Below are positions 1 to 64,000 of a DNA stretch of 64,000 nucleotides, one piece after another. Source of the stretch: Watersipora subatra (Eukaryota > Bryozoa > Gymnolaemata > Cheilostomatida > Watersiporidae). The position numbers and the translations under genes were made by a program. The DNA lies in assembly GCF_963576615.1 (NCBI RefSeq), contig NC_088711.1, positions 37,444,621 to 37,508,620 on the forward strand. Direction: 5' to 3'. A model generated the notes under the pieces. It worked only from the letters and a program-made list of their open reading frames with translations, had not been told where the DNA came from and made no database searches. Position 1 is the first letter of the stretch, and each line of letters opens with the position of its first letter.

Positions 1-67
1 AATGCTTGATCTGTCTCTCTCATAGCTCCCTCTTGAAGACCCAGTTATGTTCATAAAGAATCCTTGT
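1..67 (-). CDS. CATSPERG: CATSPERG exon 22 (candidate, cut by window edge)
   Basis: After ATGTAAATAG the only frame compatible with exon 21 (phase 2) stays open to the window edge, beginning [16 protein letters not shown]. Length and position suit the loop after the VVGGG block. The sequence itself is not diagnostic and the acceptor is poor. Confidence 0.35.
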
Positions 68-3000
68 CTATTTACATTTCATCTCTTTACACACCAAATT
101 AACTGTTTTGAAATTGAAGCTGAGAAAGACAAGTATTATTTAAACTACCCATTATATGCTATTTCTTCTAGTAGAATGTATTTTACATGTATATACAAAT
201 AAAATTCTTACCATTGTAATACACTAGCTAAATACATGTTGTTGTCTGGGTGGCTTTACCGTAAACTTACCTATTCTCTCTATATCTCTCCCCCTTTCTC
301 TGCCCCTATCTATCAATTTATCTCAAAGGCCATATGTATTTGGGTTAATTGCAATGCTTAAATTAGAGGGTTAAATTTTATACTTTTCCGATCCTTTGCC
401 AAAAGACCACCAGACTTGAAAGAAATACACGTGTACACACTCAGGTACACAAACGTGTAAGCGTGTATGTATGTACGCCAGTATGTATGTGTACACGCAA
501 ACACTCAGGTGCGCATGCGAACACAGGCAAACACAAAGGCGCGCGCACACCCGCACACACACCCGCACACACCCTCAGGCGTGCAGGCGAACACAAAGGC
601 GCACAGACACACATACACACACATGCCCGCACACACACGCCCGCACACACACATGCACATATGCATACACAGACACGAATGCACACACACGCGGGCACTT
701 GTGTAACATATGCGCACGCATATACATGTACATACATACATACACATACATACACACCCACAGAAGTGCACACACACGCATGTACACACACACACACGCA
801 TGTACACATGTGCACACGCATATATGTATGTATGCGCCCACACACAGATACACATGCACATACACACACACACCCTCAAGCACATCTGCATACCCACATA
901 AACACGCACACTAATTATTATACGTTTATATACATGTATATACATGTATACACATGTATATACATGTATATATACCTTACGTGTATATACATGTATATAC
1001 ATGTTTACACATGCATATACATGTATACACATGTATATGCATATGTATGCATGTATATACATGTATATACGTGTGGATACATGTATACACATGTATAAAC
1101 ATGTATATGCATGTGTATACATGTATACACATGCATATATAATCAACATTTTCAGGCTGTGGTCAGTCAGATTCAATGTTATAGTATGTATTAACTGTAA
1201 AACCATCTATCCATTCCTTGTTATCACACATCAGCAGACAGTAAGTGACAGGATATGCTCAAATAAGTAAAAATTGAATGATGATAAAATGTAGTATGCA
1301 CTCTGCAGTCATCAGGCAATAAAATACTTATTCAACCAAAAATTTCAGAGTACAAGAATTTCAACAGCAGTAATGCTACAGGCATACTTGGCCTGTCTTC
1401 TGTTAAGCGTCGGCAACATACGTTTGGTTGATCAAGTTAGCTTTAATGATCTCTTCTTCAGTAAATCTTCGTATTTTGCTGTAGCGTGTTCCTCCTCCTA
1501 CTACCTTGAGTGTGTACTTTCCTCGAAAGGATTTGCCAGACCCCATAGTTGAATCGAATATATCAAAATGGGGATAAAAGGCTACAAAATGAGCAGGAGA
1601 TAATTACTATATTTTAAGGCTAGTCAATGTCTGACGGATCATTTACTGTACCCTATTGGATGAAGTCTATTTCAGCACTGTTGTTTTATTAGCAGTTTGC
1701 GCATTGTCATTTGATCAGCCGCATTGATATGTTTCCCTGTCTCACCATACTGACAGCAGAAAAGGATATTTCTTTTACAGAAATCTAGACTTGTGTACTA
1801 CCGATCACATATTCCAGCTCACATCAAGTATCCCAAACTTGGTTGTTGCTGTAATTGTGAGACCAGTTTCAAAATTCTGCGTGAACTATGCCTTGAATTT
1901 TTTTTTTACCTTTCACATATATGACAAACATTGTTTTCTATTCTGTGATACCAACATACTACATCCACTATCGTATGTTACAGTTTATGAACTTTCTGTT
2001 ACTAAAACCTTCAATGCACTATCTCGACTCCTTCACAATACTATTAGTTAAACAACTTTTTAATACGCTTTTGTTTAGCTGACTAAATAATTCCTGATTT
2101 TGGTCTTTTATTTTTTTAGAATTTTGACATGGTTGGAGAAAGCTCACTGAGAATGCAGACAATCAATTACAAATAATTTTCAATTTTGACTAAAGACAGA
2201 GTGCTTAAAAGCTTTAAACAAGTTGCCAAAAATTAAGGAAAATATGCTAAGGAAACCCATGCTAACACTTTTAAAAAATTTTGCAGTACGTCTTGTAACA
2301 AGCTGTTGTTTTGCTCGCACGTGATTGTTGGGAGACAACTCTGCAAAAAACAACAGATTGTCAAGACAGGCTATGGCAGACCGAGAATAAGTGACTCTAG
2401 AAGCATTAGCTAACTGACAGCCTCCAGCAACATGAAGGAGCAAACAACTCTCATAAACTAAGAGGCAATGTGTAAAGAGAAGAGATACAAGACTGTTTGA
2501 ATACTTTGGTAGACTGAGAATAAGGGACTCTAGAAGCATTAATAAGCTGCTTCAAAATACTCATTGAGGTAGAATTAGAGCGAGATTTTAAGAAGCGTAC
2601 TCAGACTCTGAGGGCTCTTTCTCGGTCCCTCTAGATAGGATTAACAACAACTATGCACCCTATCTAAGGTTTGGCAAGGTTTGGCAATCTTAACTAATAA
2701 AAGCTTTACTTGTGGCTCTTCATACTAACAGACAAAAGCAAACTTCACGAAACACTCTAGTTTTAGTTAGAGATGCTTGCTACAGACTATATATATATAA
2801 AATACAGATAAGTAATACATGTATGTACAAATATGTGTAAGTAAGCACAAAAGAATGGCATCTACTTTTAAAGCATTTCTTCTGATAGACATATAATAAT
2901 ATAAGCTGTGGAAGAACTTCCACTATTTTTTGTAGAACAAAAACAAACATTATATTATTGATTACATACCAGTATGATTTCGGAGAACTCTCTAATCTAA

Positions 3001-6000
3001 GATTAAACCTCCAATATTTATTCTATAATTCCTCCTAAGCTTTTTAAATTGACACTGACAGCCTTATAGCATATCATTTAACTGCTGGGAGCAAATACAT
3101 GATTGATTGTTCGACAAATTGACTGAGTGATTTAAAAATTCAAGAAATAAATATACATTTTAATTCAATATTATTGTTTTGCTCAAATAAGCGTTGTTCA
3201 TAATTTTCCTTTTTTATATTTACAGATATTATGCTAACACTAGTAGGCTATCATCTAATTCCCACAATTGTACTAGCTTTAAAAAACATATTTCAATCTC
3301 AAAATACTTATTATAGTACAAATGAAATAGCTCACCTCCGAATTTAAAAAAAATGCAAAGCTTTTTATTTTGTTTGTGTGTTGAATAAAAACTAATGCAA
3401 TAAACACTCCTATAACTACATACAGTAAACACCCCTAACTGCAGTAAACACTCCTATAGCTCCAGTAGACACCGCTATAGCTCCAGTAAACACCCCTATA
3501 ACTGCAGTAAACAACCTATAGCTACAGTCAACACTCTATAACATAAAGCTTCATTTTAAGTAAAGCCAACATAACATAAAAATTTATGCAAAGTTTTTGA
3601 TTCGTGATGCGTAAAAAATCCCATATAGCGTAAAGGGTCAAGTCGGTGCAAGTTCTCAAACCCTTTAACTCGATTTGAATAATGAGGGTCCATAGGAAAC
3701 TATAAAAAATATTTTCTCTTTTGCAGCATAAGGGAAAGAAAATGACGCACAGGGAAATCTCTATTATATATACTAGTACCCTGGTTGTCTAGGGTGCTGC
3801 GAGAGATAGTCAGGCGTGTCGATAAAGCACAAAGAATAAGTAGTCGCACAAATATTCGGAAGTGCTTAAATCCGATCGATTAGTGCAGTGGTAGAGTGTC
3901 AGTCTATCAAGCTGAATGTCACGATTTGGAGTCTCATTGAAAGCGATATTTTATCCTAACCTCTAACCCTGGTTTCCAACAAACGAACAGACAGAAAGAC
4001 CACTCTTACTATAGTACATACGTATTTCTTGTTTTTGTCTACTTTTGCCATATGCAATATTTTTCTTTATGGCTTAGACCTTGCTGTCTAAAAAAATGCG
4101 AAAACATCTGCTCAACTTGAGATTGATAGTGTGTGCTTCCCTTAACTTAATGTAGAATTACCATAGTCATGGACCCTAAACCGAGTGAATGTGATAGCGT
4201 GATAAAAAAATGAAAAGATGTTGATACAAACCAATAATACCACAGTTACTGTAAAGTCACTAAATTAAATCGTTAAAGTTAGTTTTTTCCCATTTTGAAT
4301 GACCAAAGGTTTGAGTTTGAGATGATCTTAAAACAGATTAGGCAGTTTAGATGTATTTTACAGTTTGTTTAACTTAAAATCCCTATAATGGAAACGTTCT
4401 CGGAAAGCATTACTTACATTGTAGGAGCAGATACTGTATTATATGTTAGGCTTTGTAATAGATAGGCTGTATAGAGTTTGATTAAAATGTTTATGCATTT
4501 ATCTTTGTTTTACTAGCACATCTACAAATCAGTGGGTTACTCTATGCTGACTCTGTTGTTTTGAACAGAAAGGCAATAGGCGTAACTCTATGCTTGCTCT
4601 GTTATTTTGAACATAAAGGTAATAGGCATAACTCTATGCTTACTCTGTTATCTTGAACAGAAAGACAATAGCTATAACTCTATGCTTACTCTGTTATTTT
4701 GAACAGAAAGACAATAAATATAACTCTATGCTCACTTTGTTATTTTGAACAGAAAAACAATAGATATAACTCTATGCTTATTCTGCTATTTTGAACAGAA
4801 AAACAATAGCTATAACTTTATGCTTATTTTGTTATTTCGAACAGAAAGGCAATAGATATAACTCTATGCTTACTCTGTTATTTTGAACAGAAAGACAATA
4901 GCTATAACTCTATGCTACTCTGTTATTTTGAACAGAAAGACAATAGCTATAACTCTATGCTACTCTGTTATTTTGAACAGAAAGACAATAAATATAACTC
5001 TATGCTCACTTTGTTATTTTGAACAGAAAGACAATAGATATAACTCTATGCTTATTCTGCTATTTTGAACAGAAAAACAATAGCTATAACTTTATGCTTA
5101 TTTTGTTATTTCGAACGGAAAGGCAATAGATATAACTCTATGCTTACTCTGTTATTTTGAACTAAAAGGCAGTAGACTTTATTAGTAACTCTATTTACTA
5201 GTAGCTCTATTCTTACTGTGTTGAAAATAAAAGCAATTCTCGTGTTCATCTCTGTTGAGACAGTGGAGGTGATTGGTGTGATGTTCAAGTTCTTCTATGG
5301 TTCCTCGGAGATCAAAGGTCGGAGTCAGCTGAGGCGGGCATCCCAGCAATATGCGCATGGTTTGTGCACTCTATAAACAAGGTTAGCTAATCTTGAACAC
5401 ATTACTCGCTTCTTCACTAGTAAAAATGAGGTGTTACCAAGTGCATATAAGTTTGCACAGAAATGATTTCATTATAACTTAACTAGCTGACTTTAGATAA
5501 AGACTGCAAAAACTATGAGTAAGAAGTGGCTAAAACACATCCATAGTTTAGATGTAAAAAGAATTTCAACAACAACACTATGTTAAAAATAAATTAAAAA
5601 AAGTCAATCTGCAAGCTATAAATAGATTTGAGCAAATTAAAAAAACAACGAAAAAGCACAACTTCGACTTGAGCCATAGCTACATGACCAGTGTTTTGGT
5701 GCACTAGCCTTTGGCGAAAAAGCATCATACGGATGTGTCAGTAATCAGACAAATCCATTGACTAGTAACTGTATTTGTCAGGCATTTATACCGGTTTTGT
5801 AGCACCTATACTAGCCAGGCATGCATACATATGTACTAGCCAGGCATGCATACATATGTACTAGCCAGGCATGCATACATATGTACTAGCCAGGCATGCA
5901 TACATATGTACTAGCCAGGCATGCATACATATGTACTAGCCAGGCATGCATACATATGCACTAGCCAGGCGTGCATACATATGTACTAGCCAGGCATGCA

Positions 6001-9000
6001 TACATATGTACTAGCCAGGCATGCATACACATGTACTATCCAGGCGTGCATACATATGTACTAGCCAGGCATGCATACATATGTACTAGCCAGGCATGCA
6101 TACATATGTTTTTTTCATCATGTTGATTCATCCTCACAAGTTTTTGCAGTTCTTGCAAATAATAGCCACACGGATCGTATGCTGATAATGTGAATTTTGC
6201 TTTCAGAGCTGGTCGTATTTATAAACAAGCAATAAATAGCCAACGGAAAACAAGGGAGGCAAAGGTGCTCTAAAAGAGGAAAAGACATGAAATACTAGCA
6301 GGACAACTTACTCCAACAGTGAATCCAGCAGAGATCTCTTGAGGTATACTGCAATGCGTATCTATAGACACCTTCATTGTCAAACTCACAGGAAGTAGGT
6401 CTCTACCAGGCAGTCCTTGACCAGGGAGAGCAGTTCTATTTAGCTTCATCTTTACCTAAAAATTATAACATGAAATATTGCTTCTAGAACATTCTGGACA
6501 TTCTGAAAGCTGTCGATCGATTGATCAAAGCCTTATCAAGCAAATTTTTTCATTAGTGTGTACGCCTCTGTTGTTGGCAGTCATGAGATGGTTAAAGAGC
6601 AGTCATACTGATAGTCATACTGTTAGTCATACTGTTAGTCATACTGTGATCTGAAGGGTGATATCAGACACCTACAGGATGGTGGATATATTAATACTGA
6701 TTGGTGAATGCCATAGCCAATATGGATGTTGTAAAATGAAATGGTATAACTATAATGGTATAAAATGGTATAATTTTGTAACAGACGACGAGCATACTAT
6801 CTGACAATTATTTCAGCTAGTTATTTGTTTTGTTAGCCAAGCATTACTAGTTAGATAAATACATGCATTACACATAGAGTATGACAAGGTGTAATGTCTC
6901 AAATATTATTATTACTAGTTAGATAAATACATGCATTACTCATAGAGTATGACAAGGTGTAACGTCTCAAATATTATTATTACTAGTTAAATAAATACAT
7001 GCATTACACATAAAGTATGACAAGGTGTAACGTCTCAAATATTATTATTACTAGTTAGATAAATACATGCATTACTCATAGAATATGACAAGGTGTAACG
7101 TCTCAAATATTATTATTACTAGTTAGATAAATACATGCATTACTCATAGAATATGACAAGGTGTAACGTCTCAAACATTATTATTACCAGTTAGATAAAT
7201 ACATGCATTACTCATAGAATATGACAAGGTGTAACGTCTCAAATATTATTATTACTAGTTAGATAAATACATGCATTACACATAAAGTATGACAAGGTGT
7301 AACGTCTCAAATATTATTATTACTAGTTAGATAAATACATGCATTACACATAAAGTATGACAAGGTGTAACGTCTCAAATATTATTAGGATAGTACTTGT
7401 CGACATTTTTCTCATTTCACCGTCCCTTATTATTATTGTTATTCATTTTTCTCCAAAACTGAAATTTTCTTTAAAGGTTGACTTGCAACAAAATTCACAT
7501 TACAGTTATTTGGTATCAAAAGATTCACCATGTCTTACTCTGGTGTGTTGTTGGTGAAAAATATGTGGGAATGTGATTACAAGCTCTTAAAAGCTAAAAA
7601 AAAAACAGTTGATCGCCGCCATCACGAAACCGCCGTAGATTGGAATCAGTTTATTTCTCTGACGTAGTCAATCCATTTGGTTGGTGTTTTGATGAGAATT
7701 GAAAGGCCAATAAAAGACTCAATATTAAACTTCTCGTAGCACTAGTTTATGACAAACACTTCGGGTTTTACCGAAGACCCTGCATCAAATATAGATGATC
7801 GCTAGTTGACAGTTCTGCTTCGGCTTGATCTAACCGTCTAGTCATAATCGGATCCTGTGACCCATACTTCCTGCCAAACCGCGCGAATAATTTCTGCAGC
7901 ATTTTTCGCTTATCACAGGTGACCAACAGGCTCGTCATTTTTATCAGAAAATGAGAAGCACTCCGAGCTAAAATTAATAAATTAAACGAATTTTCACGGT
8001 AGGTTTCAAGATATCAGTGCTCAAAGTAGCAGCATTACAATGGTGATGAAATAGATGTGTAAAGACAATAGACATAGTTTTATTGAATGTGTGAAGTATA
8101 TTTGTGAAAATATTTCGACGAGTGAGGTTGCATGAAAGTGTAAACAGAAACCATCTCGTTCCTCTACATCTCATTTGAGCCGTTTTCGATTCCAATCTAC
8201 GGCAGTCTCGTGATGGCGGCAATTAACTGTTCGTTTTTGAGCTTTTAAGAGCTTGTAATGACATTTCCACATAATTTGTACCTACAACACGACAGATTAA
8301 GACATAGTGAATCTTTTGGTGCCAAATAACTGTAATGTGAATTTTGTTGCAAGTCAACCTTTAAATAAAAAGGTAAGTTGAAGGCAAAAATTGCAACTTA
8401 CAAAAAATTTCACCACATCTCTGTAGAAATCTTGACTGCGAGTAGTCTGCAGAGTTATCAGGCCCAAAACAGACAACTCCAAGGATAGCTGAATTCCACT
8501 CAATGTTTCCAATTCACTGTCTACGTCTACAATTTGTTAGTAAAACATGCCTTAAAAGTACAATACATTGATAATACATATTTCTTGTTTATTTTATTAC
8601 ATAACTACAGTAATTGGAAAGACTGAGATAAAATCAAATGATTGTACTTTAATGTGTTAACACTTTATGCCAATCATATTATTAACTAGCCAATCATAAT
8701 ATTAACTAGCTAATCATAACTTTACGCACCTTTTCCTACGCTCTTGTCTTTAAGGAGGTAAACTTCGACTGCAAAATTGGTAACTGATGTTTTATCTAAG
8801 TAGATGTAAGGAGGTAGTTTTCCGATGTCATATTCTAGTTTGTGGTTGTGTCTTTTCTAAAATCAAAGTTTTTCTCATGTTAGTAGTTAAAAAACCACCT
8901 ATTTCAAAAAGAAAATATTATATCAGCTTAGATGATTTGGGTAAACCCAAGAATTGCAACATTGAATACATGTCCAAGTTAATGATTTCGAGTTGGCTTG

Positions 9001-12000
9001 AGGTATGTCTTATACAGATTTGTAACGAATAAACAGAAACCATTATCTTTCATTATCCCTATTATTATCATCGTTATCTCTCATCGTACTAATACTAAGG
9101 CATATGAACAGTCCAAGCATCTTTCCCTAGTTCACTTTCACAATTTTGTTGTATTAGTATCCATTTTGAAAATCATGAACTCATTTTGAATTCATATTTG
9201 TTGAACTACTTCAGCGCAAACTACATGTGTTAACTACCAACTGTTAACTACCAACTGCTAACTGCCAACTGTTAGCTACCAACTGTTAACTACCAACTGT
9301 TAACTACCAACTGTTAACTACCAACTGTTAATTACCAACTGTTAATTACCAACTGTTAACTACCAACTGTTAACTACCAACTGTTGACTACCAACTGTTA
9401 ACTACCAACTGTTAACTACCAACTGCTAACTACCAACTGTTAACTACCAACTGTTAACTACCAACTGTTAATTACCAACTGTTAACTACCAACTGTTGAC
9501 TACCAACTGTTGACTACCAACTGTTGACTACCAACTGTTAACTACCAACTGTTAACTACCAACTGCTAACTACCAACTGCTAACTACCAACTGTTAACTA
9601 CCAACTGTTAATTACCAACTGTTAACTACCAACTGTTAACTACCAACTGTTAACTACCAACTGCTAACTACCAACTGTTAACTGCCAACTGTTAACTACC
9701 AACTGTTAACTACCAACTGTTAACTACCAACTGCTAACTACCAACTGTTAACTACCAACTGTTAACTACCAACTGCTAATTACCAACTGTTAACTACCAA
9801 CTGTTAACTACCAACTGTTGACTACCATCTGTTAACTACCAACTGTTAACTACCAACTGTTAACTACCAACTGCTAACTACCAACTGTTAACTATCAACT
9901 GTTAACTACCAACTGTTAACTACCAACTGTTAACTACCAACTGTTAACTACCAACTGTTAACTACCAACTGTTAACTACCAACTGTAAACTACCAACTGT
10001 TAACTACCACCTGTTAACTACCACCTGTTAACTACCAACTGTTAATTTATCACAAACTACATTTGTTAACTACCAACTGTTAATTCAAAACAAATTTCTA
10101 ACTAGTAACTTTTAACGAACTTATGCTAATAACAGCTAGTTTGTAATTACTTAACACATATGCAATATCTTAAAGTATACAAATTTTGCATACATTGTAT
10201 ATTCTGCATGCACGCTTTCGTATCAGAGCGTTTCAATGCGTCGAATAGGTTCGGAGTTGCCTGCTGCCGACAGTTTTGCACCATACCATTTCAACAATTC
10301 ATTAGTTACACTAAATAGATTGTTTCAAGATTATTGACGCATCCTTCAAAACAAAACTTGTCAAGGTAGAATAGCTTTCAGGGCACAGTCATTTTTCAAT
10401 TCATGCATAGTCTTTTACCAGATCTAAAAAAGTAATTTTGTCGTTATCATCGTATGAGCAACTCATCCTTGGCATATGAATGTAAAAAGCAAAAAGTCAA
10501 GCATAAACAGTAGTGAGTAGCAGTAGAACTTATTCATAGTCGAGACCACCGTCGGTGTGTACTAAACTGTGCTCAATTTCTTTTTACTTTCACCTTCACT
10601 GGAGAGAGCTATTATTATCAATTCGAGATCAACTATTATCAATTCGGATTCATCAGCAGTGAGCGTTTCTATGATATCGAATAGTACTCTCACAGCGAAA
10701 GTAGTCTCACAGCAAATGCCTTCGCACAAATTTAGCAAAATGAACTGTCATCTAATGCCTTCAGATTTTGCAATCTTTATGATTCAGAGTGGAAGCAACT
10801 CCCAAACCAATTATAAGCATAAAAACACAGAGTGCATTTTCAAACTGTTTTTGCATAACTATTTTATATAAGTAAGACAATTACTCCATCTGAAATACAT
10901 TTACATACAGCATACAGAGAAAATGTTTCACGTGAAAATATGCAAAATTCACATGAAATTATATAAGCACCATATCATGCAGTTATTATAGTAAACTATG
11001 AATTTCTTCATTCAAACCAGAAGGTTAAATAAGAAGAATAGAAGAAATATTTTCTACTACTACAAATCAAATGCAGAATATAAGCAATAACTTTTTACCA
11101 ATCCTGTAGTTTGTGTAACGCCGAAACTGTATTCAGATAGATTGTTGTGAGCAGATATATAAGAGACAGCATCTGTATAGGTCAGGCTATCATTGGTCCT
11201 CTCTTCTAATGAAGCCCGTGAGTGGTGGTGGTAAGAATAGACTAAAAGCTGGTTGGTTATTATGTCAGTTAGGTTGTGCAGGTACTGCCCCGATCCTCGA
11301 GCCGTCGGAAACATGTGCCAATCAAAAAACTGTTGAATACAAATAGAAGCTTGGATGACTAATAGAACATTCTTGCCAAAGAAGTAGTTGCAATAAACAA
11401 TTATAACTATAATAAGAGCAGTGTTTGTCTGTCTGTCTGTCCATGCTAAGAATGTTAAGAAACAAGATTGTCACACAAAGGAATCAAACTCGGAGCGTCA
11501 GATTTCAAGGCAAGCCACATTTTTATCATTACATTTCAACAAGTTGATGCTACAAGTGTCGATAGTAGTGGCTAGAGATCGATACGACATGGAAGACTGG
11601 CGATTAAAGCCACAGCGACTGCTAGTTAAATGAAAAAGTACCCTCATTGACCCTGAAAATCATTAAGTCATTTGCTACCCCTTAAGCTTCTCTCATCAAA
11701 ATAACCTGTGAGCCACACAGTAGATGGAATCTCTATAACTCTCAGCTTATATTTGCAATAAGTAATCAGAGAATCTTTGCTATAACAACAGGTCCATGGT
11801 AGACTATACGTTCACAACTGCACCCCAGTGATCACATTTCCACATCACAGAACCATTGTACATGTATATTTATTATGCATGGTGATCTCTCGAGGCGCAC
11901 TGGACTGACAGGAGACAAATACAGTATGACACAATTAACGAGTTTTGGTAATAGCGTTTTATAGCACTCTCTAGGCACTGAAATGATGCTTGTTATATCT

Positions 12001-15000
12001 ACATTTATGTAGAGCAATTTTTAAACATTACCCAATATTACAAATCACAGCAATTTGTAAAAATCTGTAGTAGCCTAAAACAGGTTTTCTTCATTACGAA
12101 AAGAAAGATCTTCCTATTAGCTATTGTACAAAAGAAGTGTCTCTGCCTAAATCATCACAATATAGTATTGTGATGAAAGAGACTCTCATCTTTCACCTGC
12201 ACTACAGAACTACCTCAAGTGCAGGTGAAAGATGCAGAGGTCTTATTATTATTATCCATATCATTTAGAAAAACACTTGACATTCAATTGTAGTTTTCGA
12301 TAACCGACTTAGCATATTCACATGGTCAAGGTTGGTGACACTCCTCTTTAAATTTACCCGACCTCTTCATTGTGGTTTTATCTTTTTAATTGCGGTCTAA
12401 CTCCCACTGCCTGTAGGAGTGGTCCCATAATGAAAGGAGATGGAAGCGCTATGAATGGAGGTGAGACTCCCACATTCTTTCATAGTGATCTCCTCCCTTT
12501 TTATTATGATCACAAACCATATAATTATGGTCCATTCCTTATTATAATCAGGCCTGTATTCCCTGGTTGCAAGTTGGGGCGGCTAATGTTAGACGACTAA
12601 TTATGAGCATCTGGGAGTTTGGAGGGGGGCTGTGTCAGCTCCCCCAACAGTTTCTTTCATGTAGGGCCTCAATCGGGCATCTCATGTAAAGTTTTAAAAT
12701 TTCTTATCGGAAAGCATAAACATTTTTTCTATTATTTGAGATTTGTTTGTTTTAGGTGATGTGACTGCCCGAACGTTTTCAGATTAAAATAGGCTAAACT
12801 TGACCGCAGTTGAAATGCTCAGAAAAATACATCTGTTTCTTTTGAGCGTTTCAACAAAGATCAATTTTGCCGATTTTTCATGAAGTTTATGCGAAGGTTA
12901 CCTCACTTTTCCTTGCTTCCGAAGGGCCATCGCTAGGCGGTTGTTTGGTAAAAATCAAATTTCACCAAACCTTTGGATAAGTCGTTGACAAAAATATTTT
13001 GCCGATGGTGGTAATAATGACGCCTATGAGTTACGAAAAGTTGAGGTTTACCTCTATGGTTTAGAATAAAGTGATTTTCTAAAGCGATGACAACCGTTTC
13101 GGTAGCCGTTGGGCAAAAAACTGTTCGAGTTAACAGAGTTGAGGTTGAGTTATCTAAAGCAATTTATCATTACGTGGGAACGGACCAAAGAAACCGTTCG
13201 AGTTAACCATGTGTTCGAGCTATCCGAGGACGAGTTATCCATGTTTGACTGTAGTTTCCTATAAAACGGTTATAATAAGATCTGGTCTACCCTCTAAGCT
13301 ATATTCTACAGTAAACTGGCAAGTTGAACCAACAGGAAGTTCCAAATGTATTGAAAGTATAGTGTGTACTAGTTACTTGAAAGCTCCGCAACAAATTTAC
13401 CTTAGCCCTGGCGTGAGTCTGCAGATCAGAGTGGTTGACAAACACCTCATAACTGCACTTCAATGCTCTGAGCTGACCGGCTGGTCGCCTACAATGATAG
13501 TAAAAGGAAAAACAGCCATTTCTAGGTGACACTAAAAGCTGAATTTTTAGCAATGCATCAGGCTACAAACAAACCTTTTACATGTGAACAGAAATAGCGA
13601 TTGGCAAAGATGAGGTACTAAATTTTACATAAAACTTTTTCACAAGAATGGCTTGAAATTCTAAAGTTGAGTAAAAAAATCAGATTTACTATCAGTGTCT
13701 ACTGTCAAAGTTTATTGATTTGTGCTTAGTTTATATGTTTAGAATTAGCTTGTTGAGTTTAAGTAACCAAGTACTCCAGTCAAGTACTCTAATCAAGTAC
13801 TCCAATCCAGTTCTCTAATCAAGTACTCTAATCAAGTACTCCAATCAAGTACTCTAATCAAGTACTCTAATCAAGTACTCCAATCAAGTACTCTAATCAA
13901 GTACTCTAATCAAGTACTCTAATCAAGTAATTTAATCAAGTACTCCAATCAAGTACTTTAATCAAGTATCCAATCAAGTACTCAAATTAAGTACTCTAAT
14001 CAAGTACTCCAATCAAGTACTCTAATCAAGTACTCTAATCAAGTACTCCAATCAAGTACTCTAATCAAGTACTCTAATCAAGTACTCCAATCAAGTACTC
14101 CAATCAAGTATCCAGTCAAATACTCCAATCAAGTACTTTAATCAAGTACTCTAATCAAGTACTTTAATCAAGTAATTTAATCAAGTACTCCAATCAAATA
14201 CTTTAATCAAGTATCCAATCAAGTACTCAAATTAAGTACTCTAATCAAGTACTCCAATCAAGTACTCTAATCAAGTACTCTAATCAAGTACTCCAATCAA
14301 GTACTCTAATCAAGTACTCCAATCAAGTATCCAATCAAGTGCTCCAATCAAGTACTCCAATCAAATACTCCAATCAAGTACTCTAATCAAGTACGCCAAT
14401 CAAGTACTCTAACCAAGTACTCTAAACCAAGTACTCTAACCTTTAGATACCTAAGTAACAAGATAGTCCAGATTTTGTTATACTTTAACTCTTAGTGCAA
14501 TTACTAGGATGGAGCAGACTCTAAAGTGAATGCGTTTGAAAGAAATGTACACTGTACTTAAAATAGGATGTGGATGCTGAAACGGTAATACCTATGTAAA
14601 ACCTGGCTGTCTGTTCTCTCGTACTGCACTACTGCAGCTGCATCAACTTCATATCTGATGAGAGTATCACTAGGAGCAACAGCACTTCTGTTTGCCATCA
14701 GCTAAAGAATGTTATGTACAAGTTAAAAATGAATTGTGACAAGACTGCCCCTCTTAAACTTAAATGTATCTTTTTTTAAATGTATTCCACTTTTATGTAT
14801 TTTTTTATTTTATATAGTTTTTGGAGTAGAAAGGTAAAAAGACTTGCCAGCAAAAGTTTACCATCAAGTGAAAACTCCATGCTGATCATATCATGGATGT
14901 CAAAGAAGCCTTCATCGGCAGGTCTCACAGAGCCCTGTAACGTCATTTGATGACCCTGTGCTTCCCAGCCATGCGACGGGTAGAGTTGGTGCAAGTAGTT

Positions 15001-18000
15001 TGTGTGCACAATCCAGAGGAAAAGCTGAAAAGAATAAATTAAATAAATTCACTTTGTTAGAGTTTTAATAAATGAAATGTTTAATGGTTGAAGATTTATG
15101 TGTTTTCAGACTCTTTTACTTTTCAGGTTGTAAGCAATTTAGTGTTAAAATCAGAGCAGAAGCATTCTATAAAAAATTGCAGTTTGAAATTAAAACATGA
15201 TCAAAAGTCATCACAACAAACCTTGAAACAGGAGTAAATGAATTTACATATTTAAAAAAGAACCAAGTACATGTACATGCAAATGTAAACAAATGGTCTG
15301 GTGCAGGTGTTTTACATTTAGTCACGGCTCTTTGGAGTAGAGAAGCTGTGTGTGTCGTAACAGTCCTAGTAGCTATTTATACAAGTCTATGGATGAGATC
15401 TAAAAGTTTGTTAGGTTTAGCATGAAACACGAGAACAGAGAAGTAGTAGAGCTGTAGGAGTGTGATGACGACCTACTCTTATAAAGTGTGAAACAACCTT
15501 TACTATAATAGGAGCCGTGTCCATCTTTCCAAGCCATGCTTGAAAGTTGAGAAAAAGGATTGCATCATGCAGGATTCAAACTCATAACTTTCCGCAGAGT
15601 CAACCAACACCCTAACAACTGCACCAATCAACCACATACCCAATATTGGGTATAATTGTGAAGATACTAATTCTCTGCTCTTTATCGGCACACATGACGA
15701 TCTCACCGAACTGCCAAGATACTAGTATTTATAATAATATTTTAGCCGAGACATCAGGACAACTGGATAGAACGAATAAATAGCATGAGATCATAATAAA
15801 TAGCATGGGATAATAATAAATAGCATGATATCATAGTAAATAGGATGAGATCATAATAAATAGCATGAGATCATAATAAATAGCATGGGATCATAATAAA
15901 TAGCATGATATCATAATAAATAGCATGAGATCATAATAAATAGCATGAGTTCATAGTAAATAGCATGAGATCATAATAAATAGCATGAGTTCATAATAAA
16001 TAGCATGATATCATAATAAATAGCATGATATCATAATAAATAGCATGAGATCATAATAAATAGCATGAGATCATAGTAAATAGCATGAGTTCATAGTAAA
16101 TAGCATGAGATCATAAAAAATAGCAGGAGTTCATAATAAATAGCATGAGATCATAGTAAATAGCATGAGTTCATAATAAATAGCATGAGATCATAGTAAA
16201 TAGCATGAGATCATAATAAATAAAGAAATGATGAAATGAGTTTGGGCGAAATCTCTGTGCAGCTAAAAAACTAAGCAGCTAGCAAAGTAAGCCAGTAGAA
16301 TTCCTGGTCCCACAGATGCTTAGTGACAGCTCAAGCACCATTATAAGGGACAACTGGTTTGAAATGAGCAGAACAATCACCGAGAACTGCAGAACTCAAA
16401 TTGTCAAACTATGTTTAATCTAGTGATAACAGATTACACAAGAAATTTTATGAATAAACAAAAAAGCAGTCCATAGCAAGACGTCCAAAGAAAGATTAGA
16501 GAGGAGTGGAAGCAGACACTCCATGGGCAGTACACAAAGATTGCAGTAACTGGTCTCACAAAACATACAAATGAATGAAACAGGGATGTCAAATATGAGA
16601 GTTGAAAGGACTAATCACTGGAGTACAGATAGAAAAAGAGTCAGAATGTGTAATAAAGGAGAATAAACAGTTTCTCAAATTCTATGTACATTCTCCAAGA
16701 TTGCACAATCTATATATACAAATCTCAGTCCTCGTGTGTTTTCTGTGATTTAATCTGCCCAGCTATAAAGATTGGTATCTAGCATTAACAAATCCGTATC
16801 ACAAAGAATTTGATCTCAGAACCTTCCGATCACCAGACGAATACCTAACCAATTGAGCTACGCGAGAGAAATAAGTTTATTGGGCGATATTAGTCATTAC
16901 CAAGGTTGAAATACGCATAGTACTCTGCATTACGCAATGTCACTAGAGCTTGCTCTTACGGCTCTTTTTAGTAAGTTTACTCCAAATACTGGCTTACTCC
17001 AATTAGCCATTAAAAATGTACCAGGCTAATGGCAGGGAACTACATTACCTGCCACTGTTTATAAGCTATTTTTACAACCCCTGCAACGCAGGGCATTCGG
17101 CTAATCTACATATAAGAACAGGTAACATAGTTAACTGAAGCCTGTAGATGTTTGGTCCAATAATTAGAATGCACGCTACTCAAAGAAAAGCTACTAAAAT
17201 GAACAAGCAAAAGTTTTGCAGAATTTTTTATACGAACAGACCAGACCATGTCACACAAGATCAGACTTGGTTGTAAATGTGCTGTATAGTAATTACCAGT
17301 GTTCTTGTTATGCAATAACAATGTCTATACTACACCATAAACTTATAAACGATAACTCTCAACTACATGTATATCTCCCCCTGGTCTCCACATCAACAAA
17401 AGAGTATGTCATACAAAAGTCTGCAAACCATGTGGATGGCTTACAATTTCGAGTGAGGCGAGAGAATGTCTGACTCAGGCTAAGCAATATTGTCATTATA
17501 GGCACTAATGCCATTGTCAGAACAATTTACGCTAGGTTCAGTATTCACAAATTTATTTGTATTATCAGCATCAAACTCAAAATAAACGTACGCTGGTGTT
17601 ATGTTGCTTGCAGTATGTATTAGTCATTGTAATATACGAGACAGGTGAGAGTTCAGGGTGTGTAAGTGTATATGTTTGACGGACTAAACAACACCTGAAC
17701 ACAAGATAGTAACAGCTATACAGGATAATGACAAGATAATAGACTATACCCATACAGGATAATACAGGATAATGATTTTAGCAGAATTGGTCACACATTT
17801 ATGTAAAATAAATTTCGCATGGATTACAAAATGTGATGACTTTATAACAGCTAACCAGCTGTTATAAAGCCTCTCAGTCACAAGTCGGCAACAAAACTTA
17901 ACATTTCTTATCTGTCTTGCAACTCCATCAACTTGGACAGCGGTATTTAGACCATGTGAGTAATGTTACCAGTTTTCCAATCAGAGGTGCATTTCGCTGA

Positions 18001-21000
18001 TCCTGGCTTCACAAACACCTGATCTCCAATCTTGTATGGGTTTAAACTAACATCATGAGAAACACTGCCTTCGACATTTGGTGTTCGCATTTTGTAGCAA
18101 AACAATCTTTCACATGCCACCACACCCTCGTTATTAGGAGTGTTGTTGTACCAAAACACCATATCACTGACTGTACACCCAGACCTAGCTAGCATTAGTT
18201 TAATAGTACGATGGTTATTGATTTGGTTGATTGGTTGATTTAGATATTGGTTATAGCACGATGCCATTTTGATGGTTCTGTATGCGCAACTGAATATGTG
18301 ATTTAGTTCAACTAGTGATTTAGTCCATTTGAGTGTGAACAAACTCAAAACTCTAAAGCACAGGCCATTGTCAAATAGAAGTTCTGTTGGAGCACCTGCT
18401 CCCTAAATATCTGCTATAGTTGCTCTATTACTGGCGCTGATGTTTCATTGGGCTGCTTCCTCCAAATGACATGTCTACTTGGGTCGCAGTCTATTACTGT
18501 TGCGTGTGGAACATTGTCGTAATGGGTTATATCTGTTGCTAATCGTAACCAGTCGCCTCATAAGCCTACTTACCCAGTCTCTCAGTAAGCTAGAACCGGA
18601 TTTACACACTTACACACAAAAAACAGTTGTTTCTACATCTTTTCTGTAGATGCCAGCACTCCACTTACTTTTTGCTAAATGTAGAGTTCGACCGACTCCT
18701 AGATGATAAGTGTCGTAAAGTTTGCGTTTGTCGTCTTTCCGTCTTTCTGAAACTGCTACGTTGACACTGCATATCCACGCTGCTAACCACTTTCAAAGAA
18801 CTCTTGTTATTTGTCAGCTTTTTTATCTTACTAGTGAGGTGTTAAGGGTTAAGTGATACTCTTCAGCTAAGTCAGCTGAGTTATTTATTGCATATTATCC
18901 ACATTGATTTTTTAGAACTGGTTGTCCTTCTGTTAATTTCCAGCTAACTGTTCATTTACTGCCATCGAACGCAGCTATGAAGTCCGTATCTTCAATGAGT
19001 AAATTGTTTGAGTCTGGCATGAACCAGCCGTCACGTCAATCAGTTTATATATTCAATCTACTCCTAGAATAAATCTGCAGTCACAAATTAACTCTGGTGC
19101 AGCTAGACAGTTGTTTCACGTTCTTGCCATCTATCATATGCAGCTTTCGGTGGAACTTTACTGCTGTTTTGTGCAGTACTTCCATTAAGCATTCTAACAG
19201 TTTTGCCTGGACCTGTGGTTCTTAACAGCAAGTTATCAACAACATCACCTGAAACAACAGACCATTCGCAGCCACTATCAGTATCAATAAAAGTTCTCAT
19301 GGGCATGTTGCTAATATTTACAGTTGCAATTGGAAGTGCCGATTTGCTGAGTATTGGTTGGGCGAACCTCCGACACAAACGCTCTACCGCTTTCATCCAA
19401 AGCTCTCACCACTCGCACTGATCACGGGTCACTATTTCATCCAAACCCATTTCTTCTACACCAGCCATCTTTTTCAACTGATTGGTCACACTGTTTGGTA
19501 ACCCTGCTATAACAGCAATTTTTGAGGAGCGGTTCAGGAGTTGTCTGACCATTGACTCAACCAGCCGGTGTAAATCTACTGAATACACATCTACAGTTTC
19601 TTCATTTTGTAATATTCTCTCACGCAGTTTTGAGTAGGCCTATACGCTATACCAGTTAATACTAAATGCAGTCAAGGAATAAAGAAAAAACAGAAAAGTA
19701 ACAAAAAACTAGATACAGTATGTTTGTTTATCTTTGGTGCTGGTCGTGGACAAGAAAAGACTACAAGAAATTGGAGGATAGGGAGTAGAAGATGAGGGTG
19801 CAGTATTGTGGGCTTGGTTTTGTTTTGCTCAGAATAATTGTTTTTAAAAATGTAAGTAAAAAATCTATTTACATTGGCACAAGCTGAGAAACTGTACTCA
19901 TACAGAAAAACCAGAACTTGAATTGCTAGAAACAAAAGCTTTCCTACTCTCTATGCGGTATATGATAACTCCAAATTATACAGCATTAAAAAACATCCCC
20001 CTTGTTACTTGCTGACATCTGCTAGCAAAAAAATCTGAGAGAGACATTCCCATGGAAAGCAAACCTGTCAAGGCACAAAACTAACAAACGGGCCAAAGTA
20101 CGAAAGGCCTTTTTGCCTTTTGTATCTAGAACTATTTTTCACAATTCTAAACAAAATTTCTGCCAAAGAGGTTTCATAACTTGAAAATTTTGTATATAGA
20201 GTATTTCAAAAGTAGAAGTTCCACCGTCCATATTTAGCTTGCGGATATAGCGATGCCCGATAACGCCTGATAAAAACTGAAAATATTGAGAAGTAGCAAG
20301 AGAACATTGAGAACACGAGGACAAGCATTGTGGTCAACATCAGCTAATGTGGTACCTATTGTTGTGGGAACACTAGAAACTTGACAAGACTGGAGACAAG
20401 ATGAATGTACTGGACATAACAAACATAAACTCAGTTTTAATTCCTAACTTTAAAAGTTTAAAGTTAAGGGTGTTACGACAAAGTGCTGTGACCAGAGCGG
20501 GCAAGACCTCACGGTCACTGACATAGCCAGACCGAGCCTTCCTATCATAGGAGAAGACTGGGCTGCTAGTGAGCCAGCTCGGCCGACCGAGAAAAAACAA
20601 AGGAAAACGGGCCGATCATAAAGTCTCGATATATGAGGCAGGCCATCACGATCGTTACAGCAGTCATACTGCAAACACGGCCTCTGCATGCATGCTCATT
20701 TGTTATACAGTGACATACATGTATACTTATGTACATTGCTCAAATACATATCACGGTGGCCAACACTCGGTGTGTTTATTGCTTGACTGTCTTGTGGAGA
20801 GTAAAGAAACAGGCAGTTTCCTTTACAAATGTTCTAACCTGACACCAGTTCAGGCTGGTTTACAACCTGAGGAAACTAACAAGGATAATGATATGAGTAA
20901 AGTACTTTAGCACAAACTACAACAATAAAAAAACTAACAATCATAACTAACCTTCTTGGGAGGCTGAGAATAGAAGACCATGTGACCAGCAAAGTCTGAA

Positions 21001-23037
21001 GCTACAAGACTGTAGTTAGATATACCAAAAGGTGCTGATATACTCTGAAACATTCCTCCAAGTATTCTAAAGTACACAATTGAAGTCTCGTTTACTGTTT
21101 ACAAAACTAAATAAGCCAACTAACTAAGCTAGGGTCCCACTAACTATCTCAATTTCTATTTCACTTTGAGATGTGAATGTTGGAAAGCATTTTATACTAC
21201 ATAGTGTCTTATTACCGGCTGGATGACTTTTGTGCAGAACCACTATTGATGCAGAAGGGTGAAATAAGAAAATTGGCTGAGTTTCCAAGCAAATGTACAG
21301 TGCACCTCGAGATCCGATATACACTTGCTATTAGCCTGGCACATTGCCAATGGAAAGTTTGAGTAAGCTTACTAATGAGAGCTATTCATCTCCATGAAGT
21401 TACGCAATCACCCTGCGTAGTACGCAAAGCCGTTGGGTATTATTGATGAGGCTTCAATAGCCGAAACAGTACTGTCTGTAGCATGAGTATATGCTCTCTC
21501 ACTTCGGTTTGGTTGAGCACTCTGTGAGAGGTGCGGCACTATTAGCCTTTGTGCAAAGCTCATCACTTTTATGATTTGAGCACTCTGGTGCCAGCACATT
21601 GACTTTCTTAAAGTCTGTGAGGCAACCTAGTTGTTTCATGGCAGGAAGTCAACTCCCTTTGGTAATGGGATTTGTGTCCCTTGCCTAAGCTCTGAGCTGC
21701 ACTGATGAGGCTTCAATAGCCGAAACAGTACTGTCTGTAGCATGAGTATATGTATATATATATATATATATGTATATATATACACATATATACATACTAC
21801 AGTACCTGTGCTACCTGGCGTTGCCCGGGTAATAAAAAAGTCTGGTCAGAAAATTGATTTGTATTTAACCTATAACAACACTTGCCATTCTAACTTTCAA
21901 ACTACATATCATGAGAAAAGTGTTTTGTGTAATTGAAATAGATTAAAAGAGAAAATAAAAATAACTGTAAAGGTTTTCAAACCTTGTCAAACAACTTTTA
22001 AACTTCATATCACGAGGAAAACGTTTTGTGCAGGTCAAATACTTTAAAAAAATAAAACGACTATAAAAAGGTTTAGATGTAAATGTGAAATAATTATCAA
22101 GTAATAGCTAGATTAAGTTGGTTTTGTTACGATTACAGTAAAAGACGATTCGGTAATGATACAATTAATACGAACTGAGAAAACAAAATAAAAATCCCCA
22201 ATATGTAAAATTAATAATGACAGTTCTTGCATAGAAGTGTGTGTGTGTGCGCGCGCGTGTATAAAAAAGGTTACTGTTCCACCAGAAGCTATCCATTAAA
22301 ACTTTGAATACGATAATACGGAGACAATATAATTGTCTGCGCGAGAAAAATTGGCCTTGACTCCAGATATAGTAATTGAACCTTACAAAAAATATTTCTC
22401 AACAGGGCATCGTAACGCGTATCCGCATCGGTAAAATAATCAGAGTGCGCTATAGACGGAATGACAGATCCACATACACACATACTTTGAGAAATATGTA
22501 TAAAGATAGATATATGGCTGAAGTATATACACGTATATACTTTAGCTGGCAATGAGAGCTATCTCCCTTGCCTACTCTGAGCTGCACTGATGATGCTTAA
22601 AAAGCCAAAACAGTCTTCTATAGTACCAGTATACAACACAGCACTGTTTTGGCTATTTAGGCCAAACATTTACTGTGTTATACATATTATATATACAGTA
22701 TTATATATAGATACCTTATAATTTATATTTTTATAAATAATATAAATTTTTATAAATATGGTTTAGTGGTCATTTTTACATCTTTTATTTCATCTATTAT
22801 TCACGACCCCACCTTTGTCTTTTTATTAATAAAATATATATATTTCATTAAACGTACACACATGATATTTAAATTTAATGTATATATATTCAATGTATAC
22901 ATATTTATATTTAATGTTCATATATTTAATGTCCATATATTTTATGTAGATATATATATATGTATACTTAATAAGGATGTATGTATCATATATGTATCGG
23001 CTATGATTTACTTCACCAGTATATTCAGCTGAAGTAA

Positions 23038-23082
<45 letters not shown>

Positions 23083-26000
23083 CATATATATATATACTTA
23101 CTTCAGCTGAATATACTGGTGAAGTAAATCATTATCTAAAAGATAACTACTCAAGTAAATCCAATACATAATTAGATTAGATGTTAATTAACAATAATTA
23201 TTGAGTATGAAGTTACAAAGTATAGAGCTAAATCTATAATCAGTTAGACAAGTAGTGTGTACTTAACTTTCAGCTACTGTAAGTTTTAAGGATGCTGTCA
23301 ATCTTCTCAACCTGATGAGAGAATACAAATATACAAATATGTCTACAAGGCCATATATATATTTCTCAATGTACAATATGTGTGTATGTGAATCCGTCAT
23401 TTCGGCTATAGCTATAATTTATTTGATCTGCACAAAACATTTTCCTCATGATATGAAGTTTAAAAGTTGTTTGTCAAAGTTTGAAAACCTTTACAGTTGT
23501 TTTCATTTTCACTTAAATTATTTCAACTACAGAAAACACTTTTCTCATGATATGTAGTTTGAAAGTTAGAACGACAAATGTTGTTATATATGTTAAACGC
23601 AAATCAATTTTCTGTGCAAAGACTTTTTTATTACCCAGGCTACGCCTAGTTGTACAGCTATCACAAACATCATTTTAGGTACCTATAGTTACTAAGGTTA
23701 ACATATTATTTTGGTACTATTTTTAATGATGATTTTTACCAGGAGGTAATTGCATTAGATAATGACTATGGGCTTCTATACCACTCTATGTACGTCTATA
23801 GCCTACGATATTTTCACATACCAACACTGAAACGAACTGAAATCATATAATTGCAAACCAAATAGTTTTTGAATGTAATCGTAACGAAATAGACTATATT
23901 TAGCCATTACTCTCTAATGAGTTCACATTTACATTTAAACACCTTTACATTTACAAAAGTTGTTTGACAAAGTTTGAAAACTTGAGAGTTGTTCTTATTT
24001 CCTCTCTTAATTTATTTCAACTACACAAAACACCTCTCTCATGTAGTTTGAAAGTTAGAATGGCAAATGTTGTTAGATATGTTAAATCCAAATCAATTTT
24101 CTGTCTAAAGACTTTTTTATTCCTCGGGCAACGCCGGGTAGCACAGCTAGTTTATTATAAGTTGTGGTTGCTATAAAAGTCACTAATTATCAAAGTGTTG
24201 GTCTGGATGCATTTAATTTTAAAATAGTTTTTGTTAATAAGTCAATAGTGCTGTAATATACACAGCTATTTGTGTAATAAACTTATAATTGTTAACCTAA
24301 TTCTACCATTAGCTAAAAAATTAAACATTTAATCAAACTAAATCAAACTAAGGCTAAAAATACCGATCACCTTAAAGTGACCTTTATGTTCCAACATTGT
24401 TATTAATGAAGCGCCAATTGTAAAACTATCACTTTAATCAGTGGGAAGTTCTACATTTAACTTACCTGGTAACTCAAAATATATTGATTTAGTTGAAACC
24501 AGTAAAAATGGCTGCTAGAGCAAATATAAAAAATCACAGACTTACAAATTAAGAACAAATACATACTAGCAATAAAATGGGTTTCCTTCTGCGAATCTCT
24601 TATCACTATTACATAAAACATAAGCGTAAACATGTTCATGAACAAATATGAACATGTAGATGTATGAAAATCTTATATATCTATTTGTCTAAAACTTGAG
24701 TGGTTGTAAAACCTCTCAAGTTTATTAAAGCGTAAAGGTTAATTTGCTTCAAATATTCTTAACGCATCTCTAACTTGACTCACCCATATATGATATGAGA
24801 CCCAAGAAGGAGGATATTCTTATTGGTCTGATGATGAGAAACAATTCGATCAACTCTGATCCCTATCTTATGGTAGCAGTTTTTACACAGCATAGAAAAA
24901 AAGCTTGCTTGGTACAACTTAGTAGAAAGTCTTTTTTTCAGCTCTACAACAGGCATTATATATTAACACTACCCTTATTGTTACAAGACACATATATTAA
25001 CACTATTCTTATTGTTACAAGGCACATATATTAACACTACTCTTATTGTTACAAGGTACATATATTAACACTATTCTTATTGTTACAAGGCGCATATATT
25101 AACACTACTCTTATTGTTACAAGACACATATATTAACACTACTCTTATTGTTACAAGGCACATATATTAACACTACTCTTATTGTTACAAGGCACATATA
25201 TTAACACTACTCTTATTATTACAAGGTACATATATTAACACTACTCTTATTGCTACGAGGCACATATATCAACACTACTCTTATTGTTACAAGGCACATA
25301 TATTAACACTATTCCTATTGTTACAAGGCACATAAATTAACACTATTCTTATTGTTACAAGGCACATATATTAACACTACTCTACTCACCTGATGTCATA
25401 AGATAGTACCCTCTATATCCGAATTCTTGTATTATATAGCCATAAAACTCATCATGCAGCTTCACATCTGTTTCATTATCTACATGTAGAATACTTCATT
25501 ATTAACATTCATAGCAAGTGTTTGTGGTGTCAACTATTATCTACATGTTGAATCTTTCACCATTATCATTCACAGCAAGTGTGGTGGTGGTGTCAACTAT
25601 TATCTACATGTTGAATACTTCACCATTATTATTCATAGCAAGTGTGTTTGTGGTGTCAACTGACATCACATGTTTCAACTTACAATATGTATTGTAGATT
25701 CTAGATCCTAACAAGTGCCTAATGAAAGAAAACAAATTGCTAAAATGAACCAGGTTTACCCATATTATATTGCCAAAGAGAGTATGATGTTTCAGAAGTC
25801 TGGGTTCTTGTCAGAAGAGTCAAGAGGTTTGAATCAACAGGATCCATTTCTGCATCTATGATATCGCAGTTCTCTTCGCATGAAATGTGTTTCGGATTAA
25901 CTTTTTGCATGACAATATGTTTGTCGAACTTATCTGTAACAAACAGTAAACAGTGAAACTCGGATAACTCGCCCTCGTATATCTCGAACACATGGTTAAC

Positions 26001-29000
26001 TCGAACGAATTTGTTTGGTCCGTTCACACGCAATGACAAATTGCTTTAGATAACTCGACCTTAACTTGGTTAACTCGAACAGTTTTTTTGCCCAACGGCT
26101 AACGGAGACGGTTGTTATTGCTTTATAATATCACTTTATTCCAAGCCATAGAGATAAACAACAATGTTTAGTAGTTCTTAGGCGTCATTATTACCACCAT
26201 CGGCAAAATATTTTCGTTAACGACTTTTCTAAAGGTTTGCAAAAAATCAAATTTTACCAAACATCTACTTGGGGATAGCCCTCCGCAAGCAAGGTGTAAC
26301 GAGGTAACCTTCAGATAAACTTTAAGAAAAATCGGCAAAACTGGTTTTGTTAAAACGCTCAAAAGAAAAATATATCTTTTTGTTCTGAGAGTTTCAATCG
26401 CGAACAAGTTTTGCCTATTTTAATCTGAATGTCTTGGCAGTCACAATCACCTAAAACAAACAAACGAACCTCAAGTAATAAAAGGAAAATATTTATACTT
26501 TCTGATAAAAATTGTTAAAACATTACATGAGAGGTCCCTTGACTTGCAACAAGCAATCAATGCTTTTGATTTATACATAGTTTGTATGTACTGATAAATA
26601 CAATAATACATGCACTTGTGACAGCGTTCTCATAACTTGAACGTTCTGATAACTCGAACACTTTCTCTTGGTCCTGTGAAGGTCGAGTTAGCCGAGTTTC
26701 ACTGTAGTTTGATAGCCAACTAATTTGATTATTTAGATAGCTTGTGGTCAGATCAATAATGCTAGCTTAGCTAATATAAAAGGTTTTGTTGGAAGGAATA
26801 GTGTAGCTATTTCTGGGTCTACGCAGTGTGTCATGTTTTTGTTTGTTTGTGAGTCTGTATACTATGAGTCTATATACTATGAGTCTGTATACTATGAGTC
26901 TATATACTATGAGTCTGTATACTATGAGTCTGTATATGATGAGTCTGTATACTATGCGTCTGTATACCATGAGTCTATATACTGTGAGTCTGTATACTAT
27001 GAGTCTGTATATGATGAGTCTATATACTATGAGTCTGTATACTATGAGTCTGTATACTATGAGTCTGTATACTATGAGTCTGTATACTATGAGTCTGTAT
27101 ATAATGAGTCTGTATATAATGAGTCTGTATATGATGAGTCTGTATATGATGAGTCTATATACTATGAGTCTGTATACTATGAGTCTGTATATGATGAGTC
27201 TGTATACGATGAGTCTGTATACGATGAGTCTGTATACGATGAGTCTGTATACGATGAGTCTGTATACGATGAGTCTGTATACGATGAGTCTGTATACTAT
27301 GAGTCTGTATATGATGAGTCTGTATATGATGAGTCTGTATATGATGAGTCTGTATATGATGAGTCTATATATGATGAGTCTGTATACTATGAGTCTGTAT
27401 ATGATGAGTCTGTATATGATGAGTCTGTATACTATGAGTCTGTATACTATGAGTCTGTATATGATGAGTCTGTATATGATGGGTCTGTATATGATGAGTC
27501 TATATACTATGAGTCTGTATACTATGAGTCTGTATATGATGAGTCTGTATATGATGAGTCTGTATATGAAGAGTCTGTATATGAAGAGTCTGTATATGAA
27601 GAGTCTGTATTAGATGAGTCTGTATTAGATGAGTCTGTATATGATGGGTCTGTATATGATGAGTCTGTATATGATGAGTCTGTATACTATGAGTCTGTAC
27701 ATGATGAGTCTGTATATGATGAGTCTGTATATGATGAGTCTGTATATGATGAGTCTGTATATGATGAGTCTGTATATGATGAGTCTGTATATGATGAGTC
27801 TGTATATGATGAGTCTGTATACTATGAGTCTGTATACTATGAGTCTGTATATGATGAGTCTGTATACTATGAGCCTGTATATGATGAGTCTGTATATGAT
27901 GGGTCTGTATATGATGAGTCTGTATACTATGAGTCTGTACACTATGAGTCTGCGCACGTAGAATTTGTATAAAAGGTACCTGTTACTAAACTATACTGCT
28001 AAAATTTGACTAGTCAAGACTCATGCAGTTCTATAAAAACTAACCATGTCCACTTCCTAATATTTCTCCCAAGAATTCTTAAATAGATTCGCCTTCTTAT
28101 TTCATTAATTACGGAAAAACTGATGTCCCAGAAGTTTTAGATATGCTTCTGATACTGTTAATTCCATAGCTTTCAAGCAACTAACATCTCAACTTGACCA
28201 TTTTTAATTTTGTGAGAAACACCGCCATCCAATCTAGTTTTGTGTACAGACATGCCAAAACCGCTGCTCTACTTAATACTAACATTGAAAGGGATAGAGA
28301 ACAGCCGACTCATTTTTAGAAACACCAAAAGCTAGCAAAGGTCTCTGCTGCTTGTTATGCTCAAGTCTGACTTTTAGCCTTTTGACACACTCATTTGAGA
28401 TGATCACAGGCTGTAGCTGTCCTCGGGAGCCAATCGACAGAGATACTAGCCCAATCTGTAATGAAAATGCACAACCTAAATTTTGCTTTCAAAAAATCAC
28501 AAAAAATATAGTCTTTCTTTAAAAATGTAACAAACTTGTCCAAAGATTCTTTAACAAAAGAAAAAAGTATAGAAAGAAGAGGAACACAAAAATATGGGAA
28601 ATATTAATGAAAAATCACATTTTAAGTTAAGTCGAGAAAACTTGATGAATCTGGCAATTATCTCTTCTTGATTGTATACTAGTTACTTGATAAATTTGGT
28701 TATGTCAGTACATTCTCTGCATGTTGATACCATTCATATGATTCGATCGAAGCGATTCACTATTCTTTTGACTCATTTTTATGTTGTTCATAACAAAACC
28801 TAATATTAAATAATTAACATAATTCTAATAATTATTCAACTTTTGACTGGTTAACTCATTGCAAGCAAGTTGTAGACACTAAGCAAACAAATCTATTTGA
28901 TGTTGAAAGGACAGTCCAAACTACACAATCAACCCAAACCCAGATAGCAATTTACAAAGTTTTAGAGCAACCAAAATGGTACAAAGTATTTTAGTGCTTT

Positions 29001-32000
29001 GTGTTATGCTACTAAAAACTTTAGATTTCATTTGCAACTTCTCACAGCATTGCTAAAGATTCCACAATTATATGAGTAACTAACATGCCATTGCTAAAGA
29101 TTCCACAATTATATGAGTAACTAACATGCCATTGCTAAAGATTCCACAATTATATGAGTAACTAACATGCCATTGCTAAAGATTCCACAATTATATGAGT
29201 AACTAACATGCCATTGCTAAAGATTTCACAATTATATGAGTAACTAACATGCCATTGCTAAAGATTCCACAACTAGATAAGTACGAGGGTCAGTCAATAA
29301 GTAGTGGGAATTTTGTCATAACTTTTGTTCTATTTTATCTAGCAATTTAATATTTTCTAAACTTTTATAAATGGGAGTTGTCATCACTTCCCCGAAAATT
29401 CATCATTTTAGTGATTCAACTTTTTAATATTATCTATATTCAAAATGGCCGCCAAGCTGAAAGCATGCGCACTCATAGAGCAAAGAACTGTTATAAGATT
29501 TTTGAGAGCTGAAGTTGTGAAAACAAGAGTCATACACAGAAGAATGAAACAACAATATGGGAAATGCTGTATGTCAAAAACAAGCTGCTATATGTGGGCG
29601 GATGAATTCAAGAATGGGCGAGAAGACATAACTGATGAGTCAAGAAGTGGTGAACCAGTGGATTTTTCAACTCCAGACACAGAAGCTGAGCTGGAAAAGC
29701 TGATTAAATCTGATAGAAGACTCACTATAGATGATGCTGCGGAGACCAATGACATTTCACATGGAACTGCACACAATATTGTCTATAAAAAGCTAGCTCC
29801 TGGCTGTGGTGAAGCAAGACATAAGGAACAAGAAAATCGGCCTCCAGAATAGAGATGTCATGTTCCACCAGGACAATGCCCACCCACATACTGCTGCCCG
29901 TACATTGGCCAAAATTGAGGAACTGGGCTGAAAGGTGTTAGCACACCCTCCTTATAGTCCAGATCTAGCACCAAGCGATTTTCATTTTTTGGACCATTAA
30001 AGAACCACATGAGAGGCAAGCTCTTCGCTACTGATGCAGCCATCATGGAAGCTGTGCGTGAATGGTTTAGAGCCCAGCGGCCAGAATTTTATTCTGCAGG
30101 AAATGAGAAACTTCCAGAAAGGTGGAGCAAGTGCATAAAAAAAGAAGGGAATTATGTTGAAAAGCGAAAAAAAAATGTAGCTATATCTTATTGTAATAAA
30201 ATGTAATGACAAAATTCCCCCTACTTATTGACTGACCCTCGTAACTACCATGTCAACACTAAACATTTCACAACTACGAGAGTAACTAGCATGCCATGCT
30301 AACGACTTTACAATTATATGAATAACTAACATGTCTTGCTAAAAATCTTACAACTGTGAGAGTACCTAACATGTTTTGCTAAAGGTTCTACAACTATATG
30401 CATAACTAACATGTCATGCTAAAAATTCCACAACTATATAAGTAACTAACATGCCATTACTAAAGATTCCACAACAATATGAGAAAGTAATATGCCATTG
30501 CAGTTCTTTTCGCAAAATAATACACATCTGTCTATTATCTGGTTATCTCAAAATTTACGTGCATGTTGGCAGTCACAAGCCCTTATACAGAGAGCCCTTA
30601 TAAGAGAGCCCTTATACACAGGGATGTAGAGAGATACAAGCCAGTAGGATAGCTACATATGTAAATGTGCTTGGAGAGACACTGGCCAAAAGGATAGCTA
30701 CCTATGTAATGTACATGAAGAGATGTAAGCCAGTAAAATAGCTACATACATCAGTAGCGAGATAGATGTTGGCTCCAGTAACTGCTGCAGCAGTAACAGA
30801 AGGTTGCTGAACATCTCCACCCTCACACACATTCCTAGTAGAGTTCAGGGCCTCCAAGTCAATCTGCAGTGAAAAGAGGACCAAGGGCCTGAATTTTTGT
30901 ATAAGTATTACTTGGACGACCTTTGGAATGTATATATACACTTATATATATATTTCTCAAAGTTTGTCGTCTATCGGTCTGTCTGTCCTTCGGCATGTTC
31001 AGCTATAGCTATTAAAATTTTGGAATTAAAATTTTGCATTCTGCTGGACTTGACATCACAAAGATTGCGACCACAGGCTTGCAATCCAATTCTCTAACCA
31101 CAAGACTACGAAAGCTCTTACAATTTATCGCTCCTAGTATATACTTCATAGAACATTTTTTCGATTTCACACGCTAAATGGTGTATTAATTGAAACTCTA
31201 TTAACTCTATGAAACACGATGCTTTTTCCTCCTCGTCGTACTAGGGCTGATTTGTTTTCAGCAAAACGATATCAGCAGTAGATTCTCTCAAAATTAAAAT
31301 TTGGTGATTGTTGTACTGATTACGACGGAATAACGACTTTCATTGGGTTTTCTCAGTTTATATTAATTGTATCAATACAAAATCATCTGTTTTGTAGTTT
31401 ACATACTTGCTATTTATTTCACATCTACATCTATTTGCTCTCCCAATTTATTTCAGGTGCTTCGAAGACTTTTTCCCAGCCACACTACATTTCGTTAATT
31501 CTGATAATAGCACATTAATTTATAGGTATTTTCAATGATGATGATTTTGATGATTTTTTCCAGAAAGTGATTGCATTAGAGAATTACTACGGGTTTCTAT
31601 ACCACTCTATACACGTCTATAACCTACGATATTTTCGCATTATGATGCCAACACTGAAACGAACTAAAATCATATAAGTGTATACCAAATAATTGTTCAT
31701 TGTAATCCTAGCAAAGCAGACTATATTTAGCCATTACTTGCTAATGATTTCATATTTACTTTAAAACACTTTTACATTTTTATTTTTTCTCTTAATTTAT
31801 TTCAATGAAACACTTCTTTCATGATATGAAATTTAAAAGTTACAGCTGTTTGAAAATATTTGAAAACCTTTACAGTTGTTTTATTTTTCTTCTTAATTCA
31901 TTTGAACTACACAAAAATATTTTTCTCATGATATGAAGATTAAAAGTTAGAATGGTTAATGTTGTACATGTTAAATACAAATAAATTTTCTGTACAAAGA

Positions 32001-35000
32001 CTTTTTTTATCAAAGTTATGTGTCTGTGTGTGTTTGTGTCTAGCTATAGCTATTAAAATCTTAGAGCAAAAAATCCATATTACAAAAGATTTGATCTCGG
32101 ACCCTCCCCTTCGCAGTTCAATCCCTTACCAATTAAGCCACACAAGCTTGATAGATTCATCAGACAATATATGAGTGCAAATAAGCTACCACTCTCTGTT
32201 ACGGCGCAACATCACAGAGAGCAGTAGTGTAATTTTATGCGTGCTCAACCAACCACGAGAGCAAGTAGTTAGCTCTTATTAGTGAGCTTTCTCTAATTAG
32301 CCATTGGCAATGTGCCAGACTAATGATAGGCAACTACATTACCTCTTATTGTTTATAAGCTGATTTTTAATACCCGTGCAATGCTGGGCATTCTGCTAGT
32401 GCATATATGTATGTACATCTATATATATATATATATATTTCTCAAAGTTTGTGCGTATGTATGTGTATATGTGTGTATTCATGTCCAGCTATAGCCATCA
32501 AAATCTAGCAATAAAGAATCTGAATCGCAGAAGATTTGATCTCAAACCCTCCCATTAGTCAATCCAACACCCTACCACATTAGCCACACGAGCTTGACAG
32601 ACTCACTGGGCGATATATGTGAGCTACGCTTTCGGTCAGGACGCTAAGTCATGAGAAACTGTAGCTCTTATTAGTAAGCTTACTCAAATTATCCATTGGC
32701 AATGTGCCAGGTTAATTAATAACAAGTGACAGGCAACTCTTCATTACCTCTCATTGTTTATAAGCTGATTTTTTATTACCAGGGCAATGCCGGGTAGCGC
32801 AGCTAGTATATATATACACCAGCATAGTATATATATACACTAGTATATATATATACACTATATATACACTATATATATTACTAGCTGTACTACCCGGGGT
32901 TGCCCGAATAATAAAAAAAGTTTTTGGACAGAAAATTGATTTGTATCTAACACATAACAACATTTGCCATTCTAACTTTTAAACTACATATCATGAGAAA
33001 AGTGTTTTGTGTAATTAAAATAATTTAAAAGAAAATAAAAACAAATGTAAAGGTTTTCAAACTTTGTCAAACAACTGTAGCTTTCAAACTTCATCTCATG
33101 AGAAAAATGTTTGTGTAGGTCAAATAAATTAAAAAAACAAAACAACTATATAAGGGTATGTGAAATGTAAAATAATTAGCAAGTAATAGCTAAATTAAGT
33201 CGGTTTTGCTACGATCGCAATAAAAGATGATTCGGTAATGATACAATTAATACGAACTGAAAAACAAAATAAAAATCGTGAATATGTTGAATTAATAATA
33301 ACATTCTTGCATAGAAATGTGTGTATAAAAAAGGTTACTGTTCTACAAGACTTTGAATCCATGAAAACTTTGAATACGACGACACTGGTACTTCTCAATT
33401 CTGGTACTTCTCGATACTGGTACAAATGTAAAAATGAGATATTGTACTGTCTTTGTCTGACCGAACGGAAAGAGAATGTCGAGGCTCTTCCCACGAAGAT
33501 AATATAATTGTCCGCATGAGAAGCATTGGCCTTGACCCCAGATATAGTAATTGAACCTTAGGAAAAATATTTCTTAACAGGGGCACCGTAACGCGCGGGT
33601 GCAATGCTAAAATAATTAGCGTGCGCATAATGCTATACGGTATATGATAACGTCTTAAATCATTACGCCTTGTATGGCTCAGTGGTAGAGTGCCCGGATT
33701 TTAAACTTGTGGTAGCAATCTCCGCGAGTTGAAATCTATCAGTAAGTGGAATATCAATTCTAAGATTTTAATAGCTATAGCTGGACATGCATACATATAT
33801 ACACATGCATACACACAAACTTTGAAAAATATACATATACAGATATATATATCACATTGGTCAACGAATGCGTAGGACTACGTAAGTTTAAAAAATTCCT
33901 TAATTGATAACCACGTTGTTAAGTTTACCTACCAGCAGTCAGGTGCTTGTACTACTAAAAAAAACAAGAGTTCAAATTGAATGCTAGTTTACGCTTTATT
34001 TAGTTTTAAGAGTTAAAGGTTGTACACTGGTCTCAATTTACTCATTTCAATAGATTTGACAAGTGATGACAAGTGACCACTGGTCATCACTTACTTACTT
34101 TGATAAGTATGATAGTGGACACGAGTCACTACTTACTCACTTTGATAGGATTAACGGTTGTCCATTGGTCATCAGTTAAAAGGATAGTGTCAATTCCTAA
34201 AGGTAATATGCCCAACACCGAGAAAGATGGGGTTGAGACCATAGGCTGAATACCTAGACGGGTAGAAGAGGATAGCATCAGACGTAGAATACTATCGTGA
34301 TTGGGTTTGCTCTCTTAGTGCTAATAAATGAGTGAAAGGTAATGAAAATATTCCAATACTTTTTAACCATCTGAACGCAGCGCATCGTTGTCAATGTGTG
34401 TCAGTATCCCAATGCAATTTGTCAAACAGTGGGACATTTTGAAAATTTTATTAAATATATCAAAATATGCTAAAAACAAGGTCAACAAGACAGCAAATGT
34501 CACCAAATATAAAGAAAATTGTTTCACAGTTCTTGGGGTTCAAATCATAAAATTTCGTACGATTTCAAAAAATTCTTAAAGGTTGACTTGCAACAAAATT
34601 CACATTACAGTTATTTGGTATCAAAAGATTCACCATGTCTTACTCTGTTGTGTTGTAAGTGCCAAATATGTGGAAATGTGATTACAAGCTCTTAAAAGCT
34701 CAAAACCGAAAAACCGCCGTAGATGAGAATCTCTTTATTTCGATGACGTAGCTACGAAATTTGGTTATCGTCTTGTCACGTATGTTCTCACGTGAAATGA
34801 AAGGCCAATACAAAGGTCAATATAAAACTTATCTTAGAACTAGTTTATGACAAACACTTCGGGTTTTACCGAAGACCCCGTATCAAATATAGATGCTCGC
34901 TACTTTAGTTTTGTTTCGGCATTATTCAATCGGCAAGCCGTAAACGGATCATGTGACCCAATACTTCGCAAATAATTTCTGCAGCACTTTTCAATTATCA

Positions 35001-38000
35001 CAAGTGACCAACAGGCTCGTCATGATTATCAGACAATGATATGTACTCCTTCAAGCTAAGGCTAAAAAATTAAACGAATTTGTACAGTAAGTTATAAGAT
35101 ATCACTGCTAAAAATGACAGCATTACGGTGACGATAAAACAGACGCGTAAGAACAATAAACATGGTTTTATTGAATGCGTGAAGTATATTTGTGAAAATA
35201 TTTCGGCGAATAAGGTTGCATGAAAGTGTAAACAGAAACCATCTCTCACAACTACATCACATTTGAGCCGTTTTGGAAAGGGAATCCAAACTACGGCGGT
35301 CTCATGTGGCTGCGATTTTCTGTTCGTTTTTGAGCTTTCAAGAGCTTGTAATCACCTTTCCACATATTTTGCACCTACAACACAACAGAGTAAGACATGG
35401 TGAATCTTTTCATATCAAATAACGGTAATGTGAATTTTGTTGCAAGTCAACCTTTAAAATGTTTGCAGTATCATCGTTTTAATCGAGCACACGCTCATCA
35501 TTATTTTATGATTCTAAATAATCAGTAAAATAATAGTTAGTCTCACATAATGCATCATCTGTATCACAATTATCTATCACATACCAACAAATGAGTTGTA
35601 TAAATGTTTTTTATTTCATTCCAATAAAATTTTTATAATAACGAAAAAAGTTGATAAAAATATTTGAAAACAATAAAAATGGAAAATTTCTGGTTTTCTT
35701 CTATATGCAAGATGTATTTTGATAGGTTTGGACTCGCTATTGCTTAGAAACAGCATTTGCCAACAGAGTCATGTGGATGCTGCTGTACCGGTTGTCAGGG
35801 TTCAAAAAGTTAATATAAAATTAAATTTTATAACCTGCCTAGCAATAGAATAAGGAAAGGGTAAAGCGGCAGAGCAAAATTAGTAAAACTTGCAAACTGT
35901 TTTATCGTTTATGCAGGGCAATATAACATTTGCTCCTTCAATTCATACAGACATCATGCATGTTTGTAGTAATTTAGTCAGTAGGTAATTAAAAACCTTT
36001 GTACAAAATCAATACTCGATTGAGAAAATAAATAGGCAAAGAAAATGATGCTAACCTCGTGCTATCAAACTTGCTGCCACACGATTATCTAGTTTTACGG
36101 AAGGGCCAAGCATGCAATCTTGGCCGCAGTACGGATTCAGGTGAAGAAAACTCCTGCAATTGTTAACATTCAATTTAGCCATAAGAGTTGAGTACAAGAT
36201 TTGTAATTCATATCATAATTAATTGTCGGTATACTTAGACAATGTATCTTATACAACTGCATAATCTACATAGGTATTTATATAAATCTCAATGCATGCC
36301 TTTTGTTGGTCTTTGGTTTTCTGTCATCCCTGTGTCCAGCTATATCGATTAAAGTCTAGCAATGAAAAATCCCCACCATACTGGAATTGAGCCTCGGTTA
36401 CAATTGCAAGTATGCAACTACGCGCACCTAACCACAAAGCTAGGCCATTATCTTATTTAGCTCACCTACGGTATCCTTATCACGATTAAAGCTAAATATG
36501 TATGTTTTATTATAAATTATTATTACCTTTCGCATTTGTTTTTCGTTTGAAATTTTTTTAAAAGCTATTTTTAAATTCATTATTCATTTATCTTTATTTG
36601 TAATTTTTAACTGTGTCATTGCAATTTGAAATATTCCGTTACAGTACGACAGTTTCGATCTTCAATTTCTGGTTATTGAAAGGGTAATCGCCAGAAATTG
36701 TAAAACTAAAAAACGTTCGTATGGACATTCTCGCGTAAGAATTGCCTCTACATTCTCTCTTGGCTCCATCAGACAAAGTAAATTCGTGCGCTTCATTGAT
36801 GTTTTTAATTTTGATATCTCATTTTTACATTTATGCTAGTATCAGCTATCAAGAGGTACTAGTAAAGCCGAATTAAAAAGTTTGATGAATAGCTTCTGCA
36901 ACAACAGTAACCTTTTTTATAGACACACTTCTATGTACTCTTTGTCATTATTAATTCAACATATTCATGATTTCTATTTTACTCTTTTCAAGTTCATTTT
37001 AATTGTATCATTTCACTGTTCATTGTAACCATTGTAACAAATCATACTTTATCTAGCTATTACTTGCTAATTCTTTCACATTTTAACACCTTTACAGTTG
37101 TTTTAGTTTTCCTCCTAATTTATGTGAACTGCGCAAAACACTTTATTCATGATATGAAGTTTAAAATTTAAGATGGTAAACGTTATATATGTTGAATAAA
37201 AATAAATTTTCTGTGCATAGACTTCTTATTACCTCGACAATGATAAATGTAAGTGTCTGTCTGTCTTTTGTATGTTTAGTTATAGTGACAAAGTTTTAGG
37301 AACAAAAACCGTTTCTTACTAGAATTGAACTCGGAAACCCCAGTTTTAAAGGTAAGTGCGCTAGCCACTATTCCACACTACTTGCCATACTATGGAATAA
37401 TTGTCCACATACTTATTACAATTGCCAATCTTCAATGATGCATACATGCATACATCTTCTAACACACTTGAACTAATTTACTAGAAAAAAACTTTTACTA
37501 AAAGAAAAATACGTGTCCAGATTTTTCCAAAATGCTATGAACCTTAAACCTATATACATTATATATAAATCTCGGTGTCTGTCGTCTGTCCAGCTATAAC
37601 GATAAAGTTTTAATAACGAAAAATCAGCTTTGAAGATAATTGGATCTCGGAACCTACAGTTTTGGATGTGTCCGGCTTATCCATTACACTACATATTCAA
37701 CTGACAAAAGTGGTCAATAATTGTCAAGATATACATGTACATTACATCGTGTGGAATACGCATAATAACATTGCAACACACGTAATGATTACCAGCTGGT
37801 CTCACTAGGCAAATGCCCGGCGGTGTGTGTGTTGTAAAAACAGCTTATAGACAGTTGCAAGTACTGTAGTGTAAAGGTAATGTAGCAGGTAAAGTAATGT
37901 AAGTAAAGTAATGTTTATAAGCTGTTTTTCATTACCGGTGCAACCAAAGAATTTAGGTAGTAAATGCATATATAGCATAAACTTGATTAGACTTATAGCA

Positions 38001-41000
38001 CACACAGAAATAAGCAAATACCTTCATTTAAAAGTTAGAATGGTGAGTATTATTATGTATGTTGATTAAACTAAATTTTCTGTGCAAAAACTTTTTTATT
38101 ATCTGTGCTACGCCAGGCATTCAGTAGTAGATTATTAAGAATTAGTTTGTCACTTCTTCAAATTATTATTCCAATTACCATATATAGTTTTTGAGAGATT
38201 AGCCTTCTTTAGAGATTAACATAAAAACATAATGCAGACAACCTGTAAATTAATCTGCATTGTTGATTTGGCAGAGAGAGCAATTTAAAGTGTGATGCCC
38301 TTCCAGTTACAACAAGACAGCAAAAAGAGTAATTTTAATGATGAATGCCCATCCTACCACCACTATTGGCCTTTCTAAGAATTGAACACCAACCTTTCTG
38401 TTCACAGACCAGACGTTTTAGACCACTAGAACATGGATGCATTAAATATTTTTAAACAGTACATACTTTAGTATTTAGCATAGCTGAATAAAAGGACAAG
38501 ATGTCTAAAAATTATGTTAGTCTCCCATAACTTTAGATATCACAAAGAGGTGGGCATGTTTGTTTACTTGAGAGGTGACGTAAAGAGAATCTCAGGAACG
38601 CTTTCTATTGTCACCTCCAGATACAAAGAGTCATCGGGTACAGGTAGTGGTAGCACCCAGACTGGCTCGCACAAAACTGCTTTACAAGATTTGTTTGATT
38701 TTGTCAGCAAGTATTTGTCAGTCAGCGCTCCTTCAAATGTATCCTGAATGACTCCTGAAAAATAGTTAAAAGAATCTTCTCTGTGAGTTGAGCTACAGCA
38801 ATGTTCTTCTTTTGCTGCTCGATAAAAAAAGGAAATGTTTTTAATAGTGGCTGCCATAGTGGCAGTAGGTATATAAAGAATGTAACAGTAGTGTACTTCT
38901 GGTGTAGTAGTAATGGTGTTATACATAGCAATACATATATACCAATAGAGAAAGCTCAGAAAGGACAATTGTGACGGTAATTGGGTGTTTATACTAGTTG
39001 GGGTAGTACTACAGTGGTTATAGCAAAAATGGTGAGACTACTAGAGATAGTATGTTATAGTACTAAAGCTAGTAGCACAGGTTGAAAAGAAAAAAGAATA
39101 TAATCATCATGTATACACATAACTGCAATTAGAATTGTTCCTATCAGAGTTATTTTCACTCATTTGAGCAGCGCATCTTATGCAATCTTTTGATTTTTTT
39201 TCTGTTCAGAATTAACGGATGAAGTTTCTTTTATCTCCCGATAAAGACATTGACTGGCTGGTGATTTGTGTAGTTCACCATTTCTTAAAGTGCTCAACAA
39301 ACACCTATGGAAAACATCAACAAGTAACTCCCACGGAGTATCTTTTGTAGTAGGTACTTGCTAAAGAGACCTGTATTATGTTAGGCGAGGGTTCCATTTG
39401 TAGTAGGTACTTGCTAAAAAGACCTGTGTTATGATAGGCTAGGACTTCCTTTGTAGTAGGTATTTGATAGAGAAACCTGTGTTATGACGGGCTAAGGTTC
39501 CCTTGCAGCAGTTACTTACTAAAGAAACCTGTGTCATGATATGCTAAGGTTCCCTTGGAGTAAGTACTTGCTGAAGAGACCTGTTATATGATAGACTAGG
39601 GTTTGCTTGTAGTAAGTACTTGGAAGATAAATCTTCAGATAAATCAACAACCAAAGTATAAGCATGCTGCACACAACAACCAATGAACTCATGAAAAACT
39701 GAAATGAGCATACAATAAAAATAACTTGACTGAAAAAGGCAAACTGTTGCAAAGTCTCTAACAAGAGCAAGGAAACATTGAAAATGAGGGGTACGCAGGC
39801 TTAAAAGATTACCAGTGTGATTCCCATCTCGTGTCAAGTGTGAGCTAGATATATGGACATGCAGTACGAAGCCATCTTGAGCAACCATCAAACTTGCAGC
39901 AGGAGAATACCTGTTCTTGCAGTGTATGCTCACCTGTAGCATGTTCCTGAAACCCATCAGTGCACCCTAAAAAATATATGTGTGTTCTCACCTGTGGCGC
40001 GGTCTTGTAAGCCAACTGTCTACCCTAATAATAAAAGGATACCTATTATACTAGTGTATTCTCACCTGTAGCATGTTCCTGCAAGTTATCAGTCTGCCCT
40101 AGTAACAGAAGGATACCTATTTTGATAGTGTATACTCACCTGTAGCGTGTTACTGTAAGCCAACTGTCTACCCTAGTAATAGAAGGATACCTATTATACT
40201 AGTGTATTCTCACCTGTAGCATGGTCTTGTAAGCCAACTGTCTACCTTAGTAACAGGAGTGTACCTATTATACTAATGTATTCACACCTGTAGCATGTTA
40301 TTGTCTACCCTAATAGACAGGAACATTAGACTACATAGACTAATAGACTACATAGACTACATCAGCTACATTAGACTAGATAGATAGTCTACCCGAGTAA
40401 CAGAAAGATATCTATTATAACAGTGTATGCATCCATAGAACCCAGATTTTGTACCTACTTTAACAGACATATACTCATATGCTTCAGAACTGAGAAATTG
40501 TGACTGCTTGGTTATCTCAACTTTGGTGTTTTTGATGTCTATTCTTGGAACAACTTGAATAGTTCCATCAGTATTGATCTGCAATATGCCCATAGATTAT
40601 CAGAAAACTTGAGCAGAATAAAGACATGTTGATCTTCATACCCTGTATTGACTACGAGTGAACAACTCTTGGCAGCTAGCTTGAAGTACTATAAATGCTT
40701 AGCAAGCTTCCATTGATACATTCTGGTCAATGATAAGTGTTAATACAAACATTTACTGGCATCTTTTCTAGGTGGGTGATAAAATAGCAAAATTATGCAT
40801 AACTATGTTTGCTTTGGGTTTAAGTAAACCAGCTCAACGTGCTTACCTACACAGCTAAAGAGAACACAACTTACCTGTAGTAAATTATATTTCCATTCGC
40901 AATAATCATCGCCATGTGAAATATCAAGCGCAGTGAGAGACTTTCCAACAATTTCATCTATAGTACATACATACCAGAAAATAATAGCTTTGGCAAGAAA

Positions 41001-41006
41001 AAGCAT
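1..41006 (-). CDS. CATSPERG: CATSPERG-like gene (CatSper channel auxiliary subunit gamma), 22 exons, 3' end off the window
   Basis: Whole-gene span; exons are listed separately. CatSper gamma is a single-pass membrane protein of the sperm flagellum whose large ectodomain joins the beta, delta and epsilon subunits in the canopy over the pH-gated CatSper Ca2+ channel. Seen here: 22 exons whose intron phases join without conflict (0,0,1,2,1,0,0,1,1,1,2,0,0,0,0,0,1,0,0,1,2), giving 961 codons from an ATG with a signal peptide. The family signature is in exons 20 and 21: [12 protein letters not shown], then a short Cys-x-x-x-Asp-x-x-x-x-Cys stretch, then [14 protein letters not shown] followed by IRRFTEEEI. 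These match the C-terminal ectodomain of vertebrate CATSPERG as I remember it (human protein about 1,150 residues). The last ectodomain part, the transmembrane helix and the stop should lie left of position 1. Identity is firm for the C-terminal part and inferred by linkage for the rest. Exons 17 and 22 are the least certain. Confidence 0.85.
68..1421. other. CATSPERG intron 21
   Basis: Contains the CA/TG-rich array at 425-1140. I see nothing coding in the rest. Long open frames here are products of the dinucleotide repeat. Confidence 0.5.
425..1140. repeat. CA/TG-rich low-complexity block passing into ATACATGT repeats
   Basis: The left part (to about 905) is alternating purine-pyrimidine with CACA, CGCA and CATG tracts. 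The right part is a near-perfect series of the palindromic unit TACATGTATA. The block is open in many frames on both strands as His/Thr- or Cys/Val-rich nonsense, so no coding function is inferred. Confidence 0.9.
1422..1581 (-). CDS. CATSPERG: CATSPERG exon 21, conserved VVGGG segment
   Basis: A 160-nt exon, phase 1 in, phase 2 out, acceptor ATTTTGTAG, donor AC/GTATGT. It continues exon 20 with [20 protein letters not shown] then YTLKVVGGG and FTEEEI. This block is the best conserved stretch of CATSPERG in animals and aligns without gaps to the vertebrate pattern I remember. Confidence 0.9.
2185..2560. repeat. Direct duplication of about 130 bp
   Basis: The words GAGAATAAG and GACTCTAGAAGCATTA occur near 2385 and again near 2515, with a minus-strand open frame of 119 codons through both. 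The protein resembles nothing I know. I treat it as duplicated intron DNA. Confidence 0.4.
2561..3396. other. Intron sequence without recognised feature
   Basis: AT-rich CATSPERG intron 20 sequence. I see no exon with usable splice sites, no transposon ends and no RNA gene. Confidence 0.4.
3397..3542. repeat. Minisatellite, unit about 25 bp
   Basis: About six degenerate copies of a unit containing CAGTAAACACCCCTATA. Intronic. Confidence 0.7.
3870..3950 (+). repeat. tRNA-like SINE head
   Basis: TTAGTGCAGTGGTAGAGTGTC resembles a pol III box A. A box-B-like GATTTGGAGTCTC follows at about the expected distance. The remainder is too diverged for a tRNA gene. Confidence 0.4.
4540..5165. repeat. 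Minisatellite, unit about 46 bp
   Basis: About 13 copies built on TGTTATTTTGAACAGAAAG and ATAACTCTATGCTTA. The array ends about 50 bp from the donor of CATSPERG exon 20. Confidence 0.9.
5217..5370 (-). CDS. CATSPERG: CATSPERG exon 20, conserved GCPP segment
   Basis: A 154-nt exon, phase 0 in, phase 1 out, acceptor GTTTATAG, donor A/GTAAGA. It encodes [20 protein letters not shown] and a downstream pair of cysteines ([14 protein letters not shown]). The Ile/Leu-Gly-Cys-Pro-Pro motif followed by Cys-x3-Asp-x4-Cys-Phe is a hallmark of the CatSper gamma C-terminal ectodomain, so this exon anchors the gene identity. Confidence 0.9.
5811..6108. repeat. Minisatellite, 25-bp unit, 12 copies
   Basis: Nearly identical units of CTAGCCAGGCATGCATACAT plus ATGTA. 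The unit holds two overlapping palindromes (GCATGC, ACATATGT). Very low divergence implies recent expansion. Confidence 0.95.
6312..6455 (-). CDS. CATSPERG: CATSPERG exon 19
   Basis: A 144-nt exon, 48 codons, phase 0 both ends, acceptor ATTTTTAG, donor GGA/GTAAGT. It encodes [20 protein letters not shown], immediately before the conserved GCPP exon. Confidence 0.8.
6845..7386. repeat. Minisatellite, 68-bp unit, about 8 copies
   Basis: Unit contains TATGACAAGGTGTAACGTCT and ACTAGTTAGATAAATACATG. The measured period is 68 bp and copies differ by one to three bases. Confidence 0.95.
7475..8360. mobile_element. TTAA-flanked MITE with long terminal inverted repeats, copy 1
   Basis: Begins AGGTTGACTTGCAACAAAAT and ends with its reverse complement; each end is flanked by TTAA, the target of piggyBac-type transposases. 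The inverted repeats extend about 150 bp. No transposase. Two relatives occur at 34580 and 61030. It lies only 41 bp downstream of exon 18. Confidence 0.8.
8402..8526 (-). CDS. CATSPERG: CATSPERG exon 18
   Basis: A 125-nt exon, phase 1 in, phase 0 out, donor TTT/GTAAGT. The acceptor AAATTGTAG has a second TAG six bases further in that keeps the frame. It encodes [20 protein letters not shown] and FYRDVVKFF. Confidence 0.75.
9226..10085. repeat. Minisatellite, 14-bp unit, about 60 copies
   Basis: Continuous TAACTACCAACTGT units with point variants (TGACTACC, TAATTACC, CTAACTACC). It fills most of the intron between exons 17 and 18. Confidence 0.97.
10086..10593. other. Intron sequence without recognised feature
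   Basis: No repeat or exon recognised. GC content is near the local average. Confidence 0.4.
10594..10744 (-). CDS. CATSPERG: CATSPERG exon 17 (candidate)
   Basis: A 151-nt segment open in one frame between GATGACAG and donor G/GTGAAA. Its phases (0 in, 1 out) are exactly those needed to join exon 16 to exon 18, which otherwise do not match. It encodes [20 protein letters not shown]. The acceptor lacks a good pyrimidine tract and the sequence is more acidic than its neighbours, so another small exon in this intron is possible. A 100-codon plus-strand frame overlaps it. Confidence 0.35.
11099..11329 (-). CDS. CATSPERG: CATSPERG exon 16
   Basis: A 231-nt exon, 77 codons, phase 0 both ends, acceptor GTATTCAACAG, donor TTG/GTAAAA. 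It opens [20 protein letters not shown] and contains several N-glycosylation sequons (NLT, NDS, NLS), fitting an extracellular domain. Confidence 0.8.
12152..12234. other. Two consecutive perfect hairpins
   Basis: An 11-bp stem (12152-12162 with 12166-12176, TCATCACAATA) is followed by a 17-bp stem (12187-12203 with 12218-12234, CATCTTTCACCTGCACT) with a 14-nt loop. Both are perfect. Intronic; function unknown. Confidence 0.75.
12235..12654. other. Intron sequence, no supported gene
   Basis: A 76-codon plus-strand frame (12370-12600) has no recognisable domain and no splice context. I treat the region as non-coding. Confidence 0.35.
12655..13252. mobile_element. Tigger/pogo-like non-autonomous element, truncated
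   Basis: The right end CGAGTTATCCATGTTTGACTG followed by TA matches the terminus of the intact copy at 61821-62580, and the interior is collinear with it. The left inverted repeat is missing. Confidence 0.7.
13772..14440. repeat. Minisatellite, 13-bp unit, about 50 copies
   Basis: Units of CAAGTACTCTAAT and CAAGTACTCCAAT alternate in higher-order blocks. The array stops about 160 bp downstream of exon 15. Confidence 0.97.
14603..14701 (-). CDS. CATSPERG: CATSPERG exon 15
   Basis: A 99-nt exon, 33 codons, phase 0 both ends, acceptor CATTCTTTAG, donor CAG/GTTTTA. It encodes [20 protein letters not shown]. Only the phase-0 frame is open. Confidence 0.75.
14848..15024 (-). CDS. CATSPERG: CATSPERG exon 14, probable GC donor
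   Basis: A 177-nt exon, 59 codons, acceptor TTATTCTTTTCAG. It encodes [20 protein letters not shown] and later [15 protein letters not shown]. The phase needed by exon 15 is met only if the donor is CTG/GCAAGT, a GC-AG intron. The nearby GT sites would both end in phase 1, which exon 15 cannot accept without a stop. Confidence 0.75.
15570..15660 (-). repeat. tRNA-derived SINE head
   Basis: On the minus strand GTGGTTGATTGGTGCAGTTG looks like a tRNA 5' half with box A. AGTTTGAATCCTGC is a good box B. There is no acceptor stem complement, so this is a SINE relic and not a tRNA gene. Confidence 0.5.
15776..16221. repeat. Minisatellite, 20-bp unit, about 22 copies
   Basis: Units of AATAAATAGCATGAGATCAT with GTTCAT and TATCAT variants. 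Confidence 0.97.
16222..16722. other. Intron sequence without recognised feature
   Basis: Nothing supported on either strand. Confidence 0.4.
16723..17104 (+). mobile_element. Helitron-like element with tRNA-like core
   Basis: Starts with TC inside an AT-rich flank and ends with a hairpin (CCCTGC/GCAGGG) followed by CATTCGGCTAA then T, the CTRR/T layout of Helitrons. The middle carries, in reverse orientation, a tRNA-like box A/B region (AATTGAGCTACGCGAGAG). Relatives at 32440, 32881, 44129, 55031. Confidence 0.5.
17947..18760 (-). pseudogene. Ty3-like retrotransposon integrase remnant
   Basis: Minus strand, decayed by frameshifts and stops. In order: a zinc-finger-like stretch near 18650-18740, a core segment with [13 protein letters not shown] near 18450-18520, and an open frame (17947-18348) with [10 protein letters not shown], typical of the end of the integrase core, followed by [11 protein letters not shown], the usual C-terminal motif. 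Domain order and orientation agree with the protease fragment at 19103-19396. Reverse transcriptase and RNase H were not found between them, so the copy is internally deleted. Confidence 0.65.
19103..19640 (-). pseudogene. Ty3-like gag C-terminus and aspartic protease remnant
   Basis: The upstream frame (19406-19588) resembles a gag C-terminal region ([17 protein letters not shown]). The next frame (19103-19396) has PMRTFIDT, the aspartic protease active-site neighbourhood, with Asp where Gly is usual after Asp-Thr. Frames are broken. No LTRs were recognised at either side. Confidence 0.55.
19641..20951. other. Intron sequence, no supported gene
   Basis: Several 60-110-codon open frames occur on both strands (for example 20569-20910) but none has a recognisable domain or consistent splice context. 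Possibly 5' parts of the Ty3-like element. Confidence 0.35.
20952..21044 (-). CDS. CATSPERG: CATSPERG exon 13
   Basis: A 93-nt exon, 31 codons, phase 0 both ends, acceptor ATGTTTCAG, donor AAG/GTTAGT. It encodes [20 protein letters not shown] and ends SQPPKK, a clear propeller-blade pattern. Upstream TTTAG at 21067 could extend it by 22 nt, but the phase would then fail. Confidence 0.8.
21437..21486 (+). ncRNA. Degenerate hammerhead ribozyme copy
   Basis: Repeats the 3' two-thirds of the ribozyme at 21696 (TGATGAGGCTTCAATAGCC, GAAACAG, CTGTCTGTAGC). The core C is T and the 5' strand of stem I is replaced, so it should not fold or cleave. Confidence 0.55.
21696..21741 (+). ncRNA. Type I hammerhead ribozyme, minimal stem III (Penelope/retrozyme type)
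   Basis: All conserved parts are present in order: stem I 5' strand GCTGCA (21696-21701), core CTGATGA (21702-21708), stem II GGCT/AGCC with loop TCAAT (21709-21721), GAAA (21722-21725), stem III ACAG/CTGT with a 2-nt loop (21725-21734), cleavage base C at 21735, and stem I 3' strand TGTAGC (21736-21741), which pairs over its full length with GCTGCA including one G-U. Hammerheads with such tiny stem III are known in Penelope-like elements and retrozymes, where they may act as dimers. It lies antisense to CATSPERG in intron 12. Confidence 0.85.
21799..22493 (-). mobile_element. Helitron-like repeat, minus orientation
   Basis: Starts with the family's hairpin end (GGCGTTGCCCGGGTAATAAA) and ends in ATACTTTGAGAAATATG. 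It shares blocks such as CATATCATGAGAAAAGTG with 32881-33826 and 23364-24150. The terminal CTAG is mutated. Confidence 0.45.
22571..22660 (+). ncRNA. Mutated hammerhead-like sequence next to an inverted half copy
   Basis: GAGCTGCACTGATGATGCTT and AAGCC keep stem I 5' strand, core and part of stem II, but GAAA is AAAA and the cleavage side is diverged. Just downstream the reverse strand shows another half (AATAGCCAAAACAGTGCTGT), so two relics lie head to head. Confidence 0.5.
23003..23132. repeat. 130-bp inverted repeat around a TA tract
   Basis: ATGATTTACTTCACCAGTAT and TTCAGCTGAAGTAAGTATAT are mirrored on the right after (TA)n. Arms are about 37 bp of unique sequence plus TA repeats, so the locus can form a long cruciform. 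Confidence 0.85.
23364..24150 (+). mobile_element. Helitron-like repeats (probably two fused copies)
   Basis: TTTCTCAATG at the left after a TA tract, and GGGCAACGCCGGG, AGCACAG, CTAG then T at the right. An internal terminus-like hairpin (CCCAGGCTACGCCTAG) near 23635 suggests two copies. Confidence 0.45.
24466..24514 (-). CDS. CATSPERG: CATSPERG exon 12 (49 nt)
   Basis: A short exon with textbook splice sites (TTTGCTCTAG and CAG/GTAAGT), phase 2 in, phase 0 out. It encodes [16 protein letters not shown] and joins directly to SISAPFG of exon 13. A CAG three bases into it offers a NAGNAG-like alternative acceptor. Confidence 0.65.
24784..24862 (-). CDS. CATSPERG: CATSPERG exon 11
   Basis: A 79-nt exon, phase 1 in, phase 2 out, acceptor ATAAGATAG, donor GG/GTGAGT. 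It encodes [20 protein letters not shown]. The polypyrimidine tract is weak, but the phase is exactly what exons 10 and 12 require. Confidence 0.6.
24956..25384. repeat. Minisatellite, 34-bp unit, 12-13 copies, abutting the exon 10 donor
   Basis: Units of ATTAACACTACTCTTATTGT plus TACAAGGCACATAT. The last unit runs into the GTGAGT of CATSPERG exon 10. Confidence 0.95.
25390..25479 (-). CDS. CATSPERG: CATSPERG exon 10
   Basis: A 90-nt exon, phase 1 both ends, donor G/GTGAGT, acceptor ACATGTAG. It encodes [20 protein letters not shown]. Both flanks are tandem repeats. The 34-bp array (24956-25384) starts at the donor. Copies of the acceptor plus about 12 nt recur twice upstream (25535, 25599). 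Confidence 0.75.
25475..25662. repeat. Three tandem copies (60-64 bp) duplicating the exon 10 acceptor
   Basis: ATTATCTACATG recurs at 25475, 25535 and 25599. On the minus strand each reads CATGTAG/ATAAT, so the real acceptor has two decoys just upstream. Confidence 0.8.
25760..25933 (-). CDS. CATSPERG: CATSPERG exon 9
   Basis: A 174-nt exon, phase 1 both ends, acceptor GTTTGTTACAG, donor G/GTAAAC. It encodes [12 protein letters not shown], two spaced cysteines and [20 protein letters not shown], a propeller-like strand pattern. A Tigger-like transposon (25951-26704) ends 17 nt before this exon, so most of the normal branch-point region is transposon sequence. An open frame running on into the transposon is an artefact of read-through. 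Confidence 0.8.
25951..26704. mobile_element. Tigger/pogo-like non-autonomous element
   Basis: Terminal inverted repeats CAGTGAAACTCGGATAACTC and its near-complement at the right, with TA after the right end. Interior matches 12655-13252 and 61821-62580. No transposase. Inserted 17 nt upstream of CATSPERG exon 9. Confidence 0.8.
26842..27960. repeat. Minisatellite, 15-bp unit, about 74 copies, open in several frames
   Basis: Units of GAGTCTGTATATGAT with ATACTAT, ATACGAT and ATATGAA variants. Because 15 is a multiple of three and the unit lacks stops in several frames, a 379-codon plus-strand frame (pentapeptide Tyr/Asp-Glu-Ser-Val-Tyr) and other long frames arise. No start context, splice sites or non-repeat protein flank it. 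Taken as non-coding intron DNA. Confidence 0.95.
27961..28283. other. Intron sequence without recognised feature
   Basis: Short stretch between the 15-bp array and exon 8; nothing supported. Confidence 0.4.
28284..28455 (-). CDS. CATSPERG: CATSPERG exon 8
   Basis: A 172-nt exon, phase 0 in, phase 1 out, acceptor TTCATTACAG, donor T/GTTAGT. It encodes [20 protein letters not shown] then [13 protein letters not shown]. Good length and only one open frame. Confidence 0.8.
29049..29283. repeat. Minisatellite, 41-bp unit, left of the mariner
   Basis: Nearly identical CATTGCTAAAGATTCCACAA units ending in GAGTAACTAACATGC. Degenerate copies resume after the mariner (30244-30500), so the element landed inside the array. 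Confidence 0.9.
29284..30241 (+). mobile_element. Mariner element with near-perfect ends, internally deleted
   Basis: 958 bp with 36-bp terminal inverted repeats starting CGAGGGTCAGTCAATAAGTA (one mismatch), flanked by TA. It carries a broken transposase (separate entry). Clean ends but dead coding capacity make it a probable non-autonomous copy. Confidence 0.95.
29445..30205 (+). pseudogene. Mariner transposase, N-terminal HTH plus C-terminal catalytic part
   Basis: Codons 1 to about 125 give the paired helix-turn-helix DNA-binding domain ([14 protein letters not shown] is the typical linker). The middle, including the first catalytic Asp, is deleted and the frame shifts near 29830. The later part shows HQDNAHPH and [11 protein letters not shown], whose two Asp residues are 34 apart (D34D), a TGA where mariners have Trp, and a one-base frameshift in FHFF. 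Cannot make active transposase. Confidence 0.9.
30244..30500. repeat. Degenerate 41-bp minisatellite, right of the mariner
   Basis: Diverged continuation of the array at 29049-29283 (TAACTAACATG, GCTAAA, CACAACTA words). Confidence 0.7.
30750..30863 (-). CDS. CATSPERG: CATSPERG exon 7
   Basis: A 114-nt exon, 38 codons, phase 0 both ends, acceptor CACTGCAG, donor GAT/GTATGT. It ends [15 protein letters not shown], a blade-like strand that continues into exon 8. Confidence 0.75.
30955..32399 (+). mobile_element. Helitron-like composite
   Basis: 5' end TCTCAAAGTTTG after a TA tract and 3' end TGCTGGGCATTCTGCTAG then T. Contains two tRNA-like antisense segments (near 31070 and 32095) and the CATATGATATGAAG-type internal blocks, so it is probably two nested copies. 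Confidence 0.45.
32440..32806 (+). mobile_element. Helitron-like element, complete
   Basis: Both ends lie in TA tracts: TCTCAAAGTTTGTGCGTATG at the left, and hairpin GGGCAATGCCGGG, AGCGCAG, CTAG then T at the right. The interior includes an antisense tRNA-like segment (CCCTACCACATTAGCCACAC). Confidence 0.55.
32881..33826 (-). mobile_element. Helitron-like element, long form with tRNA-like segment
   Basis: Begins CTAGCTGTACTACCCGGGGT and ends CAAACTTTGAAAAAT. The tRNA-like part at 33668-33738 has box A TGGCTCAGTGGTAGAGTG and box B GAGTTGAAATC on the plus strand. Confidence 0.5.
34141..34253 (-). CDS. CATSPERG: CATSPERG exon 6
   Basis: A 113-nt exon, phase 1 in, phase 0 out. The acceptor is CCCGTCTAG and the donor is a strong AAA/GTGAGTAAG. 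It encodes [20 protein letters not shown], a propeller-blade-like strand pattern. I looked for it because exons 5 and 7 could not be joined in phase; it fits exactly. Confidence 0.7.
34580..35453. mobile_element. TTAA-flanked MITE, copy 2
   Basis: Same ends as the copy at 7475 (AGGTTGACTTGCAACAAAAT and complement), TTAA at both sides, 874 bp, no insertion. Lies in CATSPERG intron 5. Confidence 0.85.
36056..36153 (-). CDS. CATSPERG: CATSPERG exon 5
   Basis: A 98-nt exon, phase 2 in, phase 1 out, acceptor AATTGCAG, donor G/GTTAGC. It encodes [16 protein letters not shown]. The two cysteines four apart suggest an extracellular disulfide. The other two frames are closed by stops. Confidence 0.7.
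36287..38130 (+). mobile_element. Helitron-like composite, diverged
   Basis: Several family ends and inner blocks (TTATATAAATCTC, GCTATATCGATTAAAG, TTTATTATCTGTGCTACGCC) with tRNA-like antisense parts near 36400, 37340 and 37640. At least three overlapping copies. Confidence 0.4.
38360..38440 (-). repeat. tRNA-derived SINE head
   Basis: On the minus strand TTCTAGTGGTCTAAAACGTC (box A) and GGTTGGTGTTCAATTCT (box B-like). Confidence 0.45.
38568..38754 (-). CDS. CATSPERG: CATSPERG exon 4
   Basis: A 187-nt exon, phase 1 in, phase 2 out, acceptor CTATTTTTCAG/GA, donor AA/GTAAAC. It encodes [16 protein letters not shown] and later [14 protein letters not shown], with beta-rich spacing typical of the ectodomain. 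A plus-strand reading frame over the same bases is only its antisense shadow. Confidence 0.75.
39335..39630. repeat. Minisatellite, about 53-bp unit, 6 copies
   Basis: GTAGTAGGTACTTGCTAAAG and CCTGTGTTATGATAGGCTA words recur about every 53 bp. Intron 3. Confidence 0.85.
39813..39966 (-). CDS. CATSPERG: CATSPERG exon 3, first 33 nt duplicated upstream in tandem
   Basis: A 154-nt exon, phase 0 in, phase 1 out, with acceptor TTTTTTAG and donor GTAATC. It encodes [11 protein letters not shown] and then a segment containing [15 protein letters not shown]. After the first 33 nt there is an internal GTGAGC that could act as an alternative donor. That 33-nt block recurs upstream as a tandem array (39992-40309), so this exon may have grown from, or seeded, the array. 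Confidence 0.65.
39992..40309 (-). repeat. CATSPERG: 74-bp tandem array of candidate 33-nt micro-exons
   Basis: Copies start at 39992, 40066, 40140, 40214 and 40288, exactly 74 bp apart. On the minus strand the first three read TAG, a 33-nt open block in phase 0, then GTGAGA or GTGAGT. Predicted peptides are [22 protein letters not shown] and [11 protein letters not shown]; the fourth ([11 protein letters not shown]) has a broken acceptor (TAA) and the fifth is shortened to 22 nt with a stop. The first 33 nt of exon 3 ([11 protein letters not shown]) are a further member. Inter-block spacing is 41 bp, short for an animal intron, so alternative use rather than serial inclusion would be expected. 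Confidence 0.8.
40459..40578 (-). CDS. CATSPERG: CATSPERG exon 2
   Basis: A 120-nt exon, 40 codons, phase 0 at both ends, with acceptor ATTGCAG and donor GTAGGT. It begins [15 protein letters not shown]-terminal ectodomain, no motif recognised. It lies just upstream of the 74-bp micro-exon array. Confidence 0.7.
40875..41006 (-). CDS. CATSPERG: CATSPERG exon 1 (start codon, signal peptide)
   Basis: The ATG at 41006-41004 has a purine at -3 and opens 44 codons ending at a strong donor (CAG/GTAAGT). The start [15 protein letters not shown] is hydrophobic and fits a cleaved signal peptide, as expected for a type I protein. A later [10 protein letters not shown] segment resembles the first Cys/Trp-containing strand of mature CatSper gamma. 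An alternative is that the coding exon begins at the acceptor ending at 40958 (phase 1) with an unseen upstream exon. The signal peptide makes the first reading better. Confidence 0.65.
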
Positions 41007-41966
41007 GGCTCTTTGAATTATTGTGCATGGGTGGTCTTTACGGTTTACGCAATGTACAGCATAACGTCGCAGTCTTCTACATACACTGTTGTAGTTCAAC
41101 ATATCTATCACACAATTGGCCGAAGGCCTTTAGGACATGAATGAATACAATACAGGAACTGTAAACCTCTAACCTAGTATCGGCTCCATGACAATTCATA
41201 TATAAATCATCTAACCACATCACATGCCGTAATTGCAATCAATCAACTGTTCTAATCTCTATGTTTATTATACTGTACAGCATTTTTATAACTCTATATA
41301 AACACTAGTATAAACACATTTGTGTCACCTGGAGCCGCAAGTCTCATGCGATTCTCACGGCTGCCTTCACTTTAGGATCACGGCTGTCCTGAGACAGTTC
41401 CTAAAAATCATAATAGGGGAGAGTTGGGATAGGTGAGTCAGCAGAAAACATGAACCAGCTGTACTCACGAACAGTTTTGAGTTGAATCTTCATGGTTTAT
41501 AATCTACCAGTCAATAATCTATCAGGTACTTGTGTGATTGACACCAAAGCCACTATTTTTAAAACAGTTTGGAAAAAAAGGTAGGTAAAACTCTTTTCTC
41601 AAACAATTAAATTTACCATAAGCTTTTTGCAGCATAATTACTTGGTAAATATTATGAAGCTATTTTGTTGTGTGTTAATGAATTACTTTAAGGTTACCCT
41701 CCTTTTACAGCAAAGCATGAAACCAAATTTTTGTTATTTTTAAGCAAAAGTTCAGTTGTGTAAAAATAAACTCCATAAGATACTTGAGTCAGGGATACAT
41801 GGGCCAGTGGTCCATCTATCTCACCATTAGCCCAAGTATCCTGCCAGCTATCTATTTACCTTACTATCAGTATTTCTGTTCTTGTAGGTTTATTTTTTAT
41901 TATAATTCCTAATAAAAATGTAAAAAAGCTGACAATAAGCAATAATACCAAAATGACATAATGACA
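41007..41966. promoter_or_regulatory. Upstream region of CATSPERG
   Basis: Expected to hold the promoter and 5' UTR. No TATA box or binding site can be named by eye. At 41342-41413 (minus) an exon-like block lies between ATTTTTAG and CCAG/GTGACA but has stops in all frames; it could be an untranslated first exon. Confidence 0.3.
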
Positions 41967-42017
41967 GTGTGAGAATACATGGACCAACTACTGTAGTTGG
42001 TCCATGTATTCTCACAC
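41967..42017. other. Perfect 25-bp palindrome with 1-nt spacer
   Basis: Arm GTGTGAGAATACATGGACCA plus ACTAC (41967-41991), then T, then its exact reverse complement (41993-42017). Located about 1 kb upstream of CATSPERG. Confidence 0.95.
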
Positions 42018-43605
42018 CTGGTCCAAGTATCCTGGTGGCCGGGATATTTGGCGAAGGGGTTTAAAGGTGTGGCCGAGTCAGTGCAGTGATTTTTTCAGCA
42101 ATATGAAATTGAATTCTTGAAAAGAATGTGTGTCTAATGAAAACATACCAGCTTGCTTGGATATTTGTAAAATTTCTGAAAACATCGCTACTAATAAAAT
42201 ATGATACGTTTTGTGCCCCAGCTCTCACTCATACAATTTACCTGTGATTCATCCTACATTAATAAGAAATGCCAAATTGAAATTGTTAGTGTATGCGTAA
42301 GGTTCTGCTTATTCCTGTTAAATTTCCTAATTTGATAGTGCACTTCACAATCTAGACACCCTGTATGAGTCACTGCTCCTGCCCAGAATGAATGCCAGTC
42401 GATCTGTTGATCTTGGGTGGTCTGTGGGTTTTGTGTGGTCTGTCTGACTTGCCATAGTGTTATATGTTTGATTAGGTGTGCTTGAAGTCTTTTTTCTGTC
42501 AGCCTTTGAGCCAACAACATGTAGTTTTTCAGCTCTGTTTTTCAATGCTGATACTTTCTTTAATTTGTATTCATCAGTAAGCCAATGTCATATACATATA
42601 TAATCAAGAGTCAACAAGAAGGGGAATCCATACTATTTAGCAATCTCCTGGATGTGTTATTAAGGTAAATGTTATATCTTTCATTTTATGTGTTTTATTT
42701 TATATGTTACCAATGACTTTACAGATGACCCACTGTATAATTAACATACTTTCAATAACCTTTTACCGACAATCAAGTTATTGTTTTATTGTAGGTTCAC
42801 GGTGTTGACAAACATAAATAAATTTGAATAGAATATACACTATACCTCATCACCCATATGTGAAAACATAACTTTGAACCAGAGGATCCGCTACGGTATG
42901 TACTTTAAAATTATGCACTAGCTAACTTGTATAGCAATGGTACAATTAAGGGCTTTTCTCTTAAAACCAAAATGGGTCGAATTCTTATTTTAACACAATA
43001 TTTACTGCATAACACAAGAGGGTGTTCAATTTAAGCAGAGTATATTTATAGAAGACATGACTTTACAAGTGTGTATAATACATTAAGTATTACTATATAT
43101 GTATTATCATTAATCATTACATATACTGCATGTAATAGAACATTAGTAAAATGACTGTTCCACCAAATAGATGCATGCGTGACATGAGCCAAAGACAGGA
43201 TACAAAAATAGACGAAAAAATACCAAATCAAAGTTCCAAGTATAAAATCAAGTTCCAGGCAAACAGACAGAGGCGATCTGCAAGCATATACAGACATCCT
43301 TGATATAAACAGAACGTTGCTTCAAAACTGACTTGTTATGCTGGCATATGTCTCTTCATCTGCATGGAATGTACATCTTAGGGTCAGGGTTCAACTTGGA
43401 ATTTTAAAATGTTCTTATTATGCGTTCCAGTGTAAACTAATATATAATATTGCTAGCCACCTTGAAACTGCTGTCGAATTCGCTTGAGAGATCCAGAGGG
43501 AAGTTTTTAGTCTTGTATTGCGAACACGAATGCACAGACCTCATCAGATAAAATACCCAACCTATATTGTAATAAGTGGATAGGCCTATATAGAATATGC
43601 GCAGT
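42018..43605. other. Intergenic, no supported gene
   Basis: Minus-strand frames at 42254-42520 and 43046-43297 have no recognised domain. The second starts with a hydrophobic stretch but no donor in the phase needed to join CATSPERG was found. Confidence 0.35.
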
Positions 43606-43794
43606 CATACCTGCCAACTCTCACGCATTGGGCGTGAGACTCACGCAATCACCCCAAAGAAAAAATGAAAATGCGTGAGAAATGCGTGAGATTTTTGCCT
43701 CAATTTCCACAATTTTGTATATACTATCATTGATACATCAATTGCCCCAAAACCAAATCTCACGCATTGCCCCACTCTTGGGTTGGCAGGTCTG
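43606..43794. mobile_element. Short hAT-like MITE with 8-bp target duplication
   Basis: 189 bp with ends CATACCTGCCAAC and GTTGGCAGGTCTG. Both sides carry TGCGCAGT (43598-43605 and 43795-43802). The interior is rich in CTCACGCATT inverted words. The 8-bp duplication is typical of hAT elements. Confidence 0.85.
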
Positions 43795-44128
43795 TGCGCA
43801 GTATAACTGATCATACAGGTAGATTACCATAAAAACGACTAGACACGAGATAGCACGCAATAGGATTAACAAACTGCGTTATAGCTTTATATATAACATT
43901 ATGTCACGCAGAGTTTAGTTATTCTTTAGGCTCTTTTCAGCACTATTTCCACCGCAGCAGTCGTTAGCAGGATTACGCAGATTCGTTCAGATTTCAGGGC
44001 AACGAAACCACGTTTTGGGATTTAGGGTTTGGATAAACATAATCTCGGCGCGTTGTACAGGCACAACTAATCATCTGTCATAGACCCTGATTTGGTAGGC
44101 CAGTCCGTCTATATACGGTATATATAAA

Positions 44129-44438
44129 TCTCAGTGATTGTCTATTGGTCTATGATTAGTGTTTCCAGTCATAGTGATATAAATTTATAATGTAGCGACT
44201 CAATGAGATTCGGTTTTCAAGCTTACATTGCCTTGGCTCAAACCAAGGCAATGTATTGATTACGCTATTCCCGCGGTCGTCCGCTTTTGTTTTTGTGATC
44301 AGACAACCTCTTTTAGTCTGCTAATTAAAATCTACACAGAAATAACCAAATAATTTTGTTTAAAAGTTTGATAATACATAAATGTTGATGTTTATGCCAA
44401 ATTTTTTTATTATTCGTGCTACGCGGGCATTATGTTAG
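44129..44438 (+). mobile_element. Helitron-like element, diverged
   Basis: TATATAAATCTCAGTGATTG at the left and TTATTCGTGCTACGCGGGCA then TTAG/T at the right. Interior short and decayed. Confidence 0.4.
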
Positions 44439-45134
44439 TTTACCACAGTTTTGTATAGTGTGAAACTATACGGCTCTGAGTCTACCCAAAGACATACAGC
44501 ACGGGGGGGGGCTGCATATACATGTAATTGGTCTACCATATAGGGGTACCATTTGTATGCCCGTGTACGTTTACCATGTACACTACGCTTACAAAACGTG
44601 CGCTTTCGCAAAAGGGAGCGCGTAGCCATCGATTGTTTTAGCCACCCCACAATCAACCAGTTCTGCGTCAGTTTGCTTTCACCTGAGTGATCTGCTTCAT
44701 TTCGTGCACGTGCTAGACTTGTAGGAGTTTGTTTATCGCGACAACCTTTTATTATGATATTTGACAGTCAGCGCATTCTGCGTAGAGCATGGTAAATGCA
44801 ACATAAAATGTGTATAGTTGGACCACGTTCTAAAAGCGGCGGTTCCTCTTTTAAACCATTCGTGGACGAAGATCGTTGTTAAACTATACATTATTGGCAC
44901 TCGCAAATGGCTTATGAGCATGCTTTATTACAACTTCTGGTTTCTATCCAGCTTCCGTCACAAGAGAAACGGAATCATCTGTATATATATTTAAAATAAT
45001 TCTGAGCGTCAAGTTTTACGACAGATACGTGCCCAATACGCTAATTTGCAGTACAAAATAGGGAAACAGTCCCAACATCGACAAGTCCGAACCTAGACAA
45101 GCCCCAATCTCGACAAATTACCGAAAGCTAAAGC

Positions 45135-46850
45135 TGATTCTTTCAATACTTTTTTGAATCAGTGTTTACAGTTGATGATGGAACCCAATGTCATAGCTTC
45201 AATACTGAAAAGATCTCTGATAAAACATTAATTGACATTGATAGCTTAGGAGTCCTACAGTTGCTCAATAGCTTGGACACCACCAAGTCCTATGGACCTG
45301 ACAATGTGACAGGCATCATGCTAAAAACATTTGCTTTGGTGGTGTATAATAGCCTTTCTTCAATCTTTTGCATACTTTCTGGCAATAGCGAAACTACCTT
45401 CGATTTGGAAACTTGGAGAGTCCAACCTATACACAAAAAGGGAAACAAACAAATACCAAACAATTATAGACCTATTTTCCTCACTAGCATAGTGTGCAAG
45501 CTTTTAGAACACATAGTTTCCTCATATTTGCATAAGATTTTTAAAGAGGGTAACATTTTTGTAGACAGTCAACATGGTTTTCGACCTCATAGGTCTTGCG
45601 AGACTCAATTAGCTCATACTGTTGGACACCTTTCACACCTATATGATCAAAAACAAACAACTGATGTTATAATATTAGACTTTTCTAAAGCATTTGACAC
45701 CGTTAATCATCGAAAACTGATCTTTAAACTATCACATATTGGTATTAACAATGTCTTGCTTTCCTAGATATCTGACTTTCTTAGCGATCAACATCAATTT
45801 GTTGAAATCGAGGGTCAGAGGTCTAACACAAAACTAGTCAGTTCAGGTGTGCCACAGGGCTCAGTTTTGGGCCCTTTGCTTTTTCTAATATATATCAATG
45901 ATTTACCATCTTGTCTTCAATCACAGTGTCGTCTTTTTGCCGATGATGCAATACTGTATAACACGAGTGACAAATTAACGCTTTTAAAACAAGACCTTTT
46001 TGCATTAGAGGCATGGGCTTCTAAGTGGCAAATGAAATTTAATGTTGACAAGTGCACATTCTTACAAATTGGTAAAAACATTAATAGCCACCCTGGATAT
46101 ACTTTCTGTGGACAAAATCTAAATAAAGTGTCTTCTTTTCTTTATCTCGGATTACAACTACAAGCAGATCTAAAATGGAATGAACACATAGACAAAATAA
46201 CAACTAAGTCTACACAGAAGTTGGCAATGATCAGAAGGGTGCTAAAATCTGCAGATACCCCTACAAAAAAAATTGCCTATTTTTCTTTAGTAAGGCCAAC
46301 ACTAAAATATGCCTCACAAATCTGGGATCCCTATCAAAATAAACATGTCTAACAGCTTGAAAAGTTGCAAAATAAAGCACTACGATTTATTTTTAACATT
46401 AAGGGCCAGATAAGTTTTACAAAATTACGAGAAGATACAAGTGTTGAGTCCTTACAGGAGAGAAGAAGAGAGGGTAGGCACAAACTGTTTGTAAGATATG
46501 CTGCCGAGGGCATAGAACCACCATTCAAACGCGAAAACATAGGATACAATACCCGCCAAAAATCAAACACCTATACTCCATATATAAGAACTAATGTATT
46601 CTATCAGTCCTTTTGGCCTCGTACACTAAGAGAGTTAAGATCCTGATAAGATGAATCCTTAGGACAAAATAAAATATGTAAAAATATATATATGTATATA
46701 TAAATAAATAGAAAAAACACAATATAATTTTTAAAAAAAATATTATTTTGAAACCACTTATTAGTGTAAACACACCGTGTTCCCACGCCCTTACGCACCT
46801 GCTGTGCGGTCTAAGTGGGAAAATATAATAATAATAATAATAATAAAGGT
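45135..46850 (+). mobile_element. 5'-truncated CR1/Jockey-type LINE with microsatellite tail
   Basis: Contains the 3' part of ORF2 (next entry), an AT-rich 3' UTR and a terminal (ATA/AAT)n run at 46829-46850, as in CR1/L2/Jockey-group elements. The endonuclease domain is absent, typical 5' truncation. Confidence 0.85.
45162..46646 (+). pseudogene. Non-LTR reverse transcriptase, two in-frame stops
   Basis: One continuous frame broken only by TAG at 45765 and TAA at 46350, plus a frameshift just before 45162. Motifs in order: NNYRPIFLTSIVCKLLEHIV, SQHGFRPHRSCETQL, ILDFSKAFDTVNH (first catalytic Asp), SSGVPQGSVLGPLLFLIYIN, CRLFADDAILY (the FADD catalytic pair), then the thumb and C-terminal region with SLVRPTLKYASQIWDP. 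All catalytic residues remain, so the copy is young. Confidence 0.9.
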
Positions 46851-47329
46851 TGGTCCGAATCTAGACAAAGGTTGGTCTGAATATCGACAAAGGCTGGTGC
46901 AGTTTTACAATAATTTTATCCTTTATTCTGGTGCTCTCACGCACTAATCTTCAACAAATAATAATAAATGCCTTTCGCAGTTTAGTCCTCACTTCAAAAA
47001 ATAAAAATCAAAGCTATCACTGAAGTTTAGATTTCAAATATAACACACTGCTAGCATAACAGTAAACCATATTGATTATTGTTACTTATTTTAGCATCCG
47101 TTCTATATTTAGGTTAGACAAAGTATTGCTAGGCTTACATGAGCTGGGGAGTGCTGCATCAAATGGATCACAAGAAATTTTTTTGCGCAAATAAATAGTT
47201 TACATATAAATCGCTCATTTACCATGAGAATAGTAAATGGTAAAATAGTAAAACCACTGTCGAGATTAGACCAACCGTTGTCGATATACACACTCGTCGA
47301 GCTTCAAACCAGTCGAGGTTCGGACTATA

Positions 47330-48500
47330 AACCTCAAAATACATATCGTTTTAGTAATATTTTATTACAAAATCGTATTGCATTATGTGACCTTAAATAA
47401 ATATGTAGTTCAAATGGGAAAATCGAAGATGAAGTGGAGTTATTAGACTTGAGCTTAGGACAGAAAATATTTTTCCAAATTACAGAAGACTAATGAAGCA
47501 AATTCTGGAGTAAACAAGAGAGGACATATGTCACTTATGCAATCACTATTTTCACTATTTTATGATATCACTGTTAATCGTCATCAAATTGCGCTGTATT
47601 CAATGCTTGTGTTGTTGCTTGCTGGTCCCAATAAGAGGACGCTGGAACCAGCTTATTATGTTCTGCCGAATCAAGCGAGTGCACTGTACGATACGATACA
47701 ATCTCCTAAGCTTAACTGGTGGAAGTTGAAGCCAACTTACTGTTCTTTTGAAGTCAACAGAGTGTGCAGGGCTCAACACTGCAAATGCAACCTGCTGGTT
47801 CCACCATGAGCCACTGAAACTCGCGATTTTCTGCTAAAACCATTGATGTACTGTTGTATGGAGATATTTCAAAAACGACATACCAACAGGGAATGCAGCC
47901 AGACCATAGGATAAGCATACAATACCTACAAGCAGCGAGGCGCCTCAAAAACATCAAAAGATCTAATAATTGGAAGCGTCAAACAAAAATGAAAAACTTC
48001 AAAAAATTGGAGAAATCAATCATAGAAACTGTGTCAACACCACTTGCAGAAACCACCAAAAGGATGTAGAAGCAATAAATTCTACCAACCACCACCAAGC
48101 GCCACCAAAAACAACTCAACTTACCATCACTCTCACGGACAAACTCCTATGACATAAAGATATAATCCTGAACATATACATACCTGCCCTCAGGCTATCC
48201 AAAATACCTATGAAAGAACAATTTTAATAGCTCATCCTCTTTTTGACATCGAAGCTTTGTATACGTACAAGACCGAGTTTAAGAGCATGTACGGCCGTTG
48301 GCGTAGGATATTTTATATTACTTAGCTTTTTCTATTTGTGATATCTTTGCTCTATTCTAGAATTTTGCTACTCATGTATTAGGTTTTGAGTTTATGAAAA
48401 TAAAGAGTATTTCTATTGCTACATTATACATCTTAGAAATAGAATAGTTAGACTTGCACTAAAGATCCTGGTCAAGTTCTGTAAATTGAACTCTCAACCC
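47330..48500. other. Unidentified segment with AATAAA near its end
   Basis: Several overlapping plus-strand frames (47528-47809, 47854-48152) and an AATAAA at about 48401. Codon runs are broken; possibly an old retrocopy or LINE 3' part. No domain recognised. Confidence 0.3.
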
Positions 48501-48816
48501 TTGACAGCCATAACAAACAAGGCGGCTGGCCTTTGAGCAATCAAACGCTTAGCATAGTTGGAATAAAGCGAGAACATAGTAGTTATTAATCACTGATGTT
48601 AGTGCGGTGATTGAGTGTGTAAATTCCTTAAATACCACACATAACAGTACTGTATGCTCAACACTTTTTGCAATACAATCTGTTAAGCCCAAGGAAGCAC
48701 AAACCAACTTTGTTTTCTGCTGAAGATGACTGAGTGTGCTCACTGTGCTGTTTTCAACAGGGCTGCGTTCACTTTTTGCTATAATTATGCCTTTCTGCGA
48801 ATGTGCTGCTCTTTAA

Positions 48817-49521
48817 CCCTTTCACTGCCCTTTCGCATAAATGCCGTATGCGTATTTATGCGAAATCTATGGTCGACTGTTGTATGCGCATTTTTACGAA
48901 TTTCCCAGCAATTCCGTAGTAACTTGATTTTATTATTTGTTGACAACATAACCAACAATCTTCAGGACTTTTATCATAGTGACATTGTCTGAAAATTTCT
49001 CTATAAAATTAGCCTAAATTCATGAAGCAAATTAAAATTTTTGTTTGGGAATTTCCAAATCAAAAATGTAATTTTTTTTCTTTCTGACGTTCAAGCTATT
49101 TAGTATTATTATGGCTTTCGTAAGTACCTCCCGAGTTGGAAAACAAAGAATTACTAATGTTGATGACATTATAACTGATTCAAATTTAGAATTTAGGGCT
49201 TACAAAGATAATTAAATTAGCAGCACTGACACTGATGCTGGTGAGAGCAATAGTTTTGTAAAAGTAAGAAACATTGTAGAGGATCGTTTTAGCTTCGTAG
49301 CGATCGGAGCTTCACATAGCTTTAGAAATGCACAAAATATAGATTGAATTTTTGCATAGCACTGTTTGTTAACATTTTGGCAAAATAAAATATATAACAA
49401 AGATGTTCTAGATAGAGTTTGAAGTTAAAAAAATTGTGTAAATATAAAGCAAAATCGTAATAAATAAAATGGCTGGCAGTAGGCCGATAGCTAAATTTGT
49501 ACATGGATGGTAGTGAAAGGG
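48817..49521 (+). mobile_element. piggyBac-like element, non-autonomous
   Basis: TTAA on both sides and CCCTTTCACTGCC at the left mirrored by GGTAGTGAAAGGG at the right: TTAA plus CCC is the piggyBac signature. A short frame from the ATG at 49111 (MAFVSTSRVGKQRITNVDD, stop after 34 codons) resembles the acidic N-terminus of piggyBac transposases. The catalytic domain is absent. Confidence 0.8.
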
Positions 49522-51129
49522 TTAATATTGTAAAGGAACCTACTTCTAACTCAGTCCAGTCGAATGTCTAGGCACTTGACTTATTGCCACCAACTCTGAG
49601 AGCTGTTTGCAATAATAAGTAGAGTTGCCCCGATTTTGGTATTGGTAACGGTGCAGATATGGGTATCAAGTAGGTGAATCAGTATCGGCCGATCTTTTCT
49701 TTAAAAATCTGAAACTTCAGATACTTTTTACATATCAACTATTTAGCAGAAAACAGTATTTTAGCCTGCTACACCAATAAAAATCATCAGCTGCAACTTC
49801 CTTGCTTTTACCTAATGTTCCGGGTTTGCCACACAATTTATTTCATGTCTATCTCTTGATCTACATCAACACAACTGAGGAACATTTTTGCTTTAGTCAG
49901 GACATAATCACAAAATGTGGTATTTTCACAATTACAGCAATAGGATTTATTGCAGCTAATCATGAACAAGATAACAAAGATGGAAAACAAGAATGCAATG
50001 TAATATTTCCATTTACTAGCATTACGAAAGTAATTTAAGCAGTCGATGCATAAAGTTATCTATCACTCTCTTGATCCTGACAATACAATGTATCGTACAA
50101 AATACTGTAACCCCAGTGGTTTATCGGTATTTAGCCTGTCCTCCGTCATCTGTGGCAAGTAAGTACCTCTTCAGTACGACTGGCTGCATTGATAGTGATA
50201 GAAGAAAGAGACTTCTTACTGAGAGAATTGAATCACTAACGGTAATTAAAAGAAACATTGATTTGTTTTAAACTTGTGCAGGCGCAGCAGTTCATTCAGC
50301 AATAAAAAAGAGACTTCGTTATCACAGAGAGAGCTGTACCACTAACAGTAATTACCTTTATTAATTCTAAATTACAAGAAACATGGACTGTTTGGTTACT
50401 ACATGCATGGTATGTCAGTATGTGAATATATATTGTTTCCATAAATACAAACGAATAATTACATAAATATTTATATTTTCTTTGCATTATATTTATATTT
50501 GCATAATAAAATGAACAATTATCTATGCAACACAAAAAATCTGAATCGCATTGTTTTTCAATAAGAATTGGTATATCGGATCGGTATCGGAATCGGCTGG
50601 TGATTTTAGAATCAGGGCATCTCTAATAATAAGTGGTCGTATCAATCATATGATACATATATTTGTACACGAATCTATGTATCATAGTATAACAGTCGTA
50701 TCATAGTATATGTATATAGTATCATATGTATAACATAGCACAAGTGTACGACACAAGCATTGCTACTCTGAACCCAATGGTCAATGTGTTCTCCTTTTAT
50801 ATCTTTAGCTCTGTGGTAGGCTCCGCCTTCTTCAAGCTTGCGTGTATGTGATGTTCGTGCTTAGTCGACCGGCTGTTTGTTAATGTGCCCTGCTAGCTCG
50901 CTCAGCCAGCTTATGCCACATGATTATGTGCTAATATACTATTTATTTCTTTGGTCATGCTAAAGAAGTAAGCAAGCTTTTTCACTGAATAAATGATTAA
51001 TTCAAGCTTACAAATAAAGTGTCTCTTGGAACAGCAAAATAAGCTAAACTTGCATAATATTTTCGGCATTTTATATGGTACACAAAAGGTAAAAATTGTC
51101 AAAATCTTATGTAAGTGCTGTACATATTG
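49522..51129. other. Intergenic, no supported gene
   Basis: AT-rich. A stretch near 49630-49690 and another near 50570-50620 share inverted words (GATTTTGGTATTGGTAACGG versus ATCGGATCGGTATCGGAATC), suggesting a decayed DNA element between them. No coding support. Confidence 0.35.
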
Positions 51130-51850
51130 GAAATTAGTAACAAATTAGTATGTTAACCTTAGTAACCATAATTACCAACAATAACTTTATTGTATTTAGT
51201 GGTAATGATCTGCAATAAAATGTAACATTATAATTTACCGTTGGGAGTTCTTACCTTCAAGACAGACGTACATATAACATAAACTTTGAATTCTCCTCAA
51301 GTAAGTTTTGTTTACTAAACACAAACACTTAAAGCTAAACTTTAGTATGTATTTTGCACTATTTTACTGAATTTCAACTTTTTGTCATAAAAAGTTTATC
51401 ACTTATCAGTTTCTGTCTTCGCTTTCACTATAACTTTTAGCAGACATGTTTAAAGCTTTTTTAACCTAATGCGGCGAGAAAGCCCAAACACCATGCTGTT
51501 TTCGTAATAAATTGGATTTTTGTTAGCAGGTTAAGAGAAGTTGTTTAACCACTGACTTCTCTGAAAAGATCGCAACTCTAACTTTGCCACTGATTTTGAA
51601 AGAAAAATATTAGCGTTTTACACACGAAAATTGCTGAACTGAGCGAAATCGGTCATTGTGTCTCTCGGGCTTTTGGAAAATATTTCCGGTGAACAGCATT
51701 TTGGCATCTTTGTTATTTTAACGACATCGACTGCCAAATTTGAATTAAGCAAAAATTTTGTTGAATTCAAATGGTGAAAAAAGATTCGCATAGTGAGGCA
51801 AAAAAATCATGTTCCGCTTCATAATGTGAAAAAATCGTAAATCAGGGTAT
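51130..51850 (-). repeat. Dispersed repeat family Y, minus copy
   Basis: Reverse-complement match, in order, to 53110-54065: blocks around TCAAATTTGGCAGTCGATG, AAGGTAAGAACTCC and TAATGTTACATTTTATTGC. With that copy it makes a foldback about 2.9 kb across. Confidence 0.65.
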
Positions 51851-52357
51851 TCGTACCCTGAGGGTGCACTTTAATTTGGTTTTTACTTTTGACACCAGTT
51901 ATTATGTCATGTGGCACGAGACTATCAAGTCTGAAATTGTAGTAGACAGCTAATTAGCAACTTAGTAACTGTAGACAACACAAAGGCGAACACTGGCGCA
52001 TGCATGTAGCCAGGAAGGAAGAATAAAATAAAGTGATGGTTTATGTATAGCACATATCATATTTTGGTGCATACAAAATTAAGTATTAGTGATCCGCTCT
52101 TTTTTTTTAAACAATTAGATTTTTAGTTAGAGAATTTCAGTGAATTTTTTCAGATTGTTATGGAATGAACAGCTGCTGGTATGCTAGTCACTCATGGAAA
52201 AAGATAATTTTGTGTAAAAATTTATACAGGCTCAAATGTAAGTGAGCTTGAGCAGAATTTTATCCTATTTAAACAATCCGAAGGATAAACCAAGAACAAA
52301 GCTTCACAAATATTGTTTACTATCAATTATTTGTTGAAAACAGGTTTTGTAGTAATA

Positions 52358-53088
52358 CAGTGGAACCTAGCTCCTCGAACACAATCCGTTCCAAAAGGTT
52401 GTTCGAAAACCGTGTTGTTTGAGATCTGAAACAATTTTCCTCATTAGAATAAATGTATGTAAATTTTAGTTCGTTCCAAGGCGAGAAAACAACTTCGGTA
52501 AAGTATTTTTTCAACATTTTACACCATGAACTACTGTATACTGCATACTATAAATAAAAACGGGTAGATATATATCGTGTTTACGTGTAAACAGTAAAAA
52601 TTTCGTATGTTTTGCTCTTAAAAAGTCAAAAACATTAAAGGTTAAAATACAATACTAAAAATTGCAGAAATTGATAATGAAACAGCAAAAAAATGCAGCA
52701 GATCAGTTACATCAAAAATCGTAGGAAAAAGAAAATATAAACAGCAATGGCACATTTATTTCACATCTTTGAAGGGGAATCCTCCTCCAAAACAATTTAG
52801 GGTAACTCGACTGGAGGGGTTATTTCCCTAGCAAATCTCTTCGGTAGAGGAGACGTTGTCTCAGATGGTTCCCCTTTTTGTAAAGAATTTATGAAGCTTG
52901 CATTGCTTCTCCGTTCTGTAACGAATGTTTCATGGTATTTCTGGAGCTGTTCCAATTCCAATGCGCATGCTCCGGTTTAGTCGAGAACTGAATTTATGTT
53001 CGAGATCCAAGACGAACAAATCTCAAAATCTTTGGTCGAAAACCGAGTTGGTCGGGAACCAAAGTGTTAGAGAACCGAGGTTCCACTG
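52358..53088. mobile_element. Tigger/pogo-like MITE, second family
   Basis: TA on both sides, left end CAGTGGAACCTAGCTCCTCG and right end CCGAGGTTCCACTG. Long inverted repeats (TTCGAAAACCG type). No transposase. Confidence 0.85.
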
Positions 53089-53109
53089 TATAGATTATTA
53101 CAGTGTGCC

Positions 53110-54065
53110 CTCAGTCTCTGTTCAATGATGTCCCTGTTGTACGATTTTCTTTTGCCTTACGAAGTAGAACACGATGGTTTTTCGTCCTCCCCATGCTAAT
53201 CCTATTTTGCCATACAAATTCACCAAAAAAATTCGCTCAAAGTTCAAATTTGGCGGTTGATGTGCTTATGTCAAAATAACAAAGATGCGATATGCTGTTT
53301 GCCGAAGACCTCGCAAAGCTTGAAAGAAATACGATGACTGATTTCTCTCGGTTCAATATTCTTCATGGGAAAAATGGGAATATTTTCTTATTTCAAACCA
53401 GTAGCAAAGTTGTAGTTGCAATTCCTTCCATTGGAAGGTCAGGGATCAGACAGCTTTTTTTAGACGGCTAACAAAAATCCACTTCATTACGTATTAAACT
53501 TTTTTTCAAGTGTACAGTAACTTAATTGGCTTTGTTACGTTTTTTCCTCGTTTTTGTTTTACCCACTACATGTGTCAGCTCAAGTCGCTTCACTCCAAAG
53601 TTACAATAGTAAAATCTCATTTTTCTATTTGATGGCCATTAAATGGTCAAGTATGCGATAGGCCATTTTCGACAACAGCGTTGCTTAGGCTTTTTTGTCG
53701 AATTAGATTGAACAGGGTTTTAATGAGGTTGGCAAAAAGTAGGGAAAATGAAGCTGGAAACCGATAGGTGATGAAATTTTACCTATAAAAATGTGTAAGT
53801 TTAGTAAAATAGTTAAAGATACATGTAAGACTTACTTTCAAATGTGTGTTCAGTAAGCTATATTCATTTAAGTTAAATTCAAAGTTAATGTTATACGTCT
53901 GTCTCGAAGTAAGAACTCCTTCGGTATGTACTGCTGCTACTACACATACACGTTGTACACTGTAATGTTACATTTTATTACCGGTCGTAACCACTAAATA
54001 CCCTAAAGTTATTGTAAGTAACTATAGTTACTTAGCTACTAAAGTTAATATACTATTTTGTTGCT
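53110..54065 (+). repeat. Dispersed repeat family Y, plus copy
   Basis: Collinear with 56576-58740 and inverted relative to 51130-51850. Ends not defined. Confidence 0.6.
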
Positions 54066-54074
54066 TATTTTCAA

Positions 54075-54724
54075 CCTTTGAACTCTAACTGCCGTTATTC
54101 TGGTATTGTGTAAGGTGTGTCAGAAACTCTACCAGCCGGAATACCCGCATTCACATGGCTCTTGGTTACAAAAGCTGTTTTTAAGTAACGGCGTAAACCA
54201 ATCAAATTAATACTTGCACAGGATGTTAGGCCAAAAATTTCACTTCCATTTGTAACAGTTTTCAAATTTCTTTATTTACTTCCTTTGTTATAATAACAAA
54301 TTTTATTAGAATGATATCGCGAAAAAAATCGATGCGACTTGTTCGTTGGTAGGTCATGGATGATTGTGATGCAAATGAAGAATTTTATGATACTAACTAT
54401 ACTTTTCAAGTTTATTTTGAGTCCAAAAATGGTGATGAACGCGTGCTCTATGGATATGAAATTACTGTAAATATTTTTGCGTTTTTTTTAAAATCGTACG
54501 AATTTTTGTAGTTTTAGCTCGAATAATGGTGAAGTAATGTTTTTTCTGTTTGATGACATTTGCTGTGGGTTGCCCAACTTTTTTTACTAATGTTTTACCA
54601 AATTTCATTGTATTATGAGTACATTTAGATATATTTAATAAAAGTTCAAAAACTTCGAATCGTTAGACAGATTGCCCAGGGTTACTCACGCACACATTGA
54701 TGAGTACGGCCAGGGTTCAAAGGG
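54075..54724 (+). mobile_element. piggyBac-like element, second copy
   Basis: The right end GGTTCAAAGGG is followed by TTAA. The left end CCTTTGAACTCTAACTGCCG is preceded by TCAA, a one-base change from TTAA. A short acidic frame (MDDCDANEEFYDTNYTF) near 54358 is reminiscent of piggyBac N-termini. Confidence 0.55.
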
Positions 54725-55030
54725 TTAATATGTACAGTAATTATATAGAATTTTGATGATTTTTATCAGGCGATGTTCGCATTATATAATTACTATGGGT
54801 TTCTATACCTCTCTAAATGACATTTTCACGATACGGTACCAACCCTGAAACAGATTAAAATCATTTGGCGAGGGCACACTGTATTTAGTATGTATTCTTT
54901 GTTTATGATTGCCAATATGAACCCAAACGTGGGATTCGCGTCTTTTAGTCACATCAGAATTAAATTTGTTGTTTTATGGAAAATAAATTTAGCCTTCATC
55001 TTAAGGTTAAGCATTTTAGGTTATATAAGA

Positions 55031-55417
55031 CTAGTCGAATGCCCCATGTTGTTCGGGTATTAAAAACAGCTTATAAACAATAGCAGGTAATGTAGTTGTC
55101 TGCCCCTTGCCATTAGCCTTGCGCATAGTCAATGACTAATTTGGGTATGTTACTATCCATATTGCTAAACTTACTAATAAGAGCCGTTTTAGAAAGCTTT
55201 GGTGACGTTGCATAATGCAAAGTGCTACGCGTATTTTAACTGAAATAGCTGCTCATATTGCTTAATGGATCCTTTGCAGCTCTCATAGCTTAATTGGTTA
55301 GTTTATCGCGTGGAGTGGTGAACGGGAGGTTCCGAGATCAAATCCAGCTTGGCGCGGATTATTCATTCTTAGATTTTAATAATTATAGCTGGATAGACCA
55401 AACGACAGGCGTTGAGA
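55031..55417 (-). mobile_element. Helitron-like element with the clearest tRNA-like segment
   Basis: Starts CTAGTCGAATGCCCCATGTT and ends GTTGAGATTTATATA. The tRNA-like part (55279-55347, plus strand) has TAGCTTAATTGGTTAG as box A and GGTTCCGAGATCAAATCC as box B, the best pol III promoter of the family here. Confidence 0.5.
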
Positions 55418-55764
55418 TTTATATACACAAATTTGGCAGTCTATAAAGTAATAATTTAGCAAGTCAATCTTGTAGTTGAGTCATCAATCAACCATACCTA
55501 AGTCCTTCGTCCCTCTGCTCCTACAAATTGTTATATACAAACTTCATTTTAAGCTGTGTTTTGATGAGCTTTTTTAAGACTTGTTTAGGCAAATTTGGTT
55601 GTCATTTATTTAATATTCATGTTTTAGGTGATAAAGTTGGCGCTGTTGAAATAGCTCAGCAGGGCTTACAGATCAGCAAATTGCTTTGCTCATTATGACT
55701 GCTTTAGACATTGAACAAAGAGTTTCGGACCTGGTTGGTTGTTTTCTAGATCACTTATAGATAA

Positions 55765-56080
55765 CATATAATTCATAGACTATATCACTTGTAGAATATA
55801 TCACTCATAGAATATATTACTCAAAGAATATATGCCTCATAAAATATATCACGTATAAAATATATCACTCATAAAATATATCACTCATAGCATATATTGC
55901 TCATCGAATATATAGCTCATAGAATGTATCACTCATAGAATATATCGTTAATAGAATGTATTACTCGTCGAATGTATTATGCATAAAATATATGACTTGC
56001 ATAATATATCACTCTTAGCATCTTAGCTTGTAAAGTATATCGCTCATAAAATATATGATATGACCCTTAGAATGTATCAC
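55765..56080. repeat. Minisatellite, about 16-bp unit
   Basis: Units of ACTCATAGAATATATC with many substitutions. A related short array is at 60810-60960, directly after the second LINE, suggesting flanks of one insertion. Confidence 0.85.
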
Positions 56081-56084
56081 TCAT

Positions 56085-56575
56085 GCAATATGTATCACTC
56101 GTGGCCTGGATTATTGGGAGGAGGAAAATGCAACTCAGATGGTTCATTTCTCTTCAGTCTCTGTTCTGAATATGGGCTGGTCATCACAAACACTTTTTTC
56201 AAGCGTGAAGAACATCTCCAAACTACCTGGATTCACCCACAGTCAGAGCACCGGCCCCTTTTAGACTACATCATTACCAGACGATCATATTTGAATTATG
56301 TGTTTTGGCACCAGAGTCATGGGTGTCACATATCATAAGATGGTACATGTAAAGCTTGTGTTCAATGCGAGCCACACGAAAGAAGAAAAGGAAAGCCAAA
56401 GCCCAAATTAAATGTGAACAAGTTGAAAAACCGCGAGTGCTGTCAGGATTTTCAGAAGAGGATGGATGAGAACATGGCTTGCACTTGTGTTGAAAAGACC
56501 TAAATAAAAGAGAGATAGGAGATGTTGAAGAAAGTAACCTATGAAACGGCATACAGTGTGCTTTTGGGTTACGAT
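56085..56575 (+). pseudogene. LINE apurinic-like endonuclease fragment
   Basis: The frame around 56110-56338 carries NTFFKREEHLQTTWIHPQSE and LLDYIITRRS, the ITNTFF...TWxHP...LxDYxxxR pattern of the endonuclease domain of non-LTR elements. Stops follow. Continues, after a large insertion, with the reverse transcriptase at 58800. Confidence 0.65.
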
Positions 56576-58790
56576 GACCCTATTTTATGATTTTTTTTCA
56601 CCTTATGGTCTTTTTTCGCTCTCTCCATACGAAATATTTTTTGCCATATGATATCGACAAAAATTTCTCTCAAGTTCATATTTGGCAGTTGGTGGACTGA
56701 ATAGATGCCGATATGTTATTTATCGACATCCCTTCCACGACGCATGAAAGAGATACGACGCCCGATCTCTCTCAGATTAGTGTTATTAGTTAGAGTGAAA
56801 ACCAAACCGGAAACAGATAGGTGATAAAATTTTGTGGATGACCAAGTTGAATTTTTGTAAAATAGTTAAATAAATACTAAGACTCATCTTTAAGTATAGG
56901 TTTAGTAAGCTAAATTCATTCGTTAGATGAAGTTAGATTCAACGTTTATCGTAAAACTCTTTTTGGAAGCCATGACGCCCTATTTTCCAACCCTTCCCAA
57001 TTGCGGCAGTCAAATGGAGGTGGCTTTAAAAATGAAGGCTGGCGTTGTATTTTTCAAATAGCTTATCAGAATTTAGGAAAAATAAATTTAATCCTTTTAC
57101 AAGTGAAGCGAATGTTGCCTAAATGTTGCACTTTCCTTCGGGCGGAGTGACATTAACTCTTATGTATACAATAAATCTGCTATCTTGTCAAGGATCTCTA
57201 AATAAATATGCATTGCGGAGCCGAGAAATATCTACCAGTTGATATCTATTGCTTACAATTCACTTGCGATGATATTATAGCCTGTTGCACTGTGCCCTGC
57301 TTTGCAATTTGTTGGTGCTTTCAATTTTTTATTTCATTTTAAATTTCAGGGTATATTTTTATTTTATAATTATATTTAATGTTGTTGCATAGAAGCTCAT
57401 TGCACTCATTGATATGTTTGCCAGTTTGCAGCCAAAACTGGCTTTTTGTATGCGATAGAAAAGGAGTTATGAGCGTCGACCTATTGTAAGCCGTGTTAAG
57501 ATAACTGCAAGGATGCTATCAAATAATATGCTATAAATCTGCAAATTTGTTAAGTTATATAATAATAATCTATCAAATGCTACAAATACATATATATTCA
57601 AGAACAAGTGACACGAACTAACCATACTTGTCATGCATGCAGAAACAAAAATTAACGTTTTGGAAACAAAAATATTTGCATCATTCGCTCAGCCAGTTGT
57701 GTTCTGATTGTTGCTCTCGATGGAACGGCCATCTGGCTGTTCAATAAATTTTATAATGTTCTCTAACCTCAACTCTTTTTTGCACTGCTAAAGTAGCCGA
57801 TATTAGTGTCCAAATACTGTTTTGAGCACAGCAAAACTTTAACGCGTTGCATTTCGTGTCCCGGTTGAAATGATTAGATAGATGAAATGATAAAACACTT
57901 CTATTCGAACAAGTGATCGGACAAGGCAGTTGGAACAAATGATAAACTTTTAGCAGCCTCGCTAAGCACAACTTTTAGCTTAAAACTAGTCCTTCATATG
58001 CTATCGTAAATGTGAGCGTTTTTCCACATGCGTTGAAGTATCAAGACTGCGTTAAACAAAGAACTACTATCGGCCTGATATAGTTAGTACTTTTTTCTAT
58101 GGTGTTTTTTCAAAGTTTTAACGAAAACAAGTGAAGACCTTTTGAGTTGAAAAACGGATTTCGATACAAACATAAACAACAAAATAATTAATTGTCATTG
58201 ATATAATCAAGGCATTATTAGTACGATTTTGAGCGCACTTTTTTACCGATCACTTGCTATTTTGGGTTTGTAAAAATCAAAGAATGTCAAAGCGGCAGTC
58301 AAATGGATGTGGCATTCAATCAAAGGGTGGCACTCTATTTTTCAACTCTTCTCCTATTATAGTGGCGGTCAAATAAAGGTGGCGTTAAATTAGACGTTTT
58401 ACCCTATTTTATATGTCTGTCTCGAAGGTAAGAGCTCCCTATGGTACACACTGCACATAGTCCATTGCAATGTTACATTTTACTGTAGATCGTAACCACT
58501 AATTAATTTAAATACACCAAAGTTATTGTAGGTCACTATAGTCACTAAGGTTAACATTTTAGTTTTTTACTGTTTTTAGCGGTTGTTGTACATACGTATT
58601 TAAAATTTTGCTGATTTTTACCGGGGGATGTTTGCATTAGGTAAGTACTATGGGTCTCTATACCCCTCTGTATAACATTTCCAACTTACAAAGTCAATAC
58701 TGGAACGAATTAAAATTGTATGGCGAGGGTCCATTGTATTTGAGCTTTTTGGTAAACCGATGTGAAAACAAAGATTGGTTTTTTAATAAA
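56576..58790 (+). repeat. Family Y repeat with internal insertion, splitting the LINE
   Basis: The outer parts match 53110-54065. The middle (about 56960-58405) has three copies of a GGCAGTCAAATGGAGGTGGC-like word and looks like a separate insertion. Confidence 0.5.
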
Positions 58791-58799
58791 AATGATAGT

Positions 58800-60620
58800 A
58801 AGCCTAAAACGCTGATTGACTAACGAAACAAGGGCAAAGCCTGCGAACTACAACATAAGACCAGTACTAACACTGTATTTCTAGCAAAATTGAAAAACCG
58901 ATTGCAACAGTACACCCGTAAAATGAAATCTCAAAGGTTGGAGGAAAAATCAGAGGCACTAAAGCAGGTTGCAAACACAAATGACATGAAGGCTTTTTAC
59001 AATAAACAAAGGAGGTTTACATACCTAGGAGAAGAGGAACAGCTCATCTTCGGGCCCAGAATAGGACTACAGCGTTGAAAGATAAAAAACGAGACATTAG
59101 TGTGCTTTGCCCGACACTTTGACCAGCTGGTAATTGAGCCTGGAACTGTAAATAAAGATGCACATAAATAGCTCCCAATGATCACTGCAGAAAAAGAGCT
59201 GGGCAGTATCTCAAGTTTACAGGCACGCTAAATGGCAATCCAGTCAACAGAAGACAATAAAGCACCTGGTATTTGCAGCATTCCTTCAGAGGTTTGGAAA
59301 CAAGGTGGACTGCAAGGAAAGGTGCCTAATATGATTGTACACATCTGGAAATTTGAGCTGGTACCCAAGAACTGGAAAAATGCAAACATTTACTCCATAT
59401 TATAAAAAGACATCAAGAAGAAATGTGGCAATTATAGAGGGTTCTTTCTTCTGTCTATTGCGGGAAGATCTTAGCCCGTAACATCTCAAACGACTAAAAA
59501 AGGTATCACCAGGTCCTACCAGAGACTCAAAGTAGATTTCAAAGAAACAAGCACCAGTCTTCAGTCTTCGTCAAATCCAGGAGAACTGTACTGAACAACT
59601 TGGAGTTTCACACAGTAATCATAGATTTTACAAAAACGTTTGATACTGTTTCGCAAGATGTGCTCTGGAGCGTGCTATGAAAATTGGGATGCACTGTGAA
59701 ACTCACCAACCTGTTCAAAGCACTGCACGATGAGATGCAGGCATGGTTGGTTAAAGGGAAAGACATCAAGAGTGCGTGGTAACAAATGGAGTCAAACAGG
59801 ACTGTGTCCTAGCTCTCACATCGTTTTCCTTCTACCTGGCTGCTATGCATTGTGTAGATTTCAAAGGTGTACATCAGGGGGTAAACATACAGACAAAACA
59901 GTGCAGATCTTTTCGACGTCTCCCATTTTAAAGCTAGGTCTCGCACTACCAAACACCTGGTTTGAGAAATGCTAATTGCTGATGACAATGCATTAGCTGC
60001 TCATTCTGTCTCTGACATGCAGTTACTCTTGGACAACTTCGCCAGGGCTGCATCTCTGTTTAGCTTGAAAATTAATATAAAAAAGGCAGTGTATGTACCA
60101 ACCAATCAAACACCTTTCCGTCCTCCTGAAGCCCAAGTCATTTTCATCAACCAAGAACCACTGGTTGAAGCCACACACCTCATCTACCTTGGAAGCACTG
60201 TATCTAACGCTTCAGGGAAAAAAAAAGGAACTCCAAGCAAAGATCGGCCAAGCCAGTGCTGCCTTTGGCAAGTTTCAGCATAGACTGTTGAAGAACAAGC
60301 ATGTCTCAGTCATTGTGAAATATAAAGTGAATTAAGCCGTATTTCTGTCAACTTTCTCATATGGCACAGAGACATGGATGATTTATCAAGTTCAAGTAAA
60401 AAAACTACATGCTGTGATAATGAGACGCTTAAAGGTTATTATGAATATCAAATAGCTGGTCCAGATCAAAAACGTAGAAATCATAAAACTGGCAGATTTA
60501 TCACCTATGGCTGATATTCTTGTTGAAAAAGGTCTGAGATGGTTGGGCGATAGACACGGAATGGAATGAGATTGGCTTCTATGTCATATGTTATATTAGC
60601 AACTATGTGATGGGAAGCAA
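58800..60620 (+). pseudogene. Second LINE reverse transcriptase, heavily decayed
   Basis: Pieces in order: a pre-RT segment (58890-59078), DNKAPGICSIPSEVWKQGG, KKCGNYRGFFLLSIAG, VIIDFTKTFDTVSQDVLW (catalytic Asp region), LIADDNALAAHSVSD (ADD pair) and INIKKAVYVPTNQ with LIYLGSTVSNA. Many stops and frameshifts. A different clade from the LINE at 45162. Confidence 0.8.
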
Positions 60621-60809
60621 AATCATGAAAAGCCTAGACTCCGGTATAAAGTTGTAGCCAAGAGAAATTAAAAATTGAGGCTAATTAATACAAACTTATT
60701 GCAGATGACTGCTTGTAATTGAGTTGCTTGGAGATCTGCCATCATATGTCAGCCACAACCATAGACAGTATTAGTGTCCTCGACTGGCTGCAAAAGTGAA
60801 AGGATATAT

Positions 60810-60960
60810 TGCTATAAAATATATCGTTCATTATATCACTCATAGAATATATCACTCATAGAATATATCACTCATAAAATATATCACGCTTAAAATATAT
60901 TGCACCTGAAATATATCACTCATATTATATTCATAGCCTGAAATTTATCAAGCATCTCTA
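60810..60960. repeat. Short minisatellite, about 16-bp unit
   Basis: ACTCATAGAATATATC units like those at 55765-56080. Confidence 0.8.
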
Positions 60961-61029
60961 ATATATAAATTAGATCATATTATTGGCTCTTATTTGCAAT
61001 GAGGAAGTTATAATAATAGTTTTCTTTAA

Positions 61030-62669
61030 AGGTTGACTTGCAACAAAATTCACATTACAGTTATTTGGTATCAAAAGATTCACAATGTCTTACTCTGTTG
61101 TGTTGTAGGTGCCAAATATGTGGAAATGTGATTACAAGCTCTTAAAAGCTCAAAAACGAAAGGCCGCTGTAGATTGGAATTTCTTTATTTCTCTGACGTA
61201 TTCATTACAGTTTGGTTATCATCTTGTCACGTGATGTTCTCATGTGAATTGAAAGGCCAATAAAAAGCTCAATATAAAACTTATCGTAGCACTAGTTTAT
61301 GACAAACACTTCGGGTTTTACCGAAGACCCCGTATCAAATATAGATGCTCGCTACTTAGCAGTTTTGTTTCGGCATTATTCAATCGTCAAGTCGTAATCT
61401 GATCATGTGACCCGGTACTTCGCAATTAACTTTTGCAGCACTTTTCGATTATCACAGGTGACCAACAGGCTCGTCATGATTATCAGACAATGATATGTAC
61501 TCCTTCGAGCTAAGGTTAAAAAGTTTAACGAATTTTTACTGTAAGTTATAAGATATCAGTGCTAAAAGTGGCAGCATTTCAATTACGGTAAAACAGACGC
61601 GTAAGAACAATAGACATAGTTTTATTGAATGCGTGAAGTATATCTGTGAAAATATTTCAACGAATGGGGTTGCATGAAAGTGTAAACAGAAACTATCCTG
61701 TAACAACTGCGTCCCATTTGAGCCGCTTTGGAAAGCGAATCCAAACTACGGCGGTCTCGTGTGGCTGCGATTAATATTTGTTTTTTAGCTTTTAAGAGCT
61801 TGTAATCACATTCCCATATACAGTCAAATATGGATAACTCGCCCTCGAATAGCTCGGACACATGGTTATCTCGAACGGTTTTTTTGGTCCGTTCCCACGT
61901 AATGATAAATTGCTTTAGATAACTCGACCTCAACTCTGTTAACTCGAACAGTTTTTTGCCCAACGGCTACCGAGACAGTTGTTATCGCTTTAGAAAATCA
62001 CTTTATTCCAAGCTATAGAGGTAAACCTCAACTTTTCGTTATTCATAGGGGTCGTTATTACCGCCACCGGCAAAATATTTTTGTCAACGACTTTTCTAAA
62101 GGTTTGGTGAAATTTGATTTTTACCAAACATCCGCTTAGCGATGGCCCTTCGGAAGCAAGGAAAAATGAGGTAACCTTCGCAGAAACTTCAAGAAAAATC
62201 GGCAAAATTGATCTTGGTTAAAACGCTCAAAAGAAGAAGATGTCTTTTCTTCTGAGTATTTCACTAACGATCAAGTTTTGTCAATTTTAATCTTAAAAAC
62301 GTCCTGGCCATAACTTCATCTCAAACAACAAACCAATCTCAAGTGATAGAAAAATCTCTATACTTTTTGATAAAAAAGTTATAAACTTTACATTAGAAAC
62401 ATTTAATTTGAAACAAGCCATTTATGCTTTTGATTTATATTATAGTTTGTATATGTACATGTATCTACTAATAAATAAATAATACATGGACTTGTGACAG
62501 ACCTCTGATAACTTGAACGCTCTGATAACTCGAACACTTTCGCTCGGTCCCGTGAAGTTCGAGTTATCCATGTTTGACTGTATTTTGCACCTACAACACA
62601 ACAGAGTAAGACATGGTAAATCTTATGATACCAAATAACTGTAATGTGAATTTTGTTGCAAGTCAACCT
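61030..62669. mobile_element. TTAA-flanked MITE, copy 3, carrying a nested element
   Basis: Same ends as 7475 and 34580 with TTAA at both sides. Longer by the 760-bp nested Tigger-like element plus its TA duplication. Confidence 0.9.
61821..62580. mobile_element. Tigger/pogo-like element nested in the TTAA MITE
   Basis: CAGTCAAATATGGATAACTC at the left, GAGTTATCCATGTTTGACTG at the right, TA on both sides (61819-61820, 62581-62582). Removing it restores the uninterrupted sequence seen at 35358-35380, proving insertion order. Confidence 0.92.
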
Positions 62670-62740
62670 TTAAGACAGAGTGTCAACACTTGCCTGTTTC
62701 CAGTTAAATTATTGTCTATGCTGAACATTGGCGATTGCAG

Positions 62741-62888
62741 ATGTCCGAGGCTGAATCAGCTGGCTTCAAAGGCATAACCTTCTTTTACCACCACATGAGC
62801 AGCCAGGTCATAGTTCAATGGATAGGCGATGACACTGATCCAAAGCTAAAGGCCGCCACAGAAAGTTCTCTGGTTTGTTTGTTTGAAG
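62741..62888 (+). CDS. Exon-like segment of an unidentified plus-strand gene
   Basis: After ATTGCAG, 49 codons are open to a G/GTTGGT donor; an earlier donor CTG/GTTTGT at 62872 is also possible. It encodes SAGFKGITFFYHHMSSQVIV then QWIGDDTDPKLKAATESSL. The composition is protein-like (mixed polar/hydrophobic) and unlike the flanking repeats. I do not recognise the family. The ATG at its start may be coincidental. Confidence 0.45.
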
Positions 62889-62909
62889 GTTGGTCATTGG
62901 TTTAATCTG

Positions 62910-63115
62910 CTTAACTGCCAGTAATTCATTTCGCTAGCAGTGATTCATTTTGCTGCCAGTAATTCGTTTCGCTAGTAGTGATTCATTTCGCTGCGAGCGA
63001 TTCATTTCTCTGCCAGGGAGTCGTTTGACTGCCACCGAGTCGTTTGGTTGTGAGTCATTTTTCTGCCAGTGAATCATTTGGCTGCCCGTAGTTCATTTTG
63101 CTGCCATGCATTTTT
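62910..63115. repeat. Degenerate minisatellite, about 20-bp unit
   Basis: Repeated GCCAGTGATTCATTTCGCT-like units between the two exon-like segments. Confidence 0.8.
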
Positions 63116-63474
63116 ACAAGACGTCGTTTATGCAGCTGTTGCTTACTGTGTGGTAAGCTATTTTAGCAGGCAGTTGTAGCAAGGATTATGTTTACTGAAT
63201 TGCATGATAGATTGTGCATGCCACTTGACAGGAGAGATCTAATAAATGCAAGTTTAGTGAGCAGCATTGAAAAGTCGTCAATGCTTGGGCAGCGTCTTCC
63301 AGAGCTAAGATTTACTTTATAAAAAGGGACTGCATAGAGTATTCACATAGTTCAATTGAATTTCTCATACTCAATGAGAATGCCATAATTTCAATATGTG
63401 AATCATAGACAAATCCTAATAAATGAAGTTGCGCAAGTTCATTTTTTCTATGGAGAAGTTAATACATTTTGCAG

Positions 63475-63546
63475 GGTTGGATGTCAATCCCGAACTTCTG
63501 GATACTTCTTACGAGGATACTTCTTACGAGGATACTTTTGAGCATG
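63475..63546 (+). CDS. Second exon-like segment of the unidentified plus-strand gene
   Basis: A 72-nt block after ACATTTTGCAG, phase 1 in and out, donor G/GTAGGT. It fits in phase to 62741-62888. It encodes LDVNPELLDTSYED, and the TSYED unit is doubled by a 15-bp duplication. Confidence 0.4.
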
Positions 63547-64000
63547 GTAGGTTTGTCTAGTAATAATTTATGACAACTCTTTACGTAGATTCTCACCGTT
63601 AAAACCCAAAAACCAAAGACATTTATACTCTACCTTTACATTTGAAATTTAGGTTTATATCCTTCCATTTTCAAATCGGGAAGGCTAGAATGATTTATTT
63701 TAGTAAATGCAGCCTTGGACCGCAGCGAATGACCTTCTATAATTATCTATTAGATTATATTTTCCTTAGAATTAATTCATTTAAACCAGATCTAAAAATG
63801 TTTAGGAAATTGTTAAATACTCATGTGTTTCCTCAGTACATTGCTACAGGTGCCCTGCACATTATTAACTTTCTTGCTACAGAAATCCTTCATAACAGCT
63901 CGTGTGTATCGTTCCTTCTTGCAGAAAGCTTTTGTAACGGTTCGCCTCAGTACTTCTGCAAAACGTTGATCACAAAATAAACAAATCTGCCCAAAATTTT
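63547..64000. other. Right edge, no supported gene
   Basis: A 112-codon plus-strand frame (63642-63980) lacks a recognised domain; it is probably intron sequence. Confidence 0.35.

Follow-up and report, generated by a model that had tools for sequence, protein, structure and literature searches.

A small minisatellite probably copied from the start of exon 3 in a probable CATSPERG gene of the bryozoan Watersipora subatra

Short splice-like blocks recur on the minus strand of a 64,000-nt stretch of Watersipora subatra DNA (contig NC_088711.1, positions 37,444,621 to 37,508,620), which we refer to as the window and within which all positions are given. On the evidence of the sequence comparisons described below, we consider it likely that these blocks form a small, old minisatellite whose units were copied from the opening 74 nt of exon 3 in a probable CATSPERG gene. 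The original prediction had taken them for 33-nt micro-exons with their own splice sites; read against the neighbouring exon, they are probably remnants and not a source of variant proteins.

The array has a 74-nt period, with 4.3 copies, 82% matches and a score of 430 at 39980-40299 in TRF (reporting threshold, 50), and thus fits the definition of a minisatellite as a tandem array of 10-100-nt units. On the minus strand, CAG/GTG anchors (the slash marks the splice-like junction) were found at 40290, 40216, 40142, 40068, 39994 and 39936. The predicted spacing of exactly 74 bp holds for the first five anchors, which are separated by four intervals of 74 nt, while the sixth follows after 58 nt (39994 to 39936). 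The most upstream unit, u1 (40247..40320), is degenerate, with a weaker GTGTGA replacing GTGAG, and u2 (40173..40246) reads CTAA/GGT, with its AG one base late. Among the five upstream blocks, only u3 (40099..40172; CAG/GTGAGT, 173 nt to exon 3), u4 (40025..40098; CAG/GTGAGA, 99 nt to exon 3) and u5 (39967..40024) carry an AG in register, and u5 is cut to 58 nt, leaving 25 nt between its GTGAG and the exon 3 acceptor. Reading the blocks bore out the four 11-residue peptides that had been listed for u3, u4, u5 and the start of exon 3.

Just inside intron 2, we additionally identified a relic half copy, copy 0, at about 40430-40386 on the minus strand, consisting of unit positions 38-74 followed by positions 1-8. 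When tested as 40426-40381 against the unit consensus, its score was reached by 0 of 2000 dinucleotide shuffles. The comparison of copy 0 with exon 3 alone was not significant (1164 of 2000 shuffles in the strict form, 97 of 2000 in the loose form); an exact GCATACACTG is common to both. A short-period, GTAGACTA-like repeat (40327..40384, minus strand; TRF periods 9 and 17) may perhaps have grown from the GGTAGAC of the unit. The exon 2 donor is followed by 28 nt (40431..40458, minus strand) before recognisable copies begin, and neither local nor anchored alignment tests matched these 28 nt significantly to the unit. A search that skips simple repeats and very common words located the array DNA at one place in the 784-Mb assembly, of which the contig of the window makes up 67 Mb, and Rfam yielded no match at gathering scores within the window. 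As regards the predicted copy-number variation between individuals, the single assembly thus offers one matching place, and the copies in it are diverged (82% matches).

The array is placed by a model of five exons, all on the minus strand. Exon 1 (40875..41006) would begin with a Met start and a signal-like N terminus and end in phase 0 at CAG/GTAAGT, a donor agreeing with the consensus at 9 of 9 positions, and exon 2 (40459..40578), an open frame, would end in SVK at AAA/GTAGGT (7/9), also in phase 0. Exon 3 (39813..39966) has a TTTTTTAG acceptor, starts at 39966 with GGTGCACTGATGG at the predicted junction with exon 2, and ends in phase 1 at ACTG/GTAATC (6/9). It is followed by the putative exon 4 (38568..38850; donor 6/9), which holds the best CATSPERG_NTD stretch, and exon 5 (36056..36153; donor 6/9), entered in phase 2 and left in phase 1. 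The introns of the model measure 296, 492, 962 and 2414 nt and, judged by eye, the five open frames join in matching phases. Two variants were rejected. Splitting exon 3 into a 33-nt micro-exon and a 41-nt intron gives a phase-0 frame after AAG/TTT that meets a stop and misfits exon 4, and extending exon 2 through its donor as far as the relic copy gave the lowest Pfam score (12.5 bits) and was left without support by the DNA tests. Intron 3 of the model contains a second minisatellite (39345-39622; 52-nt unit, 5.3 copies), for which comparison with each of exons 1-5 gave no significant resemblance.

Comparison of the array with exon 3 revealed that the first 74 nt of the exon (39893..39966, minus strand), which are coding in the model, are homologous to the whole unit and are its probable parent. 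Exon-3 nt 1-33 are identical to u2, u3 and u4 at 25, 25 and 26 of 33 positions, and nt 34-74 match the supposed intron part of the same units at 29, 30 and 27 of 41. When both strands of the window were scanned without gaps, the best non-self match of nt 48-74 was u3, in the predicted register (18/27), followed among the copies by u1 and u2 (17/27 each) and u4 and copy 0 (15/27 each); a match of 17/27 was also reached at nine unrelated places in the window. Over the next 27 nt after nt 74, identity falls to 4/27 for u2-u4 and 5/27 for u1. Since the homology extends over 74 nt and then ends sharply, the repeat unit corresponds to exon-3 nt 1-74.

This correspondence changes how the splice-like ends are to be read. 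Exon 3 continues through its own GTGAG as coding sequence, so that the unit's "donor" is homologous to Val-Ser codons of the exon, and the unit's "polypyrimidine tract and AG" is homologous to the exon-3 coding stretch TATTCTCCTGCTGCAAG. Given that the "donor" matches Val-Ser codons, exon 3 is best regarded as the source from which the units were copied. Micro-exons with their own splice sites are partly borne out: splice-like ends are present, but the homology to exon 3 spans both the 33-nt block and the 41-nt "intron". In the same way, the combination of an AG, an open 11-codon frame in phase 0 and GTGAG is found in u3, u4 and u5, whereas the exon-3 block is not a separate block of this kind. 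Because exon-3 nt 48-74 also match the unit, we did not adopt as the main model a duplication across the intron-exon boundary of an older intron, such as that known from potato.

We take the host gene to be CATSPERG, an assignment that is probable rather than proven, the Pfam match lying below the cut-off. The joined exons scored 17.6 bits against Pfam CATSPERG_NTD (E 0.0037; gathering cut-off, 27) and 17.3 bits with exon 5 added. Models lacking the exon-4 stretch matched no CATSPERG family in Pfam and, against our main reading, the total dropped to 15.9 bits when two candidate downstream pieces were added. A genome-wide search with CATSPERG_NTD gave 0 matches in this genome and likewise 0 in all 14 control genomes. 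We also used a human and mouse profile, which combined human CATSPERG residues with the mouse chain. Across all frames of the window, its top match was at 28488-28282 on the minus strand, at only E 0.26. On the joined exons, positions 67-89, 112-147 and 296-330 aligned colinearly, each weakly (0.8, -0.4 and 1.8 bits). The profile total was reached by 2 of 2000 generated whole-protein shuffles (1154 of which received a reported score), a control that flatters the match because two of the joined pieces had been picked partly for their resemblance. Searches of the PDB with the joined exons returned no CATSPER chain, giving one unrelated match (E 0.4) in one case, two HLA chains (E 0.18 and 0.38) in another and no match in the remaining ones. 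The idea of an extracellular sperm protein thus survives in a qualified form, as probably an ectodomain subunit of a sperm ion channel with a family match below the cut-off. The evolution of CatSper is the subject of two papers (PMC2572835, PMC6660944).

The direction of copying turns on which start of exon 3 is old coding sequence. We scored nine joined-protein variants against CATSPERG_NTD, and the native exon-3 block was the best of the nine, at 17.6 bits. Substituting u2, u3, u4 or u5 for this block gave 15.9, 15.5, 13.2 and 12.8 bits, respectively, and the remaining variants scored 15.9 (u5 plus the exon-3 block), 13.1 (no block), 13.0 (a late-acceptor model, in which exon 3 begins at AAG/TTTGATGG) and 12.5 bits (exon 2 reading on). 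Two shuffles of the exon-3 block reached 12.8 and 13.3 bits. As the best Pfam stretch is exon 4 in every model, the exon-3 block changes only the total score. With the human and mouse profile, the native block gave 4.8 bits, compared to 1.6-1.8 for the single-block, no-block, read-on and late-acceptor models, and 0 of 200 shuffled 11-mers reached this value (best, 2.4 bits); the aligned piece spans the joint of exons 2 and 3, against LVRKGHLMGLKPVVL. Inserting a block before the exon-3 block yielded 5.0 (u5), 3.9 (u3) and 3.5 bits (u4). The summed pairwise score was reached by shuffled blocks in 6 of 5000 trials.

Three pairwise results run against our main reading. In global alignments summed over human and mouse, the late-acceptor model scored 14, compared to 13 for the native model; when only human was used, omitting the block gave 62.0 and the native model 60.5; and the 24-residue exon-3 peptide was placed at two incompatible positions, that in mouse reached by 18 of 5000 shuffles and that in human by 37 of 5000. 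On balance, the scores nevertheless suggest that the native beginning of exon 3 has long been coding and that the array derives from exon 3.

Under this preferred reading, the exonic segment would by chance have held a strong cryptic donor, CAG/GTGAGC (Gln-Val-Ser), together with a pyrimidine-rich stretch ending in AG (TATTCTCCTGCTGCAAG). Repeated tandem duplication of the 74-nt segment would then have produced a row of copies, and because the cryptic donor and the pyrimidine/AG stretch lie within exon 3, the duplicated units would resemble an acceptor, an exon and a donor. Splicing most likely joins exon 2 directly to exon 3, the last copy and the one that stayed intact, with everything in between removed as intron 2. 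Since intron 2 is almost wholly repeat and the parent segment entirely exonic, duplication may have created this intron or greatly lengthened it; the 28 nt after the exon 2 donor have no significant match to the unit, and so intron 2 is not demonstrably all repeat and its creation is the more tentative part of this proposal.

The opposite direction of copying, the main rival, appears unlikely. It supposes that the array was born within intron 2 as an ordinary intronic minisatellite and that a new TTTTTTAG acceptor later allowed exon 3 to extend upstream over the last unit. In its favour, a possible acceptor, TATTCTCCTGCTGCAAG/TTTG, lies almost exactly where the array stops, so that the end of the array and the expected acceptor of a unit roughly coincide, which would be mere coincidence if the units are copies of the exon. 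The late-acceptor model also aligns to human and mouse about equally well (14 versus 13, pairwise). This direction would, however, need a phase-2 donor in exon 2, for which inspection by eye gave only weak candidates (GA/GTATAT and GG/GTTCTA), and both Pfam (17.6 versus 13.0 bits) and the human and mouse profile (4.8 versus 1.8 bits) favour the first 33 nt of exon 3 as conserved coding sequence.

It is likewise unlikely, in our view, that some transcripts carry a single block, either u3 or u4, between exons 2 and 3 and so gain 11 residues in the ectodomain. The signals themselves are compatible with such cassettes: the donors of u2-u5 and the internal exon-3 site agree with the consensus at 8-9 of 9 positions, compared to 9 for exon 1, 7 for exon 2 and 6 for exons 3-5 of the gene model, and the acceptors of u3-u5 have 11 pyrimidines in 15, compared to 6-10 for the model's own acceptors. 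The blocks are open and in frame, u3 and u4 lie 173 and 99 nt from exon 3, and insertion of u5 keeps the human and mouse profile score (5.0 versus 4.8 bits). Similar motifs, CAG/GTGAGC (8/9) and TATTCTCCTGCTGCAAG (11 pyrimidines in 15), occur inside exon 3 itself, and the window holds 42 sites on both strands with a donor match of at least 8/9. The spacing further restricts inclusion. Neighbouring blocks are 41 nt apart and u5 is 25 nt from exon 3, gaps that are unlikely to be of spliceable size next to the gene-model introns of 296-2414 nt, so that u5 and adjacent pairs are probably too close to splice, leaving u3 or u4, each by itself, as the only blocks that might be included. Adding u5 before the exon-3 block also lowers the Pfam total (15.9 versus 17.6 bits), as adding u3 or u4 lowers the profile score (3.9 and 3.5 versus 4.8 bits).

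Open frames, moreover, are expected under decay. In a simulation that started from the exon-3 block and applied the observed number of random, independent changes to each block, u3, u4 and u5 all stayed open in 63% of trials. We found no sign of constraint on the blocks: among u2-u4, identity is lower in the 33-nt part (79/99) than in the 41-nt part (109/123), and most differences between blocks change amino acids. The pooled pN/pS between blocks was 3.5 on very few changes, with 1.4 and 0.45 in the two other frames, so the dN/dS-type comparison proposed for the blocks gave no indication of purifying selection. The motif pattern also recurs in other arrays of the contig. Counting arrays with a period of 30-200 nt and at least 3 copies, 2 of 20 in 20 ten-kb stretches of the same contig (200 kb) share the pattern of three or more donors that have an open block in frame, and inside the window the open-block-plus-donor pattern is seen in 2 of 10, the 74-nt array included. 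With units that look like copies of exon 3, openness expected under decay, gaps of 25 and 41 nt and no sign of constraint, the proposed cassette or mutually exclusive variants found no support.

A combined history, in which one duplication process made both a new intron and alternative 11-residue inserts in a fertilisation-related ectodomain, with u3 or u4 sometimes included, strikes us as improbable. Least probable of all is that the gene model is wrong and the array an ordinary non-coding minisatellite with splice-like motifs by chance: the family match is sub-threshold, the donors of exons 3, 4 and 5 are weak (6/9), similar arrays occur elsewhere on the contig and no CATSPER chain came up when the joined exons were searched against the PDB, but the phases match across five exons and three mammal-like segments stand in the right order with a score that 2 of 2000 shuffles reached, albeit the segments are weak and two pieces were picked partly for resemblance.

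Several other repeats were observed in the window and on the contig. A 46-nt array (4539-5176; 13.9 copies) carries open in-frame blocks ending in GTRAG at five places on its minus strand, and a very regular 15-nt array (26850-27952; 73.5 copies), in which several minus-strand frames are open, is perhaps a likelier site of copy-number variation than the 74-nt array. In one sampled stretch of the same contig (L012), two arrays with a 110-nt period, at 2404-3900 and 4640-5173, contain many minus-strand GTRAG sites, some with open in-frame blocks. The window also contains plus-strand frames in broken pieces (45138-46646) that we take to resemble a LINE-type reverse transcriptase, and minus-strand frames (17950-19639) that presumably resemble parts of an LTR retroelement, namely gag, protease and integrase.

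Finally, we compared the locus with known systems. Schistosome micro-exon genes have short exons in multiples of three with phase-0 ends, which are transcribed and alternatively spliced. The blocks described here, in contrast, are related to one another and look like decayed copies of the single exon next to them, and their inclusion in transcripts is putative; a regular AG...GTGAG repeat need not amount to a bank of micro-exons. In the literature, no title on the present locus was found among the matches listed.

Tandem duplication of exonic sequence, the Rogers model of intron gain, is already a known way of making or lengthening introns and is likely to have acted here. In fission yeast, introns of SPOG_01682/SOCG_00815 are made of 24-nt exonic repeats (PMC3629103), and in the potato RdRp gene an intron was born by a duplication that activated a cryptic donor (PMC4974935). 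Both cases resemble the bryozoan array: the repeated unit shares homology with the exon beside it, the duplicated exonic segment contains cryptic splice sites, and the intron consists of tandem, non-identical copies. They differ in that the unit here is 74 nt long, with about five and a half upstream copies that are older and more diverged, and in that intron gain is here a proposal made from the sequence of one assembly. The potato duplication, furthermore, crosses the intron-exon boundary, whereas the present unit matches the exon only. Internal tandem repeats at exon-intron boundaries have also been linked to novel introns in human paralogs (PMC2812944); these repeats are likewise boundary minisatellites able to activate cryptic splice sites, with about 4 copies on average, but they come with transcripts and variable copy number, whereas the present array is known from the DNA of one assembly. 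In Cryptococcus, intron-bearing repeats have expanded (PMC2395259), and the tandem units carrying splice sites, multiplied by repeat expansion, are similar to those described here. There, whole introns were duplicated in a repetitive gene region and the gained introns are polymorphic, while the supposed introns between our blocks measure 41 or 25 nt and are unlikely to be spliced. Viewed against these systems, an exon-derived intronic array is not surprising enough to alter the general view but, if confirmed, the locus would provide a readable animal example of an intron created or enlarged when coding sequence was duplicated in tandem, its parent segment being preserved intact beside the copies.
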